NCBI RefSeq assembly: GCF_002286985.1
Contig: NZ_NSKC01000010.1
Span: 1 to 64,000 of the forward strand
Source: Halorubrum salipaludis
Lineage (GTDB): Archaea > Halobacteriota > Halobacteria > Halobacteriales > Haloferacaceae
DNA length: 64,000 nt
Direction: 5' to 3'
Shown: one piece after another, positions 1 through 64,000 of the stretch
How positions within the stretch are numbered: position 1 is the first letter of the stretch
How the letters are laid out: every line of letters begins with the position of its first letter
Program-made: the position numbers and the translations under genes
Notes under the pieces: generated by a model
What the model was told of the DNA's origin: nothing
Databases searched by the model: none
What the model saw: the letters and a program-made list of their open reading frames with translations, nothing else

Positions 1-31
1 GGAATCCTAAGAATCCGCCGTCACGAGGAGA

Positions 32-63
32 GTTTTTCGAGCGCCGGCGATGGGTGCCGGCGC
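32..63 (+). repeat. T-tract plus stem-loop element, copy 1
   Basis: A GTTTTT run is followed by a perfect 8-bp stem (GCGCCGGC / GCCGGCGC) with loop GATGGGT. It lies 51 nt before the start codon at 115. It belongs to a family of ten elements in this window, all on the + strand and all before start codons. Copy 3 has the identical stem-loop. Its function is unknown; a 5'-UTR structure, a processing site or a terminator/attenuator are all possible. Confidence 0.7.
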
Positions 64-114
64 AGCTGGAGCGAGCAACGATTCCCGGTGCGTCGGCGTT
101 TCGAGGTGTTCGAG

Positions 115-606
115 ATGCACATGGTGATTTACGCACTGGTAGAGGCATCGACGCACGACGACGCGCTGGCCACCGGAAAGACGGTGTTCGACCGCCTGGT
201 CGGCGCGGACCCACACGCCGGCGCCGTCTTCGACTACTACGTCACGTTCGATGAGGAGGACACGTCCGTTGCGGGGAAGGCACGATGGGGGGAGTTGCCG
301 ACGGCAGCCCCCGTCGACTCCGATGACGGCGAAGACCTGCTCGAGCGTGGCTGGGAGGCGACGAAGGAGGAATTCGAGCGTAATCTCGACCGGGTGAAAG
401 AGGCCATCGAGGAGCTCTCCGACGAGGAGATCATGCGCGACGAGGACCTCGCCCGGCACGCCTTCCACAAGGTAGGTGCGTACGACGGCCCGACGATCTT
501 CCTGTACACCGAACACGGAACCGGCATTCGCCACCGTGGACAACTGGACCGACTCCTCGAGGAGAGTGAAGAGCTCTGGATCGTACCCGCTGACGTCCAC
601 TTCTGA
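115..606 (+). CDS. Haloarchaeal hypothetical protein
   Basis: This encodes an acidic protein of 163 aa. I do not recognise a named domain. The N-terminus (MHMVIYALVEAST) reads like the first beta strand of a small alpha/beta fold, and the middle third is a charged Glu/Asp-rich helix (about residues 80-115). The start at 115 is preferred over an upstream in-frame GTG at 88 because a purine-rich GAGGTG lies 8 nt before it and hydrophobic sequence begins there. The gene follows stem-loop copy 1 and is separated from the next gene by only 3 nt, so the two are probably cotranscribed. No function is proposed. Confidence 0.7.
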   Translation: MHMVIYALVEASTHDDALATGKTVFDRLVGADPHAGAVFDYYVTFDEEDTSVAGKARWGELPTAAPVDSDDGEDLLERGWEATKEEFERNLDRVKEAIEELSDEEIMRDEDLARHAFHKVGAYDGPTIFLYTEHGTGIRHRGQLDRLLEESEELWIVPADVHF

Positions 607-609
607 ATA

Positions 610-975
610 ATGCCTCCCATCACCAACTGGCGACGCGAGAGCCGCTCGCCGACACTCGTGTATCGGAACACCGAGACCGGTGCGCGAGCCGTCCTGCATC
701 GAGCGCCGGATTCCTACCGGTACACGTGGCGCGGGGTGATTATCGTCGACGGCTACCCGGTCTGGGCGCGGGGGTACGAGACGAAGGACGCGACGTCGTT
801 CCGTGACGAACTCCGGGAGCGGCCGGCCCCGGACCTCAGCTGCCCGGAGTGTCCGAACAACGACGTTCGCGTCGGCGAGAAGGCAGCAGACGGGGCGAAA
901 ATCCAGCGATGGTACGACTGCCCCGACTGTGGGTACGAAGCCCCCTCACGCATCGTCTACGGCGCCGAGCGGTGA
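610..975 (+). CDS. Small zinc-ribbon protein
   Basis: This encodes a 121-aa protein. The first 75 residues are an uncharacterised beta-rich segment with several Trp and Tyr. The last 45 contain two CxxC knuckles (CPEC and CPDCGY) about 29 residues apart, which would form a C-terminal zinc ribbon. Such ribbons in small haloarchaeal proteins usually bind nucleic acid or protein, but nothing here decides which. The start is 3 nt after the upstream stop codon, consistent with translational coupling. Function unknown; the zinc-ribbon call is from visible cysteines. Confidence 0.75.
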   Translation: MPPITNWRRESRSPTLVYRNTETGARAVLHRAPDSYRYTWRGVIIVDGYPVWARGYETKDATSFRDELRERPAPDLSCPECPNNDVRVGEKAADGAKIQRWYDCPDCGYEAPSRIVYGAER

Positions 976-995
976 GTGAGTGAGCGGTGGGCGCT

Positions 996-1027
996 GTTTT
1001 TCGGCCGGGCACGAGGTGGTGGCCCGG
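996..1027 (+). repeat. T-tract plus stem-loop element, copy 2
   Basis: A GTTTTT run is followed by a CCGGGC / GCCCGG stem with a purine-rich loop (ACGAGGTGGTG). It ends 21 nt before the ATG at 1049. The stem sequence differs completely from copy 1, while the T-tract, GC-rich stem, G-rich loop and position before a start codon are kept. Confidence 0.6.
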
Positions 1028-1048
1028 TACGACCGGGTGAGTCAACCA

Positions 1049-1444
1049 ATGAGTCTCGAAGTACTTGACCGACACAGCGAGGCACTGTTCGAGTTCCTCT
1101 GGTGTCCCGTCTGCGGGCAGGAGGTCTTCACTCACATCCCGTTCGAGGGGGTGTTCTGCAAGAACTGCAACACCCAGGTCGAACTCCAGGAATCCCGAGA
1201 GACACGCGGCTACGAGGAGGCCGTGCTCGCCTGCTTCGATTCTACCACGACCTGGAACCTCCACGTCGACGAGAAACTACGCCGCGACCTGCCTGATGGG
1301 TCGGCCCGCGTGAAGATCCTCGGCGCACCGGGCGCCTACGACGTCGACTGGTGGAGTCCGGAGCCAGGTGAGGACTGGGAACCTGTGGAGCGTGGAGAGT
1401 TCGACGACGTCAAGGAACCCGAGGAAATCTCTCATCTGGCCTGA
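1049..1444 (+). CDS. Zinc-ribbon protein (DUF7567-like)
   Basis: This encodes a 131-aa protein. Near the N-terminus there are two CxxC pairs, CPVC (about residues 19-22) and CKNC (about 38-41), which form a zinc ribbon. The rest is acidic and contains a WWSPEPGEDWEPVERGEFDD-type tail. It resembles small haloarchaeal plasmid proteins that I associate with DUF7567, but this is from memory and not checked. ATG 1049 is chosen because the upstream in-frame sequence translates through stem-loop copy 2. It may act in nucleic-acid binding; the role is unknown. Confidence 0.75.
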   Translation: MSLEVLDRHSEALFEFLWCPVCGQEVFTHIPFEGVFCKNCNTQVELQESRETRGYEEAVLACFDSTTTWNLHVDEKLRRDLPDGSARVKILGAPGAYDVDWWSPEPGEDWEPVERGEFDDVKEPEEISHLA

Positions 1445-1487
1445 TCTCCTCAGGGATCGAAAAGGTAGAAATCCCCGAAGCACTGGG

Positions 1488-1898
1488 TCAGAGCCAGCTC
1501 GTCAGAAACGCAATACAGGACGGGATAAACACTCGTAGGGCGGCCCCACCGAACCCGAGCCCGATGTAGCTCATCAAGAGGACAAACTGCGACCGTTCGT
1601 TTTCAAATCCTGTGAGCAAATAGTACAGGATGAACGACGCCGTAGCCTCGACGATGAACAGGCAGACGAGCGTCCCAGTCAGCACGAATCCGGGATCGGC
1701 CGTCATCGAGAGGAAATTCTCTGGTGCCCATCGGCTCTCGACGAGGGTCAGAACACCGCCAATTACGATGTACCCTAAGAAAGGGACCGCGCTAATGAGC
1801 ATCCCCCGAGTTCCCCAGATGGCGCCCCAGCGGAACCATCGCTCGAGGAACCCCGCTAATCGAGCGCGCCTCGATTTCGGTGGAATCTCGGTTGACAT
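1488..1898 (-). CDS. Small multi-spanning membrane protein
   Basis: This encodes a 136-aa protein with a basic N-terminus (KSRRARLAGFLERWFRW) followed by three or four hydrophobic segments (roughly residues 30-55, 70-95, 100-130). It is the last gene of the leftward potassium/amino-acid transport cluster, 13 nt downstream of another small membrane gene. No family is recognised. Its position suggests an accessory membrane protein of the Trk/permease operon, which is inference from context only. Confidence 0.7.
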   Translation of the reverse strand: MSTEIPPKSRRARLAGFLERWFRWGAIWGTRGMLISAVPFLGYIVIGGVLTLVESRWAPENFLSMTADPGFVLTGTLVCLFIVEATASFILYYLLTGFENERSQFVLLMSYIGLGFGGAALRVFIPSCIAFLTSWL

Positions 1899-1911
1899 CC
1901 CATACTGGAGA

Positions 1912-2115
1912 TTATGTTCGAACGCCTCGATACAGCGTGTACCCGACGAATGCGGCGATATAGGCTATCGCGACTGCCTCGGTGACGAGCGACCGCCCGA
2001 GAACGACGATCAGCCCGATGACGAGCGGCCCGGTGAGCAGTAGCGAGTCGAAAACCCGGTCGTCGGCCCCTGCCTCCAACACGGCAGACACAACAGGGAT
2101 GTCACGCGATTTCAT
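1912..2115 (-). CDS. Very small two-TM membrane protein
   Basis: This encodes a 67-aa protein with two hydrophobic helices (about residues 25-42 and 45-62). The start ATG at 2115 overlaps the trkH stop codon in an ATGA arrangement, which implies translational coupling and supports this start over the longer upstream reading. A small hydrophobic protein coupled to TrkH could be a transporter accessory subunit. No homologue is recognised. Confidence 0.65.
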   Translation of the reverse strand: MKSRDIPVVSAVLEAGADDRVFDSLLLTGPLVIGLIVVLGRSLVTEAVAIAYIAAFVGYTLYRGVRT

Positions 2116-3662
2116 CGGTAGACCCCTCCGCGCTTGAAGATCGTTCGGAGCATCACGAGGACCGGGATGATCTCCAGCCGGCCGATCCACATGTGGAAGA
2201 GGAACGCGATTTTCCCGATGGTGGGCAGCGAGTCAGGACCGGTAATCCCCGACGAAAGGCCCACGTTCCCCTGGGCGCTCGCGACCTCGAAGAGGACGTT
2301 TGCGAGCGAATACTCCCCCGACGGCAGTGTGAGTAACAGGAGGAACGTCCCCAAAACGAGGAACGTACTCCAGAGGACGACGATGATTGCGGCCTCCATA
2401 AATTCGCGACTCGCCTCTTCCTCGTTGAGTCGCCGATTGTTGATTTCCAGCCGACGCACTGCACTCTCGGGGTAGAACACGTCCGCGATCTGGTGGCGAA
2501 TCCCCTTCACGAGCGTCAGGCCCCGAATAAGCTTGATACCGCCCGCCGTCGATCCCGCTGCCCCGCCGACGAACATTCCGAAGGTGACCGTGAGTTGGGC
2601 GTACGACGGCCACCGGCCGAGCGCGATGTTCGTCGCGTCGACGGCCGTCTGGAAGCCCGTACAGGTCGCCGCCGAGACGAACTGGAACAGGCCGTACCGC
2701 AGGGCCGCAAACGGCGTCTCGTAGGGGCCGACGAAGTAGAGGAACCCCCACAACAACGCCGATCCGATGCCCATATAGCCGAACACCCAGCGCGTCTGGA
2801 GATCCGAGTAGAAGTTCCGGAGGTCACCCTGGAGGATGAGGTAATGGACCGGGAACGCGATGCTCCCGAGTAGCATGATCGGAATCAATACGAAGTCAAT
2901 TGCGACGCTGTCGTAGGTCGCAATCGAGTTGTCCGTAATCGAGAACCCGCCTGTCGCAAGTCCGGTCATCCCGTGGTTGATCGCCCCCCAGATTGGCATC
3001 CCTGCCAGCCACAGGGCGAGGATCGACCCGAACGTGAACAGGATGAAGATCCACCAGATCGTCCGCACCGTTGAGACGATGCTCGGGTGGATCTTCTTCG
3101 AGCGAGCCTCACTCTCGTAGAGCGTCAACGAGCCGCTTCCGGGGCGCGAGAGAATCGCCGTCGTCAGGACGATCACGCCGACGCCCCCAACCCATTCGGA
3201 GAACGTCCGCCACCACTGCAGCGTCCTCGGCAGCACCTCCTCGTTGTCGGTCATCGTGAGGCCTGTCCCGGTGAAGCCGCTCATACTCTCGAAGATGGCG
3301 TTCAACGGCTCGGTGAACGCCGCGAGCGTCGCCGTCTGCGCCGGCGTCGAGAATCCCGGCACGCCGAGTTGGACGCTCCACGCAATCAGGAGGAACGGCA
3401 GCGAGCCGAAGATGCCCACCGAGAACCACCCCGACGCGGCAACGATCATCCCGTGGAACCGACCGGGAGCTTCCGCCCCCTCGAATCGTCGGTAGAGCAC
3501 CCACCCGATGCCGAGCGGAACGAGGGCGGAGACCAGTAGCGCCGGGAGCGCGAAGTACTCGCCCCAGACGATCGGCACGACGAGCGAGATGAGCATCAAC
3601 CCACCGAGCGCTTCCAGGATGCGTCCGAGGTCCCGCCCGACTGTCGCAACAGCCCCGTTCAT
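2112..3662 (-). CDS. trkH: TrkH-type potassium uptake membrane subunit
   Basis: TrkH/KtrB subunits form the K+-conducting pore that works with a cytoplasmic TrkA ring. The protein is 516 aa and shows four pore-loop repeats with conserved glycines: SGFTGTGLTM (about residue 128), TGLATGGFSITDN (about 250), TCTGFQTAVD (about 345) and GNVGLSSGI (about 475), with about ten hydrophobic helices. The length is normal for the family. ATG 3662 is chosen because the 14 extra upstream residues are polar and basic. trkA lies 60 nt upstream on the same strand, and the pair makes a complete uptake system. Haloarchaea accumulate molar KCl, so such systems are central to osmoadaptation. Confidence 0.9.
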   Translation of the reverse strand: MNGAVATVGRDLGRILEALGGLMLISLVVPIVWGEYFALPALLVSALVPLGIGWVLYRRFEGAEAPGRFHGMIVAASGWFSVGIFGSLPFLLIAWSVQLGVPGFSTPAQTATLAAFTEPLNAIFESMSGFTGTGLTMTDNEEVLPRTLQWWRTFSEWVGGVGVIVLTTAILSRPGSGSLTLYESEARSKKIHPSIVSTVRTIWWIFILFTFGSILALWLAGMPIWGAINHGMTGLATGGFSITDNSIATYDSVAIDFVLIPIMLLGSIAFPVHYLILQGDLRNFYSDLQTRWVFGYMGIGSALLWGFLYFVGPYETPFAALRYGLFQFVSAATCTGFQTAVDATNIALGRWPSYAQLTVTFGMFVGGAAGSTAGGIKLIRGLTLVKGIRHQIADVFYPESAVRRLEINNRRLNEEEASREFMEAAIIVVLWSTFLVLGTFLLLLTLPSGEYSLANVLFEVASAQGNVGLSSGITGPDSLPTIGKIAFLFHMWIGRLEIIPVLVMLRTIFKRGGVYR

Positions 3663-3722
3663 GCGTTCCCTGTGGTGACTGGTAGCTGACGCGCGCGGTG
3701 CCAAGACGAAATCATAGACACC

Positions 3723-4409
3723 TCACTCCTCCTTGTCCTCATAGTGGCCAAAGATGTCCGTAATCTCCGGATCAGCACCGACGCCGGAGTAGACGGTTAG
3801 CAGATCGCCCGCCTGAATCGTGGTCTCACCGCGCGGGGTAATCGGATGGTCATTTTCGTCCCGTTCGATAGCCACGACGAGCATCTCGTCGGTGAGCAGC
3901 CCCGATTGGGCAGCTTCCTTGAGCGTCTTTCCCGCGATCGGTGCCTCGTCAGTGACCGTGATCTCGAACACTTCAGCATCATCCCCGATCCGCATATAGT
4001 CGACAATCGCCGGCCGTGCCACGGCACGGTACAGGTACTCGGCGATGAGTTGCTGGGGGTTCTGCATCGTGTTCACGCCGATCTGATCGAACAGCCCCAT
4101 GTGCTCGGGATTATGAACAACGGAGAGAATCGCGGGTACCTCGAATTCCCTCGCCAGTAGGCAGGTCATCACGTTCGTCGCGTCCTGGTCAGTCGTCGAA
4201 ATGAGCGCATCGGCCTGGCCAGCGCCGGCATCATCCAGGGTGTCCTTCGACGTCGCATCGGCGTTCAGCACCAGACAGTCGAACTCGTCGGCCGCTCGAT
4301 TCGCTCTGGTCTCGTCGCGCTCGATGACGACGACATCGTTCCCGGACTTGGTCGCAATATCGATGAGTGGCGTGCCGATGTCGCCGGCGCCAATGATGAT
4401 GAGGTACAT
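3723..4409 (-). CDS. trkA: TrkA-type potassium uptake regulatory subunit
   Basis: This is a 228-aa cytosolic gating subunit with a TrkA_N Rossmann domain (GAGDIGTPL near the N-terminus, then VIERDE at the end of beta 2, for NAD(H)/ATP binding). A TrkA_C domain follows from about residue 145, containing EAPIAGKTLKEA. It lies only 5 nt downstream of the permease gene and upstream of trkH, so it should be cotranscribed with both. The TrkA_C domain closely resembles the C-terminus of the AsnC-type regulator at 8114-8857, suggesting that both read the same ligand. Function is well supported by family motifs and by the neighbouring pore gene. Confidence 0.9.
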   Translation of the reverse strand: MYLIIIGAGDIGTPLIDIATKSGNDVVVIERDETRANRAADEFDCLVLNADATSKDTLDDAGAGQADALISTTDQDATNVMTCLLAREFEVPAILSVVHNPEHMGLFDQIGVNTMQNPQQLIAEYLYRAVARPAIVDYMRIGDDAEVFEITVTDEAPIAGKTLKEAAQSGLLTDEMLVVAIERDENDHPITPRGETTIQAGDLLTVYSGVGADPEITDIFGHYEDKEE

Positions 4410-4414
4410 GTAGG

Positions 4415-6754
4415 TTACACCTCCAGTCGCCGCAAGAGCGCTTCACGGACCGACATCGCCGACTCCTCCGGGCCGCGGGCCATCACGACCGTCTTGTCTA
4501 CTTCTTCGCCGATCGTCTCCGGGAGCGACCCGAACACTGCCTGTGAAATCGCGCCGGAGCGAGTCGCCCCAACGCAGATCGTATCGTATTCCTCTGCAGC
4601 GTCGAGAATCGTCTGTTCAGTATCCTCAGCAACTCTGATCTCGGTCTCGTACGACATGTATTGGATTCCTGCGCGTTCAGCTAGCTCCTCGATTACCGCT
4701 TCACCGCGCTCGGTGGGGGAGCCCTCATCGTCAGTATCGGTTTCCGGCGACTGTACGTTGAGCAGCGTCAGCGAGGCGTCATCGGCCGCTGCGACGAACT
4801 CCGCCGCTCGCCGGGCCGCAATCGGCGCGTGTGGCCCCTCTCCTGCGAGAACCATGATGTCACCCTCACCACGCTCACCTTCGGAGCCGAGTTTCACGAG
4901 CGTCGCATCACAGGGTGCGCGTCCGATGACGGGATCGATTGTGGATCCGAGGACGTGCTCTCGTCGACTTCGAGTTCCTTGCCAGCCGAGGAGGACGTGA
5001 TCCGCGTTTTCCTCCTCGATGACGTCCAAGATGACCGAGCCGGCATTGCGACCGGCGATCGCCCGCGTCTGCAGGCCGATATCGAGATCGGCGGCGATAT
5101 CGCGGGCGGAGTCCAGCAGTTCCTGCTGCCGTTCGACCCGCTCCTCTTCGAATTCGAGGTCCTGCGAGAGCGACGTCTGGCGGGGAACTTCGATGACGTT
5201 CACGGCGATGACCTCGGCGTTCTCGTCTTCGTGGGCATGCGCGCTGGCCGCGGCCATCCGGAGCAAGTCTTGCTCCGTCTCCGGATTCGCAACCGGAACC
5301 ACCACACGGTAGCGGTCGTCACCGTTGGCGACCGCCGTCGGTTCGGGCGCAATCGCCTCGCCGACCAGACTCTCGCTCAGGGCTCGGTCCCGCGCGTAGA
5401 GGTAGTACCAGGCGATGCCGAAGGCGACGAGTATCGTCCCGATCGCACCGACCGGTGTCGGCGTAACGGGCAGGGCGAGTTCGACCGGCCCGAACGTGAC
5501 GACAGTCGGGGCAAACTCGACCGTCATCTGAAAGAGGACGGCCAAACACGACAGCATTCCGAGAACCGGGACGACTGGATACAGGACCGACGGTATCTGG
5601 AACGCCGGGTCGTACGCATCCGGATTCGCCCGGCGCAACACGACCACAGTGACGTGCACGAGGGCGTACGTGACGAGGTACATGAAACTCGCCACCTCGG
5701 CGAGCGTCCCGATCCCGACGCCGATGGCAATCAGGACGAGCGTGATAATCCCCGTCGCCGAGATCGCCCGGTAGGGCGTTCGGAAGCGTTCGTGGACTTC
5801 ATTGAGCCAGTTGACGAGAATCCGGTCTCGGCCCATCGCGAAGTTGACCCGGGCGGCCGACAGGATGCTCGCGTTCGCACTCGAGACTGTCGCGAGGACC
5901 GCACCGACAATCATCGCGAGCGCGCCTATCGACCCCATGAATTCGGTTGCAACGTCGGCAACCGGGACCTCGGAGGTCGCGAGTGCGTCTATCGACAGGG
6001 TGCCCGTCGAGACGAACATCACACCGACGTACATCAGCGTCGGCGTCACCACCGACGCGATCATCGCCAGCGGAAGGTTTCGACTCGGGTTCTTGATCTC
6101 CTCGGCGCTGGTCGCGATTACCTCAAACCCGATGAACGTCACGTACACCGTCCCGATGGTCGCCGCGACCGCCGGCCACCCGTTAGGGTTGAACTCCCCG
6201 ATGGTCGGGCCACTGATGAAGCCCAGCGCGAGGAACGCGACGATGAGGCCGACGAGCGTGAGGACGATGACGTTCTGCAGTGAACCAGTCTCCTTGACGC
6301 CGTAGTAGTTGACCGCGGTCAGGAGCGCCGCCATTACGAGGGCAGCAACAGAAATTCCGAGCTGCCCCCAGCCAGCGAGGAAGCCAATATACTGGCCGAG
6401 GCCGGGCAGAAGATACTGACCGAAGCCAATCATGTAGAACGCCGACGCGAAGGTGAGTCCGGCCCACATACCCCAGCCGACGATACTCCCGAAGAACGGC
6501 CCGAGGGCGCGGTTGACGTAGTAGTAGCTGCCGCCGGCCTTCGGCATCCCCGTCGCCAGCTCCGAAAGGGAGAGCGCCGCTAATAACGACACGATCCCAC
6601 CGGCGAAAAACGAAATCATACTGGCCGGACCTGCTTGCTGGGCAGCGATGCTCGGGAGGACGAAAATCCCCGCTCCGATCATCGTTCCCAGGCCGATCGT
6701 GTACGCCTCGAGGAAACCGAGGTCGCGGGCAAGCTCCTGATCGGTTTCACTCAT
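4415..6754 (-). CDS. APC-superfamily amino acid permease with two C-terminal UspA domains
   Basis: This is a 779-aa fusion protein. The first 450 residues form an APC transporter of about 12 TM helices beginning with the typical IGLGTMIGAGIFVLP helix. Residues about 470-615 and 640-765 are two universal-stress (UspA) domains with nucleotide-loop signatures (GWQGTRSRREHVLGSTID and VGATRSGAISQAVFGS). Such fusions are common in haloarchaea and probably gate cationic or neutral amino acid transport by nucleotide binding. The substrate cannot be read from the sequence. It is cotranscribed with trkA (5 nt apart) and follows a free UspA gene, linking amino acid and K+ uptake in one operon. Confidence 0.88.
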   Translation of the reverse strand: MSETDQELARDLGFLEAYTIGLGTMIGAGIFVLPSIAAQQAGPASMISFFAGGIVSLLAALSLSELATGMPKAGGSYYYVNRALGPFFGSIVGWGMWAGLTFASAFYMIGFGQYLLPGLGQYIGFLAGWGQLGISVAALVMAALLTAVNYYGVKETGSLQNVIVLTLVGLIVAFLALGFISGPTIGEFNPNGWPAVAATIGTVYVTFIGFEVIATSAEEIKNPSRNLPLAMIASVVTPTLMYVGVMFVSTGTLSIDALATSEVPVADVATEFMGSIGALAMIVGAVLATVSSANASILSAARVNFAMGRDRILVNWLNEVHERFRTPYRAISATGIITLVLIAIGVGIGTLAEVASFMYLVTYALVHVTVVVLRRANPDAYDPAFQIPSVLYPVVPVLGMLSCLAVLFQMTVEFAPTVVTFGPVELALPVTPTPVGAIGTILVAFGIAWYYLYARDRALSESLVGEAIAPEPTAVANGDDRYRVVVPVANPETEQDLLRMAAASAHAHEDENAEVIAVNVIEVPRQTSLSQDLEFEEERVERQQELLDSARDIAADLDIGLQTRAIAGRNAGSVILDVIEEENADHVLLGWQGTRSRREHVLGSTIDPVIGRAPCDATLVKLGSEGERGEGDIMVLAGEGPHAPIAARRAAEFVAAADDASLTLLNVQSPETDTDDEGSPTERGEAVIEELAERAGIQYMSYETEIRVAEDTEQTILDAAEEYDTICVGATRSGAISQAVFGSLPETIGEEVDKTVVMARGPEESAMSVREALLRRLEV

Positions 6755-6814
6755 CGACAGTCACCTCCGTCGTGGCCGTCGCTCCGGGCGTGAGAACGCG
6801 TGCTGTATCGACCA

Positions 6815-7234
6815 TCATTCCGTATCGTCCTCGTCTGGGAGTGCGATGACTGGGCGGTCAGCGTCGGTGACCAGCTTCAACGCTGTGTCTCCGGACAGGA
6901 ATTTAACGATCCGGCTCCCGCCTCGGGGGCGGAAGGCGATTGCGCTGGCGTCGACATCAGCCGCGACGTCGATGATGGCGCCGACCACGTCCCGACGGTA
7001 GGCGGTTTCCGACTCGGCCTCGGGGATGAGCTCTCGAAACGCCGCGAACGCGTCCGCTGCCCGTTGCTCGGCCTGTTCGACGGGAATCTTGTCGGGAACT
7101 CCCTCGCCTTTCTCGATGACGTGAACGACAGTTACGCGGTCATATTCGAACGCGTCAAGTGCCCGTGCGGTTTCTCGTGCATCCGCTTCGTTCGCAACCG
7201 GAACGACGAGATGCGCTGTGAGTGACTCTGGCAT
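6815..7234 (-). CDS. UspA-family universal stress protein
   Basis: This is a 139-aa stand-alone UspA fold: strand HLVVPVAN at the N-terminus, [10 protein letters not shown] as beta 2, a helical segment, then [18 protein letters not shown] as the nucleotide-binding G-loop and a terminal PVIAL strand. Length and motif order match UspA. It lies 60 nt upstream of the permease gene, which carries two domains of the same family, so it may form hetero-oligomers with them. It overlaps no other gene and is 3 nt from the zinc-ribbon gene. Confidence 0.85.
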
Positions 7235-7237
7235 ATC

Positions 7238-7693
7238 TTATTCCTCCGTGTCAGAATGGTCGACATCGTCGCTGCCACAATGCGGGCAAGTATCGACATC
7301 GTCGTCGAGCGTTCGTCCGCAGGTTTCACACCGGGTCTGCGCGTTATTGTGGACGTCCCCGAGATACGCCCAGTGTAGCGATTCCGTGCCGTCGAACTGT
7401 GGCTCCCGTCGGACGTGATAGAGAGAGGTGATCTCCGTATTCACGCCGTCATCATCCGGATCAGGTGGGTGCTTTCGGACGATGGCGTATGCACCGTGAT
7501 TCTCGATGTCGAGGACCTCCCCTGCCGCGTTCGCCTCGATTTCGTCTTCGATCGGCGTTCGTAGCGCGTCGATGCGCTGCTCGACGTACGACAGAAGGGA
7601 TTTCAATTCCGGGAGCTCCAGCGCGTCGATCCGCTGAATCAACGCCTCGGAGAGATCGTCCGGTGGCGTGGGCTCTCCATTCGAGTTCCCCAT
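7238..7693 (-). CDS. Haloarchaeal protein with C-terminal zinc ribbon
   Basis: This is a 151-aa protein and the first gene of the leftward Trk/permease operon. An N-terminal helical segment (about residues 10-50, ALIQRIDALELPELKSLL) is followed by a beta-rich core and a C-terminal zinc ribbon with CETCGR and CPHCGS. The start at 7693 is preferred because the 45 codons upstream lack hydrophobic pattern and read across an A-rich leader. The role is unknown; it could be a regulator or assembly factor for the transport operon. Confidence 0.75.
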   Translation of the reverse strand: MGNSNGEPTPPDDLSEALIQRIDALELPELKSLLSYVEQRIDALRTPIEDEIEANAAGEVLDIENHGAYAIVRKHPPDPDDDGVNTEITSLYHVRREPQFDGTESLHWAYLGDVHNNAQTRCETCGRTLDDDVDTCPHCGSDDVDHSDTEE

Positions 7694-8113
7694 CGTCTTA
7701 CCTCCGTCTGGAGGGAGCTGCGAAGTCATCCGATTTGCGTGCCCATTCAGTCGAGGGACCCGACGGAGACCGTTTGAATCCGAATCTCCGACAGGGATTC
7801 CGACGGACCGTTCGCTTCCCCGAATCACTCAGCGAATTCACACTGGTTGCTGGCGCGGTGAAGGTGGTCTCTGAAGTCATATACGAAGCCATATTGCGAA
7901 CCAATAAATAATCTCGGTATTAGCAAACGATAGCGTAGTATCTACGTAGTTTGTTTTTTATTCGTTCGATAGCGTCCTTAGGGCCTCTCCCACAGAATTT
8001 TCGTGTTTTGAGGGAAGATAAAGAGGGGCGCAATAAGAACGTCCACCGAGAACTCAAACAGTCACGTAACGGTAATATAAAAGAGCCTGTGGAGTCAATC
8101 GCGCTGTATAAAT
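7694..8113. other. Divergent intergenic control region between the transport operon and its AsnC-type regulator
   Basis: This 420-bp stretch has no convincing gene. It holds the divergent start regions of the leftward operon (start 7693) and the rightward regulator (start 8114). The part 7890-7980 is AT-rich, with AATAAATAA (7901-7912) and a TAGCGTAGTATCTACGTAG segment of imperfect dyad symmetry near 7930-7950 that could be an operator. A TATA-like box for the regulator lies at 8073-8082. Confidence 0.5.
8073..8082 (+). promoter_or_regulatory. TATA-like box of the AsnC/TrkA_C regulator gene
   Basis: TAATATAAAA lies about 32-41 nt before the ATG at 8114, preceded by an A/C-rich segment suitable as a BRE. 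In archaea this spacing gives a very short leader. Confidence 0.5.
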
Positions 8114-8857
8114 ATGCCCGTTCAAATCGATTCAGTCGACGAGCAAATCCTGTATTATCTGTCCCAGGAGGCCCGTCACACCTCTGCCCCGGATATCGCA
8201 GAGAAAGTCGACGTCTCGGCACCGACGGTGCGAAACCGGATCCGACGCCTCGAGAAAGAAGGGGTGATTCGAGGCTACCACGCCGACATCGATTATCAAA
8301 AGGTCGGTGGGCGGCTAACCAATCACTACGTCTGTAGTACAGGAAATCGGGATCGCGAGGAGATGGCCCAACGCGTTCTCGATATCCCAGGCGTGATCAA
8401 CGTTCGAGAGATCATGTCCGGAAAAGGTGACCTCCGGATTACGGTCGTCGGGACGGATACCGATGACCTCACGCGTATTGCGCAAGGAATCACGTCACTC
8501 GGAATCGAGATCGACGACGAGGACCTAGTTCACAGAGAATACTTCCGCCCGTACGCCCCATTCGGGCCCCGCGACGAAGAAGGAGCCTCACCAGTGACCG
8601 GCGTCGCGGGGCTTGCGGGCGACGCCGATGTCGTCGAAATCATCGTGAGAGAGGAGGCTCCAATCGCCGGGAAAACGCTCCAGGAAGCGAACGAAGAGGA
8701 GCTCATCCCCTCTGATGTGCTTGTCGTCCGAATCAACCGTGACGAGGGGACCATCACCCCAACGGGAGAGACGTTGATCAAGGAGGACGATTTCGTCACG
8801 ATCCATTCACGCTCAGGAGTAACTGAAGAGACACTCGAAGCCTTCACTGGCGACTAA
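8114..8857 (+). CDS. AsnC/Lrp-family regulator fused to a TrkA_C domain
   Basis: This is a 247-aa transcription factor. Residues 1-60 are the AsnC-type HTH (IDSVDEQILYYLSQEA, then VSAPTVRNRIRRLEKEGVIRGY). The middle (about 65-145) is a RAM/AsnC ligand-like region. Residues about 170-240 are a TrkA_C (RCK_C) domain with EAPIAGKTLQEANEEE, very like TrkA at 3723. It is transcribed divergently from the trk/permease operon, so it is the natural candidate to control it in response to the TrkA_C ligand. The domain combination is known in haloarchaea. The regulatory target is inference from position. Confidence 0.85.
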   Translation: MPVQIDSVDEQILYYLSQEARHTSAPDIAEKVDVSAPTVRNRIRRLEKEGVIRGYHADIDYQKVGGRLTNHYVCSTGNRDREEMAQRVLDIPGVINVREIMSGKGDLRITVVGTDTDDLTRIAQGITSLGIEIDDEDLVHREYFRPYAPFGPRDEEGASPVTGVAGLAGDADVVEIIVREEAPIAGKTLQEANEEELIPSDVLVVRINRDEGTITPTGETLIKEDDFVTIHSRSGVTEETLEAFTGD

Positions 8858-8907
8858 GACAGGAGCTGAGGGTTCGCGAACGGGCTCGATGGTTCGCGTC
8901 AGTGACT

Positions 8908-8939
8908 GTTTTTCTGGCGCCGGCGATGGGTGCCGGCGC
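8908..8939 (+). repeat. T-tract plus stem-loop element, copy 3
   Basis: GTTTTT is followed by the same 8-bp stem and loop as copy 1 (GCGCCGGC, GATGGGT, GCCGGCGC). It ends 20 nt before the ATG at 8960. The identity with copy 1 over the whole stem-loop, nearly 9 kb away, shows a real repeat family. Confidence 0.7.
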
Positions 8940-8959
8940 ACCCGCGTTGGCGGTGATCG

Positions 8960-9532
8960 ATGTCGACACGAAGTCAACTCCGATTCATCCAACGGAGCGA
9001 GACCGCAGGCGAACAGTCCGCACCCGACCGCATCGCACAAATCTACCGCCACTCGGACGGCTATCCCGATAGCGTCCTCCATGACCTGGACCAGCTGAAG
9101 CAGCTGCTCGACGAGACACGAACAGAGCGCGGGCCTGCGTACGCCGCTGCCCAGTTCCTGTTCCTCGACACGCTCTCGACGATGACCCTCTACGTGGATG
9201 AAGGGCGTGACCGGAGCATCCACGCTGACCAACCCTCGGATCTCCTCGACCCGGACAATATGGAGCACCTCGACCAGCCGATGTTCCTGCTCGGACATGG
9301 TGTCGAAAATCCGGCCGACGGCATTCACGGCGACGAAGAGCACCTCTACGTCGTCGAACTCCCGACACGGAATCCGTTCGAGGAACCGTCCGAGTGGACT
9401 GTCAAGGTGAGTGGTCACTCCGCCTTCCCGCGCTGGGATGGTCCGACCGAGGAAGCCTTCGATCGGGCCAGCTGGCAGTTTGAAGGACTGCTCTCGGCCG
9501 CCGTCGACGAACTACTAGCTCAACCAAGTTAG
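8960..9532 (+). CDS. Haloarchaeal plasmid-type hypothetical protein
   Basis: This is a 190-aa protein with no recognised domain. The N-terminal third is helical (HDLDQLKQLLDETRTERG), followed by mixed strands and a conserved-looking WTVKVSGHSAFPRWDG segment. It has no membrane segment and no cysteine cluster. It follows stem-loop copy 3. It stands alone between the Trk regulator and a gene on the opposite strand. Function unknown. Confidence 0.7.
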   Translation: MSTRSQLRFIQRSETAGEQSAPDRIAQIYRHSDGYPDSVLHDLDQLKQLLDETRTERGPAYAAAQFLFLDTLSTMTLYVDEGRDRSIHADQPSDLLDPDNMEHLDQPMFLLGHGVENPADGIHGDEEHLYVVELPTRNPFEEPSEWTVKVSGHSAFPRWDGPTEEAFDRASWQFEGLLSAAVDELLAQPS

Positions 9533-9619
9533 TCGCTAATTCGACACTCACAAGGTTCGAGTTCTGAAGAGAAGGCGCGCCCAATATAGGATTCTTCGGA
9601 ACGAATGATTTGCAGATTG

Positions 9620-9961
9620 CTACTGAGAGTTGCGAATCCGCCGTCGAGCTCGAGAATCCAATACCTGCTGTGCATAGAGTGAATCCTCTCGGTCACTTTC
9701 CGCGGCCCATTCAAACGCTTGACGGGGAATTTGTTTCATCAGTAGCTCGCCGTTTTCGATTTTCCAGCCAAACGGTTCTTTAGGGTCTAATCCCCGCTCT
9801 CGAAGTATTTCACCGTCCACACGTAGAGCCATTACGAGGTCGTCCCCGTATTCAGCTGCTTGTTCCGGTCTCAGCACCAAGTTATCGAGGAATCCATCGC
9901 TGTTCGGCTTGGGCGTCATCCACTCGACGGTCCACTCATCTCCGACCGGCTTGGAAGGCAT
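9620..9961 (-). CDS. Hypothetical protein
   Basis: This is a 113-aa soluble protein with several Trp residues (EWTVEWMTPKP, GWKIENGELL) and a basic C-terminus (RARRRIRNSQ). I do not recognise it. The ATG at 9961 gives a plausible N-terminus. It may be a lone accessory gene; nothing in the neighbourhood assigns a role. Confidence 0.55.
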   Translation of the reverse strand: MPSKPVGDEWTVEWMTPKPNSDGFLDNLVLRPEQAAEYGDDLVMALRVDGEILRERGLDPKEPFGWKIENGELLMKQIPRQAFEWAAESDREDSLYAQQVLDSRARRRIRNSQ

Positions 9962-10105
9962 ACCTATAGAATAGTCGTTGTTCGATAAAATGGACAGGGG
10001 GAACGAAGGGTCGTATCAGAACGAGGTGTTTACGCTCAGAACAGACCAAGGCCAGGACATCAGAGAACGATACCCGTTTTAATCGATAAGTCCGATTGGT
10101 CCAAT

Positions 10106-10291
10106 ATGGATTACGTGGATGAGCCGCCGGAAACGGAGAATCCTGTGATGGTGATTCGTATAACAGCGAAATGTACCCTCTGCGAAACCGCTGAGCGGTG
10201 TGGCTCACCCGGCGAAGCAAAAGAGTGGGCGAGAGATCATCAACATCCTCGAGACTTTATTGAATACCGTCGGACCTGGGCCGAGCGGTAA
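10106..10291 (+). CDS. Small hypothetical protein with a single CxxC
   Basis: This is a 61-aa protein with CTLCETAERC in the middle, a short AKEWARDHQHP helix and a basic end. The spacing of Cys and His could bind one metal ion. An AT-rich segment (TTTTAATCGATAAG) lies about 20-30 nt before the ATG and could hold the promoter. Function unknown. It is short, so the call is tentative, but codon use matches its neighbours. Confidence 0.5.
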   Translation: MDYVDEPPETENPVMVIRITAKCTLCETAERCGSPGEAKEWARDHQHPRDFIEYRRTWAER

Positions 10292-10311
10292 CCAATTCGA
10301 CACCTCGATAC

Positions 10312-11679
10312 TCAGATTACACCAACAAGTGCGAGGATGCCAAGCAGTAGTAGAACTGCCGTAACTACTACCCCACCAGCAGTGAGGAGCTTATTCTCCA
10401 TCACCTTCTCGTGGATCGGCATCGCGGCGTACTCCTCGCGGAACGCCTCGAGGTTCTCCTCGTCGTAGAAGTACTTCGTCTTCAGCGCGAACCGTTCCGT
10501 CACCGCACAGCCCGTACAGATCGGCTCACCTTCCAGCCGCTCCGTTTTGGTGTGGCTGGAGCAGGCGATGGCCCCGCAGTTCGGACAGTAGGTGTACGTC
10601 TCGGTGACGCCACTCGTGTCACAGTGGACGCACTGATGGATGCCGTCCTCGGCGGTCACTCTCGACGGGCCTGCCGCGTAGTACTCGTAGGGGTAGGTGT
10701 ACTCCTGGACGTCGGTAGTGTGCCGAACTTCCGGGAGGTACACTGGTTCGATCGACTGGACAGAGATGTCCGAGCGGTTCGGCTCACAGGTCTTGTTGTA
10801 CGTGACGTTGTTGTCGCCCGTGTAGGTCACCGTCGTCGTGTGGTGCTGCTGGAGTCGCTCGACGGCCCAGTCCTTGTACTCCGTTTGCGTCTGGCCGAAC
10901 CTACGCTCCTCGACGTCGTCGAACACCTCTCCGAACTGCTCGGCGTCGAGGTCGACCGTCGCGTGAAGGTTCTCAGTGACCAGCGTCGCGACGTCTTCGT
11001 CGACGACCTGCGGCTGCCCGCGTTCGGCGTGGGCGACGAATCGCGATCGGTCGTTGATCCGGTGGATGACGCCCACCGACGTCTCGAAGACGGCGTTCGT
11101 GTCCGCGGTGACCGCGACCACTGGGCGGAACGTCACCGATGAGTGTGGGTCTGGGAGGTCGGCAGCCTCGATGTTCTCGATATCGCGGAACGCCTCTTCG
11201 ACGGGTGTGTCGACGTCAGCAGCCGGGTCGTACGGGCGGAGCGTTTCGTCGCAGAGAATCTCGATGCGACCGTTGTAGAGGTCGAGGCCGATCTCGTCGG
11301 CGATCTCCCGGAGGTCCTCACCGTCGAGCAGCTCGATTGGATGGGGATCGTCGTTCTGCTGGAGGCGGTCGGCGTACTCCTGGGCGGGATTCGTGAACCG
11401 GCCGGTCGTGACGACCATCCCGCGTTTGGGGCCGTCGAAGTCGAACGTCGCGATCGCTGAGTGGAGCTTCTGAACGACCGGCCGGCCGACCGTACCCGTG
11501 TGCTTGCACTCGACGATGATCGCACGCCGGGTGCCGTCGACGACCTCCTCCATGATGACGTCGCGACCCTCGTCAGCCGTGCGGTCGGCCTGGCGGACGT
11601 TCTCGTAGCCGAGGTTCCGGAACACGTCCTCCATCACGTCTTCGAACTCGAACCCCGAGAGATCGTCCAGTACAGCCAT
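10312..11679 (-). CDS. Membrane-anchored Mrr-like restriction endonuclease with zinc ribbon
   Basis: This is a 455-aa protein. The N-terminal domain is a PD-(D/E)XK nuclease of the Mrr type: EGRDVIM (catalytic Asp about residue 40), then VECKHTG (Glu57, Lys59). The middle is uncharacterised. Around residues 350-380 there is a zinc ribbon with CVHCDT and CPNCGA. The protein ends in a single hydrophobic helix (about residues 430-452). Mrr-family enzymes cut modified DNA; a C-terminal membrane anchor would place cleavage at the membrane. An upstream in-frame TTG at 11685 is possible, but ATG 11679 is better. It is a lone gene with no methyltransferase neighbour. Confidence 0.8.
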   Translation of the reverse strand: MAVLDDLSGFEFEDVMEDVFRNLGYENVRQADRTADEGRDVIMEEVVDGTRRAIIVECKHTGTVGRPVVQKLHSAIATFDFDGPKRGMVVTTGRFTNPAQEYADRLQQNDDPHPIELLDGEDLREIADEIGLDLYNGRIEILCDETLRPYDPAADVDTPVEEAFRDIENIEAADLPDPHSSVTFRPVVAVTADTNAVFETSVGVIHRINDRSRFVAHAERGQPQVVDEDVATLVTENLHATVDLDAEQFGEVFDDVEERRFGQTQTEYKDWAVERLQQHHTTTVTYTGDNNVTYNKTCEPNRSDISVQSIEPVYLPEVRHTTDVQEYTYPYEYYAAGPSRVTAEDGIHQCVHCDTSGVTETYTYCPNCGAIACSSHTKTERLEGEPICTGCAVTERFALKTKYFYDEENLEAFREEYAAMPIHEKVMENKLLTAGGVVVTAVLLLLGILALVGVI

Positions 11680-11741
11680 CCTCAATTATGTGGACAGTAC
11701 GTTGCAACTGCCAAATACGTTGCCGAACGCTACGCCGTCCT

Positions 11742-11773
11742 GTTTGTTGAACCCCAGAGAGGGGTGCGGGGGT
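11742..11773 (+). repeat. T-tract plus stem-loop element, copy 4
   Basis: GTTTGTTG is followed by ACCCC, loop AGAGA, GGGGT, and then a second G-rich arm ending at 11773. The 5' arm could pair with either G-rich arm. It ends 23 nt before the ATG at 11797 and resembles copy 5, which precedes the operon holding an intact DUF6166-like gene. Confidence 0.6.
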
Positions 11774-11796
11774 CACCGAACCGCCCGCGAGCAACG

Positions 11797-12006
11797 ATGA
11801 ACGGGAATGTACCTGTAGCAAGTTCGGAATCGGTTCCAGTCGCATCGCCCGGTCAGTCTCACCGAGACGCAGTCGAGTACGTCGGCTTCCGCGTCGACGG
11901 CCAAGCCGTCGTGCTGAACCTCTCGGAGCATCGGCGACTCTCCCTCGAGCGCAGTCTGGACCTCGTCAACCACAGCCAGAGAGGCCGATCAAAACGACTG
12001 ACGTGA
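11797..12006 (+). pseudogene. Truncated DUF6166-like gene
   Basis: This 69-codon frame ends in LERSLDLVNHSQRG and then runs out. The intact protein at 13302-13919 has DRSLKLVNHSPRGFEVGY at the same point and continues for 170 more residues, including the conserved SGPAQLACALLLDYY. So this is an N-terminal fragment whose 3' part is lost. It still has its own stem-loop element upstream (copy 4) and an intact start codon. The 271 bp after it (12007-12277) hold no gene that I can support. Confidence 0.65.
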
Positions 12007-12277
12007 GACGGGATTCTAAAATAGTTCCCCGCTGGACCGGGTGATCGGTAAGTATAGAAGTGCGCTGCGACAGTCCAAGACCTGATTTGCCCAATATCTG
12101 TCAGAAGGGGGCGGCTGATATATAGCGTGAATCGGTCACGTCATTACCGCTGAAACTGCTGGAAGGAATCGCTAAATACAGAACACCAGTCTATCGAAGT
12201 CGGGTACTGACGGCAGACTGCTCCAACCGACGCCCGTTGACCCGGCACGGTGAGGCCCGCTACCGCGTTCGGCGGGA

Positions 12278-12472
12278 TTATTCTTGGAAATCCTCCCACT
12301 TTTCCCTGAATCGAAGGCCCTCCTTAACCAGATCGTCGTCACCGTCGTATTCAACGATGTTGCGCTGTTCCAATTCTTGGAGGGAACGGTGACGGAGGTG
12401 AAGGCGGAGTTTTGCAACCTTCTCGGTCGCTGACGGTGGACTGCTTTGGAACCAGGTTGTTAGGAACATCAC
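12278..12472 (-). pseudogene. Remnant of a haloarchaeal winged-helix protein (DUF7344-like)
   Basis: This 64-residue frame contains LRLHLRHRSLQELEQRNIVE and EYDGDD. That is the recognition-helix and wing pattern of the small DUF7344-type HTH proteins of haloarchaea. The normal N-terminal helices are missing, and the first 15 residues look non-native. It is probably a decayed fragment. The region after it to 12767 has scattered stop codons and only short inverted motifs, with no supported gene. Confidence 0.4.
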
Positions 12473-12767
12473 GTAATGGTACGTGTTGACAACGGATTAA
12501 ACCGGCAGTAATCATCGCTTTCCTAACTGAAGGAAAACTACTATACTCAGTTAGTCCGCATACCTACCCAACGGCTGTTTCGTCGATGATAGGTAGAAAC
12601 AAATGGCGACCAACTGCTGCATACAACCTCTGAATTCAGCACGACTCGCAGAACTATTCTACGAACTGATAGAAATCCCGTAGTACGTTGGTAGGTCATC
12701 GAGCTGTTTCCCGCTTCCTGTAGGCTATTTATCGGTCTGGAATTCAAATGCGATTCCGGTCGGTAGT

Positions 12768-12796
12768 GTTTGTTGCCCCCGAGAGGGGTGCGGGGG
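12768..12796 (+). repeat. T-tract plus stem-loop element, copy 5
   Basis: GTTTGTTG, then CCCCC, GAGAGGGGTGC and GGGGG. The C-run can pair with the near GGGG (loop GAGA) or with the far GGGGG. It ends 23 nt before the ATG at 12820, the first gene of a five-gene operon. Confidence 0.65.
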
Positions 12797-12819
12797 AATT
12801 CACTCCCCATAACCGAGCC

Positions 12820-13305
12820 ATGACCGACTCACAGTACCCCTGGCGAGACGAATCGCACCTCTATGAACTCTACTGGGAACAGAAGTTTAGCACTGTAGAG
12901 ATCGCGGACAAACTGGGCTGTACACAACAGACGGTCTCGAAGTGGATGCAGAAGTTCGACATTCCTCGTCGAGACGCACGCGAGGCGGCCCCGAACCGGC
13001 GACGGCATCCCGCCGTGTTCACCGACCGTGGCTACATCATCTGCGCCTCGAACTATCGTGGAACCACAGATTCCGTCGGGATTCACCGGCTCGTAATGGT
13101 CGCAGAGCGCGGGTTCGACGATGTCGCAGACAAGCACGTTCATCACAAGAATGGCGTCCGGTGGGACAACAGGCCGGAGAATCTCGAACTCCTCAGTCGG
13201 ACCGAACACGCCGAACGACACGGCTTCGGGTCCGAGATTAAACCAACAGACCACGAGTGGGACGTGTCCGATCGCGAGCGGGACGAACGGGGGCGATTCA
13301 AATGA
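12820..13305 (+). CDS. HTH plus HNH endonuclease
   Basis: This is a 161-aa protein. Residues about 8-50 form an HTH (STVEIADKLGCTQQTVSKWMQ) that should bind DNA. Residues about 90-145 form an HNH nuclease of the HNH_3 type, HRLVMVAE then HHKNGVRWDNRPENLELLS, with the HH-N-N/H metal and catalytic pattern. The combination is typical of small mobile or phage-type HNH nucleases. The stop codon overlaps the start of the DUF6166-like gene (ATGA at 13302-13305), so expression is coupled. In this operon it sits with a Mom-like protein, which raises the possibility of a nuclease/modification pair. Confidence 0.82.
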   Translation: MTDSQYPWRDESHLYELYWEQKFSTVEIADKLGCTQQTVSKWMQKFDIPRRDAREAAPNRRRHPAVFTDRGYIICASNYRGTTDSVGIHRLVMVAERGFDDVADKHVHHKNGVRWDNRPENLELLSRTEHAERHGFGSEIKPTDHEWDVSDRERDERGRFK

Positions 13306-13919
13306 CGACGGCGTATGTCGGCCGACATCGACGAGGAGAGCTCGTTGTCACTCGCCGTCCCGAGGACACAGAACTCACCCCCGACCGCAGTCTCAAGCTC
13401 GTCAACCACAGTCCGAGGGGCTTCGAGGTCGGGTATCGAGGTAGCGGGCCCGCCCAGCTCGCGTGCGCGCTCCTCCTCGACTACTACGACGATGAACAGG
13501 TCGCCCGTGAGCACTACATCGCGTTCCGGAATCAGGTGGTCTCACAACTGGAGTGCGACGGTGCCGCGGCGTGCTGGCACCTCACCGGCGAGGAGATCGA
13601 CACCGCGATGGCGACCCTTACCGACGACGTCGTCGCGCTCGCGGACGGCGGACGGCCGTCACCGACGCTCCCCGAGAACTGGCGAGCCGTCTCTCGCCCG
13701 GACCGGCGGGTCTTCCAGCGCGCTGATCGCGACCACTACATCGTACTCGGGGATGGAAGCGACGAGTGGCTGGTCGTGCTCTGCAGCCAGGGCGACCGTG
13801 CATATCCTGCTCCGCTCGCGCATCGGACGGTTGTTGAGGAGGCCGACGTGGAACGGGTAATCCAAGAACTCGCCGAAGAGAGCAACGACCTCATCGAACC
13901 CCCGGAGGGGGAGCACTGA
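13302..13919 (+). CDS. DUF6166-like protein
   Basis: This is a 205-aa protein. The N-terminal half carries the signature RSLKLVNHSPRGFEVGYRGSG followed by PAQLACALLLDYY, as in proteins that I associate with DUF6166, a family common on haloarchaeal and phage elements. The second half (about residues 120-200) is a separate segment with VFQRADRDHYIVLG. Start and stop both overlap neighbouring genes by 1-4 nt. A truncated homologue lies at 11797. Biochemical function unknown. Confidence 0.75.
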   Translation: MTTAYVGRHRRGELVVTRRPEDTELTPDRSLKLVNHSPRGFEVGYRGSGPAQLACALLLDYYDDEQVAREHYIAFRNQVVSQLECDGAAACWHLTGEEIDTAMATLTDDVVALADGGRPSPTLPENWRAVSRPDRRVFQRADRDHYIVLGDGSDEWLVVLCSQGDRAYPAPLAHRTVVEEADVERVIQELAEESNDLIEPPEGEH

Positions 13920-14050
13920 TGGAGACGCTTCGACTGGCGCGAGCCACCCATCAGCTCCTCGAACGTGGTGTCGAGGCGCTCGAGAAAATCGGGCGTGAAC
14001 TGGAGCGATACAACGACCGACAGGAGCGCACCGACGACACCGACTCGTGA
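13919..14050 (+). CDS. 43-aa helical protein inside the coupled operon
   Basis: This is a short gene fitted exactly between its neighbours: its ATG shares the A of the previous TGA, and its TGA overlaps the next gene's GTG (GTGA). The product starts METLRLARATHQLLERG and is a single amphipathic helix of about 35 residues with an acidic tail. The tight fit supports it as a real gene despite its length. It may be a small partner or regulator of the flanking proteins. Function unknown. Confidence 0.6.
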   Translation: METLRLARATHQLLERGVEALEKIGRELERYNDRQERTDDTDS

Positions 14051-14712
14051 CCGAAACTCACTCTCTAGACCAAATACGGAGTACCGGCTTCCAGTATACG
14101 CCTACCCCCGAGGGGTGCTCGTGTCCCATCCATCGGGAGGGGCAGCCGGTCACGGCGCCGCTCGGTTTGCGGTTCGCAGAGCGCGTCCATATCGAATCGA
14201 TCCCGCGCCATGTCGCCGGCGCGATCTACGAAGCACATCACTCCTATATGGACGATGTCCCCCGGACGAATCTCGTCCATCACGGACTCTGTTACCAGGA
14301 CCAGCTACTAGGTGCGATTACGTGGCGCTATCCGCTGATTCGCTCGCTGGAGTACGACGGGACGCGATTCGAGGGCGACGAAATCGTTGAGGCAGCACGG
14401 ATTTGCATCGGCGTCGATTTCCCCAATCTCGCCTCTGCCGCCCTCGCCCGGTCGATGGAACGATTCGTGCGTCGGCACGGTCGGCGACGAGGCGTTCGGC
14501 TCCTGCTGACGTTCGTGCGAGCCGACTTCGACGGCTCGATGATCAAAGCGCTCAGAGACAAGGGCTGGCACTGTGCCGGTAAAACGGACCCCGGCCAAGC
14601 GGGAAATCGCCCCGATAAGCAGATCCGAGAGCAGCCAAAGTGGCGGTTTCTCTGCGAAGTTCCAGCTGAGTCCGACCGAGAACAGGCCTCACTCGGGAGG
14701 TGGTCCCCGTGA
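14047..14712 (+). CDS. GNAT-like protein resembling Mu Mom DNA-modification enzymes
   Basis: This is a 221-aa protein. Features like phage Mu Mom are: a HHSYMDD segment in place of Mom's HY motif, GLCYQDQLLGAITWRYP as a strand-turn-strand, then VEAARICIGVDFPNLASAAL matching the Mom pattern (E-L-x-R ... P-N-x-A-S), and LLTFVRADFDGSMIKALRDK leading into KGWHCAGKT. Mom proteins modify adenine (methylcarbamoyl) and protect DNA from restriction. The assignment is from pattern, not alignment, and an ordinary GNAT acetyltransferase is the alternative. It starts with GTG overlapping the 43-aa gene and itself overlaps the next gene. There is a CSCPIH segment near residue 24. Confidence 0.55.
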   Translation: MTETHSLDQIRSTGFQYTPTPEGCSCPIHREGQPVTAPLGLRFAERVHIESIPRHVAGAIYEAHHSYMDDVPRTNLVHHGLCYQDQLLGAITWRYPLIRSLEYDGTRFEGDEIVEAARICIGVDFPNLASAALARSMERFVRRHGRRRGVRLLLTFVRADFDGSMIKALRDKGWHCAGKTDPGQAGNRPDKQIREQPKWRFLCEVPAESDREQASLGRWSP

Positions 14713-15245
14713 ATGCCAGTCTCGATGAATTCGTAGCGGAGGCTGATTCGGACAGCCGGACAGATGACGACCCATCGGTCGTCGACCAGCTGTTGAAACC
14801 GGTATCGCCGTCGCTCGGACTACGGCTCGTCCCGGGCAGGGGTGACCCAATATACCTCCAAAACAGGGGGACCGAACGCTACCTGTTCCGAGATGACCAC
14901 GAGCGATGGTTCATCCTCCAGCCCTCAGCCAAGAAATCGGTCGACGACTTCGTTCGCTGGGTGTATCTCCCCGAGGACAAGCCAACCGAGATCGCCCGAA
15001 CAGCGATGGGGCAACGGACGGTTCTCGGCTACAGGTACGTTACGCGGAGCGAGGCCCCCGAGCCGGTGGCGACGACGGTGACAGCGATGTTCGTCAGCGA
15101 GCCGTGGCCCGATGCCACCTACGAGTGTGGATCCTGTAGTAGAGAGTTCGACTCACCGCATAGTCACGCTCGGCATTGCTGGGAAGCACACCCCTGGGTT
15201 CCAAATCCTGAGCAGGTCCGGGTACGGAGAGACGAATCTGAGTAG
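14709..15245 (+). CDS. C2H2 zinc-finger-containing protein, last gene of coupled operon
   Basis: This is a 178-aa protein. The GTG at 14709 overlaps the previous stop codon. Residues about 1-130 are uncharacterised, and an N-terminal acidic linker (SDSRTDDDPS) is visible. Residues about 137-160 form a C2H2 finger, CGSCSREFDS then HARHCWEAH. The finger suggests nucleic-acid or protein binding. It closes the five-gene operon that begins at 12820. An inverted-repeat element (TTAACCAAC type) follows 37 nt later. Confidence 0.7.
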   Translation: MNASLDEFVAEADSDSRTDDDPSVVDQLLKPVSPSLGLRLVPGRGDPIYLQNRGTERYLFRDDHERWFILQPSAKKSVDDFVRWVYLPEDKPTEIARTAMGQRTVLGYRYVTRSEAPEPVATTVTAMFVSEPWPDATYECGSCSREFDSPHSHARHCWEAHPWVPNPEQVRVRRDESE

Positions 15246-15282
15246 TTCCGACATCTGATCCGAGCCGTGGACTGGATCTGGA

Positions 15283-15324
15283 TTAACCAACACTCCCCGC
15301 CATTCAGAGACGGGCGTTGGTTAA
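15283..15324. repeat. TTAACCAACA inverted-repeat element, copy a
   Basis: The left arm is TTAACCAACA and the right arm GTTGGTTAA, with a 23-nt centre. The right arm lacks the first T of the consensus. It lies between the zinc-finger gene and stem-loop copy 6. It is one of six copies of 40-43 bp found only between 15.2 and 35.5 kb, all intergenic. Confidence 0.75.
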
Positions 15325-15333
15325 CGTGGTGTT

Positions 15334-15365
15334 GTTTTTGCGCCCGGGAGAGGGGCGCAGGGCGC
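15334..15365 (+). repeat. T-tract plus stem-loop element, copy 6
   Basis: GTTTTT, then GCGCCC, loop GGGAGAGGGGCGCA, and GGGCGC. The inner part can also pair (CGCCC with GGGCG). It ends 51 nt before the ATG at 15417. It lies only 9 bp after inverted-repeat copy a. Confidence 0.65.
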
Positions 15366-15416
15366 GAGACGATGCAGTCGCACGTCGACGAGGATTCCTG
15401 AAGTGAGGTGACTGAG

Positions 15417-15611
15417 ATGAAAGATCCAGAGTCCAGAACCATCTTCGCTGGCGTCGATGGACGTACCGACACCGAACTACCCGAGTGGTACCGAGAGCGT
15501 CACGGGAATGCAGACCCCGTGACCTTCGCTGAGGCGGTTCGTGATCTTCCGCAGTCGCTCAGCGGGTCGAGAGTTTATAACCCATTACGGGGGAACCGCG
15601 GAGGGAGGTGA
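15417..15611 (+). pseudogene. 5' fragment of the DUF932-like gene
   Basis: The first 45 residues (MKDPESRTIFAGVDGRTDTE, then LPEWYRERHG) align closely with the start of the intact protein at 16768 (MKDPEEATVFTGLDGRTETE, LPEWYAEQHG). Similarity stops near nucleotide 15555 and the frame ends at 15611, whereas the intact gene has 385 codons. The stem-loop upstream is also duplicated. This is therefore a partial copy of the locus, separated from the intact copy by an HNH gene and a small zinc-finger gene. Confidence 0.75.
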
Positions 15612-15618
15612 CGGAGCT

Positions 15619-16443
15619 TTGACCGACCATATCTGTGACTACTGTGGCGAGGCATTTGCGACCTCCAACGAGTTGGGTGGCCACGTAACCGCTGTCCATC
15701 GTCGCGACCAGATCGTAACGGACGCAGACGTAATTCTCGACGATATTCGGCGTGTCGCAGGCAAATTAGGAAAACCGCCGACAGCAAAGGAGATGAGCGA
15801 GCACGGAGAATACTCCCAGCGCGTCTGCCAGAACAAATTCGGGAGTTGGAACGAGGCGCTTCGTGAGGCTGGCTACGCTCCAAATCGGAAATTCCGACTC
15901 ACCGATACGGACCTGTTGGATGAGATTGACCGCCTTGCGGAGCAACTCGGTCGCCCGCCATCGAGCGGGGAGATGGATCGGATTGGGGAGTATCACAGAT
16001 GGACGTATGACCACCGGTTTGGCGGGTGGGAAGAGGCACTCACCGAAGCCGGCTTCTCACAACCACGGTCCTATCAAGAACGTTCAAAGATCCCGTACGG
16101 GCCAAATTGGCCGGAGCAACGGCGGCAAGCATTGGAACGTGATGACTTCCAGTGCCAGACGCCGTGGTGTGAGATGACTCAAGCGGATCATCAAGAGCAG
16201 GTTGGGAAGGACATCTCTGTCCACCACTTGGTTCCGCGGAAGTTCTTTGTCGGCCCCGACGGGCAGTTTGACCACGAACAGGCGAATCGAGTCTCGAATC
16301 TCGTGACGGTTTGTTCGAAGCATCATCTCATCTGGGAAGCCGTCGCCCCGCAGCGATTGGATACAATTGTCGATGCCACACAACCACCAGAGCGAGGTGG
16401 GCCGGACGGTGTTGCTCTCGCCCTACGAGGGGATGAGGGGTAA
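15619..16443 (+). CDS. HNH endonuclease with zinc finger and homing-endonuclease-associated repeats
   Basis: This is a 274-aa protein. The N-terminus is a C2H2 finger (ICDYCGEAF, then GGHVTAVH). Two repeats of about 50 residues follow (KLGKPPTAKEMSEHGEYS with FGSWNEALREAG; QLGRPPSSGEMDRIGEYH with FGGWEEALTEAG), matching the homing-endonuclease-associated repeat. The C-terminus is an HNH domain (ISVHHLVPRK, then SNLVTVCSKHH). The only plausible start is a TTG at 15619 with GGAGGTGACGGAG just before it. The gene sits between two copies of the DUF932-like 5' end, which suggests arrival by transfer or homing. Confidence 0.75.
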   Translation: MTDHICDYCGEAFATSNELGGHVTAVHRRDQIVTDADVILDDIRRVAGKLGKPPTAKEMSEHGEYSQRVCQNKFGSWNEALREAGYAPNRKFRLTDTDLLDEIDRLAEQLGRPPSSGEMDRIGEYHRWTYDHRFGGWEEALTEAGFSQPRSYQERSKIPYGPNWPEQRRQALERDDFQCQTPWCEMTQADHQEQVGKDISVHHLVPRKFFVGPDGQFDHEQANRVSNLVTVCSKHHLIWEAVAPQRLDTIVDATQPPERGGPDGVALALRGDEG

Positions 16444-16459
16444 CCCCCTCGTGATTCAA

Positions 16460-16702
16460 ATGCGAGAGACGGACGAGTCTATCCCGACGCCCAATACAGA
16501 CGGTCTCACGAACAGAGAACGGCTCCGGTGGCACCTCACTAGTGCCCTCGCAAGCGCCGAGTCGCCGGAAACGAAAACCCACCTCCGAGGAGCCCTTGCT
16601 ACGTATCGGAATCTTCCGCCGTCACCACTCGTCGAGTGTCCGCTCTGTGGAAAAGTCGGGCTTCCAGAGCGAATCCAAGCTCACGAGTGTCGACAGTCGT
16701 AG
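16460..16702 (+). CDS. Small C2H2-like zinc-finger protein
   Basis: This is an 80-aa protein. A helical N-terminus (NRERLRWHLTSALASAESP) is followed by a C-terminal finger, CPLCGKVGLPERIQAHEC, which may bind zinc through Cys-Cys-His-Cys. It starts 16 nt after the HNH gene, so the two are probably cotranscribed. A GTG at 16451 is an alternative start. It is possibly a DNA-binding partner of the HNH protein; that is inference. Confidence 0.6.
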   Translation: MRETDESIPTPNTDGLTNRERLRWHLTSALASAESPETKTHLRGALATYRNLPPSPLVECPLCGKVGLPERIQAHECRQS

Positions 16703-16706
16703 CGTC

Positions 16707-16736
16707 GTTTTTTGCGCCTCAATGGGTGGAGGCGCA
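16707..16736 (+). repeat. T-tract plus stem-loop element, copy 7
   Basis: GTTTTTT, then a perfect 8-bp stem TGCGCCTC / GAGGCGCA with loop AATGGGTG. It ends 31 nt before the ATG at 16768, the intact DUF932-like gene. The truncated copy of this gene also has a stem-loop (copy 6), but with a different stem sequence. Confidence 0.7.
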
Positions 16737-16767
16737 GATCAGAACGTTCGCGCCTTCGGAGGATGCT

Positions 16768-17925
16768 ATGAAAGACCCAGAGGAAGCTACGGTCTTCACA
16801 GGCCTCGATGGGCGAACCGAGACTGAACTACCCGAGTGGTACGCCGAGCAACACGGAGGTTCCGAACCAATCAGTTTCAGTAAGGCGATTCGAAACCTCC
16901 CACAGGCTGTCGATACAGCGGTCGCATATCGCAACCCGTACAGCGATGAGTGGGTCGAAACGGAGCGGTTCAACGCAATCGTCGAGCCCTCGCGGTTACA
17001 AGCAGAAGCGGATGGGGACACCGAGGTGGAGTCGCTATTTCACATCCCGACTGACTCGTACTCGATCATCAACCCGGTCGACGTCTACGGGCCGCTGGAG
17101 GAGGTCCTCCGCGAGGAAACCATCGACGGGACGCCGCTGGGCGAGGTGATGTTCGGCGAGATCCGGCGCTACCGGGGCGGCGGCGAGGTCCATATGGACA
17201 TCATGTTCGATGGCCTCGAGGTGCGTCTTCCCGGTCGGTCGGACCCGATCACGATGGGCGTCACGTCGGGCTACGACTTCTTCGGCGAGCACGCCGTCTA
17301 CGTGGAGGGGTTCGCCCAGGACGGCTACTGCTCGAACACGATGCGCTCGCTCACCGACAAGGAGGTCATCAAACACGTCGGCGACGTGCGGAACTTCCGG
17401 ACCTGGTGGGAGGAACTCCTCGCACAGGTCGAACTCGTCGCCGACGACCTCTTCGGGTTCATCCGAGATGCTCAGGACATCGACCTCGACTTCTCGGAGC
17501 TCCCGTTCACCGTCACGGAGTTCTACACCCTGCTGGGCTTCCCGGACTACCTGGCCAAGCGTGCCGCCGGCGATGCAGAAGCCAATACGGCGTCCCCCTT
17601 CGAGATCGATATGTGGACGCTGCATTCCGGCGCGACGTACGCCCTCACCCACTTCTTCCAAGGGAAAGAGGGGGCATCCCTCGATCAGTACGTCCGCATC
17701 GCCAACGACATTCTGTTCAACCCGGAAGGCACGATCGAGCGCGTCGAGCAGGCCTACGAGCAGCAGCTAGAGGCGGACGGGGACGACGGGTCACAGGCCT
17801 CACTGGCCGGCGAACGAGCGCTGGCGAGCATCGAACGGGTCAGCGACGACCTGCAGGAGAAAGTCGAGCAGTTCGAAGAACGCGAGGACGCGCTGCGCGA
17901 GCGGTTCCAAGAGGCGATGGGCTAA
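16768..17925 (+). CDS. DUF932-like plasmid/phage protein
   Basis: This is a 385-aa protein resembling the DUF932 (phage/plasmid-like) family. It has a short N-terminal LPEWY motif, FHIPTDSYSIINPVDVYGPL, then VHMDIMFDGLEVRLPGRSDP and TSGYDFFGEHAVYVEGFAQD in the core, and a helical C-terminus ending in a coiled coil (VSDDLQEKVEQFEEREDALR, about residues 350-383). Such proteins are common on haloarchaeal plasmids and of unknown function. ATG 16768 is supported by the duplicated 5' end at 15417 starting at the same residue. Confidence 0.7.
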   Translation: MKDPEEATVFTGLDGRTETELPEWYAEQHGGSEPISFSKAIRNLPQAVDTAVAYRNPYSDEWVETERFNAIVEPSRLQAEADGDTEVESLFHIPTDSYSIINPVDVYGPLEEVLREETIDGTPLGEVMFGEIRRYRGGGEVHMDIMFDGLEVRLPGRSDPITMGVTSGYDFFGEHAVYVEGFAQDGYCSNTMRSLTDKEVIKHVGDVRNFRTWWEELLAQVELVADDLFGFIRDAQDIDLDFSELPFTVTEFYTLLGFPDYLAKRAAGDAEANTASPFEIDMWTLHSGATYALTHFFQGKEGASLDQYVRIANDILFNPEGTIERVEQAYEQQLEADGDDGSQASLAGERALASIERVSDDLQEKVEQFEEREDALRERFQEAMG

Positions 17926-18022
17926 GAGCAGTCGGAGAGAAGATTCGCCAGGCGTGCTTCCGCTCTAGCGGCTGGAATCCACTGCTGGCAGTATTAAGTG
18001 GGTAGGGGCGTACCCAGAGACC

Positions 18023-18334
18023 ATGTCTATTGATCATCATCCGACTCTCGACGCGCGAGAGCCACAGCAAGGGGATATAGAGACCTTTGAAGAGTTGGAG
18101 CCTGGTGACTCGGTCAAATTCTTTGAATGGCCCGTCGAGCCGTTGACGGTGATCGGCTGGGAAGAAGGCGATAATGTCGGGAAGCGAGTACGAGTTGAAG
18201 CAGAAGGCGGCGAGTCGTTTCTCTACCAGGTAGACGGCCACCTCTGGCATTACGTCCCTGAGGACGAGTTCGCCGGCGAGAATAACCCATACCCTGTTCA
18301 GAACCTCGTTTTGCTCGAATCCTCGGAAGCCTGA
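18023..18334 (+). CDS. Hypothetical protein
   Basis: This is a 103-aa acidic protein, beta-rich, with FEELEPGDSVKFFEWPVEPL and TVIGWEEGDNVGKRVRVEAE, a pattern like a small SH3/KOW-type barrel. No named family is recognised. It stands alone, with 97 bp before and 140 bp after it. Confidence 0.6.
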   Translation: MSIDHHPTLDAREPQQGDIETFEELEPGDSVKFFEWPVEPLTVIGWEEGDNVGKRVRVEAEGGESFLYQVDGHLWHYVPEDEFAGENNPYPVQNLVLLESSEA

Positions 18335-18474
18335 CTGGGCTTCGAGACAGCACGAATCCTGTCGTGGCGGGCCTCTATTTTGATGGTCCCATTCGCAGAG
18401 GCTGCACCTTCCCAAGATCTACTGCTTCAATTCTCTGCTGTTGCTCGTGCCCTCGATAGGCGGAGGCATCCGTT

Positions 18475-18696
18475 ATGGGTACTTCTACAGACGACTCAGA
18501 GGCGTCAGACGAATTTCCGCCTGAAAAGCGGCTTGAAGCACCGAACACGCGCCTGATCAAGGCAGGGATCGCGACGATTCCGGATATGGAAACCCTCCAG
18601 GAGTGCGTTGCCTACGAGAACGCCCACCAGAATCGAACGCAAATTCTGCGCCGGCTCAAGTGGAAGGCCGAAGAGCTACGTGAGGACGAAGAGTAA
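18475..18696 (+). CDS. Small hypothetical protein
   Basis: This is a 73-aa protein with an acidic N-terminus, then APNTRLIKAGIATIPDMETL and a helical RTQILRRLKWKAEELREDEE tail. It resembles small haloarchaeal DNA-element proteins, but I cannot name the family. It ends 9 nt before an inverted-repeat element. Confidence 0.6.
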   Translation: MGTSTDDSEASDEFPPEKRLEAPNTRLIKAGIATIPDMETLQECVAYENAHQNRTQILRRLKWKAEELREDEE

Positions 18697-18705
18697 GTTC
18701 TGTTC

Positions 18706-18747
18706 TTAACCAACACATTCCGCGTGGGTTTCCCTATTGTTGGTTAA
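18706..18747. repeat. TTAACCAACA inverted-repeat element, copy b
   Basis: Both 10-bp arms are perfect (TTAACCAACA and TGTTGGTTAA) around a 22-nt centre. It lies between the 73-aa gene and the histidine kinase, 163 bp before the kinase start. The span 18697-18910 holds no other feature I can support. Confidence 0.8.
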
Positions 18748-18910
18748 TCCGCTGTACCAGTACTGTTGGAGCCTTATGAGTTGGACGCCAACTCTGGGAA
18801 TCGACCGAGAGAAGGAATGCCTAGTGGCCGGAAGAAGCCCGATATCCCCCTGAATGAGGGCTGTTCCAAACCGTTATTTAATATCCCGAGAACAACCCTT
18901 TACCTGGATA

Positions 18911-20581
18911 ATGAATCCCCTCCTTCTAGGTCACGTCGTAATTTTCGCACTATCTGCGATTGCCTGTGTGGCGACTATTCCACAAGCACGGAAGATACAG
19001 CATCCGGAGACACGTGAAGGACTGATCGTCTTCCTCGGTTCCGTTGCTCTGTGGTCTGGAGGGTACATTGGCTATCTTCTCGCACCGACACGTGCCGGGA
19101 AACTTGCTTTCTATATATTTGGCTTCATCTTTGCGTTCGTCGCCGTTGGGGCCTGGCTCTACTTTTGTGCTGCATATACCAGTCGGCCACCTCGACACGC
19201 CCCATTCCGAAACCTCATTCTCGGGACGTTTCTCTTTTTCACCGCTCTCAAAGTCACGAATCCACTCCACAATCTCTACTTTACGACGGAATGGGTCACA
19301 GAACCATTCCCGCACCTCATGATCCATCACGAACTGCTCTACTGGATCGTCTTGGGGTTATCATATGCCGCCATCGCTGTCGGATTCTTCGTACTGATGG
19401 AGCGGTTCCATCATACTGGGAGTGACAGCCGTCCGCTCGTCGTGCTCGTTGGACTCTCAGGCCTCCCAGCTGTTGCAACGATTATTGGCGGCCAGGTCGA
19501 CTGGCTGCTCCCATTAATGTATGAGCCGCCTGGCGTCGCCCTCTTCGCCGTTGGAACGCTCTTCTTCTACAGACAACGGTTTGAGGCAATCCGATTAACC
19601 GGGGAGTCAGAGAAACCCGCAATCTTCCTCGACCAAGAAACCCGGATTCAGGATTACAATCAAGCGGCTCGCAAACTGTTTCCAACCCTTGAGGATTCCT
19701 TTGGCGAGCCGCTTGAGGCTGTGAATACCGCACTCGCAGATCATCTCACCAAACAAGATATCCTGACAATTACGCAGGAAGGTGAAACACGGTATTATGA
19801 CGTGTCGAGCACGCCATTCTTAGCAGGTGAGGTAACGACCGGCCAATTAGTGACGGTTACCGACGTAACTGAACGCGAGTCATATCGACAGCGACTCGAA
19901 GAGAAAACCGAACAACTCGAGGCCTTAAATCGCGTGGTTCGACACGACATCCGGAACGATATGACCGTGATTCTCGGATGGGCCGAGATCCTCAAAGACC
20001 ATATCGATGAAGATGGGGAAGACGCTCTGGACCGAGTGTTACAGAAGTCCCGGCACGTAATTCAGTTCACAGAGGTCGCACGTGAGTTCGTTGAATCACT
20101 CTCAGAAGAAGGAACAGCTGAATTAGAAGAAATCCAGCTTCAGCCACTTCTTGACGCTGAGCTCGCTGCAGTACGTGATTCGTTCCCGAACGCGCAGTTT
20201 CACGTATCGGGTGAACTCTGCGACGTGTCGGTACAGGCAAACGAGATGCTTTCTTCGGTTTTCCGGAATATCCTCGAGAATGCGGTCCGACACAACGACA
20301 AAGAGACCCCTGAGATCACCGTCTCCTGTGAAGAGAACTCAGAGACTGTCCGGTACCGGATTGCAGATAATGGACCTGGCATTCCTGACCAACAGAAAGA
20401 ACAAATCTTCGGGAAAGGGGAGAAAGGATTGGACAGTCCAGGATCGGGGATTGGTCTATATCTCGTCCATCTCCTGACGGACCAATTCGGTGGTGACGTG
20501 TGGATCGAGGACAACGACCCAACTGGTTCAGTCTTCGTCGTCGAACTGCCTATCCATAAACCGTCGAATAAGACGTCTTAG
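18911..20581 (+). CDS. 7TM sensor histidine kinase
   Basis: This is a 556-aa membrane kinase. Residues 1-210 form about seven TM helices (histidine-kinase N-terminal 7TM type). Then comes a PAS-like segment (about 225-325, AIFLDQETRIQDYNQAARKL). The HisKA H-box is RVVRHDIRND (His about 344), and the HATPase domain has NILENAVRHN (N box), DNGPGIP (G1) and GSGIGLYLVH (G2). All catalytic motifs are present. No response-regulator gene is adjacent, so it is an orphan kinase. Start ATG 18911 begins directly with the first TM helix. Confidence 0.88.
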   Translation: MNPLLLGHVVIFALSAIACVATIPQARKIQHPETREGLIVFLGSVALWSGGYIGYLLAPTRAGKLAFYIFGFIFAFVAVGAWLYFCAAYTSRPPRHAPFRNLILGTFLFFTALKVTNPLHNLYFTTEWVTEPFPHLMIHHELLYWIVLGLSYAAIAVGFFVLMERFHHTGSDSRPLVVLVGLSGLPAVATIIGGQVDWLLPLMYEPPGVALFAVGTLFFYRQRFEAIRLTGESEKPAIFLDQETRIQDYNQAARKLFPTLEDSFGEPLEAVNTALADHLTKQDILTITQEGETRYYDVSSTPFLAGEVTTGQLVTVTDVTERESYRQRLEEKTEQLEALNRVVRHDIRNDMTVILGWAEILKDHIDEDGEDALDRVLQKSRHVIQFTEVAREFVESLSEEGTAELEEIQLQPLLDAELAAVRDSFPNAQFHVSGELCDVSVQANEMLSSVFRNILENAVRHNDKETPEITVSCEENSETVRYRIADNGPGIPDQQKEQIFGKGEKGLDSPGSGIGLYLVHLLTDQFGGDVWIEDNDPTGSVFVVELPIHKPSNKTS

Positions 20582-20763
20582 TACTGAATTTCAGGATATC
20601 CTAGTCGGCGAGACGTCGCTTCCAAAAAGTGGGGGTGGCTGCCATACGACTCGCGAGGATCGCCCCTTGAGTCGCCGTTCCGATCAATATCCGGAATGAG
20701 TGAGTGCGGACATTCAAATACCGAGTCGGGACCAAACTGAGTGACTCAATCCCCTCAGAAATC

Positions 20764-21981
20764 ATGGGCAAGAAGCTGTACTCAGACGATGAACTCCTCA
20801 ATCGGCTCCAGAAGTTCGCTGAGGAACTCGGTCGTCCCCCATCGCAGAGTGAGATGGACGATTCAGGACCTCATGCTTCGAAGACGTACGGGAATCGGTT
20901 CGAGTCCTGGAATAACGCACTCGTGGCTGCCGGACTTCAAACCGGAACGAATGATCCAGACGGACGACCATCGACGTCCGAAAAGGACCTCCTTACTGAT
21001 CTCAAATCGGTTGCCGACATCGTGGGAGGAACCCCGTCAGAGCGTGAATACAGTGCTCACGGAAAGTATTCGGTGAAGACATACTGCAAGCGATTTGGAG
21101 GGTGGAATGCAGCACTACGGGCGGCCGATTTTGAGCCGAACGTTGAAATGAACCTCTCCGAAGAGAGACTCATTACTGCCTTACAGGGGTTCGCTGAGAA
21201 ACTGGGTCGACCGCCCACAACAGATGAAATGGACCGGAGTGGCCCCTACACCTCGGATTCGTACAAGCGAGCGTTTGGAACCTGGAATCGTGCTCTTCGA
21301 CAGGCTGAGTTGGAAGTCCACTCCGTATGGGATGTGAGCGAGGAGGATCTGATATCCGAACTCAACCGTCTCGCCGAAGAGCTAGGCCATGTCCCTCGGA
21401 AGGATGAAATGCGAAACCAAGGGAAATGGAGTGCAGCAGTCTATCAGGAGCGATTCGGTTCGTGGAATGAAGCTCTCCGAGCTGCCGGCTTCGAGCCGAA
21501 TGAGCGGTGGGGAATCCCACGGGAGGAGTTATTAGCCGAACTGCGGGCTGTTGCGAATGAGCTCGGCCACCCACCGACAACGACGGAAATGAACGAACAC
21601 GGGAAGTTTACCATCGATCCGTATCAGCGTGAATTCGGAACGTGGCGAACGGCCCTTCAAGCGGCCGACCCGGACTATCTAGAAAACTACCGTCAGTCAG
21701 ATACTGAGATAGTTCCGTTTGGCTCGAACTGGCCACAGATTCGTGAGGAGATCATCACCCGTGACAACGAGTCCTGCCTGCGCTGCGGTATGGGCCGTGA
21801 AGCTCACCGCGAGAAATTCGGTCGTGATCTCCCGGTTCACCACCGGATTCCTCGACGCCGGTTCTACAACGACCCAGACCAGTCGGTCGACGATGCAGAT
21901 GTACCGAGTAACCTGCTGACTCTCTGTATCCCGTGCCATCGCCGACTCGAACGGCTGCCAGTCCAACCAGTAGTTGACTAA
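20764..21981 (+). CDS. HNH endonuclease with five homing-endonuclease-associated repeats
   Basis: This is a 405-aa protein. Five repeats of 50-60 residues cover about residues 5-310, each with the core LGRPP(S/T)..EM...G....Y..RFG.WN.AL..AG. The C-terminal HNH domain has CLRCGMGREAHREK, DLPVHHRIPRR and NLLTLCIPCHRRL. It is a paralogue of the two-repeat protein at 15619; the difference in repeat number suggests repeat expansion or loss. A GTG at 20704 would add 20 residues, but ATG 20764 begins at the first repeat. These proteins usually move by cutting DNA at an empty target site. Confidence 0.8.
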   Translation: MGKKLYSDDELLNRLQKFAEELGRPPSQSEMDDSGPHASKTYGNRFESWNNALVAAGLQTGTNDPDGRPSTSEKDLLTDLKSVADIVGGTPSEREYSAHGKYSVKTYCKRFGGWNAALRAADFEPNVEMNLSEERLITALQGFAEKLGRPPTTDEMDRSGPYTSDSYKRAFGTWNRALRQAELEVHSVWDVSEEDLISELNRLAEELGHVPRKDEMRNQGKWSAAVYQERFGSWNEALRAAGFEPNERWGIPREELLAELRAVANELGHPPTTTEMNEHGKFTIDPYQREFGTWRTALQAADPDYLENYRQSDTEIVPFGSNWPQIREEIITRDNESCLRCGMGREAHREKFGRDLPVHHRIPRRRFYNDPDQSVDDADVPSNLLTLCIPCHRRLERLPVQPVVD

Positions 21982-22062
21982 CAAGCGAAGTCCCACGTTC
22001 AGCACAAAGGTATCTGCCGGCGAACAGAGCGTCTACCTCCCGCCGACGTGACTTCGCGACCT

Positions 22063-22092
22063 GTTTTTCGTGCCCTCAGAGAGGGCGAGGGC
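22063..22092 (+). repeat. T-tract plus stem-loop element, copy 8
   Basis: GTTTTTCGT, then GCCCTC followed by two identical GAGGGC arms (22081-22086 and 22087-22092). Either arm can pair with GCCCTC, which makes the alternative pairing of this family explicit. It ends 30 nt before the GTG at 22123. Confidence 0.7.
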
Positions 22093-22122
22093 TCCTTCGA
22101 AAGCTCTCAGAGGTGACTTCCA

Positions 22123-22470
22123 GTGAGTCAACAACAGAGTCCCGACAACGTCTCGGTCGACGATATTCCCGTCGATATCGACAACACGCAATCAGCAGAG
22201 GTCGATTCCGCCGACGTGCCCGACGAAATCGAATCCATCACCCGTGGGCTCGCCGGTGAGCAGCCGCCGACGAATCCTATAGTGGTTCTCAAGGCGGCCC
22301 GGTGGTGGTACATCCACGGCAAGGGCGGCACGGATCCCGCCTTCCAGTGGGCCATCGAGTGGGCGCGTCATCTTGCGACCGACACGCCCAGTGACGTCGA
22401 GCGGTTCGACGAGTTCCTCGAGTACCTCGTCACGGTCGGCTTTGCAGACGAACGCCACGAGCTCCGCTGA
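22123..22470 (+). CDS. Haloarchaeal hypothetical protein
   Basis: This is a 115-aa acidic protein with GTG start. The first 45 residues are disordered (many Asp, Ser, Val). The second half is helical and contains NPIVVLKAARWWYIHGKGGT and DPAFQWAIEWARHLA. No family is recognised. It lies upstream of the ArdC-like gene; stem-loop copy 9 separates the two. Confidence 0.65.
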   Translation: MSQQQSPDNVSVDDIPVDIDNTQSAEVDSADVPDEIESITRGLAGEQPPTNPIVVLKAARWWYIHGKGGTDPAFQWAIEWARHLATDTPSDVERFDEFLEYLVTVGFADERHELR

Positions 22471-22481
22471 CCGACAGAGCG

Positions 22482-22511
22482 GTTTTTTGAACGCCCCTGA
22501 GGGGTGCGGCG
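22482..22511 (+). repeat. T-tract plus stem-loop element, copy 9
   Basis: GTTTTTT, then CGCCCC, TGA, GGGGTGC, GGCG. CCCC can pair with the near GGGG, or CGCC with the far GGCG. It ends 46 nt before the ATG at 22558. It is the weakest outer stem of the family. Confidence 0.55.
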
Positions 22512-22557
22512 CGGTCTGAGCAGACGCAGTTGCCGTTAATTCGATTCGGTGATCACG

Positions 22558-23484
22558 ATGTCTACGACCAGTGATTCGTCGGTCTCCTTCGACCAGACCG
22601 ACACGCGATCCGACGAGATGAACAGTACGATCGAACAGTGGATCGACGACCTCGTCGCCGGCGTCGACGACGCGCAGGCCAGCGACGAGTTCCAGGAGTG
22701 GCTGGACGTCCAGAGTCGCTTCCACGACTACTCCTACCGGAACACGCTCCTCATCAAGCGGCAGTGTCCCGAGGCGAGCCGGGTGGCGGGCTACCGGACG
22801 TGGCAGGAGGAGTTCGACCGCCACGTCAAGGAGGGTGAGTCGGCCATCTGGATCTGGGCGCCGATCATCACCAAGCAGTGCCCGGAGTGCGAGAATTCGC
22901 CGAGCTATCACGAGGATAGCGACTGTGACTACGATGAGACGTCGCCCGAGGAGTGGTCCGAGGGCCTGGTCGGGTTCAAGCCCGCGCCGGTGTTCGATGT
23001 CTCCCAGACCGAGGGCGAGCCGCTTCCCGACCTCGACACGGAAGCGACCGGCGACGCCGGTGACCTCGTCGAACAGCTAACTGCCGCCGCTGATGAGCTC
23101 GGCGTGACGGTGCGGATCGTTCCAGCCGAGGAGTGGACCCACGGCGAGGCGAAGGGCATCTGCGAGCAGCTGAGCCTCGTCGACGTTCAGCCGCTCGTCG
23201 AGGTGCGTAATCGGGAGAACGAGGCCGACCTCGCGCGAACGCTGATTCACGAGTACGCTCACGCTCTGCTCCACTTCGACGTCGACGACGACACCGAGCG
23301 GTCGAAACGCGAAGTCGAGGCCGAAGCCGTCGCGTACGTCGTCGGGCGCTACTGCGGGCTCGACACCAGTGGGTCAGCGTTCTACCTCGCAGCCTGGGAG
23401 TTGGACGACCCCGAGGTCGTTCGCGAGCGGCTTGGACGGATCAGTTCCACAGCAGAAGAGCTCATCGACCTCCTCGAGGAATGA
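22558..23484 (+). CDS. ArdC-like protein with ssDNA-binding domain and metallopeptidase motif
   Basis: This is a 308-aa protein. The N-terminal region (about residues 15-105) matches the ArdC-type ssDNA-binding domain: FHDYSYRNTLLIKRQCPEAS, then GYRTWQEEF and VKEGESAIWIWAPI. A CPEC segment follows. The C-terminal half has LIHEYAHALLH, a zinc metallopeptidase helix of the ImmA/IrrE type (His about 230), and a downstream Glu-rich AEAVAYVVGRY. ArdC proteins protect incoming plasmid DNA from restriction during transfer. This points to mobilisation of the element, although no relaxase is visible in the window. Confidence 0.8.
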   Translation: MSTTSDSSVSFDQTDTRSDEMNSTIEQWIDDLVAGVDDAQASDEFQEWLDVQSRFHDYSYRNTLLIKRQCPEASRVAGYRTWQEEFDRHVKEGESAIWIWAPIITKQCPECENSPSYHEDSDCDYDETSPEEWSEGLVGFKPAPVFDVSQTEGEPLPDLDTEATGDAGDLVEQLTAAADELGVTVRIVPAEEWTHGEAKGICEQLSLVDVQPLVEVRNRENEADLARTLIHEYAHALLHFDVDDDTERSKREVEAEAVAYVVGRYCGLDTSGSAFYLAAWELDDPEVVRERLGRISSTAEELIDLLEE

Positions 23485-23501
23485 CTCCCTCGTCCATTCG
23501 G

Positions 23502-23542
23502 TTAACCAACAGAAGGATGCGTGGTTTTGTATTGTTGGTTAA
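23502..23542. repeat. TTAACCAACA inverted-repeat element, copy c
   Basis: Perfect 10-bp arms surround a 21-nt centre containing GGATGCGTGG. It lies between two convergent gene ends (23484 and 23619), so it cannot be a promoter operator for either gene. Confidence 0.8.
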
Positions 23543-23618
23543 TCCAAATGTGATGTCGCCGTTCTTTCAGTCAATTGTACGTCCTGATCAGGAGGTCAAA
23601 ATCGGGGTGTGGTTCCTA

Positions 23619-24377
23619 TTATTGTTCAATGAGTTGTTTTTGCTCTTCAAGCGTTTCCTCGTGGTCTTCAACAGCATCTTCCCGAGCCTCAGCATCACCA
23701 CTGAGCCGGTCTGACAATTCTTTGAGACGGTCTTGTTTCCCATAGAGGACGAGCGTGTCGTCCGGTTTCGTCTCCGTATCTGGTTGTGGCGCACCAATAT
23801 ATGAATCATCACGACGGATGCCGAGTATCAACACCCCTTCGCGTGGTAAATCCAGCTCCGAAATCGACTCCCCTGCCAGCCAATCACCCGCGCTGATTTC
23901 CACCTCCACCACACGATATTCGCGTTGCAGTCCGAGTAACTGGGCGTAATCCGAGATCTCCAACTCTGTCGTCTCACTCAGCGCCCACTCAATTAGCGGC
24001 GTCACGAGGCGGTTGAACCACCGACTTCGTGCGAACAGAATGATCACACCGGCGCCACCGAGTATATACAGCAAGTTCAACAGGTCGTCGCCACCAGTTC
24101 GCGTGAACGAAAGGATAAGTGACGAAATCGCACCGAGCAGTCCAATACTGCCGAGCCGAATGAGCGCCTTCACGGTTTTACGGCGGCCGACGGTGGTGAT
24201 AGCCTGTTCTGCCTCTTCGGTCGTATATCCGGCTCCAGAGAACGCAGACGTGGCTTGGAAGGAGGCCACATCTGGTGAAAGGCCCGTCATCTCCAGTGCA
24301 ATCGAGCCGGTACGCACAATCAACAACGACAGCGCGAAGATGATCAGTAGTGACAGTATCGAGTACGTGGCAACCAT
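23619..24377 (-). CDS. Membrane protein with TrkA_C domain
   Basis: This is a 252-aa protein. The N-terminal half has four hydrophobic segments (about residues 3-28, 62-90, 98-120), with SAFSGAGYTTEEAEQ between helices 1 and 2, reminiscent of a pore-like loop. From about residue 135 there is a TrkA_C/RCK_C domain (YRVVEVEISAGDWLAGESIS, then LPREGVLILGIRRDD), ending in a coiled, acidic tail. It probably senses a nucleotide and gates or regulates ion movement. The start at 24377 places the first TM helix at the N-terminus; upstream codons are Arg/Gly-rich and less likely. Confidence 0.75.
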   Translation of the reverse strand: MVATYSILSLLIIFALSLLIVRTGSIALEMTGLSPDVASFQATSAFSGAGYTTEEAEQAITTVGRRKTVKALIRLGSIGLLGAISSLILSFTRTGGDDLLNLLYILGGAGVIILFARSRWFNRLVTPLIEWALSETTELEISDYAQLLGLQREYRVVEVEISAGDWLAGESISELDLPREGVLILGIRRDDSYIGAPQPDTETKPDDTLVLYGKQDRLKELSDRLSGDAEAREDAVEDHEETLEEQKQLIEQ

Positions 24378-24488
24378 ACCTAGTGTAGCGTCCCCATATC
24401 TGTAAATAGCACCGCCTACGCGAACACTGCATTCACCGTGTCTATCAACAGTCATTCTGAGTGAAAGCCAGTCCATCAGCTACTGGGA

Positions 24489-24521
24489 GTTTTTCTGCGC
24501 CCTCGGAGGGACGGAGGCGCA
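24489..24521 (+). repeat. T-tract plus stem-loop element, copy 10
   Basis: GTTTTTC, then TGCGCC, CTCGGAGGGACGGA, GGCGCA. The inner CCCT/AGGG can pair as an alternative. It ends 19 nt before the ATG at 24541. Confidence 0.65.
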
Positions 24522-24540
24522 TTCAGACCTCCGTCGAATG

Positions 24541-25356
24541 ATGACTGAACCCAATCTCACGACGGTCCTCGAGGAAGCCGAGCACGTTGCCAAGCAACAC
24601 GACCAAGTCGCTCGAACCACAGACAACCAAGCCCACGAGTACCTCCGATACGCCGTTCTTCGGGTGCTCGAAGGCGAGTCGGACCACCTCCCAGCAGACT
24701 GGACGCCGATCGACGGCGTGACCGTCGGCTACGGGAGCGACGACGCGATGTACGACAGCTGGGGCTCCAGCGAAGACTGGTGGGAGACCGTCCCGCCGCA
24801 GGAGGCGTGTACCCGCTTCCGGGTGTTCTTCCCGGACGACCACCAGACGGTTCCCCGTGACATCGTCGACGTGATGGCCGCGTTGGGTGCCTGGCGCGTC
24901 TGGACTGGGTGCGCAGCCGCGTGCGGCTCCTACGACCATCGCGAGCGCCGCGAAGTCCACTACCTGTGGCCGGAAGGCCATCCGGTGGAGGAAGTGCTCC
25001 ACGAGCGGCTCAGTGGCCCTGCGGAAGCCGTCGCTCCCGACGGTGGCCGAACGGGCGACGTTCGCGACCGACTGGTCGTCGACGAGAACGCACAGTCGAA
25101 GGACGATCTTGAGCCCCGCACGAAGCGTGCCGTCGCCGAAGCGATGGACGTCTCGCTCCTCTCGAAGGGTGGCCGCTACGAGGTGCAGTCCGCGTCCGGC
25201 AACAGGTACGAAGTCGACGTCGTCGACGAATCGTGTACCTGTCCCGACTGGCAGCGACGTTCACCCGAAGGCGGCTGCAAGCATCTGCGTCGCGTCGATC
25301 ACGAGATCAAACGGGGCCGCGTTCCCCGACCGGACGGCCGCCTTCCCTCCCCGTAG
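24541..25356 (+). CDS. SWIM zinc-finger protein
   Basis: This is a 271-aa protein. The C-terminal 80 residues hold a SWIM domain: YEVDVVDESCTCPDWQRR, then GGCKHLRRV (CxC...CxH pattern, about residues 228-250). The N-terminal 150 residues are an uncharacterised Trp-rich domain with DSWGSSEDWWETVPPQEA. SWIM domains bind DNA or protein and are frequent in plasmid-borne and transposon-related haloarchaeal proteins. ATG 24538 is an equally possible start. Confidence 0.78.
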   Translation: MTEPNLTTVLEEAEHVAKQHDQVARTTDNQAHEYLRYAVLRVLEGESDHLPADWTPIDGVTVGYGSDDAMYDSWGSSEDWWETVPPQEACTRFRVFFPDDHQTVPRDIVDVMAALGAWRVWTGCAAACGSYDHRERREVHYLWPEGHPVEEVLHERLSGPAEAVAPDGGRTGDVRDRLVVDENAQSKDDLEPRTKRAVAEAMDVSLLSKGGRYEVQSASGNRYEVDVVDESCTCPDWQRRSPEGGCKHLRRVDHEIKRGRVPRPDGRLPSP

Positions 25357-25367
25357 TCGTGACCAGA

Positions 25368-26171
25368 CTACTCCACGGGACGGACTGTGTCGCCATCCTG
25401 ACGGACACGGTCGAAGGTTGAGAGATACGCGATCCGGTCGTGAACCTCGTCGGCATCCAGCTCCAGTTCGGCGGCCAGTTCGTCGACGGTCATCGGTTCA
25501 TCGAGTGCCTGGAGGACTTCGAGCCCCCGGTAGTACCTATTCGTGAGCTCCTGGACGCGGCCCTCGATCGGCGTGGTCACCCCGTACCGCTCCTCGAGTT
25601 CGACCAGGGCCTCATTCGCGAACGTAGCAAACTGATCGTCCCCCAGGCGTTCGATTTGGGCTTCGAGTTCTTTTCGGACGACGTCGTAATCGAGGCCGGC
25701 CTGCACGAGCATATTCATGTCCTCGATGTCGTCGTCGCGGCCGGCGATTGCCTTGAACAGGAAGATATCCTCGTTGCTGACCAGCCGAACCGTCAGTCGA
25801 TCTGTGTCGAGGAACGGCTCGCTGCGCTCTTGCATCCCGTCGGTGAGCACGAGCTTGTTCGCGACCTGCTGGTTGAAGATGTCGAGGCGACACCCATCGT
25901 CGTTCTCGACGCAGCTCGTCGCGCCAAGCGCCCGGTAATCTGGATCCAGCGACTGGACCTCCGCATACCCGAGGTCCATCAGGACGGCCCACAGCTGACC
26001 GTATGCGTCGCCATCCGGGACGACCAGGTCGATGTCTTTCGTCGCCCCCTTGAGGTCGCGCAGCGACATCGCGCCACCACCGATCAGGTAGACCGTGAGC
26101 GGTTCAGATAACCCGTCCCCGATTCGCTGGAATTCGTTCTCGATGTACTCACGTCCGAATGTTGGTCTCAT
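25368..26171 (-). CDS. Nucleotidyltransferase toxin-like protein (AbiEii/DUF6036 type)
   Basis: This is a 267-aa protein. It has the nucleotidyltransferase signature IGGGAMSLR with KDIDLVV (catalytic GG and DxD), then RLDIF and FLFKAIAGRDDDIEDM. The C-terminal 60 residues form a winged helix (MTVDELAAELELDADEVHDR). The ATG at 26171 overlaps the stop of the upstream HTH gene by 4 nt. Overlapping wHTH-protein and nucleotidyltransferase genes in this order is the layout of AbiEi/AbiEii type IV toxin-antitoxin systems. The toxin would nucleotidylate a cellular target such as tRNA. The assignment to a TA system is inference. Confidence 0.7.
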   Translation of the reverse strand: MRPTFGREYIENEFQRIGDGLSEPLTVYLIGGGAMSLRDLKGATKDIDLVVPDGDAYGQLWAVLMDLGYAEVQSLDPDYRALGATSCVENDDGCRLDIFNQQVANKLVLTDGMQERSEPFLDTDRLTVRLVSNEDIFLFKAIAGRDDDIEDMNMLVQAGLDYDVVRKELEAQIERLGDDQFATFANEALVELEERYGVTTPIEGRVQELTNRYYRGLEVLQALDEPMTVDELAAELELDADEVHDRIAYLSTFDRVRQDGDTVRPVE

Positions 26172-27094
26172 TGTGGTAGATCCACCTCGTAGTCAGCCGC
26201 TAGCTCCTGGAACTCGTCCCACTCCGGGAGCCGGTCGTCGTCGACCTCGCCGTGCGTCTCGAGATAGCGCAGCAAGGCGTCGATTTCGTCTTCGAGGCCA
26301 TACTTCGCCGCCTGCTCTCGGAGGTCCGCCTCGTCGACGTCGACGTGGCTGAGCAGGAGGAGACAGTACGAGCGGTGGCGGCTGCCGTCGTCGATGAGCA
26401 GCGTGTGACAGCAAAGCTCCGCCGGCGAGATTGCATCGAGGTCCTCGGAGTAGAGGTAGTAGCGATGGCCGGTGAGCAGGAACTGGAGGTCGAAGGCCGC
26501 GAACCGAGCGAGGCCGGTTTCGTGGAACCCCTCCGCGTCGATCTCCGTCTCAGCCTGGGCGAGGAATTCGTCGTAGTCCTCCCAGAGAATCGTGCCCTTC
26601 GGGGCGACGGCTTCGAGGCGTTGGCGATGCAGATGGTGTGCGAGTTCACGGGCGAACTCGTGGAGGCGGTCGAAGTCGGCGTTGAACTCGTAGTGGCCGT
26701 CGGCCGTCCCGACGAGCCCACGGTCGCGAAACCGCTTGAGGACCCGGTTGACCGTGTTGCGGTAGTTGTCGCTCCGGTCGGCGATCTCGGAGACGGTTCG
26801 CGGCTGGTCGAGGTAGTACAGCACCTCGAGTGTCTTCCCGGTCAGCAGCTCGGGGAAGTCGATGTGGGAGTGCTGGCGGACGAGGTCCTGGTAGAGCTCG
26901 ACGGCACGAGCGTCTGACGGGATGACTCGTTTTCGGCGGCCGTCGCGTTCCGTGTAGACGAGTCCCTTCTCGACGAGGTCGGCGACGGCACGTGAGAGGT
27001 AACTCTCGCTGTGGTCGAGCTTCGTCGCGAGTTCGGAGATCGTGTCGCCACGGTCGACCGTGGCGAGGACATCGAGTTCGATGCGCCGGAGCAC
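26168..27094 (-). CDS. Winged-helix regulator, probable antitoxin partner
   Basis: This is a 308-aa protein with two HTH domains near the N-terminus: SELATKLDHSESYLSRAVAD (about residues 18-38) and VSEIADRSDNYRNTVNRVLK (about 100-120). The rest (about 150-300) is a domain rich in Tyr and Leu with FDLQFLLTGHRYYLYSEDLD, as in AbiEi-like proteins. It is the first gene of the pair and lies 4 nt downstream of a large symmetric operator that covers its TATA box, which implies self-repression. ATG 27094 places transcription close to a leaderless start. Confidence 0.72.
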   Translation of the reverse strand: MLRRIELDVLATVDRGDTISELATKLDHSESYLSRAVADLVEKGLVYTERDGRRKRVIPSDARAVELYQDLVRQHSHIDFPELLTGKTLEVLYYLDQPRTVSEIADRSDNYRNTVNRVLKRFRDRGLVGTADGHYEFNADFDRLHEFARELAHHLHRQRLEAVAPKGTILWEDYDEFLAQAETEIDAEGFHETGLARFAAFDLQFLLTGHRYYLYSEDLDAISPAELCCHTLLIDDGSRHRSYCLLLLSHVDVDEADLREQAAKYGLEDEIDALLRYLETHGEVDDDRLPEWDEFQELAADYEVDLPQ

Positions 27095-27097
27095 GGT

Positions 27098-27145
27098 GTA
27101 ACATAGTACGAAACTTGTATATAAAGAAGTTTCGAGTAGTGTTAC
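27098..27145. promoter_or_regulatory. 48-bp symmetric operator and TATA box of the toxin-antitoxin pair
   Basis: Three nested arms are symmetric about 27121.5: GTAACA (27098) with TGTTAC (27140), and CGAAACTT (27109) with AAGTTTCG (27127). The 10-bp centre GTATATAAAG holds a TATA-like sequence read on either strand. On the - strand the box is about 23-30 nt from the ATG at 27094. This is the shape of a binding site for a dimeric or tetrameric autoregulator. Confidence 0.7.
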
Positions 27146-27177
27146 AGTCAGCAGGCACGAGAGCCGTCTCCATCGTC

Positions 27178-27217
27178 TTAACCAACAAAACTATGATTCG
27201 TGGGCCGTGTTGGTTAA
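27178..27217. repeat. TTAACCAACA inverted-repeat element, copy d
   Basis: Perfect 10-bp arms surround a 20-nt centre (ATGATTCGTGGG inside). It lies between divergent genes, with the right arm ending 14 nt before the ATG at 27232. At this place it would be in the leader or promoter of the downstream gene. Confidence 0.8.
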
Positions 27218-27231
27218 CACGAGAGTAGCCG

Positions 27232-27555
27232 ATGTCCTACGAACCCCCGACCCCACCAGCGAACCTCCCGACGGAGATCGTCAACACGCTCAACGAGTCG
27301 GACCCGGAGCAGCTCCGAGACGTTGCGACGTACGCTGAAGCGCTCGCCGAGCACAAGGAACGAGAGGCCCGTCTCGAGGAGTCGGCAGATCAAGAAGAGG
27401 TCGAAGAGCGACCGGACGATCTCCCGGACGACGTCCCTGCCAAAGCGACGATCACGATCAAGGAAATCAACGACAATCGCTACTACTACTGGCAGTGGCG
27501 GGAGGGAGAGAAGATTCGTTCTCAGTACAAGGGTCCGGTCAACCCGGACGAGTAA
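27232..27555 (+). CDS. Small haloarchaeal plasmid protein next to the origin
   Basis: This is a 107-aa acidic protein. It has a helical first half (ESDPEQLRDVATYAEALAEH, then KEREARLEESADQEEVEERP), and the second half, ITIKEINDNRYYYWQWREGE followed by KIRSQYKGP, is basic and aromatic. This pattern resembles small plasmid proteins (DUF6788-like in my memory) that often adjoin origins. The ATG lies 14 nt after inverted-repeat copy d. Function unknown. Confidence 0.65.
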   Translation: MSYEPPTPPANLPTEIVNTLNESDPEQLRDVATYAEALAEHKEREARLEESADQEEVEERPDDLPDDVPAKATITIKEINDNRYYYWQWREGEKIRSQYKGPVNPDE

Positions 27556-27576
27556 AACTCGATGATGGAGGACACC

Positions 27577-27660
27577 CACCCCACGTTTCCGTCGTAACTG
27601 GATGTTGGTGGAGGGGGTGGCGCTGATTTCGAAGGGACCACACCCCCCGCGTTTCCGTCG
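27577..27660 (-). repeat. ORB-like origin repeats, two copies on the - strand
   Basis: Two elements read on the - strand as CGACGGAAACGTGGGGTG (27577-27594) and CGACGGAAACGCGGGGGGTG (27641-27660). They match the general haloarchaeal ORB pattern of a GGAAAC core followed by a G-run. They point away from the orc1 gene, opposite to the copies at 27965-28136, which frames an AT-rich segment (about 27700-27810). Confidence 0.75.
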
Positions 27661-27813
27661 TTTCTCCACGACGGCATAGGGAGAGGCTACGATAGCGCTA
27701 TGCAGCCACTAATTCTGTTGACCTAGAACCAATCTAGAGAAGAACTAACTTCTCCAACACATAGATTAAAGTAGTATAGCTGAGAAACGCTCATTAAGTG
27801 TACTTCAACCAAG

Positions 27814-27839
27814 GAGGGGGCGAAGTACTTCGCCCCCTC
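27814..27839. repeat. Perfect 26-bp palindrome inside the origin region
   Basis: The left half is GAGGGGGCGAAGT and the right half its exact complement ACTTCGCCCCCTC, with no spacer. It sits between the two inverted sets of ORB-like repeats, just after the AT-rich segment, where DNA unwinding would be expected. There is no gene between 27556 and 28185. Confidence 0.8.
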
Positions 27840-27964
27840 AGATGAAACGATCCTTTCCAGCTGCTTCTGTAGGCGGCCAGTATTGGACGGCTAGGCCGCT
27901 CTCGTCTTTGGTATCCCGTCGTGGATGTCTTCTTCGAGTCCCCTCCCCACCTGTTCGGTGATTA

Positions 27965-28136
27965 CGACGGAAACGTGGGGTGTGTGGGTTCGGGATTCGA
28001 CAACAACGCGCCGCTTCCGTCTATGGGTTTCCTCTCTCACGTCGGAAACGCGGTTATATTGTCAGCAATCCAATTCCCCCGAATGACGGCATTTTCCGGC
28101 TGATATCGGACAAGGAACGTCGGAAACGTGGGGTGG
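27965..28136 (+). repeat. ORB-like origin repeats upstream of orc1, + strand
   Basis: Clear copies are at 27965-27982 (CGACGGAAACGTGGGGTG) and 28118-28136 (CGTCGGAAACGTGGGGTGG), with a weaker copy at 28041-28054 (CGTCGGAAACGCGG). All are oriented towards the orc1 gene. Confidence 0.75.
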
Positions 28137-28149
28137 CGTTCTCCACTAG

Positions 28150-28157
28150 ATTTATAC
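28150..28157 (+). promoter_or_regulatory. TATA-like box of the orc1/cdc6 gene
   Basis: ATTTATAC lies 29-36 nt before the ATG at 28186 and 14 nt after the last ORB-like repeat. Binding of the initiator to that repeat could repress its own gene. Confidence 0.5.
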
Positions 28158-28185
28158 TCCCCCCGCTCACACCGTGTGATATTCA

Positions 28186-29418
28186 ATGACGCCCGACTCT
28201 TCACCCAGTTCTGTCGACGATCCACTCTTTGAATCCGGGCATCGCATCTTCGCGAACAAGGATCTCCTGAAAATCGGCCACGTGCCGGAGGCTGACCGGA
28301 TCGTCGGTCGCGACGAGGAAATCTCGAAGCTCGCGAAACGTCTCAACGGTGCTGTCCACGGGTACTCCCCAGAAAACGTGATGATCTACGGGAAAACGGG
28401 GACTGGTAAATCTCTCGTTTCGAAACACGTCTGCCAACGAGCTCAGAATGCCGCTCAGGATGGCGTCGAGATTGGAACCGCGTATATCGACTGTGCTGAA
28501 GACAACACGGAGACTCAAGCAATCTCCTCACTGGCCGCGAAGCTGAACGATGAATCTTCGACTGGAATCTCCGTCCCCCATACCGGCCTCAGTACGTCGA
28601 AATACTACAAACTCCTCTGGAAGACGCTCGACGCTCAATTCGATTCTGTGATCATCATCCTCGACGAGATCGATCTGATGAACGACGACAGCGTGCTGAT
28701 GAAGCTCTCGCGCGCTGAGGAGGCGGGAAAAATCGACTGTAGCGTCGGTGTCATCGCGATCAGCAACAAGATCCAGTACGTCGACAACGTGAACGAGCGC
28801 GTGAAAAGCAGCTTCCAGCACAAGGAGCTGTTCTTCAAGCCATACGACGCCAACCAGTTACGGGAGATTATGTTCAACCGTGAGGACGCCTTCCAGGACG
28901 GCGTCCTTTCCGAGGACGTGATTCCGCTCTCGGCGGCCTTCGCCGCGCAGGAGCACGGTGACGCTCGGAAGGCGATCGACATTCTTCGCCACGCCGGGGA
29001 GGTCGCCTACGAGGCCGGAGCAGAGCAGGTGACGGAGGAACACGTCCGCCAGGCACAGCAGCACGCCGAAAAGGACCGGTTCAGAGAACTCGTGAACGGC
29101 GCACCCACGCAGGCGAAGGCGGCGTTGCTGGCGCTCACGGAGCTGAGTGTCAACAGCAACGACGATGCGTTCCTCACGAGTCGGGTGTACGACCAGTACG
29201 AACGCATCTGCAACCATCTCGATATGGATATCCTCTCCGTCCGCCGGTTCCGCGACATCCTGAAAGAGCAAGCCTTCCTCGGGGTTGTCGAAATCGAGAA
29301 GATCAACAAGGGGAGTGCGGGCGGCATCCACCTCCAGAACCGACTCATCGAAGATCCCCAGGTCGTCCGCGAAACGATCCTCGAGGACAGCCGGATGCAG
29401 GATTGGACTCGCGAGTAG
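28186..29418 (+). CDS. Orc1/Cdc6 replication initiator
   Basis: This is a 410-aa AAA+ initiator. Walker A is YGKTGTGKS (about residues 68-76), Walker B ILDEIDLM (about 157-164), and sensor 2 is around HGDARKAIDI. The C-terminal 100 residues form a winged helix (TSRVYDQYERICNHLDMDIL, then SVRRFRDILKEQ), which binds ORB repeats. It is flanked on both sides by ORB-like repeats, so gene and origin form one unit, as in other haloarchaeal replicons. Length and motifs are complete. Confidence 0.93.
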   Translation: MTPDSSPSSVDDPLFESGHRIFANKDLLKIGHVPEADRIVGRDEEISKLAKRLNGAVHGYSPENVMIYGKTGTGKSLVSKHVCQRAQNAAQDGVEIGTAYIDCAEDNTETQAISSLAAKLNDESSTGISVPHTGLSTSKYYKLLWKTLDAQFDSVIIILDEIDLMNDDSVLMKLSRAEEAGKIDCSVGVIAISNKIQYVDNVNERVKSSFQHKELFFKPYDANQLREIMFNREDAFQDGVLSEDVIPLSAAFAAQEHGDARKAIDILRHAGEVAYEAGAEQVTEEHVRQAQQHAEKDRFRELVNGAPTQAKAALLALTELSVNSNDDAFLTSRVYDQYERICNHLDMDILSVRRFRDILKEQAFLGVVEIEKINKGSAGGIHLQNRLIEDPQVVRETILEDSRMQDWTRE

Positions 29419-29446
29419 TGACCCCCTACTACTGAGTGGGTGCGGA

Positions 29447-29553
29447 CGACGGAAATCCGGGGTGGGGCGTGAGGAAACGACGGAAACGAGGGGGGTCGAA
29501 AATTACGTCGGAAACGTGGGGTTGGATCGAAACGACGGAAACCAGGGGTGGGG
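29447..29553 (+). repeat. Cluster of four ORB-like repeats downstream of orc1
   Basis: Copies are at about 29447-29467, 29478-29498, 29505-29525 and 29532-29553. Each has a CGACGGAAA or CGTCGGAAA core followed by a G-run, and all are on the + strand at 27-31-bp spacing. They fill the gap between orc1 and the convergent polymerase gene. Confidence 0.78.
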
Positions 29554-29557
29554 TCCA

Positions 29558-31732
29558 CTACGACAGTTCGTTGGAGGCTCCGAACGAGGTCAAAACGGCG
29601 TCCCTCTCACCGGAGAGCTCTCGGCGAATATCGGTTCGGTCCCACCCGAGCGGTGAAAGCACGCTCTCGACTGCTCTGACCAGCTGCGTCTCGTAGTACG
29701 AGGCGTCGTAGGTCCCGATCGCTTCGTGGGCGAGGGCGACCCGGTCTCGCGAGGATTTCTCGTCGTCGACGACCACGTACTCGATATCCTGGCCCGGGTG
29801 GACTGCCAGGTCCTGCTCGCGGGCCCGTTTCAAGGCGGCCACGTTCTGGGTATTCTGTGAGTAGCCTTCCAGGGGCTTGGAGACACGGTTCCGCTCAACG
29901 AGCCGCTCTACTTCTACGTTGCCCGCCTGTAGTTCGCCGATTGCTCGTTCGAGCCGTCGGAGTACCGCGTCCGGTGACCGCGTGGCATCGAGCTGGTCGA
30001 GACAGTCCCGCTGGACGTCCTCGATGAACGGCGGGGTCGAGCGCTGCCGGGCTTCGATGCCTCTGACCTTGAAGTCGTCGTCGCCGGCGACCTTTCCGAA
30101 GTACTTCGTTAGCGCGCCGGCGTCGCTCTCGCGCTGCGGGACGAACGCCACCCAGTCGTAGTGGGCCTCGTGTTCGAGCCGAATCTCGACGCGTTCCGTA
30201 ATCTCCGTCGCAAGCGTCCCGAGGTCCTCGCGGTCCTCGTCGTCGACGTCAGGGTCCGGCGTCACCCAGATGGAGTCGACGATGCCGTGGACGACCCGCC
30301 AGCCGCCAGCTTCCAGCCGCTGTTTCGCCGTCAGCAGAATCTCGCGAGCGAACGCGTTGATTGCTTCGTGGCACTCGATGCGGCCGAACTTCGCGTTGCT
30401 GAACCCTTGATAGCCGAAGCAGGCGACGAGGATCCACTTCAGCGCACCCGACCGTCCCTCGAGTTCCGCCAGCCGGTCCTCGTCGGGGTTGTCCCGTTCC
30501 TTCTCGTGACGGATGGCCGCCTTAATCTCGTCGCGCGCGTCGATGATCGGCTGCAGCACGTCGACGAGGTAGCCCCGGTCGTCGCAGATCGAGTACCCGA
30601 GGCCGGGGATGTCGTCGCGGTCGCTGTGGCACTCACACCGGATGACGTCCGGCGAGACGTTCCGGGTACAGATGATGTTCGGGTACAACGAGGAGAAGTC
30701 GAGTTCATGGACGTTCTCGTGAAGCCCGACCTTGGGTGCGAAGATGAAGCCGCCACGGTCGGCGTCGTGGAGCGTCCCCATCGGCTTGTAGAACTCGTGA
30801 CGCCAGGAGTTCCATGGCACGAGGACGTCGCGGTCGTGGGCCTCGCAGATCTGGATCGCCGTGAGCACGTTCCCGATCGACGCCCACGCAAGTTCCTGGA
30901 CGGGCTTCTTTGAGCGCGACACGAGGTCGAGAACGCCGTCGAGGTTCGTCTCTCCGTAGAAGAACGTGTTCGACTCGTCGATAATCGCCCGGCCGGGCAC
31001 GTTGTACCGCGCCGGCGAGTGGCCGACGCGGCCGTAGCTCGAGTACGTCGACCGGCTCGCGAGCTGCTGGTAGTCGACGTCCGGCCACCGACTCAGCGAG
31101 AAGCCGTCGACGCCGGCGTCCGTCGCCATCTCGTACAGGGTCGGGACGATCTCGCTGGTTGAGCAGACCAGGACGTCCGGATCGTGCGCTTCGAGTGCCC
31201 CTTGGACGGCGGTCAGGATATCCGTCGGCGAGCCGGTGACGGTGTCGCCGGCGACGGACAGTTCCTCGTAGACGTCGTTGCTCGTTTCGGTCACCGGAAC
31301 ACTGAGTCGGAGCGTCGACAGCTCGTTCGCCGGCGTCGGATCGGCGCCGGTCTCCAGACAGTACCGAAACTCTCTCGAAAAGTCCACGTTGAAACAGGCG
31401 AGATCCCCGACTGGATAGTCCGACAGTTGACGCGCCTGCCGGGCGAGTGGAGTGACGCGATCGATGTGGGCAACGTCGACTGCGAGAACGGCCTCCTCGT
31501 CGCGTCGAAAGCCGGGGCGTCGCGCAACCAGTTCGGTCGCGACAACATCCGGGTGCTGGTCGTACACCGATTGGAGCGTCGTGAGGTCGATGTCGGACGC
31601 TGGGTCGCGAGCGGCGACGTAGAAGCGTGGGGTGTAGTCATCGCGCTCGGTCGCGACGGCGCCGTCGGCGGTTGCCTCCCACTCCAGGACGCGGCCGTCG
31701 TCCAGAAAGTCGATACTGAACGGCATCGTCAC
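29558..31732 (-). CDS. Divergent family-B DNA polymerase
   Basis: This is a 724-aa protein. Motif A is LDFSSLYPNII and motif B is KWILVACFGYQGF. At the motif C position it has HGIVDSIWV, where family B normally has YGDTDS: the first Asp is replaced and the second (catalytically essential in well-studied enzymes) remains. The N-terminal 340 residues correspond to the exonuclease-like region without an obvious complete DxE motif. Such proteins are annotated as type B polymerases on haloarchaeal genomes. Activity is uncertain. GTG 31732 overlaps the upstream gene (GTGA); an internal ATG at 31726 is possible. It is last in a three-gene operon with a RecA-like protein. Confidence 0.82.
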   Translation of the reverse strand: MTMPFSIDFLDDGRVLEWEATADGAVATERDDYTPRFYVAARDPASDIDLTTLQSVYDQHPDVVATELVARRPGFRRDEEAVLAVDVAHIDRVTPLARQARQLSDYPVGDLACFNVDFSREFRYCLETGADPTPANELSTLRLSVPVTETSNDVYEELSVAGDTVTGSPTDILTAVQGALEAHDPDVLVCSTSEIVPTLYEMATDAGVDGFSLSRWPDVDYQQLASRSTYSSYGRVGHSPARYNVPGRAIIDESNTFFYGETNLDGVLDLVSRSKKPVQELAWASIGNVLTAIQICEAHDRDVLVPWNSWRHEFYKPMGTLHDADRGGFIFAPKVGLHENVHELDFSSLYPNIICTRNVSPDVIRCECHSDRDDIPGLGYSICDDRGYLVDVLQPIIDARDEIKAAIRHEKERDNPDEDRLAELEGRSGALKWILVACFGYQGFSNAKFGRIECHEAINAFAREILLTAKQRLEAGGWRVVHGIVDSIWVTPDPDVDDEDREDLGTLATEITERVEIRLEHEAHYDWVAFVPQRESDAGALTKYFGKVAGDDDFKVRGIEARQRSTPPFIEDVQRDCLDQLDATRSPDAVLRRLERAIGELQAGNVEVERLVERNRVSKPLEGYSQNTQNVAALKRAREQDLAVHPGQDIEYVVVDDEKSSRDRVALAHEAIGTYDASYYETQLVRAVESVLSPLGWDRTDIRRELSGERDAVLTSFGASNELS

Positions 31733-32034
31733 GGGTTCGAGTCCGGTGGGGCACTCTCCTGGTCATCGCGTGCTGCGACCGCGGCTTCGAGTTCCTCGAG
31801 GCGCTCTTCGTGATCGTCGAGGCGCCCCTCCTGTTCAAGATCGATGCTGAGCAGCGCCGACAGCAGCGGGTTTTGGTGGTTCAACAGCCCGCTCGCGTCG
31901 GCGTGCTCGCGGGCGTACTCGAACAGCCGGTCGAAGCGCGGCTGGTCGCGACGCCGCAGTGCCTGGCGGAACTCCGCCCACCGCTCTTCGATGGCCCGGA
32001 GCGCATCCCGGTACGTCGGGTTTGTGCGCCCCAT
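31729..32034 (-). CDS. Small helical protein between RecA-like and polymerase genes
   Basis: This is a 101-aa protein, predominantly helical (YRDALRAIEERWAEFRQALR, then NPLLSALLSIDLEQEGRLDD and HEERLEELEAAVAARDDQES), ending in a coiled coil. The stop overlaps the polymerase start and the ATG is 2 nt from the end of the upstream gene, so all three are coupled. A coiled-coil linker or adaptor between the two larger proteins is plausible but inferred. Confidence 0.72.
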   Translation of the reverse strand: MGRTNPTYRDALRAIEERWAEFRQALRRRDQPRFDRLFEYAREHADASGLLNHQNPLLSALLSIDLEQEGRLDDHEERLEELEAAVAARDDQESAPPDSNP

Positions 32035-32036
32035 CG

Positions 32037-32981
32037 CTATCGGCCTCCTGTCCCGGTCGCGGTCCACGCATCGAGCAAGGGGTCCGCAGTGGCCGCCACC
32101 GTCTCACCGTCAGCGATGACGCCCGTTCCGACGCCCTCCGGGGTCGGCGTCGACGGCGCCGGCGTCGTCGGTTCCACGCCGACCTGCGTGGCGCGTGCCG
32201 CGAGCAGCTGCCGCCAGTACGCGAACGTCGTCTGGTAGTACGCGCCGTCGTCGACGGGATAGACGAGCGTCTCGAAGTCTTCGCCGACGACCCGTGGCCC
32301 CATCCGCGTCTGCTCGCACTCCAGGTGGTGGTCGGCGACCGTCGCGACTGGCTCGGTGAATTCGTTTCGTTCGTTTCGCGTAACGAGCACCGGGATGTCG
32401 TACCCATCGGCGTAGGTCGCCAACCGGGCGAGAGTTCGAGCCTGAAGGGTTCTCGCGTGGGTCTCGCCGAGGGTATCGTCGGCGCGGTACTGGACGTCGA
32501 CGGCCGGCGCGACGATGAGGGCAGGTGTGTGGGGCGACGTGTCCTCGTCACGACTCGGTTCCCCTCGACCGGCCGTCCCGGCGTCAGTGGTGGACATCTG
32601 GATCGACTTGTTCACTGCCGTCGGGAGATTACAGACGGCGCCGTAGTGCTGGTAGGCGGTAAATCCGCGTGCCACGTGGATTCGGTTGAGCAACCGTTGA
32701 CTGGGCGCGATCTGAGCGAGTGTCGTCGTCGTCGCGTGACCATTTGCGTCGACCCAGAAGGCGGGCCCGTCGTGCAGAAGGAGATGGTCGAGTACGAGCG
32801 ACTGCAGGATTGGGACGCCGCGGCCTCCCTCGACGTCGAGCAGCGTGATGCCGTCGCCGAGTGACGGCAACAACATCCCGTCCGTAGCCGGATCGGCCTG
32901 GTCAGCGAGGGACCGATTGCGGTCGGCTCCCCGTGTCGGCTGGTCCACCGTTAATCGGTTCGACGTTGAGTGTTCTCCCAT
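32037..32981 (-). CDS. RecA/RadA-like protein with degenerate P-loop
   Basis: This is a 314-aa protein. The layout resembles RadA/RadB-type ATPases: GITLLDVEGGRGVPILQSLV at the P-loop position, then AFWVDANGHATTTTLAQIAP and RIHVARGFTAYQHYG, with ALIVAPAVDVQY at the Walker B position. The P-loop lacks the GKT/GKS signature, so ATP hydrolysis is doubtful. It is first in the operon with a small helical protein and an unusual polymerase. A RecA-like protein plus polymerase cassette recalls bacterial ImuA-ImuB-DnaE2 mutasomes in design, not in homology. Confidence 0.65.
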   Translation of the reverse strand: MGEHSTSNRLTVDQPTRGADRNRSLADQADPATDGMLLPSLGDGITLLDVEGGRGVPILQSLVLDHLLLHDGPAFWVDANGHATTTTLAQIAPSQRLLNRIHVARGFTAYQHYGAVCNLPTAVNKSIQMSTTDAGTAGRGEPSRDEDTSPHTPALIVAPAVDVQYRADDTLGETHARTLQARTLARLATYADGYDIPVLVTRNERNEFTEPVATVADHHLECEQTRMGPRVVGEDFETLVYPVDDGAYYQTTFAYWRQLLAARATQVGVEPTTPAPSTPTPEGVGTGVIADGETVAATADPLLDAWTATGTGGR

Positions 32982-33137
32982 ACTCGACTAAAGGGCCACA
33001 TTCCCGATAAGCCGCGGCGTGTCGCTTCCGCATTTCAGGGAATCGATCAGAATACAACGAGTGGCGTCGTTGTTTGCGTGTTTTCGTGTTAGGATGAACA
33101 CTTCCGAGAACAATTTCGATATGAGGCGCCTCCTCCG

Positions 33138-33180
33138 TTAACCAACAATTGGATGCATGCGCCCTCTATCTGTTGGTTAA
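33138..33180. repeat. TTAACCAACA inverted-repeat element, copy e
   Basis: Perfect 10-bp arms surround a 23-nt centre containing GGATGCATGC. It lies in the 279-bp gap between the RecA-like gene start (32981) and the end of the GmrSD-like gene (33261). The rest of that gap holds no gene I can support. The left flank (CTCCG) is shared with copy f. Confidence 0.8.
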
Positions 33181-33260
33181 TACGTAAGGAGCTCAGTAGG
33201 CCGGTATCTCAGTTTGATTTCTGTAGAACTCTAAGGAAACTGCGACTTGCAGTTCTCTCT

Positions 33261-35174
33261 TTACTTCACGTATTTGTCTATCAAGTAGTCGGTAATCTGC
33301 TCTTCGCGAGCCCGAATAAACGCCTGTGCGTTCTCCGGAGTCGGCTCGATATCGGGATACTGATTGACACGTTGGATACGCTCAGCCTCGGCGTTGCCGA
33401 GGTCGTCCAACCAGTCGTGGGGCCACTGGTCGCTTTTGATCTCTTCGTTCATCTCGTGTGGCAACAGCTGTAGATTCCCGATTCGATTAAGATCAACAGT
33501 CTCGCCAATAGATTCAGATACGGATTCTGCCCTGCTTTTCGGGTAGATGTGGTCAACCGAGTAGTCGCCAATACTGGTGGACGTCGATTGTGTATATGAT
33601 TCCTCAATGAGGCCGAGTACTGCCGTGACATCTGTGTCGGTAAATACAGGCTCTCCTGGGCTGCTCTCGTAACGAGCGTTGGCTACGACTCGACGGATAT
33701 CTTCAGCAGATGGGCTGATGTTCTCCGATTCAAATAGCTCCTCGCCTGGGAAAACGATGGGTTCGTCGGGTTCTGGTTCCCACTCGCGAAGGTATCGCAT
33801 CCAGTTGCGGCACTTGCCGTAGGTCAGAACTTGGTAGTACTTGTTCAGCAAGAGGGCTCTTGCGACGAACTGGAAAACACTCTCGCGATTCGCGTCGGAG
33901 ACCTCAGCATCCGGATTCTGGTAATAGAACACGCCAAGTAGCGCGAAGATGGGCATCGTGTTCATAACCGAGCTCCGAATCCCGCTCTCGATTACTGTCT
34001 GGAACGCCTTCTCGAGCGATGTCCGAAACCACTCGAAGCGCCGTCCGGCGACGACGGGCTCATTATACAGCCACCGCTCGCGCATCTCGTCCATTCTTTC
34101 TTCGTCGATACTGCTAAGATTGCTGCGGAGGAGGTCTGTTCCGACTAAGTATGCTGTATACCGGAGAAACAGCTTCCGGTCGATTTCTTGCTCATACTCA
34201 GGGAATTTCTGTTTAAATTCGTCAATCCAATCTTGGATGACCTCCCTAGGATTGATTCGCTCGTCCTCCTCTTCGGCGTACGGCCAATAACTCATGAGCT
34301 TTGAGAGGAGGAGCTGGTAGGGCTTCGGATCAGAGCCCTCCATGTTCAGCCTAGTGAATATCTCGGGAATTTCGGATCTATCCTTGTTCGTACTGTCCGT
34401 TTCGAGATCGTCCTGTAGAACGTTGCTCGTAATGTCTCTCGCGACGGCCATCGAAATACTGCGCAGCTGGTAGCGGGTTTCGTTGTCCGCCCTCAATTCG
34501 GCGGTGTCCACGTATTCATCGACGACTTCGCTAAGTGTTCTTCCCTCAAGTACCGTGGAGTTCCCGGAGCCCCCGTCGTTGCCTCCGTTCCATAACTCCC
34601 CGACCGGCATCCACAGGTGTCGCGTGTCGCCGGTCATGGTATAGCCGGTCTCGTCCGTTCCTCCAAACTTTCCTGTCGATTTGAACTCAAATCCGTAGTC
34701 GCCTGCTGTATCGTCGCGATCGTACTCTGGGTGACCGAATAGGTCAACACACAGCCGCTGGCCTTCCCAGTACTGGAGCTCATCACTGGGCTTCCCCCGT
34801 CCGCCATTATATACTGTTATTCCCCCCTCGACACCGATATAGAGCGAGTTCAAGCGCTGCTGGCCGTCTATAATCAGAATCTCCGGTTCTTTGTCTTCAA
34901 CCTCCTGATTGTAGAGGTCGTATTCCGCCAAAACTGGATCCGGTGGCCGATAGTCATCGGCAACATACATCCGTAGGAAATTATACGAGTTGTAGTCGCT
35001 GATATTGGCCGCTCGAACTCTCCATTCAGTTATGGCTCCGATTGGATAGTCTCGAATCAATGAATCGAACAGTTCCTCAATCTGCCTGGGATTCCAGACA
35101 AACTCCCGCTGGAGGCCGGGAAGAAAGATATGGTCGTTTATTTCAGACAAATAATCCGAGACCTGTCTGGACAT
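33261..35174 (-). CDS. GmrSD-like DUF262/DUF1524 nuclease
   Basis: This is a 637-aa protein. The N-terminal DUF262 region has LPGLQREFVWNPRQIEELFD and the signature IIDGQQRLNSLY (about residue 95). The C-terminal DUF1524 HNH-like region has SVDHIYPKS and NRIGNLQLLP (about residues 550-580). Fusions of the two parts are type IV restriction enzymes of the GmrSD/BrxU type that cut modified phage DNA. All signature motifs are present. It is a single gene with a palindromic promoter upstream. Confidence 0.85.
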   Translation of the reverse strand: MSRQVSDYLSEINDHIFLPGLQREFVWNPRQIEELFDSLIRDYPIGAITEWRVRAANISDYNSYNFLRMYVADDYRPPDPVLAEYDLYNQEVEDKEPEILIIDGQQRLNSLYIGVEGGITVYNGGRGKPSDELQYWEGQRLCVDLFGHPEYDRDDTAGDYGFEFKSTGKFGGTDETGYTMTGDTRHLWMPVGELWNGGNDGGSGNSTVLEGRTLSEVVDEYVDTAELRADNETRYQLRSISMAVARDITSNVLQDDLETDSTNKDRSEIPEIFTRLNMEGSDPKPYQLLLSKLMSYWPYAEEEDERINPREVIQDWIDEFKQKFPEYEQEIDRKLFLRYTAYLVGTDLLRSNLSSIDEERMDEMRERWLYNEPVVAGRRFEWFRTSLEKAFQTVIESGIRSSVMNTMPIFALLGVFYYQNPDAEVSDANRESVFQFVARALLLNKYYQVLTYGKCRNWMRYLREWEPEPDEPIVFPGEELFESENISPSAEDIRRVVANARYESSPGEPVFTDTDVTAVLGLIEESYTQSTSTSIGDYSVDHIYPKSRAESVSESIGETVDLNRIGNLQLLPHEMNEEIKSDQWPHDWLDDLGNAEAERIQRVNQYPDIEPTPENAQAFIRAREEQITDYLIDKYVK

Positions 35175-35193
35175 GGTCACCAGAACGGAAGAT

Positions 35194-35207
35194 GAGTATT
35201 TATACTC
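35194..35207 (-). promoter_or_regulatory. Palindromic TATA box of the GmrSD-like gene
   Basis: GAGTAT and ATACTC flank a central TT, so the sequence reads GAGTATAAATACTC on the - strand, with a good TATA box 20-33 nt before the ATG at 35174. The symmetry suggests that a dimeric repressor could cover the box. Confidence 0.55.
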
Positions 35208-35369
35208 TGTCGTCGCCCATCGAATTCCGGGTGTATTCTCCCCCGGATCAACTCGAAGGCCTGGCTGAGAGGCTGAGTTACGGTGTGGGTGAGTTAGTCG
35301 CCGAATTTTGGGATCGTGCGTCCGGTTCCGTGAAGTTTCCAGAATCAGACTTGTCTAGTACTGCCTCCG

Positions 35370-35410
35370 TTAACCAACACTCTATGGATGACGGGGCGTA
35401 TGTTGGTTAA
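35370..35410. repeat. TTAACCAACA inverted-repeat element, copy f
   Basis: Perfect 10-bp arms surround a 21-nt centre with ATGGATGACGGGG. It lies in the 301-bp gap between the divergent GmrSD-like gene (start 35174) and SRAP gene (start 35476), 65 bp before the latter. It is the last copy in the window. Confidence 0.8.
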
Positions 35411-35475
35411 GTACGTTGGTTCCACGAAGTTCCTGTGCGACCACGTTGAAGATGCTACCCTCCGAACTCATCGGT

Positions 35476-36162
35476 ATGTGTGGCCGGAACTCGCTCTTCA
35501 TCGACCAAGCAGACCTCGAGGCCCGCTTCGATGCCGAGGTCGTCGCGGACGGAGGCTATACACCCCGATACAACATCGCGCCTGGCGACGACCTCCACAT
35601 CGTCACGAACGAGGCTCCAGACGAGATCGACGCCTACCACTGGGGACTGATTCCGTTCTGGGCGGATGAGCCCGAGGAGGGTATCATCAACGCTCGCTCC
35701 GAGACTGCCGACGAGAAACGCGTCTTCGAGCGGGCGTGGGAATCACGTCCCTGCCTCGTCCCCTCGTCAGGGTTCTACGAGTGGAAATCGCCAAACGGCG
35801 GGTCGAAACAGCCCTACCGGATTTTTCGCGAGGACGACTCCGCGTTCGCGATGGCCGGGCTCTGGGATGTCTGGGAGGGTGATGATGAGAGGATCTCGTG
35901 CGTCACGATTCTCACGACGGAGCCGAACGACCTGATGAACTCAATCCACGACCGGATGCCGGTCGTCCTCCCAAAGGACGCTGAGTCCGACTGGCTTGCC
36001 GCAGACCCGGACACCCGCAAGGAACTGTGCCAGCCATATCCGAACGACGACCTGGACGCTTACGAGATCTCGACGCGAGTCAACAACCCTGGCAACGACG
36101 ATCCCCAGGTCATCGAGCCGCTGGACCACGAGCAATCGGACCTCGGCGAGTTCAGTTCTTGA
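35476..36162 (+). CDS. SRAP/HMCES-family abasic-site protein
   Basis: This is a 228-aa protein. SRAP proteins form a covalent bond with abasic sites in ssDNA through Cys2. The start at 35476 gives MCGRNSLF, with Cys exposed after Met removal, so the longer upstream reading is rejected. Other motifs: YNIAPGD, HWGLIPFWA, INARSET (catalytic Asn/Glu region), SSGFYEWK and IHDRMPVVL (catalytic His). The family is complete. It supports genome protection during replication or the SOS response, fitting the nearby initiator and polymerase genes. Confidence 0.92.
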   Translation: MCGRNSLFIDQADLEARFDAEVVADGGYTPRYNIAPGDDLHIVTNEAPDEIDAYHWGLIPFWADEPEEGIINARSETADEKRVFERAWESRPCLVPSSGFYEWKSPNGGSKQPYRIFREDDSAFAMAGLWDVWEGDDERISCVTILTTEPNDLMNSIHDRMPVVLPKDAESDWLAADPDTRKELCQPYPNDDLDAYEISTRVNNPGNDDPQVIEPLDHEQSDLGEFSS

Positions 36163-36180
36163 TAGCTGATGGGGTCACAG

Positions 36181-37209
36181 TCACTGCATCGGCGACGCCG
36201 CTGCCGAATCGACGAGCGAGTACTCTCGGTCTCGACTCGTCCCTTCCGCCTCGAGGAGGTTGTACTGCTCCATTTTCGAGAGGTACGTGCGGATAGTCCG
36301 CTTCGTCCGCGGATCATCGACGTCCTCGGTATAGCGCTCGTGAATTTCGCTCGGCCCGACCGGGCCGTGCTCGCGAACGACGTCGTAGACGACGCGCTGG
36401 TGCGGCGTGAGCGAGTCGAGGCTCTTCTGCTTGATTTGGGCCCGAGCATCCTCGGCGGCGTCCAGGAGAATGTCGTCGGTGATGCGCTCGTGGTTCTCGC
36501 GATCTGCCTTGCCGGCGGCTGTTCGGAGGATGCCGATTGCGAGGCGGGCGTCGCCGGCGGCCGCGTCGGCGATCCGGTAGAGCTGGTCGTCGGTGATGAC
36601 GTCCTCATCGAGGCCCCACTTCGCCCGCGCACTCAGAATGTCGTACAGCTGCTCGTCGTGGTACTTGTCCATCCGGACGTGCTCGCTGGAGCGCAGTCGG
36701 CTCACGAGGCGGTCGTCGACGCGGCTGAACAGCTCCTCTTCCTTGTTCGCGATGCAGATGATCGCGAACTGCGGGAGGCTGTGGAGGTCGTAGATGACGC
36801 TGGGGTCTTCGAGCTGGTCGACCTCGTCGAGGATGACGACGGTTCGCGGGCCGTCATGCTGCTGGAGGCGATCGACGAGTTCGTCGTGGGGCGTCGACTG
36901 CCGGTGGATGTCGATGGTCGCGCCGAGGTCGTCGAGGATCTGGTAGAGCGTCCGAAATCGGGTGTAGTTACGCCAGCAGTTGACGTAGATGGCCTCGACG
37001 TCGAGGACCTCTTCTCGAAGTCGTTCCGTGACGAACTTCGAGATGCACGTCTTCCCGGTTCCGCTGGGTCCGGTGACGATAGCGGTGTCGGCGGGTTCTC
37101 CGTTCGTGATGGGCTCGAGAACGCTGGAGAGGTGGTTGACCTCGGCGTCGCGATGCTCAACTTCCCGAGGAACGAACCCCGCACGGAGAACGCGAGCATC
37201 GCGGATCAT
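36181..37209 (-). CDS. Second Orc1/Cdc6-family protein
   Basis: This is a 342-aa protein. Walker A is TGPSGTGKT (about residues 47-55), Walker B is VVILDEVDQLED (about 120-131), and a sensor 1 region (FAIICIANKEEE) and an arginine-rich SRLRSSEHVR are visible. The C-terminal winged helix is about residues 255-335 (HQRVVYDVVREHGPVGPSEI). It is shorter and distinct from the orc1 at 28186. GTTTCCGGAAAC palindromes lie upstream of it. No ORB with a G-run is seen beside it, so it may act at another origin or regulate. Confidence 0.9.
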   Translation of the reverse strand: MIRDARVLRAGFVPREVEHRDAEVNHLSSVLEPITNGEPADTAIVTGPSGTGKTCISKFVTERLREEVLDVEAIYVNCWRNYTRFRTLYQILDDLGATIDIHRQSTPHDELVDRLQQHDGPRTVVILDEVDQLEDPSVIYDLHSLPQFAIICIANKEEELFSRVDDRLVSRLRSSEHVRMDKYHDEQLYDILSARAKWGLDEDVITDDQLYRIADAAAGDARLAIGILRTAAGKADRENHERITDDILLDAAEDARAQIKQKSLDSLTPHQRVVYDVVREHGPVGPSEIHERYTEDVDDPRTKRTIRTYLSKMEQYNLLEAEGTSRDREYSLVDSAAASPMQ

Positions 37210-37260
37210 CTATATCTGGTAGACGGCTTCTTCAGCTAGTATTAAAAATCTGCCCGGGTC

Positions 37261-37356
37261 GTTTCCGGAAACGAATGCTGATAATATCTTGGCTCTCTTT
37301 GTCGTGCGGTTATCGTTCTATCCATACTCTTTTCCGGAAACAGTAGTTCCGGAAAC
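37261..37356. repeat. Three TTTCCGGAAA-type palindromes upstream of the second orc gene
   Basis: GTTTCCGGAAAC (37261-37272), TTTCCGGAAAC (37331-37341) and GTTCCGGAAAC (37346-37356) lie in the 225-bp gap between the orc gene (start 37209) and the divergent SF1 helicase. They may be binding sites for the Orc1 winged helix or operators for either gene. They contain the GGAAAC core seen in the ORB repeats near 28 kb, but no G-run. Confidence 0.65.
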
Positions 37357-37434
37357 ATTGACGAATTCCTTTCTAGCGGTATCTCCCCATCATCAAGGGG
37401 GCTTTTTTAACCAGGAGTCTGTACCAGATTTCTA

Positions 37435-39771
37435 ATGGCGACGTATCTGGAGCAGAAAAAGTCCCAATTCGAATCGGACCCTAGTGGGCAGGTACGTCTA
37501 TCGGACGTAGAAGTGCAGGAAGAGGAAAGGTGGAACCCAGATGATCCTGCAGTAGCTTTAGACCACTTAATTGCTGTATTTCGCCGACGGGGTTTGGTCA
37601 GAGGTGATGCTGTCCTGTTACCAGTTCATGAATCTGAGTCCGCATCACTAACTGGCGAATACGTATTATACACTGAAGATGAATACGGTCATTCGCTTCA
37701 GTATTATAACACAGATAATGAGGCTCCAGATTTTATTGAATATGACAACGCCTCACGTTCCGGCTTACTGTATCGGCTCCGTTTCTGGGATCGACGATTT
37801 TCAAACCCGGACGACCTCCTATCTGATGTTCTAGACGACCGTCCTCCGTATCGACCAAACCCAATTAGCGCTGAGTCCCCGATGAGTGATGACGAGTACT
37901 CTACTTTCGTTGATGAGACGCTCGAATTTGTCCGAACTGAGCTTTTGTCCCAACATCAAGGGGACTTAGATACTATCGTTGGTCACGGTGTAGATGTCGA
38001 CCGTTCTGGAGGGGGAGTGGTCAGATCAACCGATATCCACAGGGGACCTTCTACGATAACTTGTAACGTTGATCTTCCGTCGTCAGAGTCGCTCGGACGT
38101 ATGTACGAACCTGTGGAGGATGTATACGACATCTATGAAGGAAATACGGTCGCTCTTCTATGGGAAGATGATTATGGTGGTACCGCAGTTTTGGATGGGA
38201 TTATCACTCGAATCGATGGAAGATCTATTGTCATCGATGACGGCTTTGGAACCTATAACCGGGAGAGCGTAGATCTTAGCGAAGTTGGACAGGTCACGCT
38301 CCGGGTGGTGGAAAAAGGAGTGGCAGAACGTCGGGAGTACGAAGCATTCAAACAATTGAGCGAGCGATCCGAATCGCTCCTTCGAGGGGACTCGAATATC
38401 GATTTCAGTTCTCCACTCGATCTGGATTTCATCCCCGACCTCGAGTTGAATACTTATCAAGAGCGAGCAGCGGTCGATGCGCTTTGCGCAGACGACGTGT
38501 TCTGTATTCACGGACCTCCAGGTACTGGAAAGACGCGAACGTTGGTCACGATAATCGAGCACGCGGTCGAAAACGGAGATACTGTTCTCGTCTGTGCTCA
38601 CTCGAACCAAGCTGTCGACAACATCGTCGCAGGTGAAAGCACCACCGAGGTCCCTGATGAAGCCTCCCTTCATCGAATCGTCCAACGGTTCAGTGCCGAG
38701 GATGAACTCCGTGAAATTTCGATGGTTCGTATAGGTAGTTCCCGCCAAGATGTCGATTCATTTGTCGCCTCTCGTTACTATACCTCCACCAGCCGACTGG
38801 ATTCGAATATCGGGAGTCCCAATATTATCGCATCAACAACAAATACGGCGGCAGTTCTTGACGATCGAGACGATGTGAACTTGGACCTTGTAGTGATTGA
38901 CGAAGCGACGCAGGCATCCGGACCTGCAACGGCTGTTCCATTCGGATGGGGGAACCGTGTTGAGGAAACCGATCATGGCCGTCTTCGTTCAGTTGGGTAC
39001 CGGACTATCCTGGCTGGCGACCACAGACAGCTCCCCCCGTTCGTATCGGATCCAGAAATGCGCGACCGGGGGCTACACGCGTCTCTATTTGAGCGACTCC
39101 TTGATGTCTATGGAGAGGATCTCGCCCAGACGCTTTACCGTCAGTATCGAATGCATGAATCGATTGCCGAATTCGCGAGCCAGGAGTTCTATGATGGGCG
39201 ATTAGAACACGGCGAAGACAACCGGACAGCAACTATTGATGGCCTCTCGCCTCTCCTTGCAATCGATGACAATAGTGGCGAAGCTCAAAATTCCAGCTCG
39301 AACTCCTACCACAATCCAACCGAAGCACAGTATGTAGTGGCCCAGGTTCAGAGGGCACTGAATCATGATGTTGATGCGAGTGATATTGGCGTGATCACTG
39401 GGTATAGTGATCAGCGAGAGGTCATTCGGTCTGAACTCGTTAACAGTATCGAGGGCCTTGAGTACAATAGTGTCGACGTGGAGACTATTGATAAGTTCCA
39501 AGGTGGCCAACGAGAGGTGATAATTGTCTCTTTTACTCGGTCGAATCCCGAGAGCGATTCTGGATTCCTTGAGTCTCCACCTCAGACCGCACGAAAGCGG
39601 CTCAACGTAGCCATTACCCGCGCAAAGAAACGTCTCGTGTTAATTGGTGATTGGGAGACGCTTTCGACTCCCGCTGTTTTCCGTGATTCTTCAGAAAGCT
39701 GCGCGGATACCTTCGCCCGCCTTCGTGATTATCTTCAGGACCGGGATTGTATGGTTTCCAATCGGAGCTAG
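37435..39771 (+). CDS. SF1 helicase (UPF1/AAA_11-AAA_12 type)
   Basis: This is a 778-aa protein. The N-terminal 330 residues have no recognised domain. The helicase core begins with LNTYQERAAVDAL (Q motif), Walker A HGPPGTGKTRT (about residue 362), LVVIDEATQAS (motif II, about 487), LAGDHRQLPPFV (motif III), YRQYRMHE (motif IV), DKFQGGQREVIIVS (motif V) and NVAITRAKKRLVLIGD (motif VI). All motifs are intact. Such helicases are frequent in prokaryotic defence islands. It is followed by a small gene and the PLD-SNF2 helicase on the same strand, possibly one operon. Confidence 0.9.
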   Translation: MATYLEQKKSQFESDPSGQVRLSDVEVQEEERWNPDDPAVALDHLIAVFRRRGLVRGDAVLLPVHESESASLTGEYVLYTEDEYGHSLQYYNTDNEAPDFIEYDNASRSGLLYRLRFWDRRFSNPDDLLSDVLDDRPPYRPNPISAESPMSDDEYSTFVDETLEFVRTELLSQHQGDLDTIVGHGVDVDRSGGGVVRSTDIHRGPSTITCNVDLPSSESLGRMYEPVEDVYDIYEGNTVALLWEDDYGGTAVLDGIITRIDGRSIVIDDGFGTYNRESVDLSEVGQVTLRVVEKGVAERREYEAFKQLSERSESLLRGDSNIDFSSPLDLDFIPDLELNTYQERAAVDALCADDVFCIHGPPGTGKTRTLVTIIEHAVENGDTVLVCAHSNQAVDNIVAGESTTEVPDEASLHRIVQRFSAEDELREISMVRIGSSRQDVDSFVASRYYTSTSRLDSNIGSPNIIASTTNTAAVLDDRDDVNLDLVVIDEATQASGPATAVPFGWGNRVEETDHGRLRSVGYRTILAGDHRQLPPFVSDPEMRDRGLHASLFERLLDVYGEDLAQTLYRQYRMHESIAEFASQEFYDGRLEHGEDNRTATIDGLSPLLAIDDNSGEAQNSSSNSYHNPTEAQYVVAQVQRALNHDVDASDIGVITGYSDQREVIRSELVNSIEGLEYNSVDVETIDKFQGGQREVIIVSFTRSNPESDSGFLESPPQTARKRLNVAITRAKKRLVLIGDWETLSTPAVFRDSSESCADTFARLRDYLQDRDCMVSNRS

Positions 39772-39787
39772 CTCAATCACCTTAGCT

Positions 39788-40009
39788 ATGAAACGATTTG
39801 ATACGGGAGATCGTGTTCGCATAGATATTCCAGATGAGACGGATCCGGACCATGAGCGGCTTCATAGTCGTCAAGGAATGGTTACTAAGATCATTCCTGA
39901 TGAGGCAGGGACAGTAACTGGTGATGAACGAGAGAGCTATCTTTTCAAAGTGGAACTGGATAATGGCGAAACTGTCGACGTTCGCTGGCGAGATCTACGG
40001 CCAATATGA
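39788..40009 (+). CDS. Small SH3/KOW-like protein
   Basis: This is a 73-aa protein: DTGDRVRIDIPDETDPDHER, GMVTKIIPDEAGTVTGDERE, then VELDNGETVDVRWRDLRPI. The short strand pattern with a final DVRWRDL is that of a small SH3-like barrel. It starts 16 nt after the SF1 helicase, so it is likely in the same transcript. It may be an accessory subunit of the helicase; that is inference. Confidence 0.7.
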   Translation: MKRFDTGDRVRIDIPDETDPDHERLHSRQGMVTKIIPDEAGTVTGDERESYLFKVELDNGETVDVRWRDLRPI

Positions 40010-40094
40010 CCGGTTCGGACGTAATTGACTTGGTAGCCCTATTCCGTGGTCACTAAACACTAAGTTAGCGTACTGAATACATCTCGGCATTACG

Positions 40095-43000
40095 ATGCTC
40101 TCACTTCCTCCGCTTGTCGATAACGCCAACAGAACATTAGAAGACGCTTACAAGCGGATTATTCCCCAGATTGAGGAGGGCCGTATCGCAACTGGGTACT
40201 TTTATCTCTCAGGATTCGACCTCTACAGGGAAGACCTTGAGAATCTGGCTGACCCCGAGGAACTCGGCCACGCTCCACTTCGGATCTTGATGGGTCGTCA
40301 GACGAATAGGGGAACTGCTGACGAAATCGGTGAGGGGCAGAATCTCAAAGAGGAGCTCAAAAGAGAGGTGAGAGAAAGCATCTCGGAGCTGAATAACGCT
40401 CAAATTGGCCGACTAGACCGGCTACGAGACTTTATCGCCGAAGGCGAGGTGAGCGTCCGTGTGCGAAATCCCGAAAACGGTTACTTCCACGCAAAGGGTG
40501 CCTCATTTCGAGCGCCACTCGAAGATGACGAAGATTGGGGACAAGACGAGGATGAAGACACCCGCCCATGCGCTACAGTTGTCGGCTCCTCGAACTTCAC
40601 CAAGAGCGGCCACCAGAACAACATCGAGCTGAACCTCACGAGTCAGGATCGACACAAGGCCGAAGCGTTCGAGGAGTGGTACGACAACCAGTGGGCCAAC
40701 GCCGAGGAGTTCAGTGAGGAGATCATCCGAATCATCGAGAACAGCGAGGAGTACCAGGACTGGAAGGAACAGCAGGAGGACGAGTCCGACCAGGAGACGT
40801 CATCCGAGGAGCTGGGCACGTATCTCGAACCGTTCGAGCTCTACAAGCTGCTTGCCTACGACGAACTGAGTGGGAACGTCAACATCCGTGACAGCCCACT
40901 GTACTACTTCCAGAAGCTCGGGTACGAGAGTGCAAAGGAAAAGCTCTCACAGTTCAACGGGTGCATCGTCTCCGACTCGGTCGGCCTGGGGAAATCATTT
41001 ATTGGCGGTGAACTCCTCCACGACTACCGCCAACGTGGCGACCACTGTCTCCTCATTGTCCCGGCCAACCTGACTGATCAGTGGGAAGACCTACTCCAGA
41101 ACGATACTGACGAAGACGGCAATCCGTACTTCGGGTTAGAGGTAGACGGCACACACCTTGACGTGATGAGTATCAGCAAGTTCCAGAATCTCTCCTACGA
41201 CGAGGTGCAGGACCTCAAAGACGAGTTCGACGTCCTGCTTATCGACGAGGCTCATCGGTTCCGGAACTACGGGAAGTGGCGACCGAATCCGGACCACGAT
41301 GATGACTACAAGGGGACGCGACGACACGCGAATCTCAGGCAGCTTCGCGGAAAGACGATGATTATGCTGACCGCGACCCCGATCAATAACAGCGCTACCG
41401 ACCTAAAGAACCTCATCAGCTTGTTCACCAGCCCGGAGGAACTTCGGAACAAGGCGTCACTCGACTTTGATGCGTTCGACGAATATATCGAACTCTCGGA
41501 GACGCGAAAACGCATCGCATCCGGGAAAGAGGAGGTCGGCGACGACGAACAGCAAGAAATCACCGAGCAGCTACAGCGACACTCCTCTGAGATTTCGAAT
41601 ATCCTGAACGAAGTGATGGTTCTCCGGACGCGCAAGCACGTCAAAGATCAGATTCAGGACAGCGAAGACTTCGAGATGAGCTTCAAGCCGCCGAAACTCA
41701 ACAAGCAACAGTACTCCCTGCCGGCGGCCTACCAGCCAATATATCGGATGCTTCCCGACGTGATGGACGCCCTCCACCTTCCTCACATCACAGTCAAAAA
41801 CCCGAAAGCAGGGAGCACGCTGAAAGCCCTCTACAAGCTGAACCTCCTCAAACGGCTCGAGTCCTCAACGTACGCGTTCGTCCAGTCGATCGAGACGCTG
41901 CATCAGAGCGAACGCCAGCTTCTCGGCCTTCTTGGTGAACTCCCCGAGGACGAAGACATCGATATGCTCCGAACTGTTCGGGAGGGGGATGACTCTGAAC
42001 TCGGTGACTTTGTCGAAGGAGCCGACGCTGCTGAAGATCTCGAACAAACACTCGAAGAATTCGGGTTCGATACCGCCGCTATTCAATCGGAAGAAGGAGC
42101 TGATACTGAGGGAGATGAACTGGCGGACGCCACCATCGGCGAGGTGAAGACGTACATCAGGGAGGACCTTACCCTTCTCTCGTATTTCCTCTCGCAGTTC
42201 ATCGGTGATGTCGCCCGTGATGCGGGTGATGTGAGCGATTATGCAGTTTCCACGCGGCAATGGCTCGCTGACCACGACGCTGGTGTCCTCCCAGATATTC
42301 CCGAAGAGGAGATGAATCCGATTCTCTACCCGAATAGTGACCTGAGCGAAGTCGACCCCGCCACACGCGACTTTTACGAGGCCGTCTTTTCACTCCGCGA
42401 GTTCCGCGATCCGAAGATCGACCGACTTGCAGATGTCCTCACGAATCACGATCAGAAGGTGCTCATCTTCACGCAGTATCGAGCAACTGCAGACTACGTC
42501 TATCGAACCCTCTGTGACAACGAGGATTCCCCACTCACAGAGGCGAACAGTGCCGTCGTCAAGGGTGGTGACGAGAATAAGCAGGACATCATTCAACGCT
42601 TTGCTCCCGAGGCGTCAGGCTACCAGCAAACGCTCGCCGAATCGGGGGACTCAGAGCTACAGTACGTAGTGGCCACTGACACGCTGAGTGAAGGGGTTAA
42701 TCTTCAGGACGTTCATGTTGTGGTCAATTACGACCTGCCGTGGAACCCGATGCGGATTGTCCAGCGTGTCGGGCGAGTCGACCGGATCGGGAGTACCGCC
42801 GAGAAACACGTCCACAACTTCTACCCGGACGGCGACATCGAGGCGGCGATTAAGCTCCTGAAACGCCTACAGGCAAAGATCAACGATATTGCGCTCATCG
42901 TCGGAAAGGAGAACAACATCCTCGATCCGAACGAAGACCAGATTCTTGAAAAGACAGGTGTAGACACGGAGAAGACTATCGGGGAATTACAGGTGGACGA

Positions 43001-43901
43001 GATCGAGGACTCTCTCCAGAAGTCCCGTGAAATTGACGACGTGAATGAACTTGACGACACGAGCAAGAATCCGCTCCTCCGCAATGCTGGGAGTAATGAA
43101 CACGCTGCGTTCGAGCGGTACCTTCTGAAGCGAGAACTGAACGAGGATTATGACCTGACTGCGGAAGACTTCGAGTACGCTGAGGACTTCTTTAATGACC
43201 CGCCCGAAGAACGAGAATTCCTCTACACGAATGTAACTGACCACGATGCCGGTCCTCGTCCGGGCGTGTTCGCCCTTGCCCACCTCTGGTTTGACGATGA
43301 TGACCACGAGTCCCCGCTTGGTCGCGTCCGTCGTGCTTTCTACTACAAGCCCTTCGCCGACGAGGTCAAAGAGCGGCCCGTGAGCACGCTCAATATTGAC
43401 CCTTCAGTTGACGGCGAACCGATTACCGGGCATCCAGATACGGTGTTATCGAATCGTGGTGAAATTCAAGCAGTGCTTAACGAGCGTCTTGAGGTGATTC
43501 GAGAGGGCCAAGTTGAGGGTGCTTTCAAACAGGGAGAGGCCTTCTCGAAGGAACAAGAGACGATCCTCGATTTCATCAGTCACTACGTTCAGCCGAATCA
43601 CGGCGATGAGCCGGCTCCTGTTGAAGAGTTCGAAACGATAGGAGAATGGGCTACCGACATCGAAGCGCGGCTGCAGGAGGTAAAGCTGGCGAACACGGAT
43701 GAAGACCGAATTCTACGGGAAATCTTTCGCCAGAACGAGCAGTACGACTCTTTCCCAGAGTGGCCGACCGGGGAGTTCCTCAGTCAGCTTGAGGAGTTCT
43801 TGGAAGAGAACGTCGAAGCCTCTACTGAATACCAGACGAAACTAATGGGAGAGAGTGATGTACAAGCGAAGCTCGTATGCTGGGGGGTTGTCGGACAGTG
43901 A
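40095..43901 (+). CDS. PLD nuclease-like and SNF2-type helicase fusion
   Basis: This is a 1268-aa protein. The N-terminal PLD-like domain has the HxK part in YFHAKGASF (about residue 135) and GSSNFTKSG with ELNLTS (about 165-180). The SNF2 ATPase has SDSVGLGKSF (Walker A, about 295), LLIDEAHRFRN (DEAH, about 382), MLTATPINN (motif III), KVLIFTQYRATADYVY, ATDTLSEGVNLQ and QRVGRVDRIGS (motifs IV-VI). Helicases of this kind accompany methyltransferases in DISARM- and BREX-like defence. It lies directly before the phase-variable methyltransferase locus, ending 9 bp from the inactive cassette. No drmA, drmB, pglZ or brxC genes are seen. Confidence 0.88.
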   Translation: MLSLPPLVDNANRTLEDAYKRIIPQIEEGRIATGYFYLSGFDLYREDLENLADPEELGHAPLRILMGRQTNRGTADEIGEGQNLKEELKREVRESISELNNAQIGRLDRLRDFIAEGEVSVRVRNPENGYFHAKGASFRAPLEDDEDWGQDEDEDTRPCATVVGSSNFTKSGHQNNIELNLTSQDRHKAEAFEEWYDNQWANAEEFSEEIIRIIENSEEYQDWKEQQEDESDQETSSEELGTYLEPFELYKLLAYDELSGNVNIRDSPLYYFQKLGYESAKEKLSQFNGCIVSDSVGLGKSFIGGELLHDYRQRGDHCLLIVPANLTDQWEDLLQNDTDEDGNPYFGLEVDGTHLDVMSISKFQNLSYDEVQDLKDEFDVLLIDEAHRFRNYGKWRPNPDHDDDYKGTRRHANLRQLRGKTMIMLTATPINNSATDLKNLISLFTSPEELRNKASLDFDAFDEYIELSETRKRIASGKEEVGDDEQQEITEQLQRHSSEISNILNEVMVLRTRKHVKDQIQDSEDFEMSFKPPKLNKQQYSLPAAYQPIYRMLPDVMDALHLPHITVKNPKAGSTLKALYKLNLLKRLESSTYAFVQSIETLHQSERQLLGLLGELPEDEDIDMLRTVREGDDSELGDFVEGADAAEDLEQTLEEFGFDTAAIQSEEGADTEGDELADATIGEVKTYIREDLTLLSYFLSQFIGDVARDAGDVSDYAVSTRQWLADHDAGVLPDIPEEEMNPILYPNSDLSEVDPATRDFYEAVFSLREFRDPKIDRLADVLTNHDQKVLIFTQYRATADYVYRTLCDNEDSPLTEANSAVVKGGDENKQDIIQRFAPEASGYQQTLAESGDSELQYVVATDTLSEGVNLQDVHVVVNYDLPWNPMRIVQRVGRVDRIGSTAEKHVHNFYPDGDIEAAIKLLKRLQAKINDIALIVGKENNILDPNEDQILEKTGVDTEKTIGELQVDEIEDSLQKSREIDDVNELDDTSKNPLLRNAGSNEHAAFERYLLKRELNEDYDLTAEDFEYAEDFFNDPPEEREFLYTNVTDHDAGPRPGVFALAHLWFDDDDHESPLGRVRRAFYYKPFADEVKERPVSTLNIDPSVDGEPITGHPDTVLSNRGEIQAVLNERLEVIREGQVEGAFKQGEAFSKEQETILDFISHYVQPNHGDEPAPVEEFETIGEWATDIEARLQEVKLANTDEDRILREIFRQNEQYDSFPEWPTGEFLSQLEEFLEENVEASTEYQTKLMGESDVQAKLVCWGVVGQ

Positions 43902-43909
43902 TTCGGGAG

Positions 43910-46216
43910 CTACGGTAGGGGCCCCTTCTGATCCACTAAATCATATTTCTCCAAGACCAGATCGAAGTACATCTCGTCCATCAGCTTCGGACTCTCAACG
44001 CGATGGAAGTCGTCGAGGACAAACTTCACGTCACGACGTTCCAGGCCATACGCGTGGAATGCGGCCGCGTCGATTTCAGCCTGTAATTCTCTGCGTTCTT
44101 GGTTTTCTACCGCTGCCTCGATTCCGCCGAGTCGCTCACGCATTTCTTTGAATTCTTTCCCGTAACAATTCAATCGGGCAGCTCGTTCAGCGATATAATG
44201 GAACCAATCATCTCCGTCGGTGAGCCGTGGTAGCTGGGATTCCAGCAGTTCGCGCTTGACGATGTGCGTCTCGACTTTAGTTCGCATCAGGAAATCGAAT
44301 GCAATGCTGTTCAGGAGTCCCGTTGCCACGAAGAGTTCTTGATCCGTAAATCGCCGGACGTAGGGTGACCGAAGTGGGGACTCTGTGAGGTGTTCCTCTT
44401 CCGGTTCAATAGCGAACGGCTTGAACGTGTTAATGGTGTGGAGACAGATGACGTCCTTCGGAAGTACCGTAGCTATTATCGTCCGCTCGTCCCGGGATCG
44501 AGAAACGTCTCGAATGCCGATTCGGTATTCAGTGCAATCGAGCAGGACATCTTCTTCCTCAAGTCCGTGACTACGGTGTTCTTCGAGTAGTTCATCTACG
44601 AATTGAACTTGAGACTTCCTCGTCTCTGAACCTCCAAAGGCGTCGTAGATTGCCCGTTTGAGATTACCCCTGTTGAATTTCTTCTCTCGAACACGGTACT
44701 GAGCACTATTCGGTGGATCGTACATCCCCCGACTCCAGTACTGCGGTCCATCTAACGCATCTGTGTGGGTATTATCGTACTGAAACTGATGAATATTTTT
44801 GCCGCCATAGACGGGATAGTCGGCCTCCTCCGGCGATGTCAGGAGCCTATCCTTATCAGTCGATTCAACGAACTCCTTAGTAAGCATATCAACTGTCCAA
44901 GCCTCCTCTAAATCTTCACCCAAGGAAGGCTGCTCAACTACCTTCTCCAAGACGCTTACTTCGATCTGCGAGGTGATGGATGGGAAGATTCCCCCTTCTG
45001 GAGAATAACTGACGAGTACGTCGCGCGGAATGTTGACTGCCTCATCTTCGATCCTGTAGACTATATCCATGTCACGTTGGTTGAATATCCCCCGAAGAGC
45101 TGATGTCTTCCCCCCATATTCGAACGTCAGAATCGCGAACCGGTATCTATCGTCGATGGCCTCAAAGATACCCTTGTTCTCGAACCCGATGAGATTCTCC
45201 ACGTCCGTATGGTCCAGCAGATGCATTCGGAGGTCTTTCCCCATTACTCCCCCGAAGATAGTACCGGGGAGGAGCAGACTCACCTTCACGCCGTCTCTGG
45301 AGAGTCGGAAGACCCGCTCAAGAAAAAGAGCTGAAAGTTCGTTCTTTGTCGGCATCGTTCGACCCCCCACCACCGGAGATTGGAGCTTATAGACATCTCC
45401 CTGCGTGAAGAAGTCTGCCTGAGTTTCCATCGACTCCTTGTAGTCCTCCCATTCCCACGCAACTTCTGGGTTTGAGAGGAGGTCTTCCATCACACCGTCC
45501 TTTTCCTCCGACGGATAGGTACGGAACTGCTCATCGTAGCGGATGAAGAAGTCGTCGCGATTCGCGTAGAGCATGTCCCACGGTGGATTCCCGATGAACA
45601 CGTCGAATCCACCTTTCTCGAAGACGTCGGCGAACTCCAACGGCCAGTGGAATGGGGACCACTCCCGAATTCCCTCGATCGTTATGTCGTCAAAGCCAGC
45701 GTCTTGGAATTCTCGCCGTAGGATTTCGTCAAATTTGTCCCGGTGTTCCTCAATTCTAACTTCTGCTTCTTTCCGCCATTCTTGAGCTTCAACACTGGTC
45801 TCCGCTTTCTTGTGCTTCTTGATGGCCTCTTTCACGTCCTCAAAGCGAGTTTTCACCTCCCAAGAATCGAGATCGCTGTCTCCGTCTTCGTTACTCTCGA
45901 TGTCGGTATCGAGTTGGCCGATTAGGCTGTTCCCTTGCCGTACGTTGAAATCGATATTGGGGAGCGGCTCAACCTCACTCGGTTCATCCTCGATATCAGC
46001 GACCATCGACAACCAGAGTCTGAGCTTGCAAATCTCAACAGCACCTTCGTCGATATCGACTCCGTACAAATTGTTGAGGATGACCGTTCGCTTTGCGTAC
46101 AGTGATGAGGAGCCTTTCCCTGACTCGATTTCCTCTATCTCTTCTCGCGTTCTGGATTCTAGCTCCCAGCCTTGCCCTTCAGCTTCGAGCCGCTGGAAAT
46201 ACTCAATGCATTGCAT
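43910..46216 (-). pseudogene. Silent alternative C-terminal half of the methyltransferase
   Basis: This is a 768-residue frame homologous to the C-terminal 782 residues of the gene at 46379-50032 (identical MQCIEYFQRLEAEGQGWE, then GVDI(D/E)(E/D)GAVEICKLRLWL), but it has no N-terminal region and no AdoMet motif I. It keeps motif IV (FIGNPPWDMLY, about residue 210) and its own target-recognition region, which differs from the active copy. Its 5' edge is exactly the 54-bp inverted repeat. I read it as a silent cassette that becomes expressed after inversion, giving a 1203-aa protein, not as a dead gene. Confidence 0.85.
46163..46216 (-). repeat. 54-bp inverted repeat, left copy (recombination site)
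   Basis: This is an exact match, in opposite orientation, to 47684-47737. The first 13 bases (ATGCAATGCATTG) contain the palindrome CAATGCATTG at the edge facing the invertible segment. Outside the repeat the two sides are paralogous but diverged; inside the segment there is no similarity. Confidence 0.92.
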
Positions 46217-47683
46217 CAACTGATCGTCTCGCTATTGGCTGTTTTCGACTTTATCTACGATTGCCGGTGAAATACGAGCTGCTTCTTACACTCTATTCAA
46301 CAAGTGTATTGACCAGTTCAGTCGAAAGCCACCCTCATATCCATCATTTTCATATGAGTAAAGCAACTTTCAGGTGGTATGACTCTCCAGCAGATCACCG
46401 CATCCGATATCGCGGGCTGGGACTCTTTACACGATATAGCGAACTCCTTTGAAAAACGCGGGCTCAAACCACGCCCGAAACTTGGGGGCGATAACGAACT
46501 CGTAGTCCAGCTTGATGATGACGAATTCATCGTCATTGTCAATGCTGGCCCCGGTGAGACTGCCACGGACTTCAAACCGGAAAATCGCTCACGGCATACC
46601 AACCTTGTTGCCACCAACGATTTCGAGACCTTCACCTTCATTACGCGAGTCCGAAGCTGGGAGGGGCAGCAGCACGGTCGAATTAAGCATCAAAAGATTT
46701 CGTTCTCGAAGGAGCAGTTCACGCGGGACAGCGGAGAGAAGAACACTATTCTCCAGAAGCTGAACTCGATCGAGTACGGTTCCTCTGCTGCGATATACGA
46801 TACGCTCTACGATACGCAACAGGTCGTCAAGGAGTTCTATGAACAGTTCGAGGAACTCCGGACAAATCTCATTCAAGAGGTTACAGGCATCCCTGACGAT
46901 CGTGGTGATGCGAAGCAACGATATGTGCAGGTCATTCTTGACCGGATGATCTTCCTATACTTCATCCAGGAAAAACGCCTTCTTGATCGGAACCCGAATT
47001 ACCTTCACGAACAGCCGAATGAAGTCGTTGACGAGGGTGGTGACCACTACGAAGAGTTCTACGAACCGCTCTTCTTCGAATACCTCGCAGAAGACAAACA
47101 GAACCCTGACTTCGGTAGTCTTCCGTACCTGAACGGTGGCTTGTTCGCAAGGAATCCTGTCGAAGAGGAGTTTGAGGACGCGAAATTAGGTGGCTCTGCC
47201 GAGGAAACGAACGGGCTCTTCGATGATATCCTCGACTTCCTCTCCGACTGGAATTGGAACGTCGACGAACGACTCGACATCGTCGATCCCAAGAACCTCT
47301 CCCCGGCGATCTTGGGCCACATCTTCGAACAAACGGTCAATCAGAAGGAGATGGGGGCGTACTACACACCGGAAGAGATCACGGGGTTCATGGCCCGCCG
47401 AACGATCCATCCGTATCTGCTCGATCAACTCAACGAGGCTGTGGACGCAGACTACGACGAGATTGACAATGTGTTCGGATTCCCCGTGCCCGAGGCAGAT
47501 AGTAGCGCAGAAGCTGTTGCCGATGGCGGAACCATAACTCAGCAAGTTCCAACGGAAAATGTCCAGACCAGCCATGTGGAGACTCTCTACCACGACATTC
47601 TGAAGGAAGCACACATTCTCGATCCCGCCGTAGGAAGTGGCGCCTTCCTGCTCGCCGCACAGGAGGTGCTGATGGACCTATAC
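46217..47683. mobile_element. Predicted invertible promoter and N-terminal segment
   Basis: This is a 1467-bp segment between the two 54-bp inverted repeats. It contains the presumed promoter (46217-46378, with no other gene) and codons 1-435 of the methyltransferase. Inversion would join these codons in frame to the silent cassette at 43910-46216. The frame works in both orientations because both repeat copies are read in the same frame. Confidence 0.82.
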
Positions 47684-50032
47684 ATGCAATGCATTGAGTA
47701 TTTCCAGCGGCTCGAAGCTGAAGGGCAAGGCTGGGAGTTGGAGAGTCGTAGCCGTGAAGAATTGGAGAGAATAGAAGAGGGACATGGAGGGGTCTCACTT
47801 TTCGCAAAGCGTTCTATCATCCTTCACAATCTCTATGGAGTCGATATCGAAGACGGGGCAGTCGAAATCTGTAAACTACGCCTGTGGCTGTCGATGGTCG
47901 CTGATATCGAGGACGAACCGAACGAGGTCGAACCCCTCCCAAATATTGATTTTAACATCCGTCAGGGTAACTCGCTGATCGGGTTCACTGAGCTCCAAGA
48001 AGTCGCACGGGAAGATGCTGGCGACGCGTCACTCTCGAATTGGGGTGTCGGAACTGCAGTCAAAGATCTCTATGAGGATGTCATCCGGGAACAGGACCGC
48101 CATCGAGCTGCGGATTCTGCTCGTGAAGCGCAGAATGCCCGTAAAATGGCTGAAAGAAAAATCGACACCCACAGCGAGGAGCTTAATGAGAAGATCCGCG
48201 ATCAGTTCAACGAACTTGTCGACGAGGATATTTCTCTTGAGGAATTAGAGGAGTTCTCACCGTTTCATTGGGTGCTCGAGTTCGCGACAGTCTATCGGGA
48301 AGGTGGCTTTGATGTCATCATTGGGAACCCACCGTGGGATGAGCTGAAGCCATACCGGACGGACTTCTTCCCAAAGTACGATACTGAGTTTCGTAGCCGC
48401 CCACCAGGTGAAAAGGACAAGAAGGTAGAGGAACTCTTAAAGAACCCTGAAATCGCTGCCGAATGGGAGAAGTTCCAGCGTGACAAGGAACGGCAAGCGT
48501 CCTATATTAACCAGAGTGGAGAATACGAGTACCAGACACCAAGCGTAGAAGGACAACAGGTTGCACGGACGAACGACCTGTCCCTACTGTTCTTTGAGCG
48601 AGTCTATGATATCGTCAGAGACGGTGGTTATGTTTCACAGTTGCTTCCAGGTCCGTTCTTCAATGCCGCCGCTGGAAAGGATTTGCGAGTACATGCATTG
48701 GAAGAGTCTGAGATTCAGAGTATCATCGGATTTGAAAATCGCGGTATCTTCTCCGATATAGACACTAGGTATAACTTCGGTATCGTTACGCTCCGAACAG
48801 AGGGAAGCACTGATACTGTCCACGGAATCTTTCATCAGACTTCCGTTGATGTTCTTCGGTCAATTGACGATGTAGCTCTAGAAATTCCAGCGCGAATCCT
48901 CAAAGAGTATTCTCCTGGAGCTCGAATTTTCCCCAACATCGAGGATCAGCAGGAGGTTTCAGTGCTGGATAAAATTCTCCAGACACCACCATTGGCGACT
49001 GAAATTGAAGGTGCTTGGCGAACGGTCTTGTACAAGGAACTGGATCGAGGACGAGATCGGGATAGATTCATCGAAGACGAATCCAAAGGGGATTATCCGG
49101 TCTATCAGGGAAAGAACATTCACCAATTCTGTTATGAGTCGACTTACGTCGACGATCTCAAACCCATCTCTTTGTGGAGTGTCGATGAGGATAACGAGGA
49201 GCTGAGCGCGAAGCGTCGCGTTCGAGAGAAGAACTTCCGTGCCCGGGACGATGCGATCAGCCTGAAGAAGGCTATCTACAACAAGTTCGCTGATGACCCT
49301 GAGTTCCGCCATCTCCCGGCAAGTTCGCAGAAGCGGTTCGTCAATCGGTTGCTAACAGAAGAATTCGACCGCCCCGAACTTTCTTTGGAGGACATCCGTC
49401 TCCATAGTTCTGAATACCGGCTTGTGCTCCGTGAAGTCGCTCGTGCAACCGACGAACGGACGCTCATCGCGGCTGTAATCCCACCGGGTGGAGTCGTCGT
49501 CCATACGCTGTACACGGTTCGGCCATTCGAAGCAAACCCTACCAAGGACGACCTTTCGGAATTCCCGATGCATAGTGCTTACGACCGTGTTTTCTCTGAT
49601 AAGGAGCTTTTCGTCGCACTTGGGCTGATCAACAGTATCCCGTTCGATTTCTTGATGCGGACAAAGGTCGATTCCCACGCCTCGAAGTACAAGTTTGAGG
49701 AGTCACAGGCTCCTCGTCTCACTGACGGCGACGACTGGTTCCACTACATCGCTGATCGAGCGGCGAAGCTCAACTGTTATGGTGAGGAGTTTGCTGAGAT
49801 GCGTGAGCGACTCGGCGGGATTGAGCCGGCGACGGATATGGAGACTCGGCGTGAACTACAAGCCGAAGTCGATGCGGCCGTGTTCCACGCATATGGGCTG
49901 GATGAGGAGGAAATGCAGTTCGTTCTTGATGACTTTCATCGGGTGTTGAATCCTCGAATTATGACGGAAGAGTACTTCGAAAAGGTTGCTGAAAAATACG
50001 CTCATCTTGGGGACGTAGGGCCGATGGAATAA
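46379..50032 (+). CDS. Phase-variable Eco57I-type DNA methyltransferase
   Basis: This is a 1217-aa protein and the expressed form in this sequence. The N-terminal 400 residues are a type IIG/PglX-like helical region (EFYEQFEELRTNLIQEVTGI, QVILDRMIFLYFIQEKRLLD). AdoMet motif I is ILDPAVGSGAFLLAA (about residues 413-427) and motif IV is IIGNPPWDELKPY (about 645-657), as in N6-adenine methyltransferases. The C-terminal 400 residues hold the target-recognition region and a helical end. The 54-bp repeat crosses codons 436-453. With the PLD-SNF2 helicase it could form a restriction-like defence system whose specificity switches by inversion. I see no separate nuclease motif inside it. Confidence 0.9.
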   Translation: MTLQQITASDIAGWDSLHDIANSFEKRGLKPRPKLGGDNELVVQLDDDEFIVIVNAGPGETATDFKPENRSRHTNLVATNDFETFTFITRVRSWEGQQHGRIKHQKISFSKEQFTRDSGEKNTILQKLNSIEYGSSAAIYDTLYDTQQVVKEFYEQFEELRTNLIQEVTGIPDDRGDAKQRYVQVILDRMIFLYFIQEKRLLDRNPNYLHEQPNEVVDEGGDHYEEFYEPLFFEYLAEDKQNPDFGSLPYLNGGLFARNPVEEEFEDAKLGGSAEETNGLFDDILDFLSDWNWNVDERLDIVDPKNLSPAILGHIFEQTVNQKEMGAYYTPEEITGFMARRTIHPYLLDQLNEAVDADYDEIDNVFGFPVPEADSSAEAVADGGTITQQVPTENVQTSHVETLYHDILKEAHILDPAVGSGAFLLAAQEVLMDLYMQCIEYFQRLEAEGQGWELESRSREELERIEEGHGGVSLFAKRSIILHNLYGVDIEDGAVEICKLRLWLSMVADIEDEPNEVEPLPNIDFNIRQGNSLIGFTELQEVAREDAGDASLSNWGVGTAVKDLYEDVIREQDRHRAADSAREAQNARKMAERKIDTHSEELNEKIRDQFNELVDEDISLEELEEFSPFHWVLEFATVYREGGFDVIIGNPPWDELKPYRTDFFPKYDTEFRSRPPGEKDKKVEELLKNPEIAAEWEKFQRDKERQASYINQSGEYEYQTPSVEGQQVARTNDLSLLFFERVYDIVRDGGYVSQLLPGPFFNAAAGKDLRVHALEESEIQSIIGFENRGIFSDIDTRYNFGIVTLRTEGSTDTVHGIFHQTSVDVLRSIDDVALEIPARILKEYSPGARIFPNIEDQQEVSVLDKILQTPPLATEIEGAWRTVLYKELDRGRDRDRFIEDESKGDYPVYQGKNIHQFCYESTYVDDLKPISLWSVDEDNEELSAKRRVREKNFRARDDAISLKKAIYNKFADDPEFRHLPASSQKRFVNRLLTEEFDRPELSLEDIRLHSSEYRLVLREVARATDERTLIAAVIPPGGVVVHTLYTVRPFEANPTKDDLSEFPMHSAYDRVFSDKELFVALGLINSIPFDFLMRTKVDSHASKYKFEESQAPRLTDGDDWFHYIADRAAKLNCYGEEFAEMRERLGGIEPATDMETRRELQAEVDAAVFHAYGLDEEEMQFVLDDFHRVLNPRIMTEEYFEKVAEKYAHLGDVGPME
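47684..47737 (+). repeat. 54-bp inverted repeat, right copy (recombination site)
   Basis: It lies inside the methyltransferase gene, encodes MQCIEYFQRLEAEGQGWE, and is identical to the reverse complement of 46163-46216. The palindrome CAATGCATTG is at 47687-47696. It marks the junction of the constant N-terminal and variable C-terminal parts. Confidence 0.92.
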
Positions 50033-50081
50033 CTACTGAATTAGCGCTACACTTGGTTCCCGGTCATCAGTGGGTCCAGCT

Positions 50082-50753
50082 TTACTGATGAATACTGTCC
50101 AGCGCTCGCCGGGTCATCGCTCCATCGACATTCAGATATTGACGTGCAGTCGTGATGTCTTCCCAACCGAACATTGCTCGGAGTGCGGGGAGATCCAAGC
50201 CTCTTCCTGCATGGTACGACGCTGCTGTGGCACGTAGTCCGTGTAACGAGGTTGCGTCGTTGGACAGTTCTGGAGACAGTTCAAGGGCAGTCTCCAGCCG
50301 TCGTTGTAAGGTCGAGAACGAATATGGCCAACCGCCATGTTCCTTAAGTAATAACTCAATCGCGATTCGGACTCGATACGAAAAATGGTACGGCACTGTT
50401 CGAGACGCGGCCTCTGTTTTCGGGAGCCAATAGCGATCTGCGAAGCTTTGGAAGTCTTTCTCGGGATTGTGGTCCATTCGTTGTTTCACTGCTTGCCGAC
50501 AGTAGCCACAGATACCGCCGTCACGTCCCTTTGTACAATCTTCTTGTTTAGGAATTTGAATCATCTGACGCTCTGGGTCAATCCACGACGTAGACAGGTG
50601 CGTCGTTTCTCCTGGCCGGAGTCCCAAACGTCCCCCGAGGAGGATAGCCGCTCGTGTCTCTAGACGTCTTTGGGTATCTGATATCCGCCCGGCTCCTTCT
50701 AACAATAGTTCGAACTCGCGTTCGCTAAGAGCCCTTTCTCGTGTTGCTTCCAT
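50082..50753 (-). CDS. Tyrosine recombinase, candidate invertase for the methyltransferase
   Basis: This is a 223-aa protein with the catalytic core only: LGLRPGE (Arg I), LHGLRATA (His-x-x-Arg box), a GWEDITTARQYLNV segment (catalytic Tyr in ARQY), and a CGYC pair in an inserted loop (about residues 78-81). There is no N-terminal SAM-like domain, although the start at 50753 could be earlier (GTG 50831). It is convergent with the methyltransferase gene, 49 bp away. The position makes it the obvious candidate for flipping the 46217-47683 segment. Its role in host or plasmid integration cannot be excluded. Confidence 0.8.
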   Translation of the reverse strand: MEATRERALSEREFELLLEGAGRISDTQRRLETRAAILLGGRLGLRPGETTHLSTSWIDPERQMIQIPKQEDCTKGRDGGICGYCRQAVKQRMDHNPEKDFQSFADRYWLPKTEAASRTVPYHFSYRVRIAIELLLKEHGGWPYSFSTLQRRLETALELSPELSNDATSLHGLRATAASYHAGRGLDLPALRAMFGWEDITTARQYLNVDGAMTRRALDSIHQ

Positions 50754-50848
50754 ACCTGTCGCTGTCTGTCGATACAAAGATAATCTGTATCTTCTCCGAG
50801 TGCCAAGGAGTATAAAACGACATACCACCACACACTCAACTTAGGATT

Positions 50849-51424
50849 ATGTCTAAACCCGACATCGAGGTTCTGGACGACAGTGACGCTTATCCTTACG
50901 CTTCCCACATCCGAGTTGATGAGAGAGAAATCCAGCTCGGAGACCTCCTACTGGTCTTTGAATCCGGTGAAAGCCAGTCGGTTAACTTCTTCGAGCGAAT
51001 CTACGGATTCACTTGGCCGGGAGTCATTACTCACGTCGTTGACGGTCCCGTTCCTGCAGAATTTCACGAGTTCGACCTATTGGCAGAGGAGATTAATGGC
51101 GGGAAATTCGCTATTGCTCCACGCCGCGAACGAACGAGTTTCTTCGTCGACGATGACACCGTCCGCACTATCACCCTCTACCGATACCAGTACCAGGGCG
51201 GGTGGCAGACGATCGTGATTGATGAGCGACGAGGTCCACTTGAGGACACTCCTCTCGCCCAATCTGTAGCTCTTTGCGATGACGGTGAGCAGGTGATCGA
51301 AGAACTACTCCTGACAAACTCTCCAGAGGGAGAGCAGGAGTTTGAGCACATCCAGGAGTTCCTTGTGTCTGCTGGCTATCGGTCTGAATTGATCCCAGCT
51401 GTTAATGAAGTCCTCGAAAACTGA
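50849..51424 (+). CDS. Hypothetical protein in defence island
   Basis: This is a 191-aa acidic soluble protein, with VLDDSDAYPYASHIRVDERE near the N-terminus and a mixed alpha/beta pattern. No domain is recognised. It is divergent from the recombinase gene with a shared AT-rich gap (50754-50848, TATAAAAC in it). It is probably cotranscribed with the next gene, whose start is 22 nt after its stop. Function unknown. Confidence 0.65.
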   Translation: MSKPDIEVLDDSDAYPYASHIRVDEREIQLGDLLLVFESGESQSVNFFERIYGFTWPGVITHVVDGPVPAEFHEFDLLAEEINGGKFAIAPRRERTSFFVDDDTVRTITLYRYQYQGGWQTIVIDERRGPLEDTPLAQSVALCDDGEQVIEELLLTNSPEGEQEFEHIQEFLVSAGYRSELIPAVNEVLEN

Positions 51425-51446
51425 TGAAATCTTTTGGAATCAACAA

Positions 51447-51923
51447 ATGGTCGGGATAGAAACGCTTGCTACCGTAGGCTTGGGCCTAGATGCTGCTGGT
51501 GCCCTAATGGTCGTCCTTCCTGAGTTCAAACAATTTCGGGCATACAAAACACCTGAGGATGAAATCCAACAAATCGAACAGGGCCGGGTAACTCTCCTGA
51601 GCGAAGGGAAACTGACCTCGGATGATTCTGGATTTGAGGCCGTATGTGAGGCACTTGACGGGCGAGTCGAGGTACATGGCCCAATAAAGGAGATCGTCGT
51701 CGTAAGCCTGGAGGATGAGCCCGACGCTGTCGAAGTTCGATATCACACCGATGGGGATTCGATTCACGCTCGCGACGGACGAATCTCTCGAACACTCGTC
51801 GATCGATATATCGAACGCCATGTTCACCAGCTTGAACAGCGGGCCCGCGAGTGGTATCTTCGGGCTGGCAGTTCTCTCCTCTTATTCGGCTTCTTGCTCC
51901 AGATTGCTGCGTCTCTCTTGTGA
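51447..51923 (+). CDS. Hypothetical protein with two terminal membrane segments
   Basis: This is a 158-aa protein. One hydrophobic helix is at the N-terminus (ATVGLGLDAAGALMVVL) and another at the C-terminus (SSLLLFGFLLQIAASLL), with a soluble acidic domain between them. The hairpin-like topology would put the middle in the cytoplasm or outside. An upstream in-frame GTG at 51405 is less likely. It resembles small membrane effectors of defence systems in shape only; no family is recognised. Confidence 0.6.
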   Translation: MVGIETLATVGLGLDAAGALMVVLPEFKQFRAYKTPEDEIQQIEQGRVTLLSEGKLTSDDSGFEAVCEALDGRVEVHGPIKEIVVVSLEDEPDAVEVRYHTDGDSIHARDGRISRTLVDRYIERHVHQLEQRAREWYLRAGSSLLLFGFLLQIAASLL

Positions 51924-51966
51924 CATCGGTTTCCGATAGACGTCGGAAGGGTGTGCGGTGGCCGAG

Positions 51967-52872
51967 TTACCGTTCCAGTGCTTCTCTGAGGTCACTTCCA
52001 GGAGAGCCAAAGATGTCGTCGAACTCATCAGGTTGGTCCTCTGCAAATGTTCGGAGTCCCTCTCGCGATGTGATCCCGTATTCGAGCGCGAGGTAATCCT
52101 TGGTCGCCGCCCCGATTCGAGGGAGTTCGGCGAGATCGTCCTCGTATTCCAGCTGATGCGCTTTCAACCATTCGTGAGACTGTTCTAGGGCTTCCTCGGG
52201 GGTTAACGACTCATCGGGTCCCGCTTCGATTGAACGGCCTTTCCGATACCAGGCGTTCCGCTCTGCTTCTGGTGCGTTGCATGCGATTGTAGTACTCCCG
52301 TCCGGCGCCGGACTGATGGTAAGGTTGAACCGCCCGGCCGAAACCCACCGAACCCGGTTTGAGGACGCCTCTACGAGGTCCCATCCAGTGAACGAGTCCT
52401 TTGGATTCAATTGTTGTAGCGGGCCTGTATCACCGAATGAACTCCCTGACGAGAAGCCGTCGAGATGGTTCGTCGCGATACTGGAGACGACATCGCGGTC
52501 CACACCGGTATCTTTGGAGATATCGATCGGATCCGCTGTCCCCAGGAGGTCGTCGACCGTTGTGTATCCTGCGTCAGCAAACGCCACGAGCCGGTCACGA
52601 TTCATTAGGTCCTCGTGATGCAGCTGGTCATCAATCCCTGTTTCCTTGAGGTGGTGAAGATACTCCTGGGCGACCGAGTCCTCGAAGCGGACGTTCCCAG
52701 CTTCTATTCTGTTCGCTTTGAGCGCTTTAATGAGTGCTGAAAGGGAGTATGAGGATTTGAACAGCGGATTCCACTCTTCCTCGTCATCGTCAAATACCTC
52801 TATGTCGGTTTCTGGTTTGAAGTAGATGGGTCGATTGGCGTTGGCAAATTCGAGAAGTGAGACTGACACCAT
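51967..52872 (-). CDS. Hypothetical protein with helix-hairpin-helix-like segments
   Basis: This is a 301-aa acidic protein. Two segments look like HhH/SAM-type helix pairs: VAFADAGYTTVDDLLGTADP (about residues 95-120) and DLAELPRIGAATKDYLALEY (about 245-270). Such motifs bind DNA without sequence specificity. A central strand-rich part (FNLTISPAPDGSTTIACNAP) is unassigned. It lies alone between two + strand genes. Function unknown. Confidence 0.65.
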   Translation of the reverse strand: MVSVSLLEFANANRPIYFKPETDIEVFDDDEEEWNPLFKSSYSLSALIKALKANRIEAGNVRFEDSVAQEYLHHLKETGIDDQLHHEDLMNRDRLVAFADAGYTTVDDLLGTADPIDISKDTGVDRDVVSSIATNHLDGFSSGSSFGDTGPLQQLNPKDSFTGWDLVEASSNRVRWVSAGRFNLTISPAPDGSTTIACNAPEAERNAWYRKGRSIEAGPDESLTPEEALEQSHEWLKAHQLEYEDDLAELPRIGAATKDYLALEYGITSREGLRTFAEDQPDEFDDIFGSPGSDLREALER

Positions 52873-52980
52873 TCTTACTGATGGCTGACTGACTCTCGGA
52901 TTAAATAGATGTACCTCTCAAGCGAGGGGCACAACAGGGGTATTATTCTATAGGTGGGCTGCTAAACTGCGACAACTAGT

Positions 52981-54087
52981 ATGCCGTTCTTGGCCCTCCA
53001 CGACGGTACCGAGGTCATCCCGAATCAGGTACAGAAAGGGGATTTCCTCGAGTGTCCGAAGTGCGGCGATCAATTGAAAATTCGCGACTCCCATCGCCGG
53101 AAGGGGTCGTTCGTCGCGCGGCATTTCTACCACGCTGCTGAAGAGGAGACTGACTGTGGCGGTGAATCTCCACCTCATTTGCGGATGAAATCAATCGCGT
53201 ATTCGAAGCTCACGACCGAGTATCCCGACGCCACAATCGGACTCGAACAGCAGCTGGGTGACCGGCGTGCCGATATTCTCGTTGAGTTTCCACAGCCCCG
53301 ATTCCCTGAGGGCCGGGGCATCGGCGTCGAAGTACAGCACAAACACGAGGACAAGGATGTCGACGCAGTAACCGCTGAGTATCTCGCTGCAGAGTACAGC
53401 GTCCTCTGGTTGGGAGAAGAGGACTTCTCCGGATTCAACGTCGATCTCTCTGGCATTCTTCCGACTTGGCCTCACGCGGTCCAACACGACTTCAGCGACG
53501 GGTATCACGGCGTCATCCACTGGCTCCGACAATCAAAGCCAGCCAATCCCTCGATGGACGTCGTCCTGCCGCGAGAATATCTAGCTGAACACAGCGAGGG
53601 GCTTCGTCGAGCATGGGAGTACGGGAAGTTCGATCAGGGAGGCCAATCGGACTGGAACGATCTCGGATTCTGGTGGTTGAGTGCCTCGTATGACCCATAC
53701 CAGAAGTGGTTCAAACTCACCGAGACGCCTGACGGGCGGACCATGCTTCAGCTCGGGAAGCAGGTCCGCGGTACTGAACACGTGCTCGCTCCAGTTCAGA
53801 CTGAACACTCTCGGAATCGGGGGAAGGTTCACAGCTTGGCTTACGAGGTTGATTCAGCAGATACCTCCGCTGGCGAATGGGCAGATATCGAAAAGGCGTG
53901 GCTGGAAACCGGATTGCAGAGCACTTCGGTTATCTTCAAGCTCGTTGCAACTCCGAGCGGGGAGCTCGCTCTTTCGCTGGGAAAGTACAAGGAACACAGC
54001 GACGATGGCGAGTTTATCACCGTCTCTACTGAGTTCGAGCGTAATCTCAAAGAGAGCCTCCACGAACTGGCTAACCTGTTGGGGTGA
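52981..54087 (+). CDS. CoiA-like nuclease
   Basis: This is a 368-aa protein. The N-terminal zinc-finger part has LECPKCGDQLKIRD and HFYHAAEEETDCGG. The nuclease-like core (about residues 60-150) has PPHLRMKSIAYSKLTTEYP, then RRADILVEF and GVEVQHKHE, a PD-(D/E)XK pattern (Asp, Glu-x-Gln/Lys). This corresponds to the competence CoiA family, often found in defence islands. The C-terminal 180 residues are unassigned. It precedes the GmrSD-like gene by 63 bp on the same strand. Confidence 0.72.
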   Translation: MPFLALHDGTEVIPNQVQKGDFLECPKCGDQLKIRDSHRRKGSFVARHFYHAAEEETDCGGESPPHLRMKSIAYSKLTTEYPDATIGLEQQLGDRRADILVEFPQPRFPEGRGIGVEVQHKHEDKDVDAVTAEYLAAEYSVLWLGEEDFSGFNVDLSGILPTWPHAVQHDFSDGYHGVIHWLRQSKPANPSMDVVLPREYLAEHSEGLRRAWEYGKFDQGGQSDWNDLGFWWLSASYDPYQKWFKLTETPDGRTMLQLGKQVRGTEHVLAPVQTEHSRNRGKVHSLAYEVDSADTSAGEWADIEKAWLETGLQSTSVIFKLVATPSGELALSLGKYKEHSDDGEFITVSTEFERNLKESLHELANLLG

Positions 54088-54150
54088 CCTGACTCGGCCC
54101 GAAAACCCGCCCACAACGGTAAATGGACGGACTACAAACAGCCGTCAATA

Positions 54151-56592
54151 ATGTCGGACGAGGCTGACGATTTGTATGATAAGTACATCGACTACGATGG
54201 CAGAGATCTCGATACCCGGAATGTCGGTGATGGGAAGGTAGTTCGGCCGATTACGGCCGAGAATTTCGAGATGGAGAAACGGACTCTGGGGGAGGTCCTC
54301 ACCGATCAGAAGTTCAACGTACCAGAGTACCAGCGACTGTACTCGTGGAAGAACATCCACCACGAACAGTATTGGTCGGACATCGAGCAGTTCGTGAATG
54401 CCGACCTGGTCGCTGACCGACGCGAGGTGTCGGACGTGTTCTTCAGCTCGATGTACTTCGCGGTCAACGACGACAAACAGGTGTATGAGGTCATCGACGG
54501 CCAACAGCGCCTGACGACGACCCACCTGCTGTTGCGCGTCCTTATGGAGCACCTCGAGGACGTCGACCCAGCTTCTATCGAGGACGATACCCTGGCGGAG
54601 TTCCGGGACTACGGGATCGGGCGAATCACCGATATCCTCTATGTAGAGGAGTCGTTCGGCAAACGTGAGCCTCGGCTCACGCTGAACAAACACGACGCTG
54701 AATTTTTCAAAGCCCTCATGATGGGGCCCTCCGCCCAGGTGGACTACCTCAAGAACGAGGCCGACTTCAGCATCCACGGGAACAACAGCGATGCAGTACA
54801 AGTCTCGGAATGTCTGGACCGGTTCGGCACCACGGACGATGACCTCGCGGACTTGGATACTGACTCGCTCTCCTTGGGGGCGTTCTTCAAACTGTACCGC
54901 TCACACCGGCGGTTGTTGAAGGCCTACGAGTTCTACGACGAGAAGATCAGCGGCGTCGTCGCCGACGCCGACACGCCGGACGAGACGGTGCGAGCGCTCG
55001 TGAACATCCTCAACTACGTCTATAACTCCTACCACGTCGGGGAGTACCTGATTCGAGAGGCGGAGTCGGACTTCCGGATGCAGATATTCGAGATTTTGAA
55101 CGACCGTGGCGTCGATCTGACGAAGATCGACCGTATCAGGGCGGCGGTCGTGAACGCCTTCTTCGATACCGACGTGAAAGACGAGTACGTCGACAAGTGG
55201 GAGGACATCGTGGTGGCGTTCGCAACCGATGGTGACGCCATCGACGACTACCTCTCGATCTATTTGAGTATCGTCGACGATGGCATCGACAGGATTGGTG
55301 ACGCGAGCGCCGAACTGACCAACGCCTTCGACACGAGGAACATCGACTCGGATGTCGTCCCGCGCCTTCGGAATCTCGATGAAGCGAAGGCCTTCCTCGA
55401 CTACGCGCACGACCTCGTTGACTACTACCAAGATATCACAACCACGGAACTCGCCGCTGAGGACCTTGAGTTAGCCAGTCACCGAGAGCAGTGTCGGGAA
55501 ATCCTTGTTCGCCTCAATAACCAACAGATGGACCAGTGGCGGCCATTCGTCCTGGCGCTCTACTATCACACCAATCCTGAATCGGAACGGGATGCAGCAC
55601 AGTTCCACCGCGTACTAGAGACCATCGAGAAACTCAACCTGCGACGCCTCCTCATTTCTGAACGCCCGAGTATTTTCCGCGAGGTCTTCATCGAGGCCGT
55701 CGAGGAGTTCAACCTCGCCCCAACCGCCGACGCCACTCCAGATAGTGTGTACGAGGCTTCTCGAGAGTATCTCATTACCGAAATGCGTTCCTCTACGCCA
55801 ACGCTGTTCGGCGACCGGTTCGTCGATACGGTCGTTCAGACGCAGTCCTGGAGTACCGGAACGGCGCGACTGCTCTTCGGGAAGATCGCCCAGGATCACT
55901 TCGACGACAGTAGTCGTGCCGTCGAGCGAGACCTGAACATGGGGAACATCCATCTCGAACACGTCCTCCCGCAGACTCCCGTCAGCGACCCGGAAGACCC
56001 GACGTGGCTTCGGGAGTTTTTCAAACTCGACTCGGAGCCGGACATCGAGATCGCGTCAGAGATCGAACGCTATACCGAGCTGGTGCAGCGCTCTGATCTC
56101 GACGAAGAGGAGGAGCGACTGAAAGACAATATCTCGGAGTTCATCACGCAGGGCTTCATCGACGATATCGGGAACTTCCTCCTGCTCCGTGACACCGATA
56201 ATATCGGGGCGAGTAATCGGCCACTCGCCGAGAAGATGACGCAGTACTACTCCGAGATCGACGGTTTCGCCAGTATCTACCCCAATCGGTATTTCACGGC
56301 CGAATACGGCAACGTCGATCGCGAATCCCTTGACAAACTCCGTGAGCAGCACGATTGCGGTGACGTTTCGAATGTGGACGCCGATGTAGTGGCGTATTTC
56401 AACTCCTTCTGGACCTACGAGACTCTGCAGGATCGACGAATCGAGCTCCTCTTGGATATTCTGTCGACGCTTGGGTTCGATTCGTTTGAGGACGAGTTCG
56501 GGATTGAATCCGACCAAGATGAGGTACGCCACGAAATTCGAGAGAAGACGGACCAAGAGTTTGAGAAACGTCTGTCCGTCCGATCGCTTTAA
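54151..56592 (+). CDS. Second GmrSD-like DUF262/DUF1524 nuclease
   Basis: This is an 813-aa protein. The DUF262 domain has FNVPEYQRLYSWKNIHHEQY and VIDGQQRLTTTHL (about residue 113), an arginine in a DIFEILNDRG-like segment (RMQIFEILNDRGVDLTKIDR), and the DUF1524 HNH part with HLEHVLPQTP and IGNFLLLRDTDNIGASNRPL (about residues 605-690). All signature motifs are intact. It is the larger of two such genes in the window and the last of the defence island. It is likely to act on modified or foreign DNA. Confidence 0.85.
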   Translation: MSDEADDLYDKYIDYDGRDLDTRNVGDGKVVRPITAENFEMEKRTLGEVLTDQKFNVPEYQRLYSWKNIHHEQYWSDIEQFVNADLVADRREVSDVFFSSMYFAVNDDKQVYEVIDGQQRLTTTHLLLRVLMEHLEDVDPASIEDDTLAEFRDYGIGRITDILYVEESFGKREPRLTLNKHDAEFFKALMMGPSAQVDYLKNEADFSIHGNNSDAVQVSECLDRFGTTDDDLADLDTDSLSLGAFFKLYRSHRRLLKAYEFYDEKISGVVADADTPDETVRALVNILNYVYNSYHVGEYLIREAESDFRMQIFEILNDRGVDLTKIDRIRAAVVNAFFDTDVKDEYVDKWEDIVVAFATDGDAIDDYLSIYLSIVDDGIDRIGDASAELTNAFDTRNIDSDVVPRLRNLDEAKAFLDYAHDLVDYYQDITTTELAAEDLELASHREQCREILVRLNNQQMDQWRPFVLALYYHTNPESERDAAQFHRVLETIEKLNLRRLLISERPSIFREVFIEAVEEFNLAPTADATPDSVYEASREYLITEMRSSTPTLFGDRFVDTVVQTQSWSTGTARLLFGKIAQDHFDDSSRAVERDLNMGNIHLEHVLPQTPVSDPEDPTWLREFFKLDSEPDIEIASEIERYTELVQRSDLDEEEERLKDNISEFITQGFIDDIGNFLLLRDTDNIGASNRPLAEKMTQYYSEIDGFASIYPNRYFTAEYGNVDRESLDKLREQHDCGDVSNVDADVVAYFNSFWTYETLQDRRIELLLDILSTLGFDSFEDEFGIESDQDEVRHEIREKTDQEFEKRLSVRSL

Positions 56593-56694
56593 CCCCCTCT
56601 GAGAAGTCGGTTTTGCGAGTACCTGTCGAAGCCTTCTCAGCTGACTATCCTATCCAGCTTCGCCATCCCCACAGAAGGTGCCGACCTCCTTTGC

Positions 56695-56982
56695 CGAAAC
56701 GAAAGGAACGAACGAAACGAATAGAATGAATGGTGTGAAGTAAACGAGGTTGATGAATTGAATTCTCCAAACGAACTGGTTTGTCTTTGGTTGGCCTTTA
56801 GCAGAAACGAACAAAACGAACGGAACGAATTGAGTGATAGAAATGAACGCAATTAGTTCAACGAGCGAAACGAACAGTTGGTTTTAACATCGTAGTAATC
56901 CTCTCACCGAGTGAAACACCCTCACCGAACGCACCGAACTAAACGACCAAAACGAACGAAACGATCACAACGAGAGAAACGA
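56695..56982. repeat. AACGA repeat field upstream of parA (candidate centromere)
   Basis: About twenty copies of AACGA or AACGAA occur, many as GAACGAAACGA, in three groups (56695-56725, about 56811-56875 and about 56927-56982). The last group ends 5 bp before the parA start. The segment also contains the promoter. Dense short direct repeats next to parA are typical of parS-like centromeres. The 395-bp gap has no gene. Confidence 0.72.
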
Positions 56983-56987
56983 AGATA

Positions 56988-57806
56988 ATGACCGACACCA
57001 ATACCGCACGAATCACGGTGGCGAATCAGAAGGGAGGCGCGGGGAAGACAACCGACGTCATTCATACTGGCGGCGCACTCGCCGCCCGAGGTCACGACGT
57101 CCTCCTGGTCGACATCGACTACCACGGAGGGCTCACCTGCTCGCTTGGCTACAACGATCTGTACTACGATACCGACCGTACGACGCTGTTCGACGTCCTC
57201 GACTTCGACCAGATGGAGTCGGTGAACGACATCATCGTCGAGCACGAGGAATTCGACATCCTTCCCGCCAGCGAGAAACTCGCGAACAACAAGAACATCC
57301 AGACGCTGCTTGAGGCGCCGAAGAGTCGCGAGCGGTTGGAGATGACTCTTGACGAGCTCGACAAGGACTACGACTACATCATTGTCGACACGCCGCCATC
57401 CCTGAACGTCCTCACCGACAACGCCCTGGTCGCGACCGGCAACGTCGTCATCCCCGTCATTCCCGAGAAGCTCAACGCCAACAGCCTCCAGATTTTCGCG
57501 AAGCAGCTGAGTTCCCTCGAACAGGCGTACGGAGACATCAATCGGCTCGCCATCGTCTGTAACCGTGTCGAGCAGAACGCCGAGCACCGTGACACTATCG
57601 AGGAGATCAAGTCGGCGTACTCCCTCCCAGTGTTCGAGATCCCGAAGCGGACCGACCTCTCCCAGTCGATTGGCGAGGGTGTGTCCGTCTTCGGCTTCGG
57701 CAAGGAGAACCAGCGCGTCGAGGATGCACGCGACCTGTTCAACGAGATCGCCGACCTGTTCGACGAGACGTTTGAGAAGACCGCACCTGAGGAGGTGGAA
57801 GCATGA
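56988..57806 (+). CDS. parA: ParA/MinD-family partition ATPase
   Basis: This is a 272-aa protein. The deviant Walker A is KGGAGKTT (residues 15-22), Walker A' VDIDYHGG (about 41-48) and Walker B IIVDTPPS (about 130-137). The family makes plasmid segregation gradients on the nucleoid with a centromere-binding partner. The unusual DIDYHGG in place of DLDPQGN is kept. It overlaps the next gene by an ATGA, making a ParA/partner operon. The AACGA field upstream is the likely centromere and operator. Confidence 0.9.
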   Translation: MTDTNTARITVANQKGGAGKTTDVIHTGGALAARGHDVLLVDIDYHGGLTCSLGYNDLYYDTDRTTLFDVLDFDQMESVNDIIVEHEEFDILPASEKLANNKNIQTLLEAPKSRERLEMTLDELDKDYDYIIVDTPPSLNVLTDNALVATGNVVIPVIPEKLNANSLQIFAKQLSSLEQAYGDINRLAIVCNRVEQNAEHRDTIEEIKSAYSLPVFEIPKRTDLSQSIGEGVSVFGFGKENQRVEDARDLFNEIADLFDETFEKTAPEEVEA

Positions 57807-58207
57807 CCGACGGCTGGGGCGATGCTTCCGGCATCGAGGGCAACTACGAAGAGGAGGACGATGAGGTCGAATCCAGCGAAACGAGTGAGGTGAGTGAAAC
57901 GGTGGAAACCAGTTCATCGACCGAAACGACCGAATCGACTTCAACGAGTGAAACGAACGAAACGAGCAAAACGAAGACGAACATCAAGGACGAGTGGAAC
58001 GGGCGGACGATCTACATTCCCGACGATGTCCTCGACGAGATGGAGGACACCTACCTCGAGTCCCAGCTGAAGCTCCGCAAGGCGGGTCAGGACGAGTTTA
58101 AAAAGAACCGCCACTTCTACCCGCTCCTCGTTCAGTTCGGTGTTGAGGCGCTCTCTGAGGCAGATGCCGAGGAAATCCAGACTCGGCTCTCGGAACTCGG
58201 CGACTAA
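57803..58207 (+). CDS. Probable centromere-binding partner of ParA
   Basis: This is a 134-aa protein. The first 60 residues are a low-complexity Ser/Thr/Glu segment (ESSETSEVSETVETSSSTET, TESTSTSETNETSKTKTN). The C-terminal 70 residues are a helical domain (IYIPDDVLDEMEDTYLESQL, then FKKNRHFYPLLVQFGVEAL) that could be a ribbon-helix-helix-like or other DNA-binding fold. The ATG overlaps the parA stop. No homologue is recognised, but size and position fit a type Ib-like partition partner. The low-complexity DNA is made of the same AACGA repeats as the field upstream of parA. Confidence 0.7.
   Translation: MTDGWGDASGIEGNYEEEDDEVESSETSEVSETVETSSSTETTESTSTSETNETSKTKTNIKDEWNGRTIYIPDDVLDEMEDTYLESQLKLRKAGQDEFKKNRHFYPLLVQFGVEALSEADAEEIQTRLSELGD
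57877..57976. repeat. AACGA repeats inside the ParA-partner gene
   Basis: Six copies of GAAACGA and further AACGA or AAACG units lie within 100 bp of coding sequence, the same motif as upstream of parA. They encode the Ser/Thr/Glu repeats of the protein. Confidence 0.65.
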
Positions 58208-58237
58208 TGACCTCGCGCAGAGCGGGGCCCGAGATTT

Positions 58238-58260
58238 TGTATAGCGATATACGATATACA
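58238..58260. promoter_or_regulatory. AT-rich 23-bp dyad downstream of the partition operon
   Basis: TGTATA and TATACA are at the ends, with CG pairs at symmetric inner positions. It lies in the 276-bp gap between the partition operon and the integrase gene. It could be an operator for the integrase promoter or part of a recombination site. Nothing else is seen in the gap. Confidence 0.35.
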
Positions 58261-58483
58261 ATTTCCTGTAGTGCGGAATTCCGACGGTAAGAGACTCTAG
58301 ACTCCCGAATTCTCCCGAAGGTTCGAATACAGAAAGTGGTCCTGATTATGCCAATAATCACGACCAGTTTGAAGTACCCCGCCGCCGTCGGTGAAGCACG
58401 AATGCTGCAACCGCCTCACGACGACGCTTCCCCCAGGGTAGAGGACCCGAGACCGGGCCCGCAGGACGGTGGAGGGCCGGTGA

Positions 58484-59716
58484 ATGCCTGACCGAGCGCT
58501 TTCGACGCCGCTCGACGACAGCTTCGAGCGCTACCTCCAAGACAAGGGGAAAGGCCGCGGCGGCGACGGTGGGAACTATCGACGTAACGCTGCACGCGAG
58601 CTCGAACGGTTCGCCGAGTGGGCCGCCGGCGACCGCGGCGCCGACGACTGGACCGGGATCGTCCCCGACGACGTCGACCGCGAGCCGACCTTCGACGATC
58701 TCGACGAACGCGTGTTCCGGGAGTACGCCCGACATCTCGGTGGAGATCGGGGACTCAAGCAGAACACAGTACAAACCTATTACCGCTATATCTCTGCCTG
58801 GTGTGGCTGGTGCGTCAACGAGGGATATCTCGAGGCGCATTACGCGCAGCGGGCCAGTGCGATGGCGCCGCTGCCGGAGGACGACGGTCGCAAGCCCGGC
58901 GACCAGCAGGCCTGGACGTCCGAGCAGCGCCACGCCCTCACCCGTCACGTCGACGAACGGGCCCGCTACGCCGTCGAGGCGTACACGACACTCCCGGAGG
59001 GTACTGACCCCCTCGACAAGCAGCGAGCACGCTACGCGGCGCTGAAGGCGGCTCGTGACCGGGCGCTGGTGTTCGTCCTCGCGTACACCGCCGTCCGCGT
59101 CGGCGAACTCCTCCGCGATCCGAACGACCCGCGCCGGCGCGGCGTCCGCTGGGAGGACCTCTCCCTCGACGACGGCAGTATGGACGTCTACCGGAAGAAA
59201 CAGCAATGGGACGCCGCGAGTCTCCCCGACCCGGTGATCTCGCCGCTGCGGAGCTACCGCCAGCTGATGGACCCACCGACGGGGCGCTGGCCGGTGTTTC
59301 CCACGTTCGACCAGCGGACGCTCGCAGGGCTCGTCCAGGATGAGCTCGCCGACCGAGGGGAACATACGGAGGCAATCGCCGAACGCCGTGAGGAGTACGC
59401 TCGCGACCTCCTCCTGGCGCTCGATGAGGATATTCGGCCGCCCTCGATTACGACGGACGGCACACGATCGATTCTCCAACGGCTCTCAGAAGCTGCAGAG
59501 ATAGACATCGACCATCCGAAACACGATTACCTTGCTCCACACGGCGGCCGGCGTGGAATGGGTGAAGTTCTCGTTCGAGCATTCGGATACACGGTTGCCG
59601 CCCGGTATCTCGACAATTCAGAGGAGATGGTGAGAGAGCGGTATTCACATATCGAGGCCGGAGAACTCGGTGATGTCGCTACTGAGGCGCTCGAGGAGAT
59701 CGATAGTATACCGTAG
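58484..59716 (+). CDS. Tyrosine recombinase/integrase
   Basis: This is a 410-aa protein. An N-terminal SAM-like core-binding domain (about residues 10-125, FERYLQDKGKG, FREYARHLGGDRGLKQNTVQ) is followed by a catalytic domain with TAVRVGELL (Arg I, about 204), HGGRRGMG (His-x-x-Arg box, about 353) and RYSHIE (catalytic Tyr, about 385). Length is normal for haloarchaeal plasmid integrases. It could resolve plasmid dimers next to the partition genes or integrate the element. It is a different type from the short recombinase at 50082. Confidence 0.88.
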   Translation: MPDRALSTPLDDSFERYLQDKGKGRGGDGGNYRRNAARELERFAEWAAGDRGADDWTGIVPDDVDREPTFDDLDERVFREYARHLGGDRGLKQNTVQTYYRYISAWCGWCVNEGYLEAHYAQRASAMAPLPEDDGRKPGDQQAWTSEQRHALTRHVDERARYAVEAYTTLPEGTDPLDKQRARYAALKAARDRALVFVLAYTAVRVGELLRDPNDPRRRGVRWEDLSLDDGSMDVYRKKQQWDAASLPDPVISPLRSYRQLMDPPTGRWPVFPTFDQRTLAGLVQDELADRGEHTEAIAERREEYARDLLLALDEDIRPPSITTDGTRSILQRLSEAAEIDIDHPKHDYLAPHGGRRGMGEVLVRAFGYTVAARYLDNSEEMVRERYSHIEAGELGDVATEALEEIDSIP

Positions 59717-59752
59717 TAACATATTTCGAGTGTGAGGGGTAGACCGTCGCGT

Positions 59753-60406
59753 TCACACCGCGTCGACGGTGAACAGCGAGTCGTCGCTGAGGACGACCTG
59801 TACCCGGCGGTGCCAGGCGTCAGCAAAGGCCTCCCGTTGCTGGTCGCTTGCCGATCCGTCGAGAATCCCCTGGAGGTTCCCGATCGCGGGTCCACCGCCA
59901 GGAACGTCGCTGACGTGGTAGGCCACTTCGACGGTCTCGTCCGTGTCGGTTCGCCGGAACCGGAACGTCGGGTCCGCCGTGTCCGGGTCGAACGCGTCGA
60001 AGACGAGGAGGTCGCGGCGGCCGCCATAGCCGCCGGCGAGCCCGCTGAATCCGTCATCGCCGGTCGCGCCAGTCACGTACGAGATGATGCGGCTCATCAC
60101 GCCGTACGCGGCATCGTCCTGCGGGCCGGCCGTCTGGACCTCGATTTTGCTCCGGACTGGATAGTCGTCGGGATACAGGGCGTCGAGCCCGAGCTGGACG
60201 ATCCGGTAGGCGCCCGAGGCTGTCGGACAGGAGTGGCCCGCTTCTTTCACCGCGTCCCGGTAGGTGACGACGAACGGTTCGCCCGGTTCGAGGACGCCGA
60301 GGGCCTCCGCGACGGGGTCGCGGATTTCGATCGGGTCGACGTCGTAGTCGACCTGCCAATTGGTTCTCGTCTGGGTCGTGTCAGTCGCAGTCGAATTCGA
60401 TGTCAT
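59753..60406 (-). CDS. FmdE-like protein of the metal module
   Basis: This is a 217-aa protein. The core has AVKEAGHSCPTASGAYRIVQ, a GHxCP motif like the FmdE family, followed by a beta-rich region (GGYGGRRDLLVFDAFDPDTA). FmdE-like proteins bind metal through Cys and His. It is on the same strand as the P-type ATPase gene, 28 nt after its end, so it is probably in that operon. It may handle the transported metal; the name rests on one motif. Confidence 0.6.
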   Translation of the reverse strand: MTSNSTATDTTQTRTNWQVDYDVDPIEIRDPVAEALGVLEPGEPFVVTYRDAVKEAGHSCPTASGAYRIVQLGLDALYPDDYPVRSKIEVQTAGPQDDAAYGVMSRIISYVTGATGDDGFSGLAGGYGGRRDLLVFDAFDPDTADPTFRFRRTDTDETVEVAYHVSDVPGGGPAIGNLQGILDGSASDQQREAFADAWHRRVQVVLSDDSLFTVDAV

Positions 60407-60434
60407 GAGTTGTGGTTGTGATCGTGTCTCGTGG

Positions 60435-62354
60435 TCAGTAGCGGAGCAGTCGCATCCCGTTGAGGATGACGAGGAGGACGCTGGCCTCGTGGACCAGCAT
60501 TCCCGACGCGAGGGTGACGTAGCTGGTGAGCACGCCCGCGAGGAGGACGGTCACGGTCAACACTGCCAGCCCGACGTTCTCGAGGACGTTCCAGCGCGTC
60601 GCCTTGCTCAGTTTGACCGCGTACGGGATCCGTTCGAGATCGTCGGCCATCAACGCCATGTCAGCCGTCTCGATGGCGGTGTCCGTCCCCGCAGCACCCA
60701 TCGCGATGCCGACGTCGGCGGTCGCCAGCGATGGCGCGTCGTTGATGCCGTCGCCGACCATCGCGACGACGTGGCCGTCGGCCTGGTAGCCCTCGATGAC
60801 GGACTGCTTGTCCTCGGGGAGGAGTTCGGCACGGTACTCGTCGATACCGACCTCCTCGGCAACGGCAGCGGCCGTCCGCTCGTTGTCGCCGGTGAGCATC
60901 ACCGTCTCGATGCCAGCGTCTTGGAGCGCCGCGACGACCCCAGGAGCGGCCTCCCGGAGCTCGTCCCGCATCGCAATCGCGCCGATGATGTCCCCGTCTC
61001 GAACGACGTGGACGACTGTCTCGCCGCGCCCCTCACGCTCGCGGACGTAGTCGGCGACCCGGCTGGGGACGTCAATGTCGCGGTCGGCCAGCAGTGCGCG
61101 GTTGCCGACAACAACTTCCTGGCCATCGGCGTGGGCGATGACGCCCTTGCCAGCGACTACGTCGAAGTCATCCGGATCGGGGACCGACTGGCGCCCCGCG
61201 TCCGTATCGTCCGCTTGGGCGACCGTCGTTCCGCCGTCCGTCGCGGCGGTCGGATCCTCGCGGGCCGCGTCGACGATGGCGTCAGCGAGGTGGTGTTCGC
61301 TCTTCTTCTCGGCGGTCGCCGCGAGTGAGAGGACCTCGTCATCAGCAACGCCGAACCCCTCAACATCGGCGACGGTGGTCTCGCCCTTTGTGAGGGTGCC
61401 GGTCTTGTCGAAGGCGACAAGGTCGATCTTGCCGGCGCGTTCGAGGTGTTCGCCGCCCTTCATCAGCACGCCAGACCGAGCGGCGTTGCCGATGGCCGAG
61501 ACGATGCTGACCGGTGGCCCGATGACCAGCGCGCCGGGACAGCCGATGACCAACAGGGTCAGCGACAGGATCGCGTTCTGCGTGACGGCGTACGCACCGA
61601 TAGCGAGCACGATGACGGCCGGCGTGTAATACTTCGCGAACCGGTCAATGAGACTCTCGGTCGGCGACTGAGCCTCTTGGGCCTCCTCGACACGGCGGAT
61701 GATCCGTTCGAGCGTCGTATCCGAGCCCGCACCCGTCGTTCGGATCTCCAGTGCGCCTTCTTGATTGACCGTCCCGGCGTAGACCTCGTCGCCGTCGGCC
61801 TTGTGGACGGGCGCGCTCTCGCCGGTGACTGGTGCTTGGTTGACGGCGCTCTCGCCGTCGACGACGGTGCCGTCAACCGGAATCTTCCCGCCTGGCTTTA
61901 CGACGACGACTTCGCTCTCTTCGACCTCGCGGGCGGGGACTTCTTGGAGTTCCCCGTCGCGACGGACAGTCGCCGTGTCGGGCGTCATCTCCAGCAGCTC
62001 CTGGAGGGCAGTCCGGGTCTTCCGCATCGTCCGTCCCTCGAGGTAGCTGCCGAGGCTGAACAGGAAGACGACGGCGGCGGCCTCCCAGTACTCCCCGATG
62101 ATGATGGCCCCGATGGCGGCCAGCGTCACCAGCGTCTTGATGCCGAGCGTCCGGTTGGTGACCTCGTGGTAGGCGGTCTTGGCGATGTCGTAGCCACCCA
62201 CGATCGTCGCGAGGACGAGGATGGCGGCGCTTGCCATCTCGAAACTCGTGAGGTAGCCCAGACTCCAGCCACCGCCGTAGAGCAGGCCGCTCGTTGCCGT
62301 GACGATGGCCTTCCGGTGTTTCCGGTAGTACTGCGTGATCGATTGTTTGTTCAT
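60435..62354 (-). CDS. Heavy-metal P1B-type ATPase
   Basis: This is a 639-aa membrane pump. It has about eight TM helices, the actuator TGES (PVTGESAPV), the membrane metal site CPG (VIGCPGALVIGPP, about residue 271) instead of the common CPC, the phosphorylation motif DKTGTLT (about 313), HP-locus-like SEHHLADAIV, and GDGINDAPS (about 532). There is no N-terminal HMA domain; a separate HMA gene is adjacent. The CPG site makes the metal uncertain (Cu, Zn or Cd). The gene order with an HMA protein and an ArsR-type regulator points to metal resistance. Confidence 0.9.
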   Translation of the reverse strand: MNKQSITQYYRKHRKAIVTATSGLLYGGGWSLGYLTSFEMASAAILVLATIVGGYDIAKTAYHEVTNRTLGIKTLVTLAAIGAIIIGEYWEAAAVVFLFSLGSYLEGRTMRKTRTALQELLEMTPDTATVRRDGELQEVPAREVEESEVVVVKPGGKIPVDGTVVDGESAVNQAPVTGESAPVHKADGDEVYAGTVNQEGALEIRTTGAGSDTTLERIIRRVEEAQEAQSPTESLIDRFAKYYTPAVIVLAIGAYAVTQNAILSLTLLVIGCPGALVIGPPVSIVSAIGNAARSGVLMKGGEHLERAGKIDLVAFDKTGTLTKGETTVADVEGFGVADDEVLSLAATAEKKSEHHLADAIVDAAREDPTAATDGGTTVAQADDTDAGRQSVPDPDDFDVVAGKGVIAHADGQEVVVGNRALLADRDIDVPSRVADYVREREGRGETVVHVVRDGDIIGAIAMRDELREAAPGVVAALQDAGIETVMLTGDNERTAAAVAEEVGIDEYRAELLPEDKQSVIEGYQADGHVVAMVGDGINDAPSLATADVGIAMGAAGTDTAIETADMALMADDLERIPYAVKLSKATRWNVLENVGLAVLTVTVLLAGVLTSYVTLASGMLVHEASVLLVILNGMRLLRY

Positions 62355-62358
62355 GGTG

Positions 62359-62574
62359 TTAGGCGGGCTGGGGCGTGTACCCCTGGTTTTCGATGGTCTC
62401 TGCGAAGACGTAGGGGTCCGCGACGTTGTCGTCGTACTCGATTTCGACGCGGCCGGTCGCGTAGTGGACTTCGACGTGCTGGACGCCGTCGACGTTCGAC
62501 AGGGCGCGTTCGACGGTGCTCGCGCAGGTCGGGCAATCGAAGTCGAGGACGCGGAATTGGGTTGTGTCGCTCAT
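62359..62574 (-). CDS. HMA-domain metal-binding protein
   Basis: This is a 71-aa protein with a single ferredoxin-like HMA fold: FRVLDFDCPTCASTVERAL (metal site CPTC) and HVEVHYATGRVEIEYDD. It is the first gene of the metal operon, 4 nt before the ATPase gene, and should deliver or sense metal for the pump in trans. A leftward promoter is likely in the AT-rich stretch 62600-62625 (AAGTATTTTTTAG on the + strand). Confidence 0.88.
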   Translation of the reverse strand: MSDTTQFRVLDFDCPTCASTVERALSNVDGVQHVEVHYATGRVEIEYDDNVADPYVFAETIENQGYTPQPA

Positions 62575-62775
62575 TACAGTTTGAGGTAGTGCCCATACCC
62601 CAATAAGTATTTTTTAGATGATATGTTTGAATTCGGAGACGGGTCGTTGGAACAGTCAAACAGGTCGTCTAGGGCTTTTGCTATCCCGGATCCATTCTGT
62701 ACTCGACTCCACGATAGATACCTGCCTGACTTCTGTCCCGCTACCTTTTCCCGCGTGCTCGCGCTCAGTTCTCGT

Positions 62776-63297
62776 ATGAGTAATTCCGATGCCGACCACC
62801 GTCTCGACGACATTGCGGTGCGAGACACCCGGGTTTCGGACGCCATCGACGAGCCGATGCGGGCAATGATCCTCGATATTCTGGCCGAGGAGGCCCTGAC
62901 TGCGACCGAGGTCCACGGGCGTCTTGAGGACCGCGGCGTCGACCGGACGGAGAACACGGTTCGCCACCACATCAACGAGCTCCGGGACGCGGGCCTTGTC
63001 GATGTCGTTCGCTTCGAGGAGGGGCGCGGTGGGACGACGAAGTACTACCACGCAAACACGATCGTCCTCTCGTACTCACTACCAGATTCGGCCGACGCCG
63101 CCGTCGAGGAGATGGTCGATGCCGTCCAGCCCCAGATTACGGACGTACTCGCCACGCTCACGGACGCGTACGACGACACGATTGAGGAAATCGTCGCGGA
63201 CATGCAGCCCTGTGAACACTGTCGAACCCAGAAGTACGAGACGTACGTCCTCCTGACTGTCCTGCGGCGTGCGTTCGTCCGGTCGTACCGGGACTGA
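62776..63297 (+). CDS. ArsR-like winged-helix regulator with CxxC metal site
   Basis: This is a 173-aa protein. The winged HTH is at about residues 25-95 (MRAMILDILAEEALTATEVH, TVRHHINELRDAGLVDVVRF). The C-terminal segment has MQPCEHCRTQKYE, a CxxC that may bind the inducing metal. It is divergent from the HMA/ATPase operon across a 201-bp control region, so it is the likely metal-responsive repressor. The ATG at 62776 is preferred over the long upstream reading, which crosses the leftward promoter. Confidence 0.8.
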   Translation: MSNSDADHRLDDIAVRDTRVSDAIDEPMRAMILDILAEEALTATEVHGRLEDRGVDRTENTVRHHINELRDAGLVDVVRFEEGRGGTTKYYHANTIVLSYSLPDSADAAVEEMVDAVQPQITDVLATLTDAYDDTIEEIVADMQPCEHCRTQKYETYVLLTVLRRAFVRSYRD

Positions 63298-63455
63298 GCT
63301 TCGAACCCACCAGCTACCGCTCTTTGGCGGTATTTCCGACGGGAAACGGTCGATTGGAAATAGATTCGACGATTGGACGCCAACCGTTTTCCCCCACCGT
63401 CCTGACTCTGGTAATGGGACCACTACATCGTGTCCGACCGCCCGGTGGGAACTCT

Positions 63456-63761
63456 ATGCAATCAGCACAACTCCTCGAACTCGCACAGCTTCTCGAACAG
63501 TACGTCAGCCTCGGCGTCTTCCTGGTTGCAGCCGCGCTCGGCGCGTTCAGTTATCGCGCGTGGCGCCGCGAGCGTGACCCGCGAATGCGAATCGTTGCAG
63601 TCGGGTACGGTATGTTCGGCCTCTACGGACTCATCGTGTTCCTCGAATACTTCTTGATCCCGTACCTCCCCTACGCAACCCTCGAACTGCTCGAACACGC
63701 CAGTGCGCTACTCATATTGGGCGGCCTGCTCACGTTCTTCGTCGCCCTTGCCAGAACCTGA
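63456..63761 (+). CDS. Small three-TM membrane protein
   Basis: This is a 101-aa protein. Three hydrophobic helices (about residues 17-36, 48-70, 78-100) are separated by a short basic loop (YRAWRRERDPRMR), which should face the cytoplasm. The stop codon is 3 nt from the ATG of the next winged-helix gene. Such membrane protein and wHTH pairs are frequent in haloarchaea; the role is unknown. Confidence 0.65.
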   Translation: MQSAQLLELAQLLEQYVSLGVFLVAAALGAFSYRAWRRERDPRMRIVAVGYGMFGLYGLIVFLEYFLIPYLPYATLELLEHASALLILGGLLTFFVALART

Positions 63762-63764
63762 GCA

Positions 63765-64000
63765 ATGTCGGAGCCAGACCTGGAGTTAGCGTCCCGCCGG
63801 GCAATCTACCAGTCCGTCGCCGACAACCCAGGCATCCACTTCCGCCGGCTCCTTGACGAACTCGAGTACGCGCAGGGGACGCTCCAGTACCAGCTCCGGT
63901 GGCTCGTCGATGAAGGCCTCATAGAGGTGTCCGACGATGGCCAGTACACCCGCTATTACCCGGCCGCCGAGTTCGATGAGACCGACCGGACTGTAATGAA
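63765..64000 (+). CDS. Winged-helix regulator, 3' end outside the window
   Basis: This is a partial gene of 78 visible codons. It starts MSEPDLELASRRAIYQSVAD, then NPGIHFRRLLDELEYAQGTL (recognition helix) and WLVDEGLIEVSDDGQYTRYY (wing), a clear winged-helix domain of the ArsR/MarR type. The upstream membrane gene ends 3 nt before it, so the two are coupled. The rest lies beyond 64000. Confidence 0.75.
   Translation, partial: MSEPDLELASRRAIYQSVADNPGIHFRRLLDELEYAQGTLQYQLRWLVDEGLIEVSDDGQYTRYYPAAEFDETDRTVM

Follow-up and report, generated by a model that had tools for sequence, protein, structure and literature searches.

The closest described system is the archaeal PolB2 mutasome (PMC11791011, PMC4104785), a trio of genes in the order iRadA, PPB2, PolB2. 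Its polymerase has an HxxxD motif C and has lost its exonuclease, its RadA-like protein has lost the Walker A motif, its small helical protein bears an N-terminal MGRT arm, and Orc1 and SRAP genes are found as neighbours. Models of the PolB2-iRadA-(PPB2)3 complex are of high confidence (PMC11791011). Dpo2 of the crenarchaeon Sulfolobus islandicus, which belongs to the same polymerase subfamily, is an active extender polymerase that is responsible for damage-induced mutagenesis and needed for targeted mutagenesis (PMC8764526, PMC7390963). Escherichia coli Pol V (UmuC, UmuD' and RecA) follows a common logic of a polymerase with a small helper and a RecA-type protein, and a similarity of architecture to the PolB2 mutasome has been argued (PMC11791011); Pol V, however, comprises a Y-family polymerase and an active RecA, and as a system it is not homologous.

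The window analysed here, a stretch of 64,000 nucleotides from Halorubrum salipaludis, belongs to a contig of 116,671 bases in a 3.5 Mb genome. Three minus-strand genes fill its positions 29558-32981, exactly the interval delimited by the first-pass annotation, whose reader was unaware that the gene trio was already described. The locus is very probably a haloarchaeal PolB2 mutasome operon, iRadA-PPB2-PolB2, located on a plasmid-type replicon and serving damage tolerance by the mechanism of its family. The cassette is an already described system (Rogozin 2008, Makarova 2014, Timinskas 2025): it shares the trio, gene order, HxxxD motif C, MGRT arm, lost exonuclease, lost Walker A and Orc1 and SRAP neighbours of the published mutasome and differs from it in no essential respect, while some relatives add an exonuclease gene. 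The change in motif C is like that of Dpo2, but the window copy is haloarchaeal, lies on a plasmid-like contig as one of three cassettes, and is known from sequence. As the first-pass annotation had read, the small gene is coupled between the other two, with a gap of 2 nt after iRadA and an overlap of 4 nt with polB2. Among related loci, some of which represent one genome fetched twice, the 2-base distance between iRadA and PPB2 recurs in 79 of 85 pairs and the 4-base overlap of PPB2 and polB2 in 37 compact loci.

PolB2 (724 aa; 29558..31732, minus strand) starts with a GTG at 31732, and an ATG at 31726 is another possible start. The profile comparison suggested by the first-pass annotation assigns it to the PolB2 subfamily, with 1461.6 bits against NCBIfam NF004418 (cut-off 692 bits) and an E-value of 3.3e-25 for Pfam DNA_pol_B, and its motif pattern agrees with that of published PolB2. 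Motif A (DFSSLYP, residues 345-351; 30680..30700, minus strand) is intact within ELDFSSLYPNI, and reads ELDF[SAT]SLYPNI in 98/98 homologs. Motif C was compared by hhalign with the genome's own replicase, which carries YGDTDS and FDIE. In PolB2 it reads HGIVDS (residues 482-487; 30272..30289, minus strand), so that of YGDTDS the Tyr and the first Asp have given way to other residues and D486, the second Asp, is retained. The locus thus has the kept motif A (ELDFSSLYP) and the IVDS in place of DTDS from which the first-pass annotation had started. That annotation had also noted that homologues with an intact DTDS would speak against its reading; DTDS occurs in 0 of the 98 distinct haloarchaeal PolB2 sequences searched, in which the motif reads VVHGIVDSIWV (94), VVHGIIDSIWV (3) or VAHGIVDSIWV (1). 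HxxxD is typical of published PolB2, and two Sulfolobales enzymes that carry it are still active (PMC8764526). In the same hhalign comparison, the exonuclease motifs FDIE, NFEDFD and YSIRD of the replicase fall opposite CFNVD, STSEIV and ASIGN, by which the proofreading domain of the window PolB2 is judged degenerate.

About 20 residues before motif A lies DADRGG, matched by position only to the D(K/R) motif of S. islandicus PolB2, which contacts PPB2. Most homologs keep its D-R pair; in the divergent L086 and L084 copies it was not found. The C-terminus RDAVLTSF aligns with QTGLGSFM of the replicase; the replicase Gln has no counterpart there, and homologs differ in this tail. Members of the family may or may not have a sliding clamp binding motif in either PolB2 or iRadA. 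A search of viral contigs yielded no relative. In Leptospira phage LE1-type records (KF114879, KF114880, KF114878), the encoded polymerase shares about 31% identity with the window PolB2 across 76% of the latter.

The RadA/Rad51-like protein (314 aa; 32037..32981, minus strand) is identified by its family profile as the iRadA of Timinskas et al. (PMC11791011). The first-pass annotation had described a RecA-like gene lacking GKT/GKS, and indeed neither string occurs at the Walker A position, where DVEGGRGVPILQ stands instead (residues 49-60; 32802..32837, minus strand). The same or a similar sequence occupies this site across the family (alignments A1 and A3; 84 sequences); one sequence, L072, contains a GKS/GKT string somewhere along the protein. 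The window protein alone has no match in Pfam. A profile of its close homologs reaches RadA structures weakly (E 0.0019), and hhalign of that alignment against RadA gives a probability of 39%, with 0.9% for the control, which is suggestive only. The profile A3 draws on 24 members of wider diversity, one of them the divergent paralogue that this genome carries on contig C3; it matches RadA with a best E-value of 2.7e-12, and the chains listed for it are all RadA, RadB, Rad51, DMC1 or Rad51 paralogues. Pfam Rad51 is matched by 15 of these 24 members. Makarova et al. had noted that one of these families, arCOG07763, is so decayed that its RadA origin is visible only by sensitive methods (PMC4104785). 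An AlphaFold2 model of iRadA based on 26 close homologs (pLDDT 36, pTM 0.27) was discarded and the diverse 24-member profile was used instead. The tail of the protein, PLLDAWTATGTGGR (32037-32090), follows a variable linker and is conserved in the plasmid-type group but absent from the divergent group L182-L210; it is a possible candidate for a binding motif.

PPB2, an arCOG07300-type small helical protein of 101 aa (31729..32034, minus strand), has an ATG start two bases past iRadA, and its reading begins MGRTNPTYRDAL. Its N-terminus, MGRTNPTYR, contains both the MGRT and the Arg9 that form the conserved arm of published PPB2 according to Timinskas et al. (PMC11791011). The MGRT start is found in 75 of 76 homologs, and all nine residues are identical in 72 of the 76. 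A Pfam search returned only weak coiled-coil-type matches. Relative to several relatives, the dN/dS values are 0.11-0.18 for PolB2, 0.14-0.16 for iRadA and 0.11-0.15 for PPB2, and purifying selection thus acts on all three genes. Together with the NF004418 score, these values exclude a chance origin of the cassette.

An Orc1/Cdc6 family gene (28186..29418, plus strand; Pfam Cdc6_lid/Cdc6_C) is convergent with polB2, and a second, Orc1/Cdc6-like gene (36181..37209, minus strand; Pfam Cdc6_lid E 1.7e-13) lies upstream of the cassette; relatives, L005 and L006 for instance, have the same gene upstream. The SRAP gene that the first-pass annotation had placed close by is present (35416..36162, plus strand; Pfam SRAP E 1.1e-67), but a GmrSD-type restriction gene (33261-35180) intervenes before the cassette. 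SRAP proteins require a Cys at position 2, and the true start is probably the ATG at 35476, which would give Met-Cys2. Of 82 related loci, only 2 have the GmrSD-type gene, which makes the stretch between SRAP and iRadA a variable slot. Orc1/Cdc6 genes occur in 74 and SRAP in 23 of these 82 loci, and both are enriched near polB2 in the published survey (PMC11791011).

Among 145 Halobacteria genomes, PolB2 is matched in 100 and iRadA in 79, and 78 of the 79 iRadA genomes are also PolB2-positive. With fragments omitted, Fisher's test on genomes gives p ~2e-15 for this co-occurrence, related species not being independent. Within this sample, iRadA lies at most 10 kb from 88 of 116 long PolB2 matches, in all 88 cases upstream and on the same strand, and within 1 kb of 62 of the 116; a lack of co-occurrence, which would have told against the first-pass reading, is contradicted. 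The H. salipaludis genome itself holds three cassettes: the compact one in the window (C2), a compact and divergent one (C3) whose polymerase is about 50% identical to the window PolB2, and an extended one (C4). Extra iRadA-PPB2 pairs in haloarchaea were noted by Makarova et al. (PMC4104785). At the DNA level, the cassette is matched by 102 public plasmid records, 39 of which cover at least 80% of it, and the PolB2 tree intermixes genera and families, as expected for plasmid-borne genes. In many relatives polB2 lies kilobases away from iRadA-PPB2, and many genomes contain polB2 fragments, which shows that the operon does not stay intact everywhere. Many haloarchaeal genomes (G092, G036, G046, G105, G068 and others) have, besides intact copies, polB2 fragments or copies interrupted by in-frame stops.

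By extension from work on other species, the shape of the complex, its activity, its induction by damage and its role in mutagenesis may be pictured as follows. Upon DNA damage, iRadA, PPB2 and PolB2 would assemble into a complex in which one N-terminal MGRT arm of a PPB2 trimer enters the cleft between PolB2 and iRadA. PolB2 would dock on iRadA as a RadA subunit binds the next RadA subunit, and by this docking the polymerase may be tethered, with no ATP hydrolysis, to DNA that is damaged or undergoing recombination, a tethering role that we infer ourselves. Lacking proofreading, PolB2 would then use motif A and the remaining motif C Asp to extend primer ends that are mispaired or contain a lesion, mutations being the cost. 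The damage-tolerance complex suggested by the first-pass annotation agrees with the literature on the trio (PMC11791011, PMC7390963, PMC8764526), from which it is carried over by analogy to the haloarchaeal copy. None of the published PolB2 assays considered concerns a haloarchaeal enzyme; in Haloferax volcanii PolB2 is deletable according to an unpublished note in which the phenotype is not stated (PMC7776575).

The mutasome reading has to be weighed against one in which PolB2 is catalytically dead and contributes to replication or origin recognition as a structural or regulatory subunit, for example in plasmid replication control with the Orc1 genes. A structural or regulatory role was the first to be proposed for the family (PMC2527604, PMC4104785), and it would suit the absence of the first Asp from motif C, the lost exonuclease motifs, the frequency of Orc1/Cdc6 genes in related loci (74/82) and the 102 matching plasmid records. 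However, the Sulfolobus relatives with a like motif C are active polymerases (PMC8764526), and in PolB2 homologs the second motif C Asp is nearly invariant, as are motifs A and B and KxY; a protein kept for structure alone could dispense with all of them. We therefore regard a dead polymerase as improbable. Decay of the cassette into plasmid cargo that no longer works is less probable still: the many partial polB2 matches and split cassettes that suggest it belong to other genomes, whereas the window copy is intact and coupled and has dN/dS values of 0.11-0.18 across its three genes.

We give least credence, amounting to almost none, to a mutasome of the bacterial ImuA-ImuB-DnaE2 type or an archaeal homolog of it. 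The first-pass annotation had drawn the parallel to this system, and the logic is indeed alike, a RecA-like protein sharing an operon with an error-prone polymerase. The bacterial system, however, is composed of C- and Y-family parts, while the polymerase of the window belongs to neither and is of family B, its RecA-like protein is a RadA/Rad51 relative, and the cassette has no counterpart of ImuB or DnaE2. Because none of the polymerase parts are homologous, these family assignments refute homology and the functional analogy alone stands.

The window cassette itself is ordinary in the PolB2 mutasome family; the new point, worth a second look, is an extended variant that carries a separate exonuclease gene (Exo). 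About half of the related three-gene loci are non-compact, with PPB2 and polB2 0.2-6 kb apart, and Exo directly follows PPB2 in nearly one in three close relatives, a second cassette of the same genome among them. This arrangement, iRadA-PPB2-Exo followed by a variable interval and polB2, was found at about 17 distinct loci, among them G000:C4:100226-109071 (L085), L052:1006-7114, L093 and L212. The gene has about 215 codons, and in 29 of 31 cases its start shares 4 bases with the stop of PPB2. Its product matches Pfam RNase_H_2 (E 3.6e-9) and is a predicted DEDD exonuclease, with all four catalytic acids (Asp10, Glu12, Asp103 and Asp186) conserved in 17 of 17 sequences. The best structural matches of its AlphaFold2 model (pLDDT 80, pTM 0.82) are B-family polymerase chains (KOD, Tgo, Pol II and Pol epsilon), the top match having an E-value of 6e-7 and a TM score of 0.60 to the query. 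The matched part is apparently the proofreading domain, a reading based on the length of the alignment and the DEDD motifs rather than on target ranges. Purifying selection acts on the gene (dN/dS 0.09-0.29). The 145 genomes contain 19 copies of the Exo subfamily (at least 62% identity), of which 18 follow iRadA on the same strand at a distance of 305-337 bases; of 30 remoter paralogues (at most 55% identity), only one lies within 10 kb of iRadA, on the opposite strand. The extended form was gained or lost repeatedly on the PolB2 tree, with 6 changes, at least 3 of which are forced by well supported branches. The main texts of PMC11791011 and PMC4104785 do not mention the exonuclease gene.

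The interval between Exo and polB2 varies in content. Two minus-strand genes, for a DUF7342 winged-helix protein and a 160-residue protein with very weak TumE similarity, recur there (L052:3553-4700; about 15 loci) and are perhaps a regulator or toxin-antitoxin-like pair. In L085 (G000:C4), the extended cassette of the window's own genome, the interval encodes two related P-loop GTPase-like proteins of 433 and 421 aa with lower GC3 (reverse-strand coordinates 3090-5707). An annotated plasmid with the extended arrangement has TnpB and helix-turn-helix genes in the interval and labels the gene as ribonuclease H-like. In one genome (L093) the four genes iRadA-PPB2-Exo-PolB2 are contiguous, and only 12 bases separate polB2 from Exo.

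TLS polymerases are thought to operate without proofreading. In extended cassettes, Exo may, as a free-standing 3'-5' exonuclease of the B-family type, work with iRadA and PPB2 and supply PolB2, an extender without an exonuclease of its own, with proofreading in trans, a proposal that we rate somewhat short of an even chance since the contact between Exo and PolB2 is only hypothetical and the iRadA-PPB2-Exo trio is distant from polB2 in some genomes (G066, G126 and G083 C11). Exo could thus act apart from the polymerase, and a weaker alternative is that iRadA-PPB2-Exo could form a nuclease complex of its own. The compact window copy is a further intact case of a known mutagenesis system that is common and often plasmid-borne in haloarchaea. 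If proofreading in trans by Exo is true, a mutasome operon would encode its own separate proofreader, a design of switchable fidelity, and the extended form is directly testable in genetically tractable haloarchaea.

Follow-up and report, generated by a model that had tools for sequence, protein, structure and literature searches.

Methyltransferase invertons are familiar from bacteria, phase-variable pglX being one of them. Inversion of type I hsdS genes with a tyrosine recombinase has been described, e.g. in Streptococcus pneumoniae (PMC4948785), and in the haloviruses PhiCh1, PhiH1 and ChaoS9 the tail-fibre module is invertible and is accompanied by Int1 (PMC6471424). At the centre of the type-2 BREX-related (BR) systems stands a DUF499 ATPase, with DUF3780 in addition (PMC12839542). 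Concerning archaea, a read-based survey of DNA inversions covered six archaeal datasets and detected no inversion in them (PMC5903667), and a review of phase variation names archaea as a future direction (PMC11868660). No invertible methyltransferase was found in the searched passages of a review of archaeal tyrosine recombinases and of a survey of archaeal RM systems.

We analysed a window of 64,000 nucleotides (the whole stretch of DNA studied, from Halorubrum salipaludis). It very probably contains a restriction-like defence system of haloarchaea with two genes, for an adenine methyltransferase and a PLD-SNF2 helicase, in which the methyltransferase is switched by inversion. A 1.47-kb segment with the promoter and the N-terminus inverts between identical repeats in the coding sequence, so that one N-terminal part is joined, in frame, now to the one and now to the other C-terminal half. 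In the mechanism that we propose, the adjacent tyrosine recombinase would catalyse the flip at a core inside the initial 25 bp of the repeat, the swapped C-terminal half would alter the methylated motif, and the PLD-SNF2 helicase would restrict DNA according to the specificity of the methyltransferase. The benefit would be sub-populations which differ in their restriction/modification specificity against viruses and plasmids.

Organisation of the locus and its genes

The methyltransferase gene expressed in the window's orientation (REC-side phase) is located at 46379..50032 on the + strand and encodes an Eco57I-type adenine methyltransferase of 1217 aa, with a C-terminal half of 782 residues; motif I (DPAVGSG) is found at 47621-47641 (residue 415) and NPPW at 48326-48337. 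The invertible segment (46217..47683, 1467 bp) comprises the upstream (promoter) region and codons 1-435. It is bounded by two inverted repeat arms of 54 bp: one on the PLD side (46163..46216, - strand, core at 46192-46216) and one on the REC side (47684..47737, + strand, codons 436-453, core at 47684-47708). The alternative C-terminal half is located on the - strand (43910..46216; 768 aa from the ATG at 46216, 769 from a TTG) and is silent, without a promoter-bearing N-part in this orientation. Motif I is confined to the N-part of the methyltransferase and NPPW is present in both C-terminal halves. The tyrosine recombinase (50082..50753, - strand) counts 223 aa with the start that is annotated for its homologues, the ORF being open to 50831; it is convergent with the methyltransferase and its stop codon lies 49 bp past that of the methyltransferase. 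The PLD (HxK...GSxN)-SNF2 helicase (40095..43901, + strand, 1268 aa) completes the locus.

The two arms are perfect 54-bp reverse complements. On their inner side identity falls to background abruptly, and on their outer side are the homologous C-terminal halves, which are ~77% alike. A run of 54 identical bases at 77% identity has p ~7e-7 per start (0.77^54), so the repeats exceed what shared ancestry would give. In-silico inversion of the segment yields an uninterrupted in-frame protein of 1203 aa. The shortest exact core of the repeats among the relatives measures 25 bp (ATGCAATGCATTGAGTATTTCCAGC), and it showed no dyad convincing enough to locate the strand-exchange point. The structural claims of an earlier note on this DNA, made from the sequence alone, agree with this layout: the coordinates and identity of the 54-bp copies, the lengths of the 1217-aa gene with its 782-residue half and of the 768-aa half without motif I, and the 49-bp distance to the recombinase (stop to stop) were all confirmed, and the predicted same-frame product of 1203 aa was reproduced exactly.

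The methyltransferase belongs to the Eco57I type (PF07669) and has both motifs I and IV. The helicase contains HxK and GSxN as well as PLDc_2 and SNF2/Helicase_C (SF2) domains and is the partner at 47/51 related loci, which upholds the linkage that the earlier note had suggested. We think it rather probable that this helicase carries out the restriction, with a specificity set by the methyltransferase; this is inferred, and no nuclease activity has been shown. A simple search did not find a PD-ExK pattern in either half of the methyltransferase, and the AlphaFold2 model of the whole methyltransferase (pLDDT 47) is too poor to judge a nuclease domain.

Known multi-gene systems were considered for the locus and rejected. 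Concerning BREX, the whole genome has no match to PglZ, and the PglX model NF033452 scores 63 bits against a curated cut-off of 500; the frequent annotation of the silent half as "BREX-1 PglX" is misleading, because PglZ is missing from the genome and the PglX scores are far below the cut-off. Concerning DISARM, DrmB (DUF1998/MZB) is matched only on another contig (C12). The DUF499 ATPase of type-2 BR is found only on contigs C10 and C5 and not at the locus.

The same window also contains two GmrSD-type and one Mrr-type restriction genes (33261-35180, 54151-56592 and 10312-11685), which form a defence island that also includes Cdc6 (28186-29418) and a family B polymerase (29558-31732). A scan of viral contigs found nothing, and phages contain only distant relatives. 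One contig that is binned as Nitriliruptoria (Actinomycetota) carries this haloarchaeal system at 83-87% identity (L007, PUKE01000032.1), which is probably a binning error.

Inversion of the segment and the associated recombinase

In-silico inversion makes the window colinear with the plasmid NZ_CP053943.1 (L063) of Halorubrum salinarum (99.26% over 11,414 bp); an alignment of this plasmid to the native window needs a reversed block, which is bounded by the repeats. The orientation in Halobaculum sp. CBA1158 (L070) is also opposite to that of the window, and Halobaculum saliterrae has two loci, of which L014 is opposite to the window and L005 is the same. Two divergent recombinase lineages exist, each with both orientations. 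In Halobellus rufus one promoter-side flank is joined to both C-terminal halves, on two contigs. The draft assemblies of Halosimplex salinum and Natrialba sp. SSL1 contain contigs that break off precisely at the repeat, which is what reads in support of both branches would produce.

The Halorussus vallis plasmid NZ_CP100003.1 (167,465 bp, "complete") has repeated ends (1-46183 = 121286-167465, 99.95-99.99% identity), and the only structural difference between these is an inversion of the segment between the repeats. Such ends are the signature of an untrimmed circular assembly, a reading that is backed by NZ_CP100403.1 of Halorussus aquaticus, where the same type of overlap (1-46673 = 265787-312460) is found without an inversion. 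Since the untrimmed ends of the H. vallis plasmid differ by the inversion, its data held both orientations in one culture; the alternative, a true duplication followed by inversion, requires the inversion equally. With an untrimmed overlap of ~46 kb the true sizes would be ~121.3 kb for NZ_CP100003.1 and ~265.8 kb for NZ_CP100403.1.

The segment does invert: both of its orientations are found in nature, and one culture held the two together. The phase variation claimed in the earlier note is borne out by near-identical plasmids with both orientations and by the assembly of a single culture. The window's own assembly has only one orientation and the second was not seen there, which would suit old rearrangements fixed in separate lineages without any ongoing switch. 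We give hardly any credence to this explanation, because near-identical sequences differ in orientation, both forms are present in one assembly and exchange keeps the arms identical. The arms are near-identical inside a genome and different between genomes (0/20000 random re-pairings were as similar in a permutation), which is concerted evolution by exchange.

The recombinase matches Pfam Phage_integrase and contains the motifs R (GLRPGE), HGLR, GW and QY, in which R, HxxR, W and Y, as judged by eye, are placed as expected. Among 51 loci with the methyltransferase, the recombinase, an inverted partial C-terminal half and an exact inverted repeat that spans the N-part are found together at all the recombinase loci (16/16, recombinases 75-100% identical), and no recombinase-less relative has a partial copy or an inverted repeat (0/35). 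These 51 loci are related and do not represent 51 independent trials; also, a contig end truncates L124, one of the 35. In the tree of the N-halves the recombinase needs at least two gains or losses. In the second recombinase lineage (loci L006/L074, L016/L076, L075/L154 and L077/L153) the repeat is GGGGTGGACATTGACCAGGGGGCGGTC, exact over 27-80 bp; it lies deeper in the gene by ~150 bp, and the partial copies start at this second site.

The adjacent tyrosine recombinase is likely to be the enzyme that flips the segment, at a core no further than 25 bp into the repeat, and we hold this inference with good confidence in the absence of an experiment. The repeats occur only with the recombinase (16 of 16 loci vs none of 35), their inner edge is always the same, the other recombinase lineage uses a different site, and the exactly identical stretch can be as small as 25 bp, a short length for homologous recombination; all of these speak against the possibility that the inversion is real and is produced by general homologous recombination of the similar C-terminal halves, with the recombinase as a bystander or mobility gene. 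That possibility, which we consider unlikely, can draw on the long stretches of the C-terminal halves near the repeats (~77% identical), on a study of pneumococcal spnIII whose title describes recombination there as independent of all known site-specific recombinases (PMC6620402), and on more distant recombinase relatives without inverted repeats. These relatives (56-68% identity) stand beside other methyltransferases and have no exact inverted repeats of at least 18 bp, which leaves room for a different primary role of the recombinase; the recombinase family may generally be linked to methyltransferases.

Some of the relatives (L080, L081, L082 and L083; 59-65%) adjoin Eco57I-type pairs or DUF1156 pairs, without exact inverted repeats. 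At L096:9496-12057 an exact 51-bp inverted repeat flanks a tyrosine recombinase of ~40% identity, possibly an unrelated invertible segment, and at L095:8411-11160 several exact inverted repeats (42-57 bp), built of a repeated ATGGACGCGGTAAGTACGTCCGA-type unit, are found around a recombinase relative.

The two C-terminal halves and specificity

The C-terminal halves are 64-95% alike at residues 436-535, have 33-62% identity at ~536-1060 and are mostly 65-85% alike at 1070-1190; over the last ~150 residues they are 66% alike. The ~500 residues from the catalytic motifs to the C-terminus are ~40% identical between types and strongly conserved inside each type. The claim that the halves are similar outside a target-recognition region stands in part; the divergence is broad (~536-1060) and not limited to a compact domain.

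Comparison between genomes gives a dN/dS of 0.03-0.15 for each of the two halves, in the silent as well as in the fused state, and none of the 20 compared copies contains a stop codon. Strong purifying selection maintains both as intact sequences.

Two exceptional loci were also observed. In Halobaculum roseum an IS1595 transposase interrupts the silent half (L103:10371-11255), and inversion would give a truncated enzyme. The fused gene of L153 (G338) stops after ~514 residues; pieces of the C-terminal half lie ~10 kb from it, the PLD helicase is missing from the neighbourhood, and the copy is decayed.

Halorubrum sp. PV6, which lacks the recombinase, has a fixed enzyme of 1203 aa with a CB-type half (94% aa), so the 1203-aa-type combination exists as an ordinary gene. 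In other carriers (L065, L066, L071 and L106) the CB half is kept at ~98% and the REC-side half is a different one (57%), so the C-terminal halves behave as exchangeable cassettes.

A TaqI_C (TaqI-like) specificity domain is found in one family member (L144) and maps to approximately residues 1013-1128. The model of the C-terminal domain is good (pLDDT 92), and a Foldseek search of it against the PDB gave no significant match and no known specificity domain; the grounds for assigning a specificity domain are therefore TaqI_C in one relative and the divergence. Judged from the sequences, the region of the C-terminal half very likely contains the target-recognition domain. We expect, with considerable confidence, that the swap of the halves changes the methylated motif, an inference made without motif data for either form. 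The lack of motif data also leaves room for an inversion whose two products methylate the same motif, the switch being neutral or regulatory only; the likeness of the last ~150 residues (66%) and the fold search without a known specificity domain would agree with it. This is improbable in our view, as ~500 residues are only ~40% identical and yet strongly conserved per type, TaqI_C maps into the C-terminal half in a relative, and the halves vary between genomes as cassettes.

Comparison with known systems

We judge this switch to be an archaeal variant of the bacterial methyltransferase-specificity invertons, and new within the literature searched, where no archaeal precedent was found. Direct evidence of inversion is available in culturable haloarchaea, with two natural orientations for a comparison of methylomes, and the mechanistic question arises of how the helicase partner spares the host genome when the specificity switches. 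With moderate confidence we favour the broader reading that this is a widespread, plasmid-borne and recombinase-driven specificity switch of an archaeal two-gene restriction-like system, in which a family of tyrosine recombinases co-evolved at least twice with sites in the methyltransferase coding sequence (the two repeat sites) and also allows C-terminal specificity cassettes to pass between plasmids. If this is true, it would represent an archaeal phasevarion and a switchable immunity.

In the type-2 BR systems, too, an N6-adenine methyltransferase is accompanied by an effector helicase of the HKD(PLD)-SNF2 kind (PMC12839542), but DUF499 is absent from this locus and no switch is mentioned in that work. 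Type IIG and DrmMI are the best PADLOC models for the methyltransferase; the differences are that no PD-ExK pattern was found here, that a separate adjoining gene encodes the helicase-nuclease (its nuclease role being inferred), and that there is no DISARM set. The halovirus module resembles the locus in its haloarchaeal tyrosine recombinase and in inverted partial copies which swap protein ends. However, the gene that it affects is a structural one of a virus and the recombinase is part of the invertible region, whereas here a plasmid or chromosomal defence gene is concerned and the recombinase lies outside.

The earlier note had inferred a haloarchaeal equivalent of phase-variable pglX and hsdS; the locus works alike, but it is not a BREX pglX. 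With the bacterial hsdS and pglX invertons it shares the inverted partial copies, the inverted repeats and the nearby recombinase, as well as the prediction that methylation would change in specificity and not be turned on and off. In contrast to hsdS, it is the promoter-bearing N-part of a single-chain methyltransferase that inverts here and not a separate S subunit. The locus also differs from the bacterial invertons in its archaeal host, its PLD-SNF2 partner and its two lineages with two separate repeat sites.
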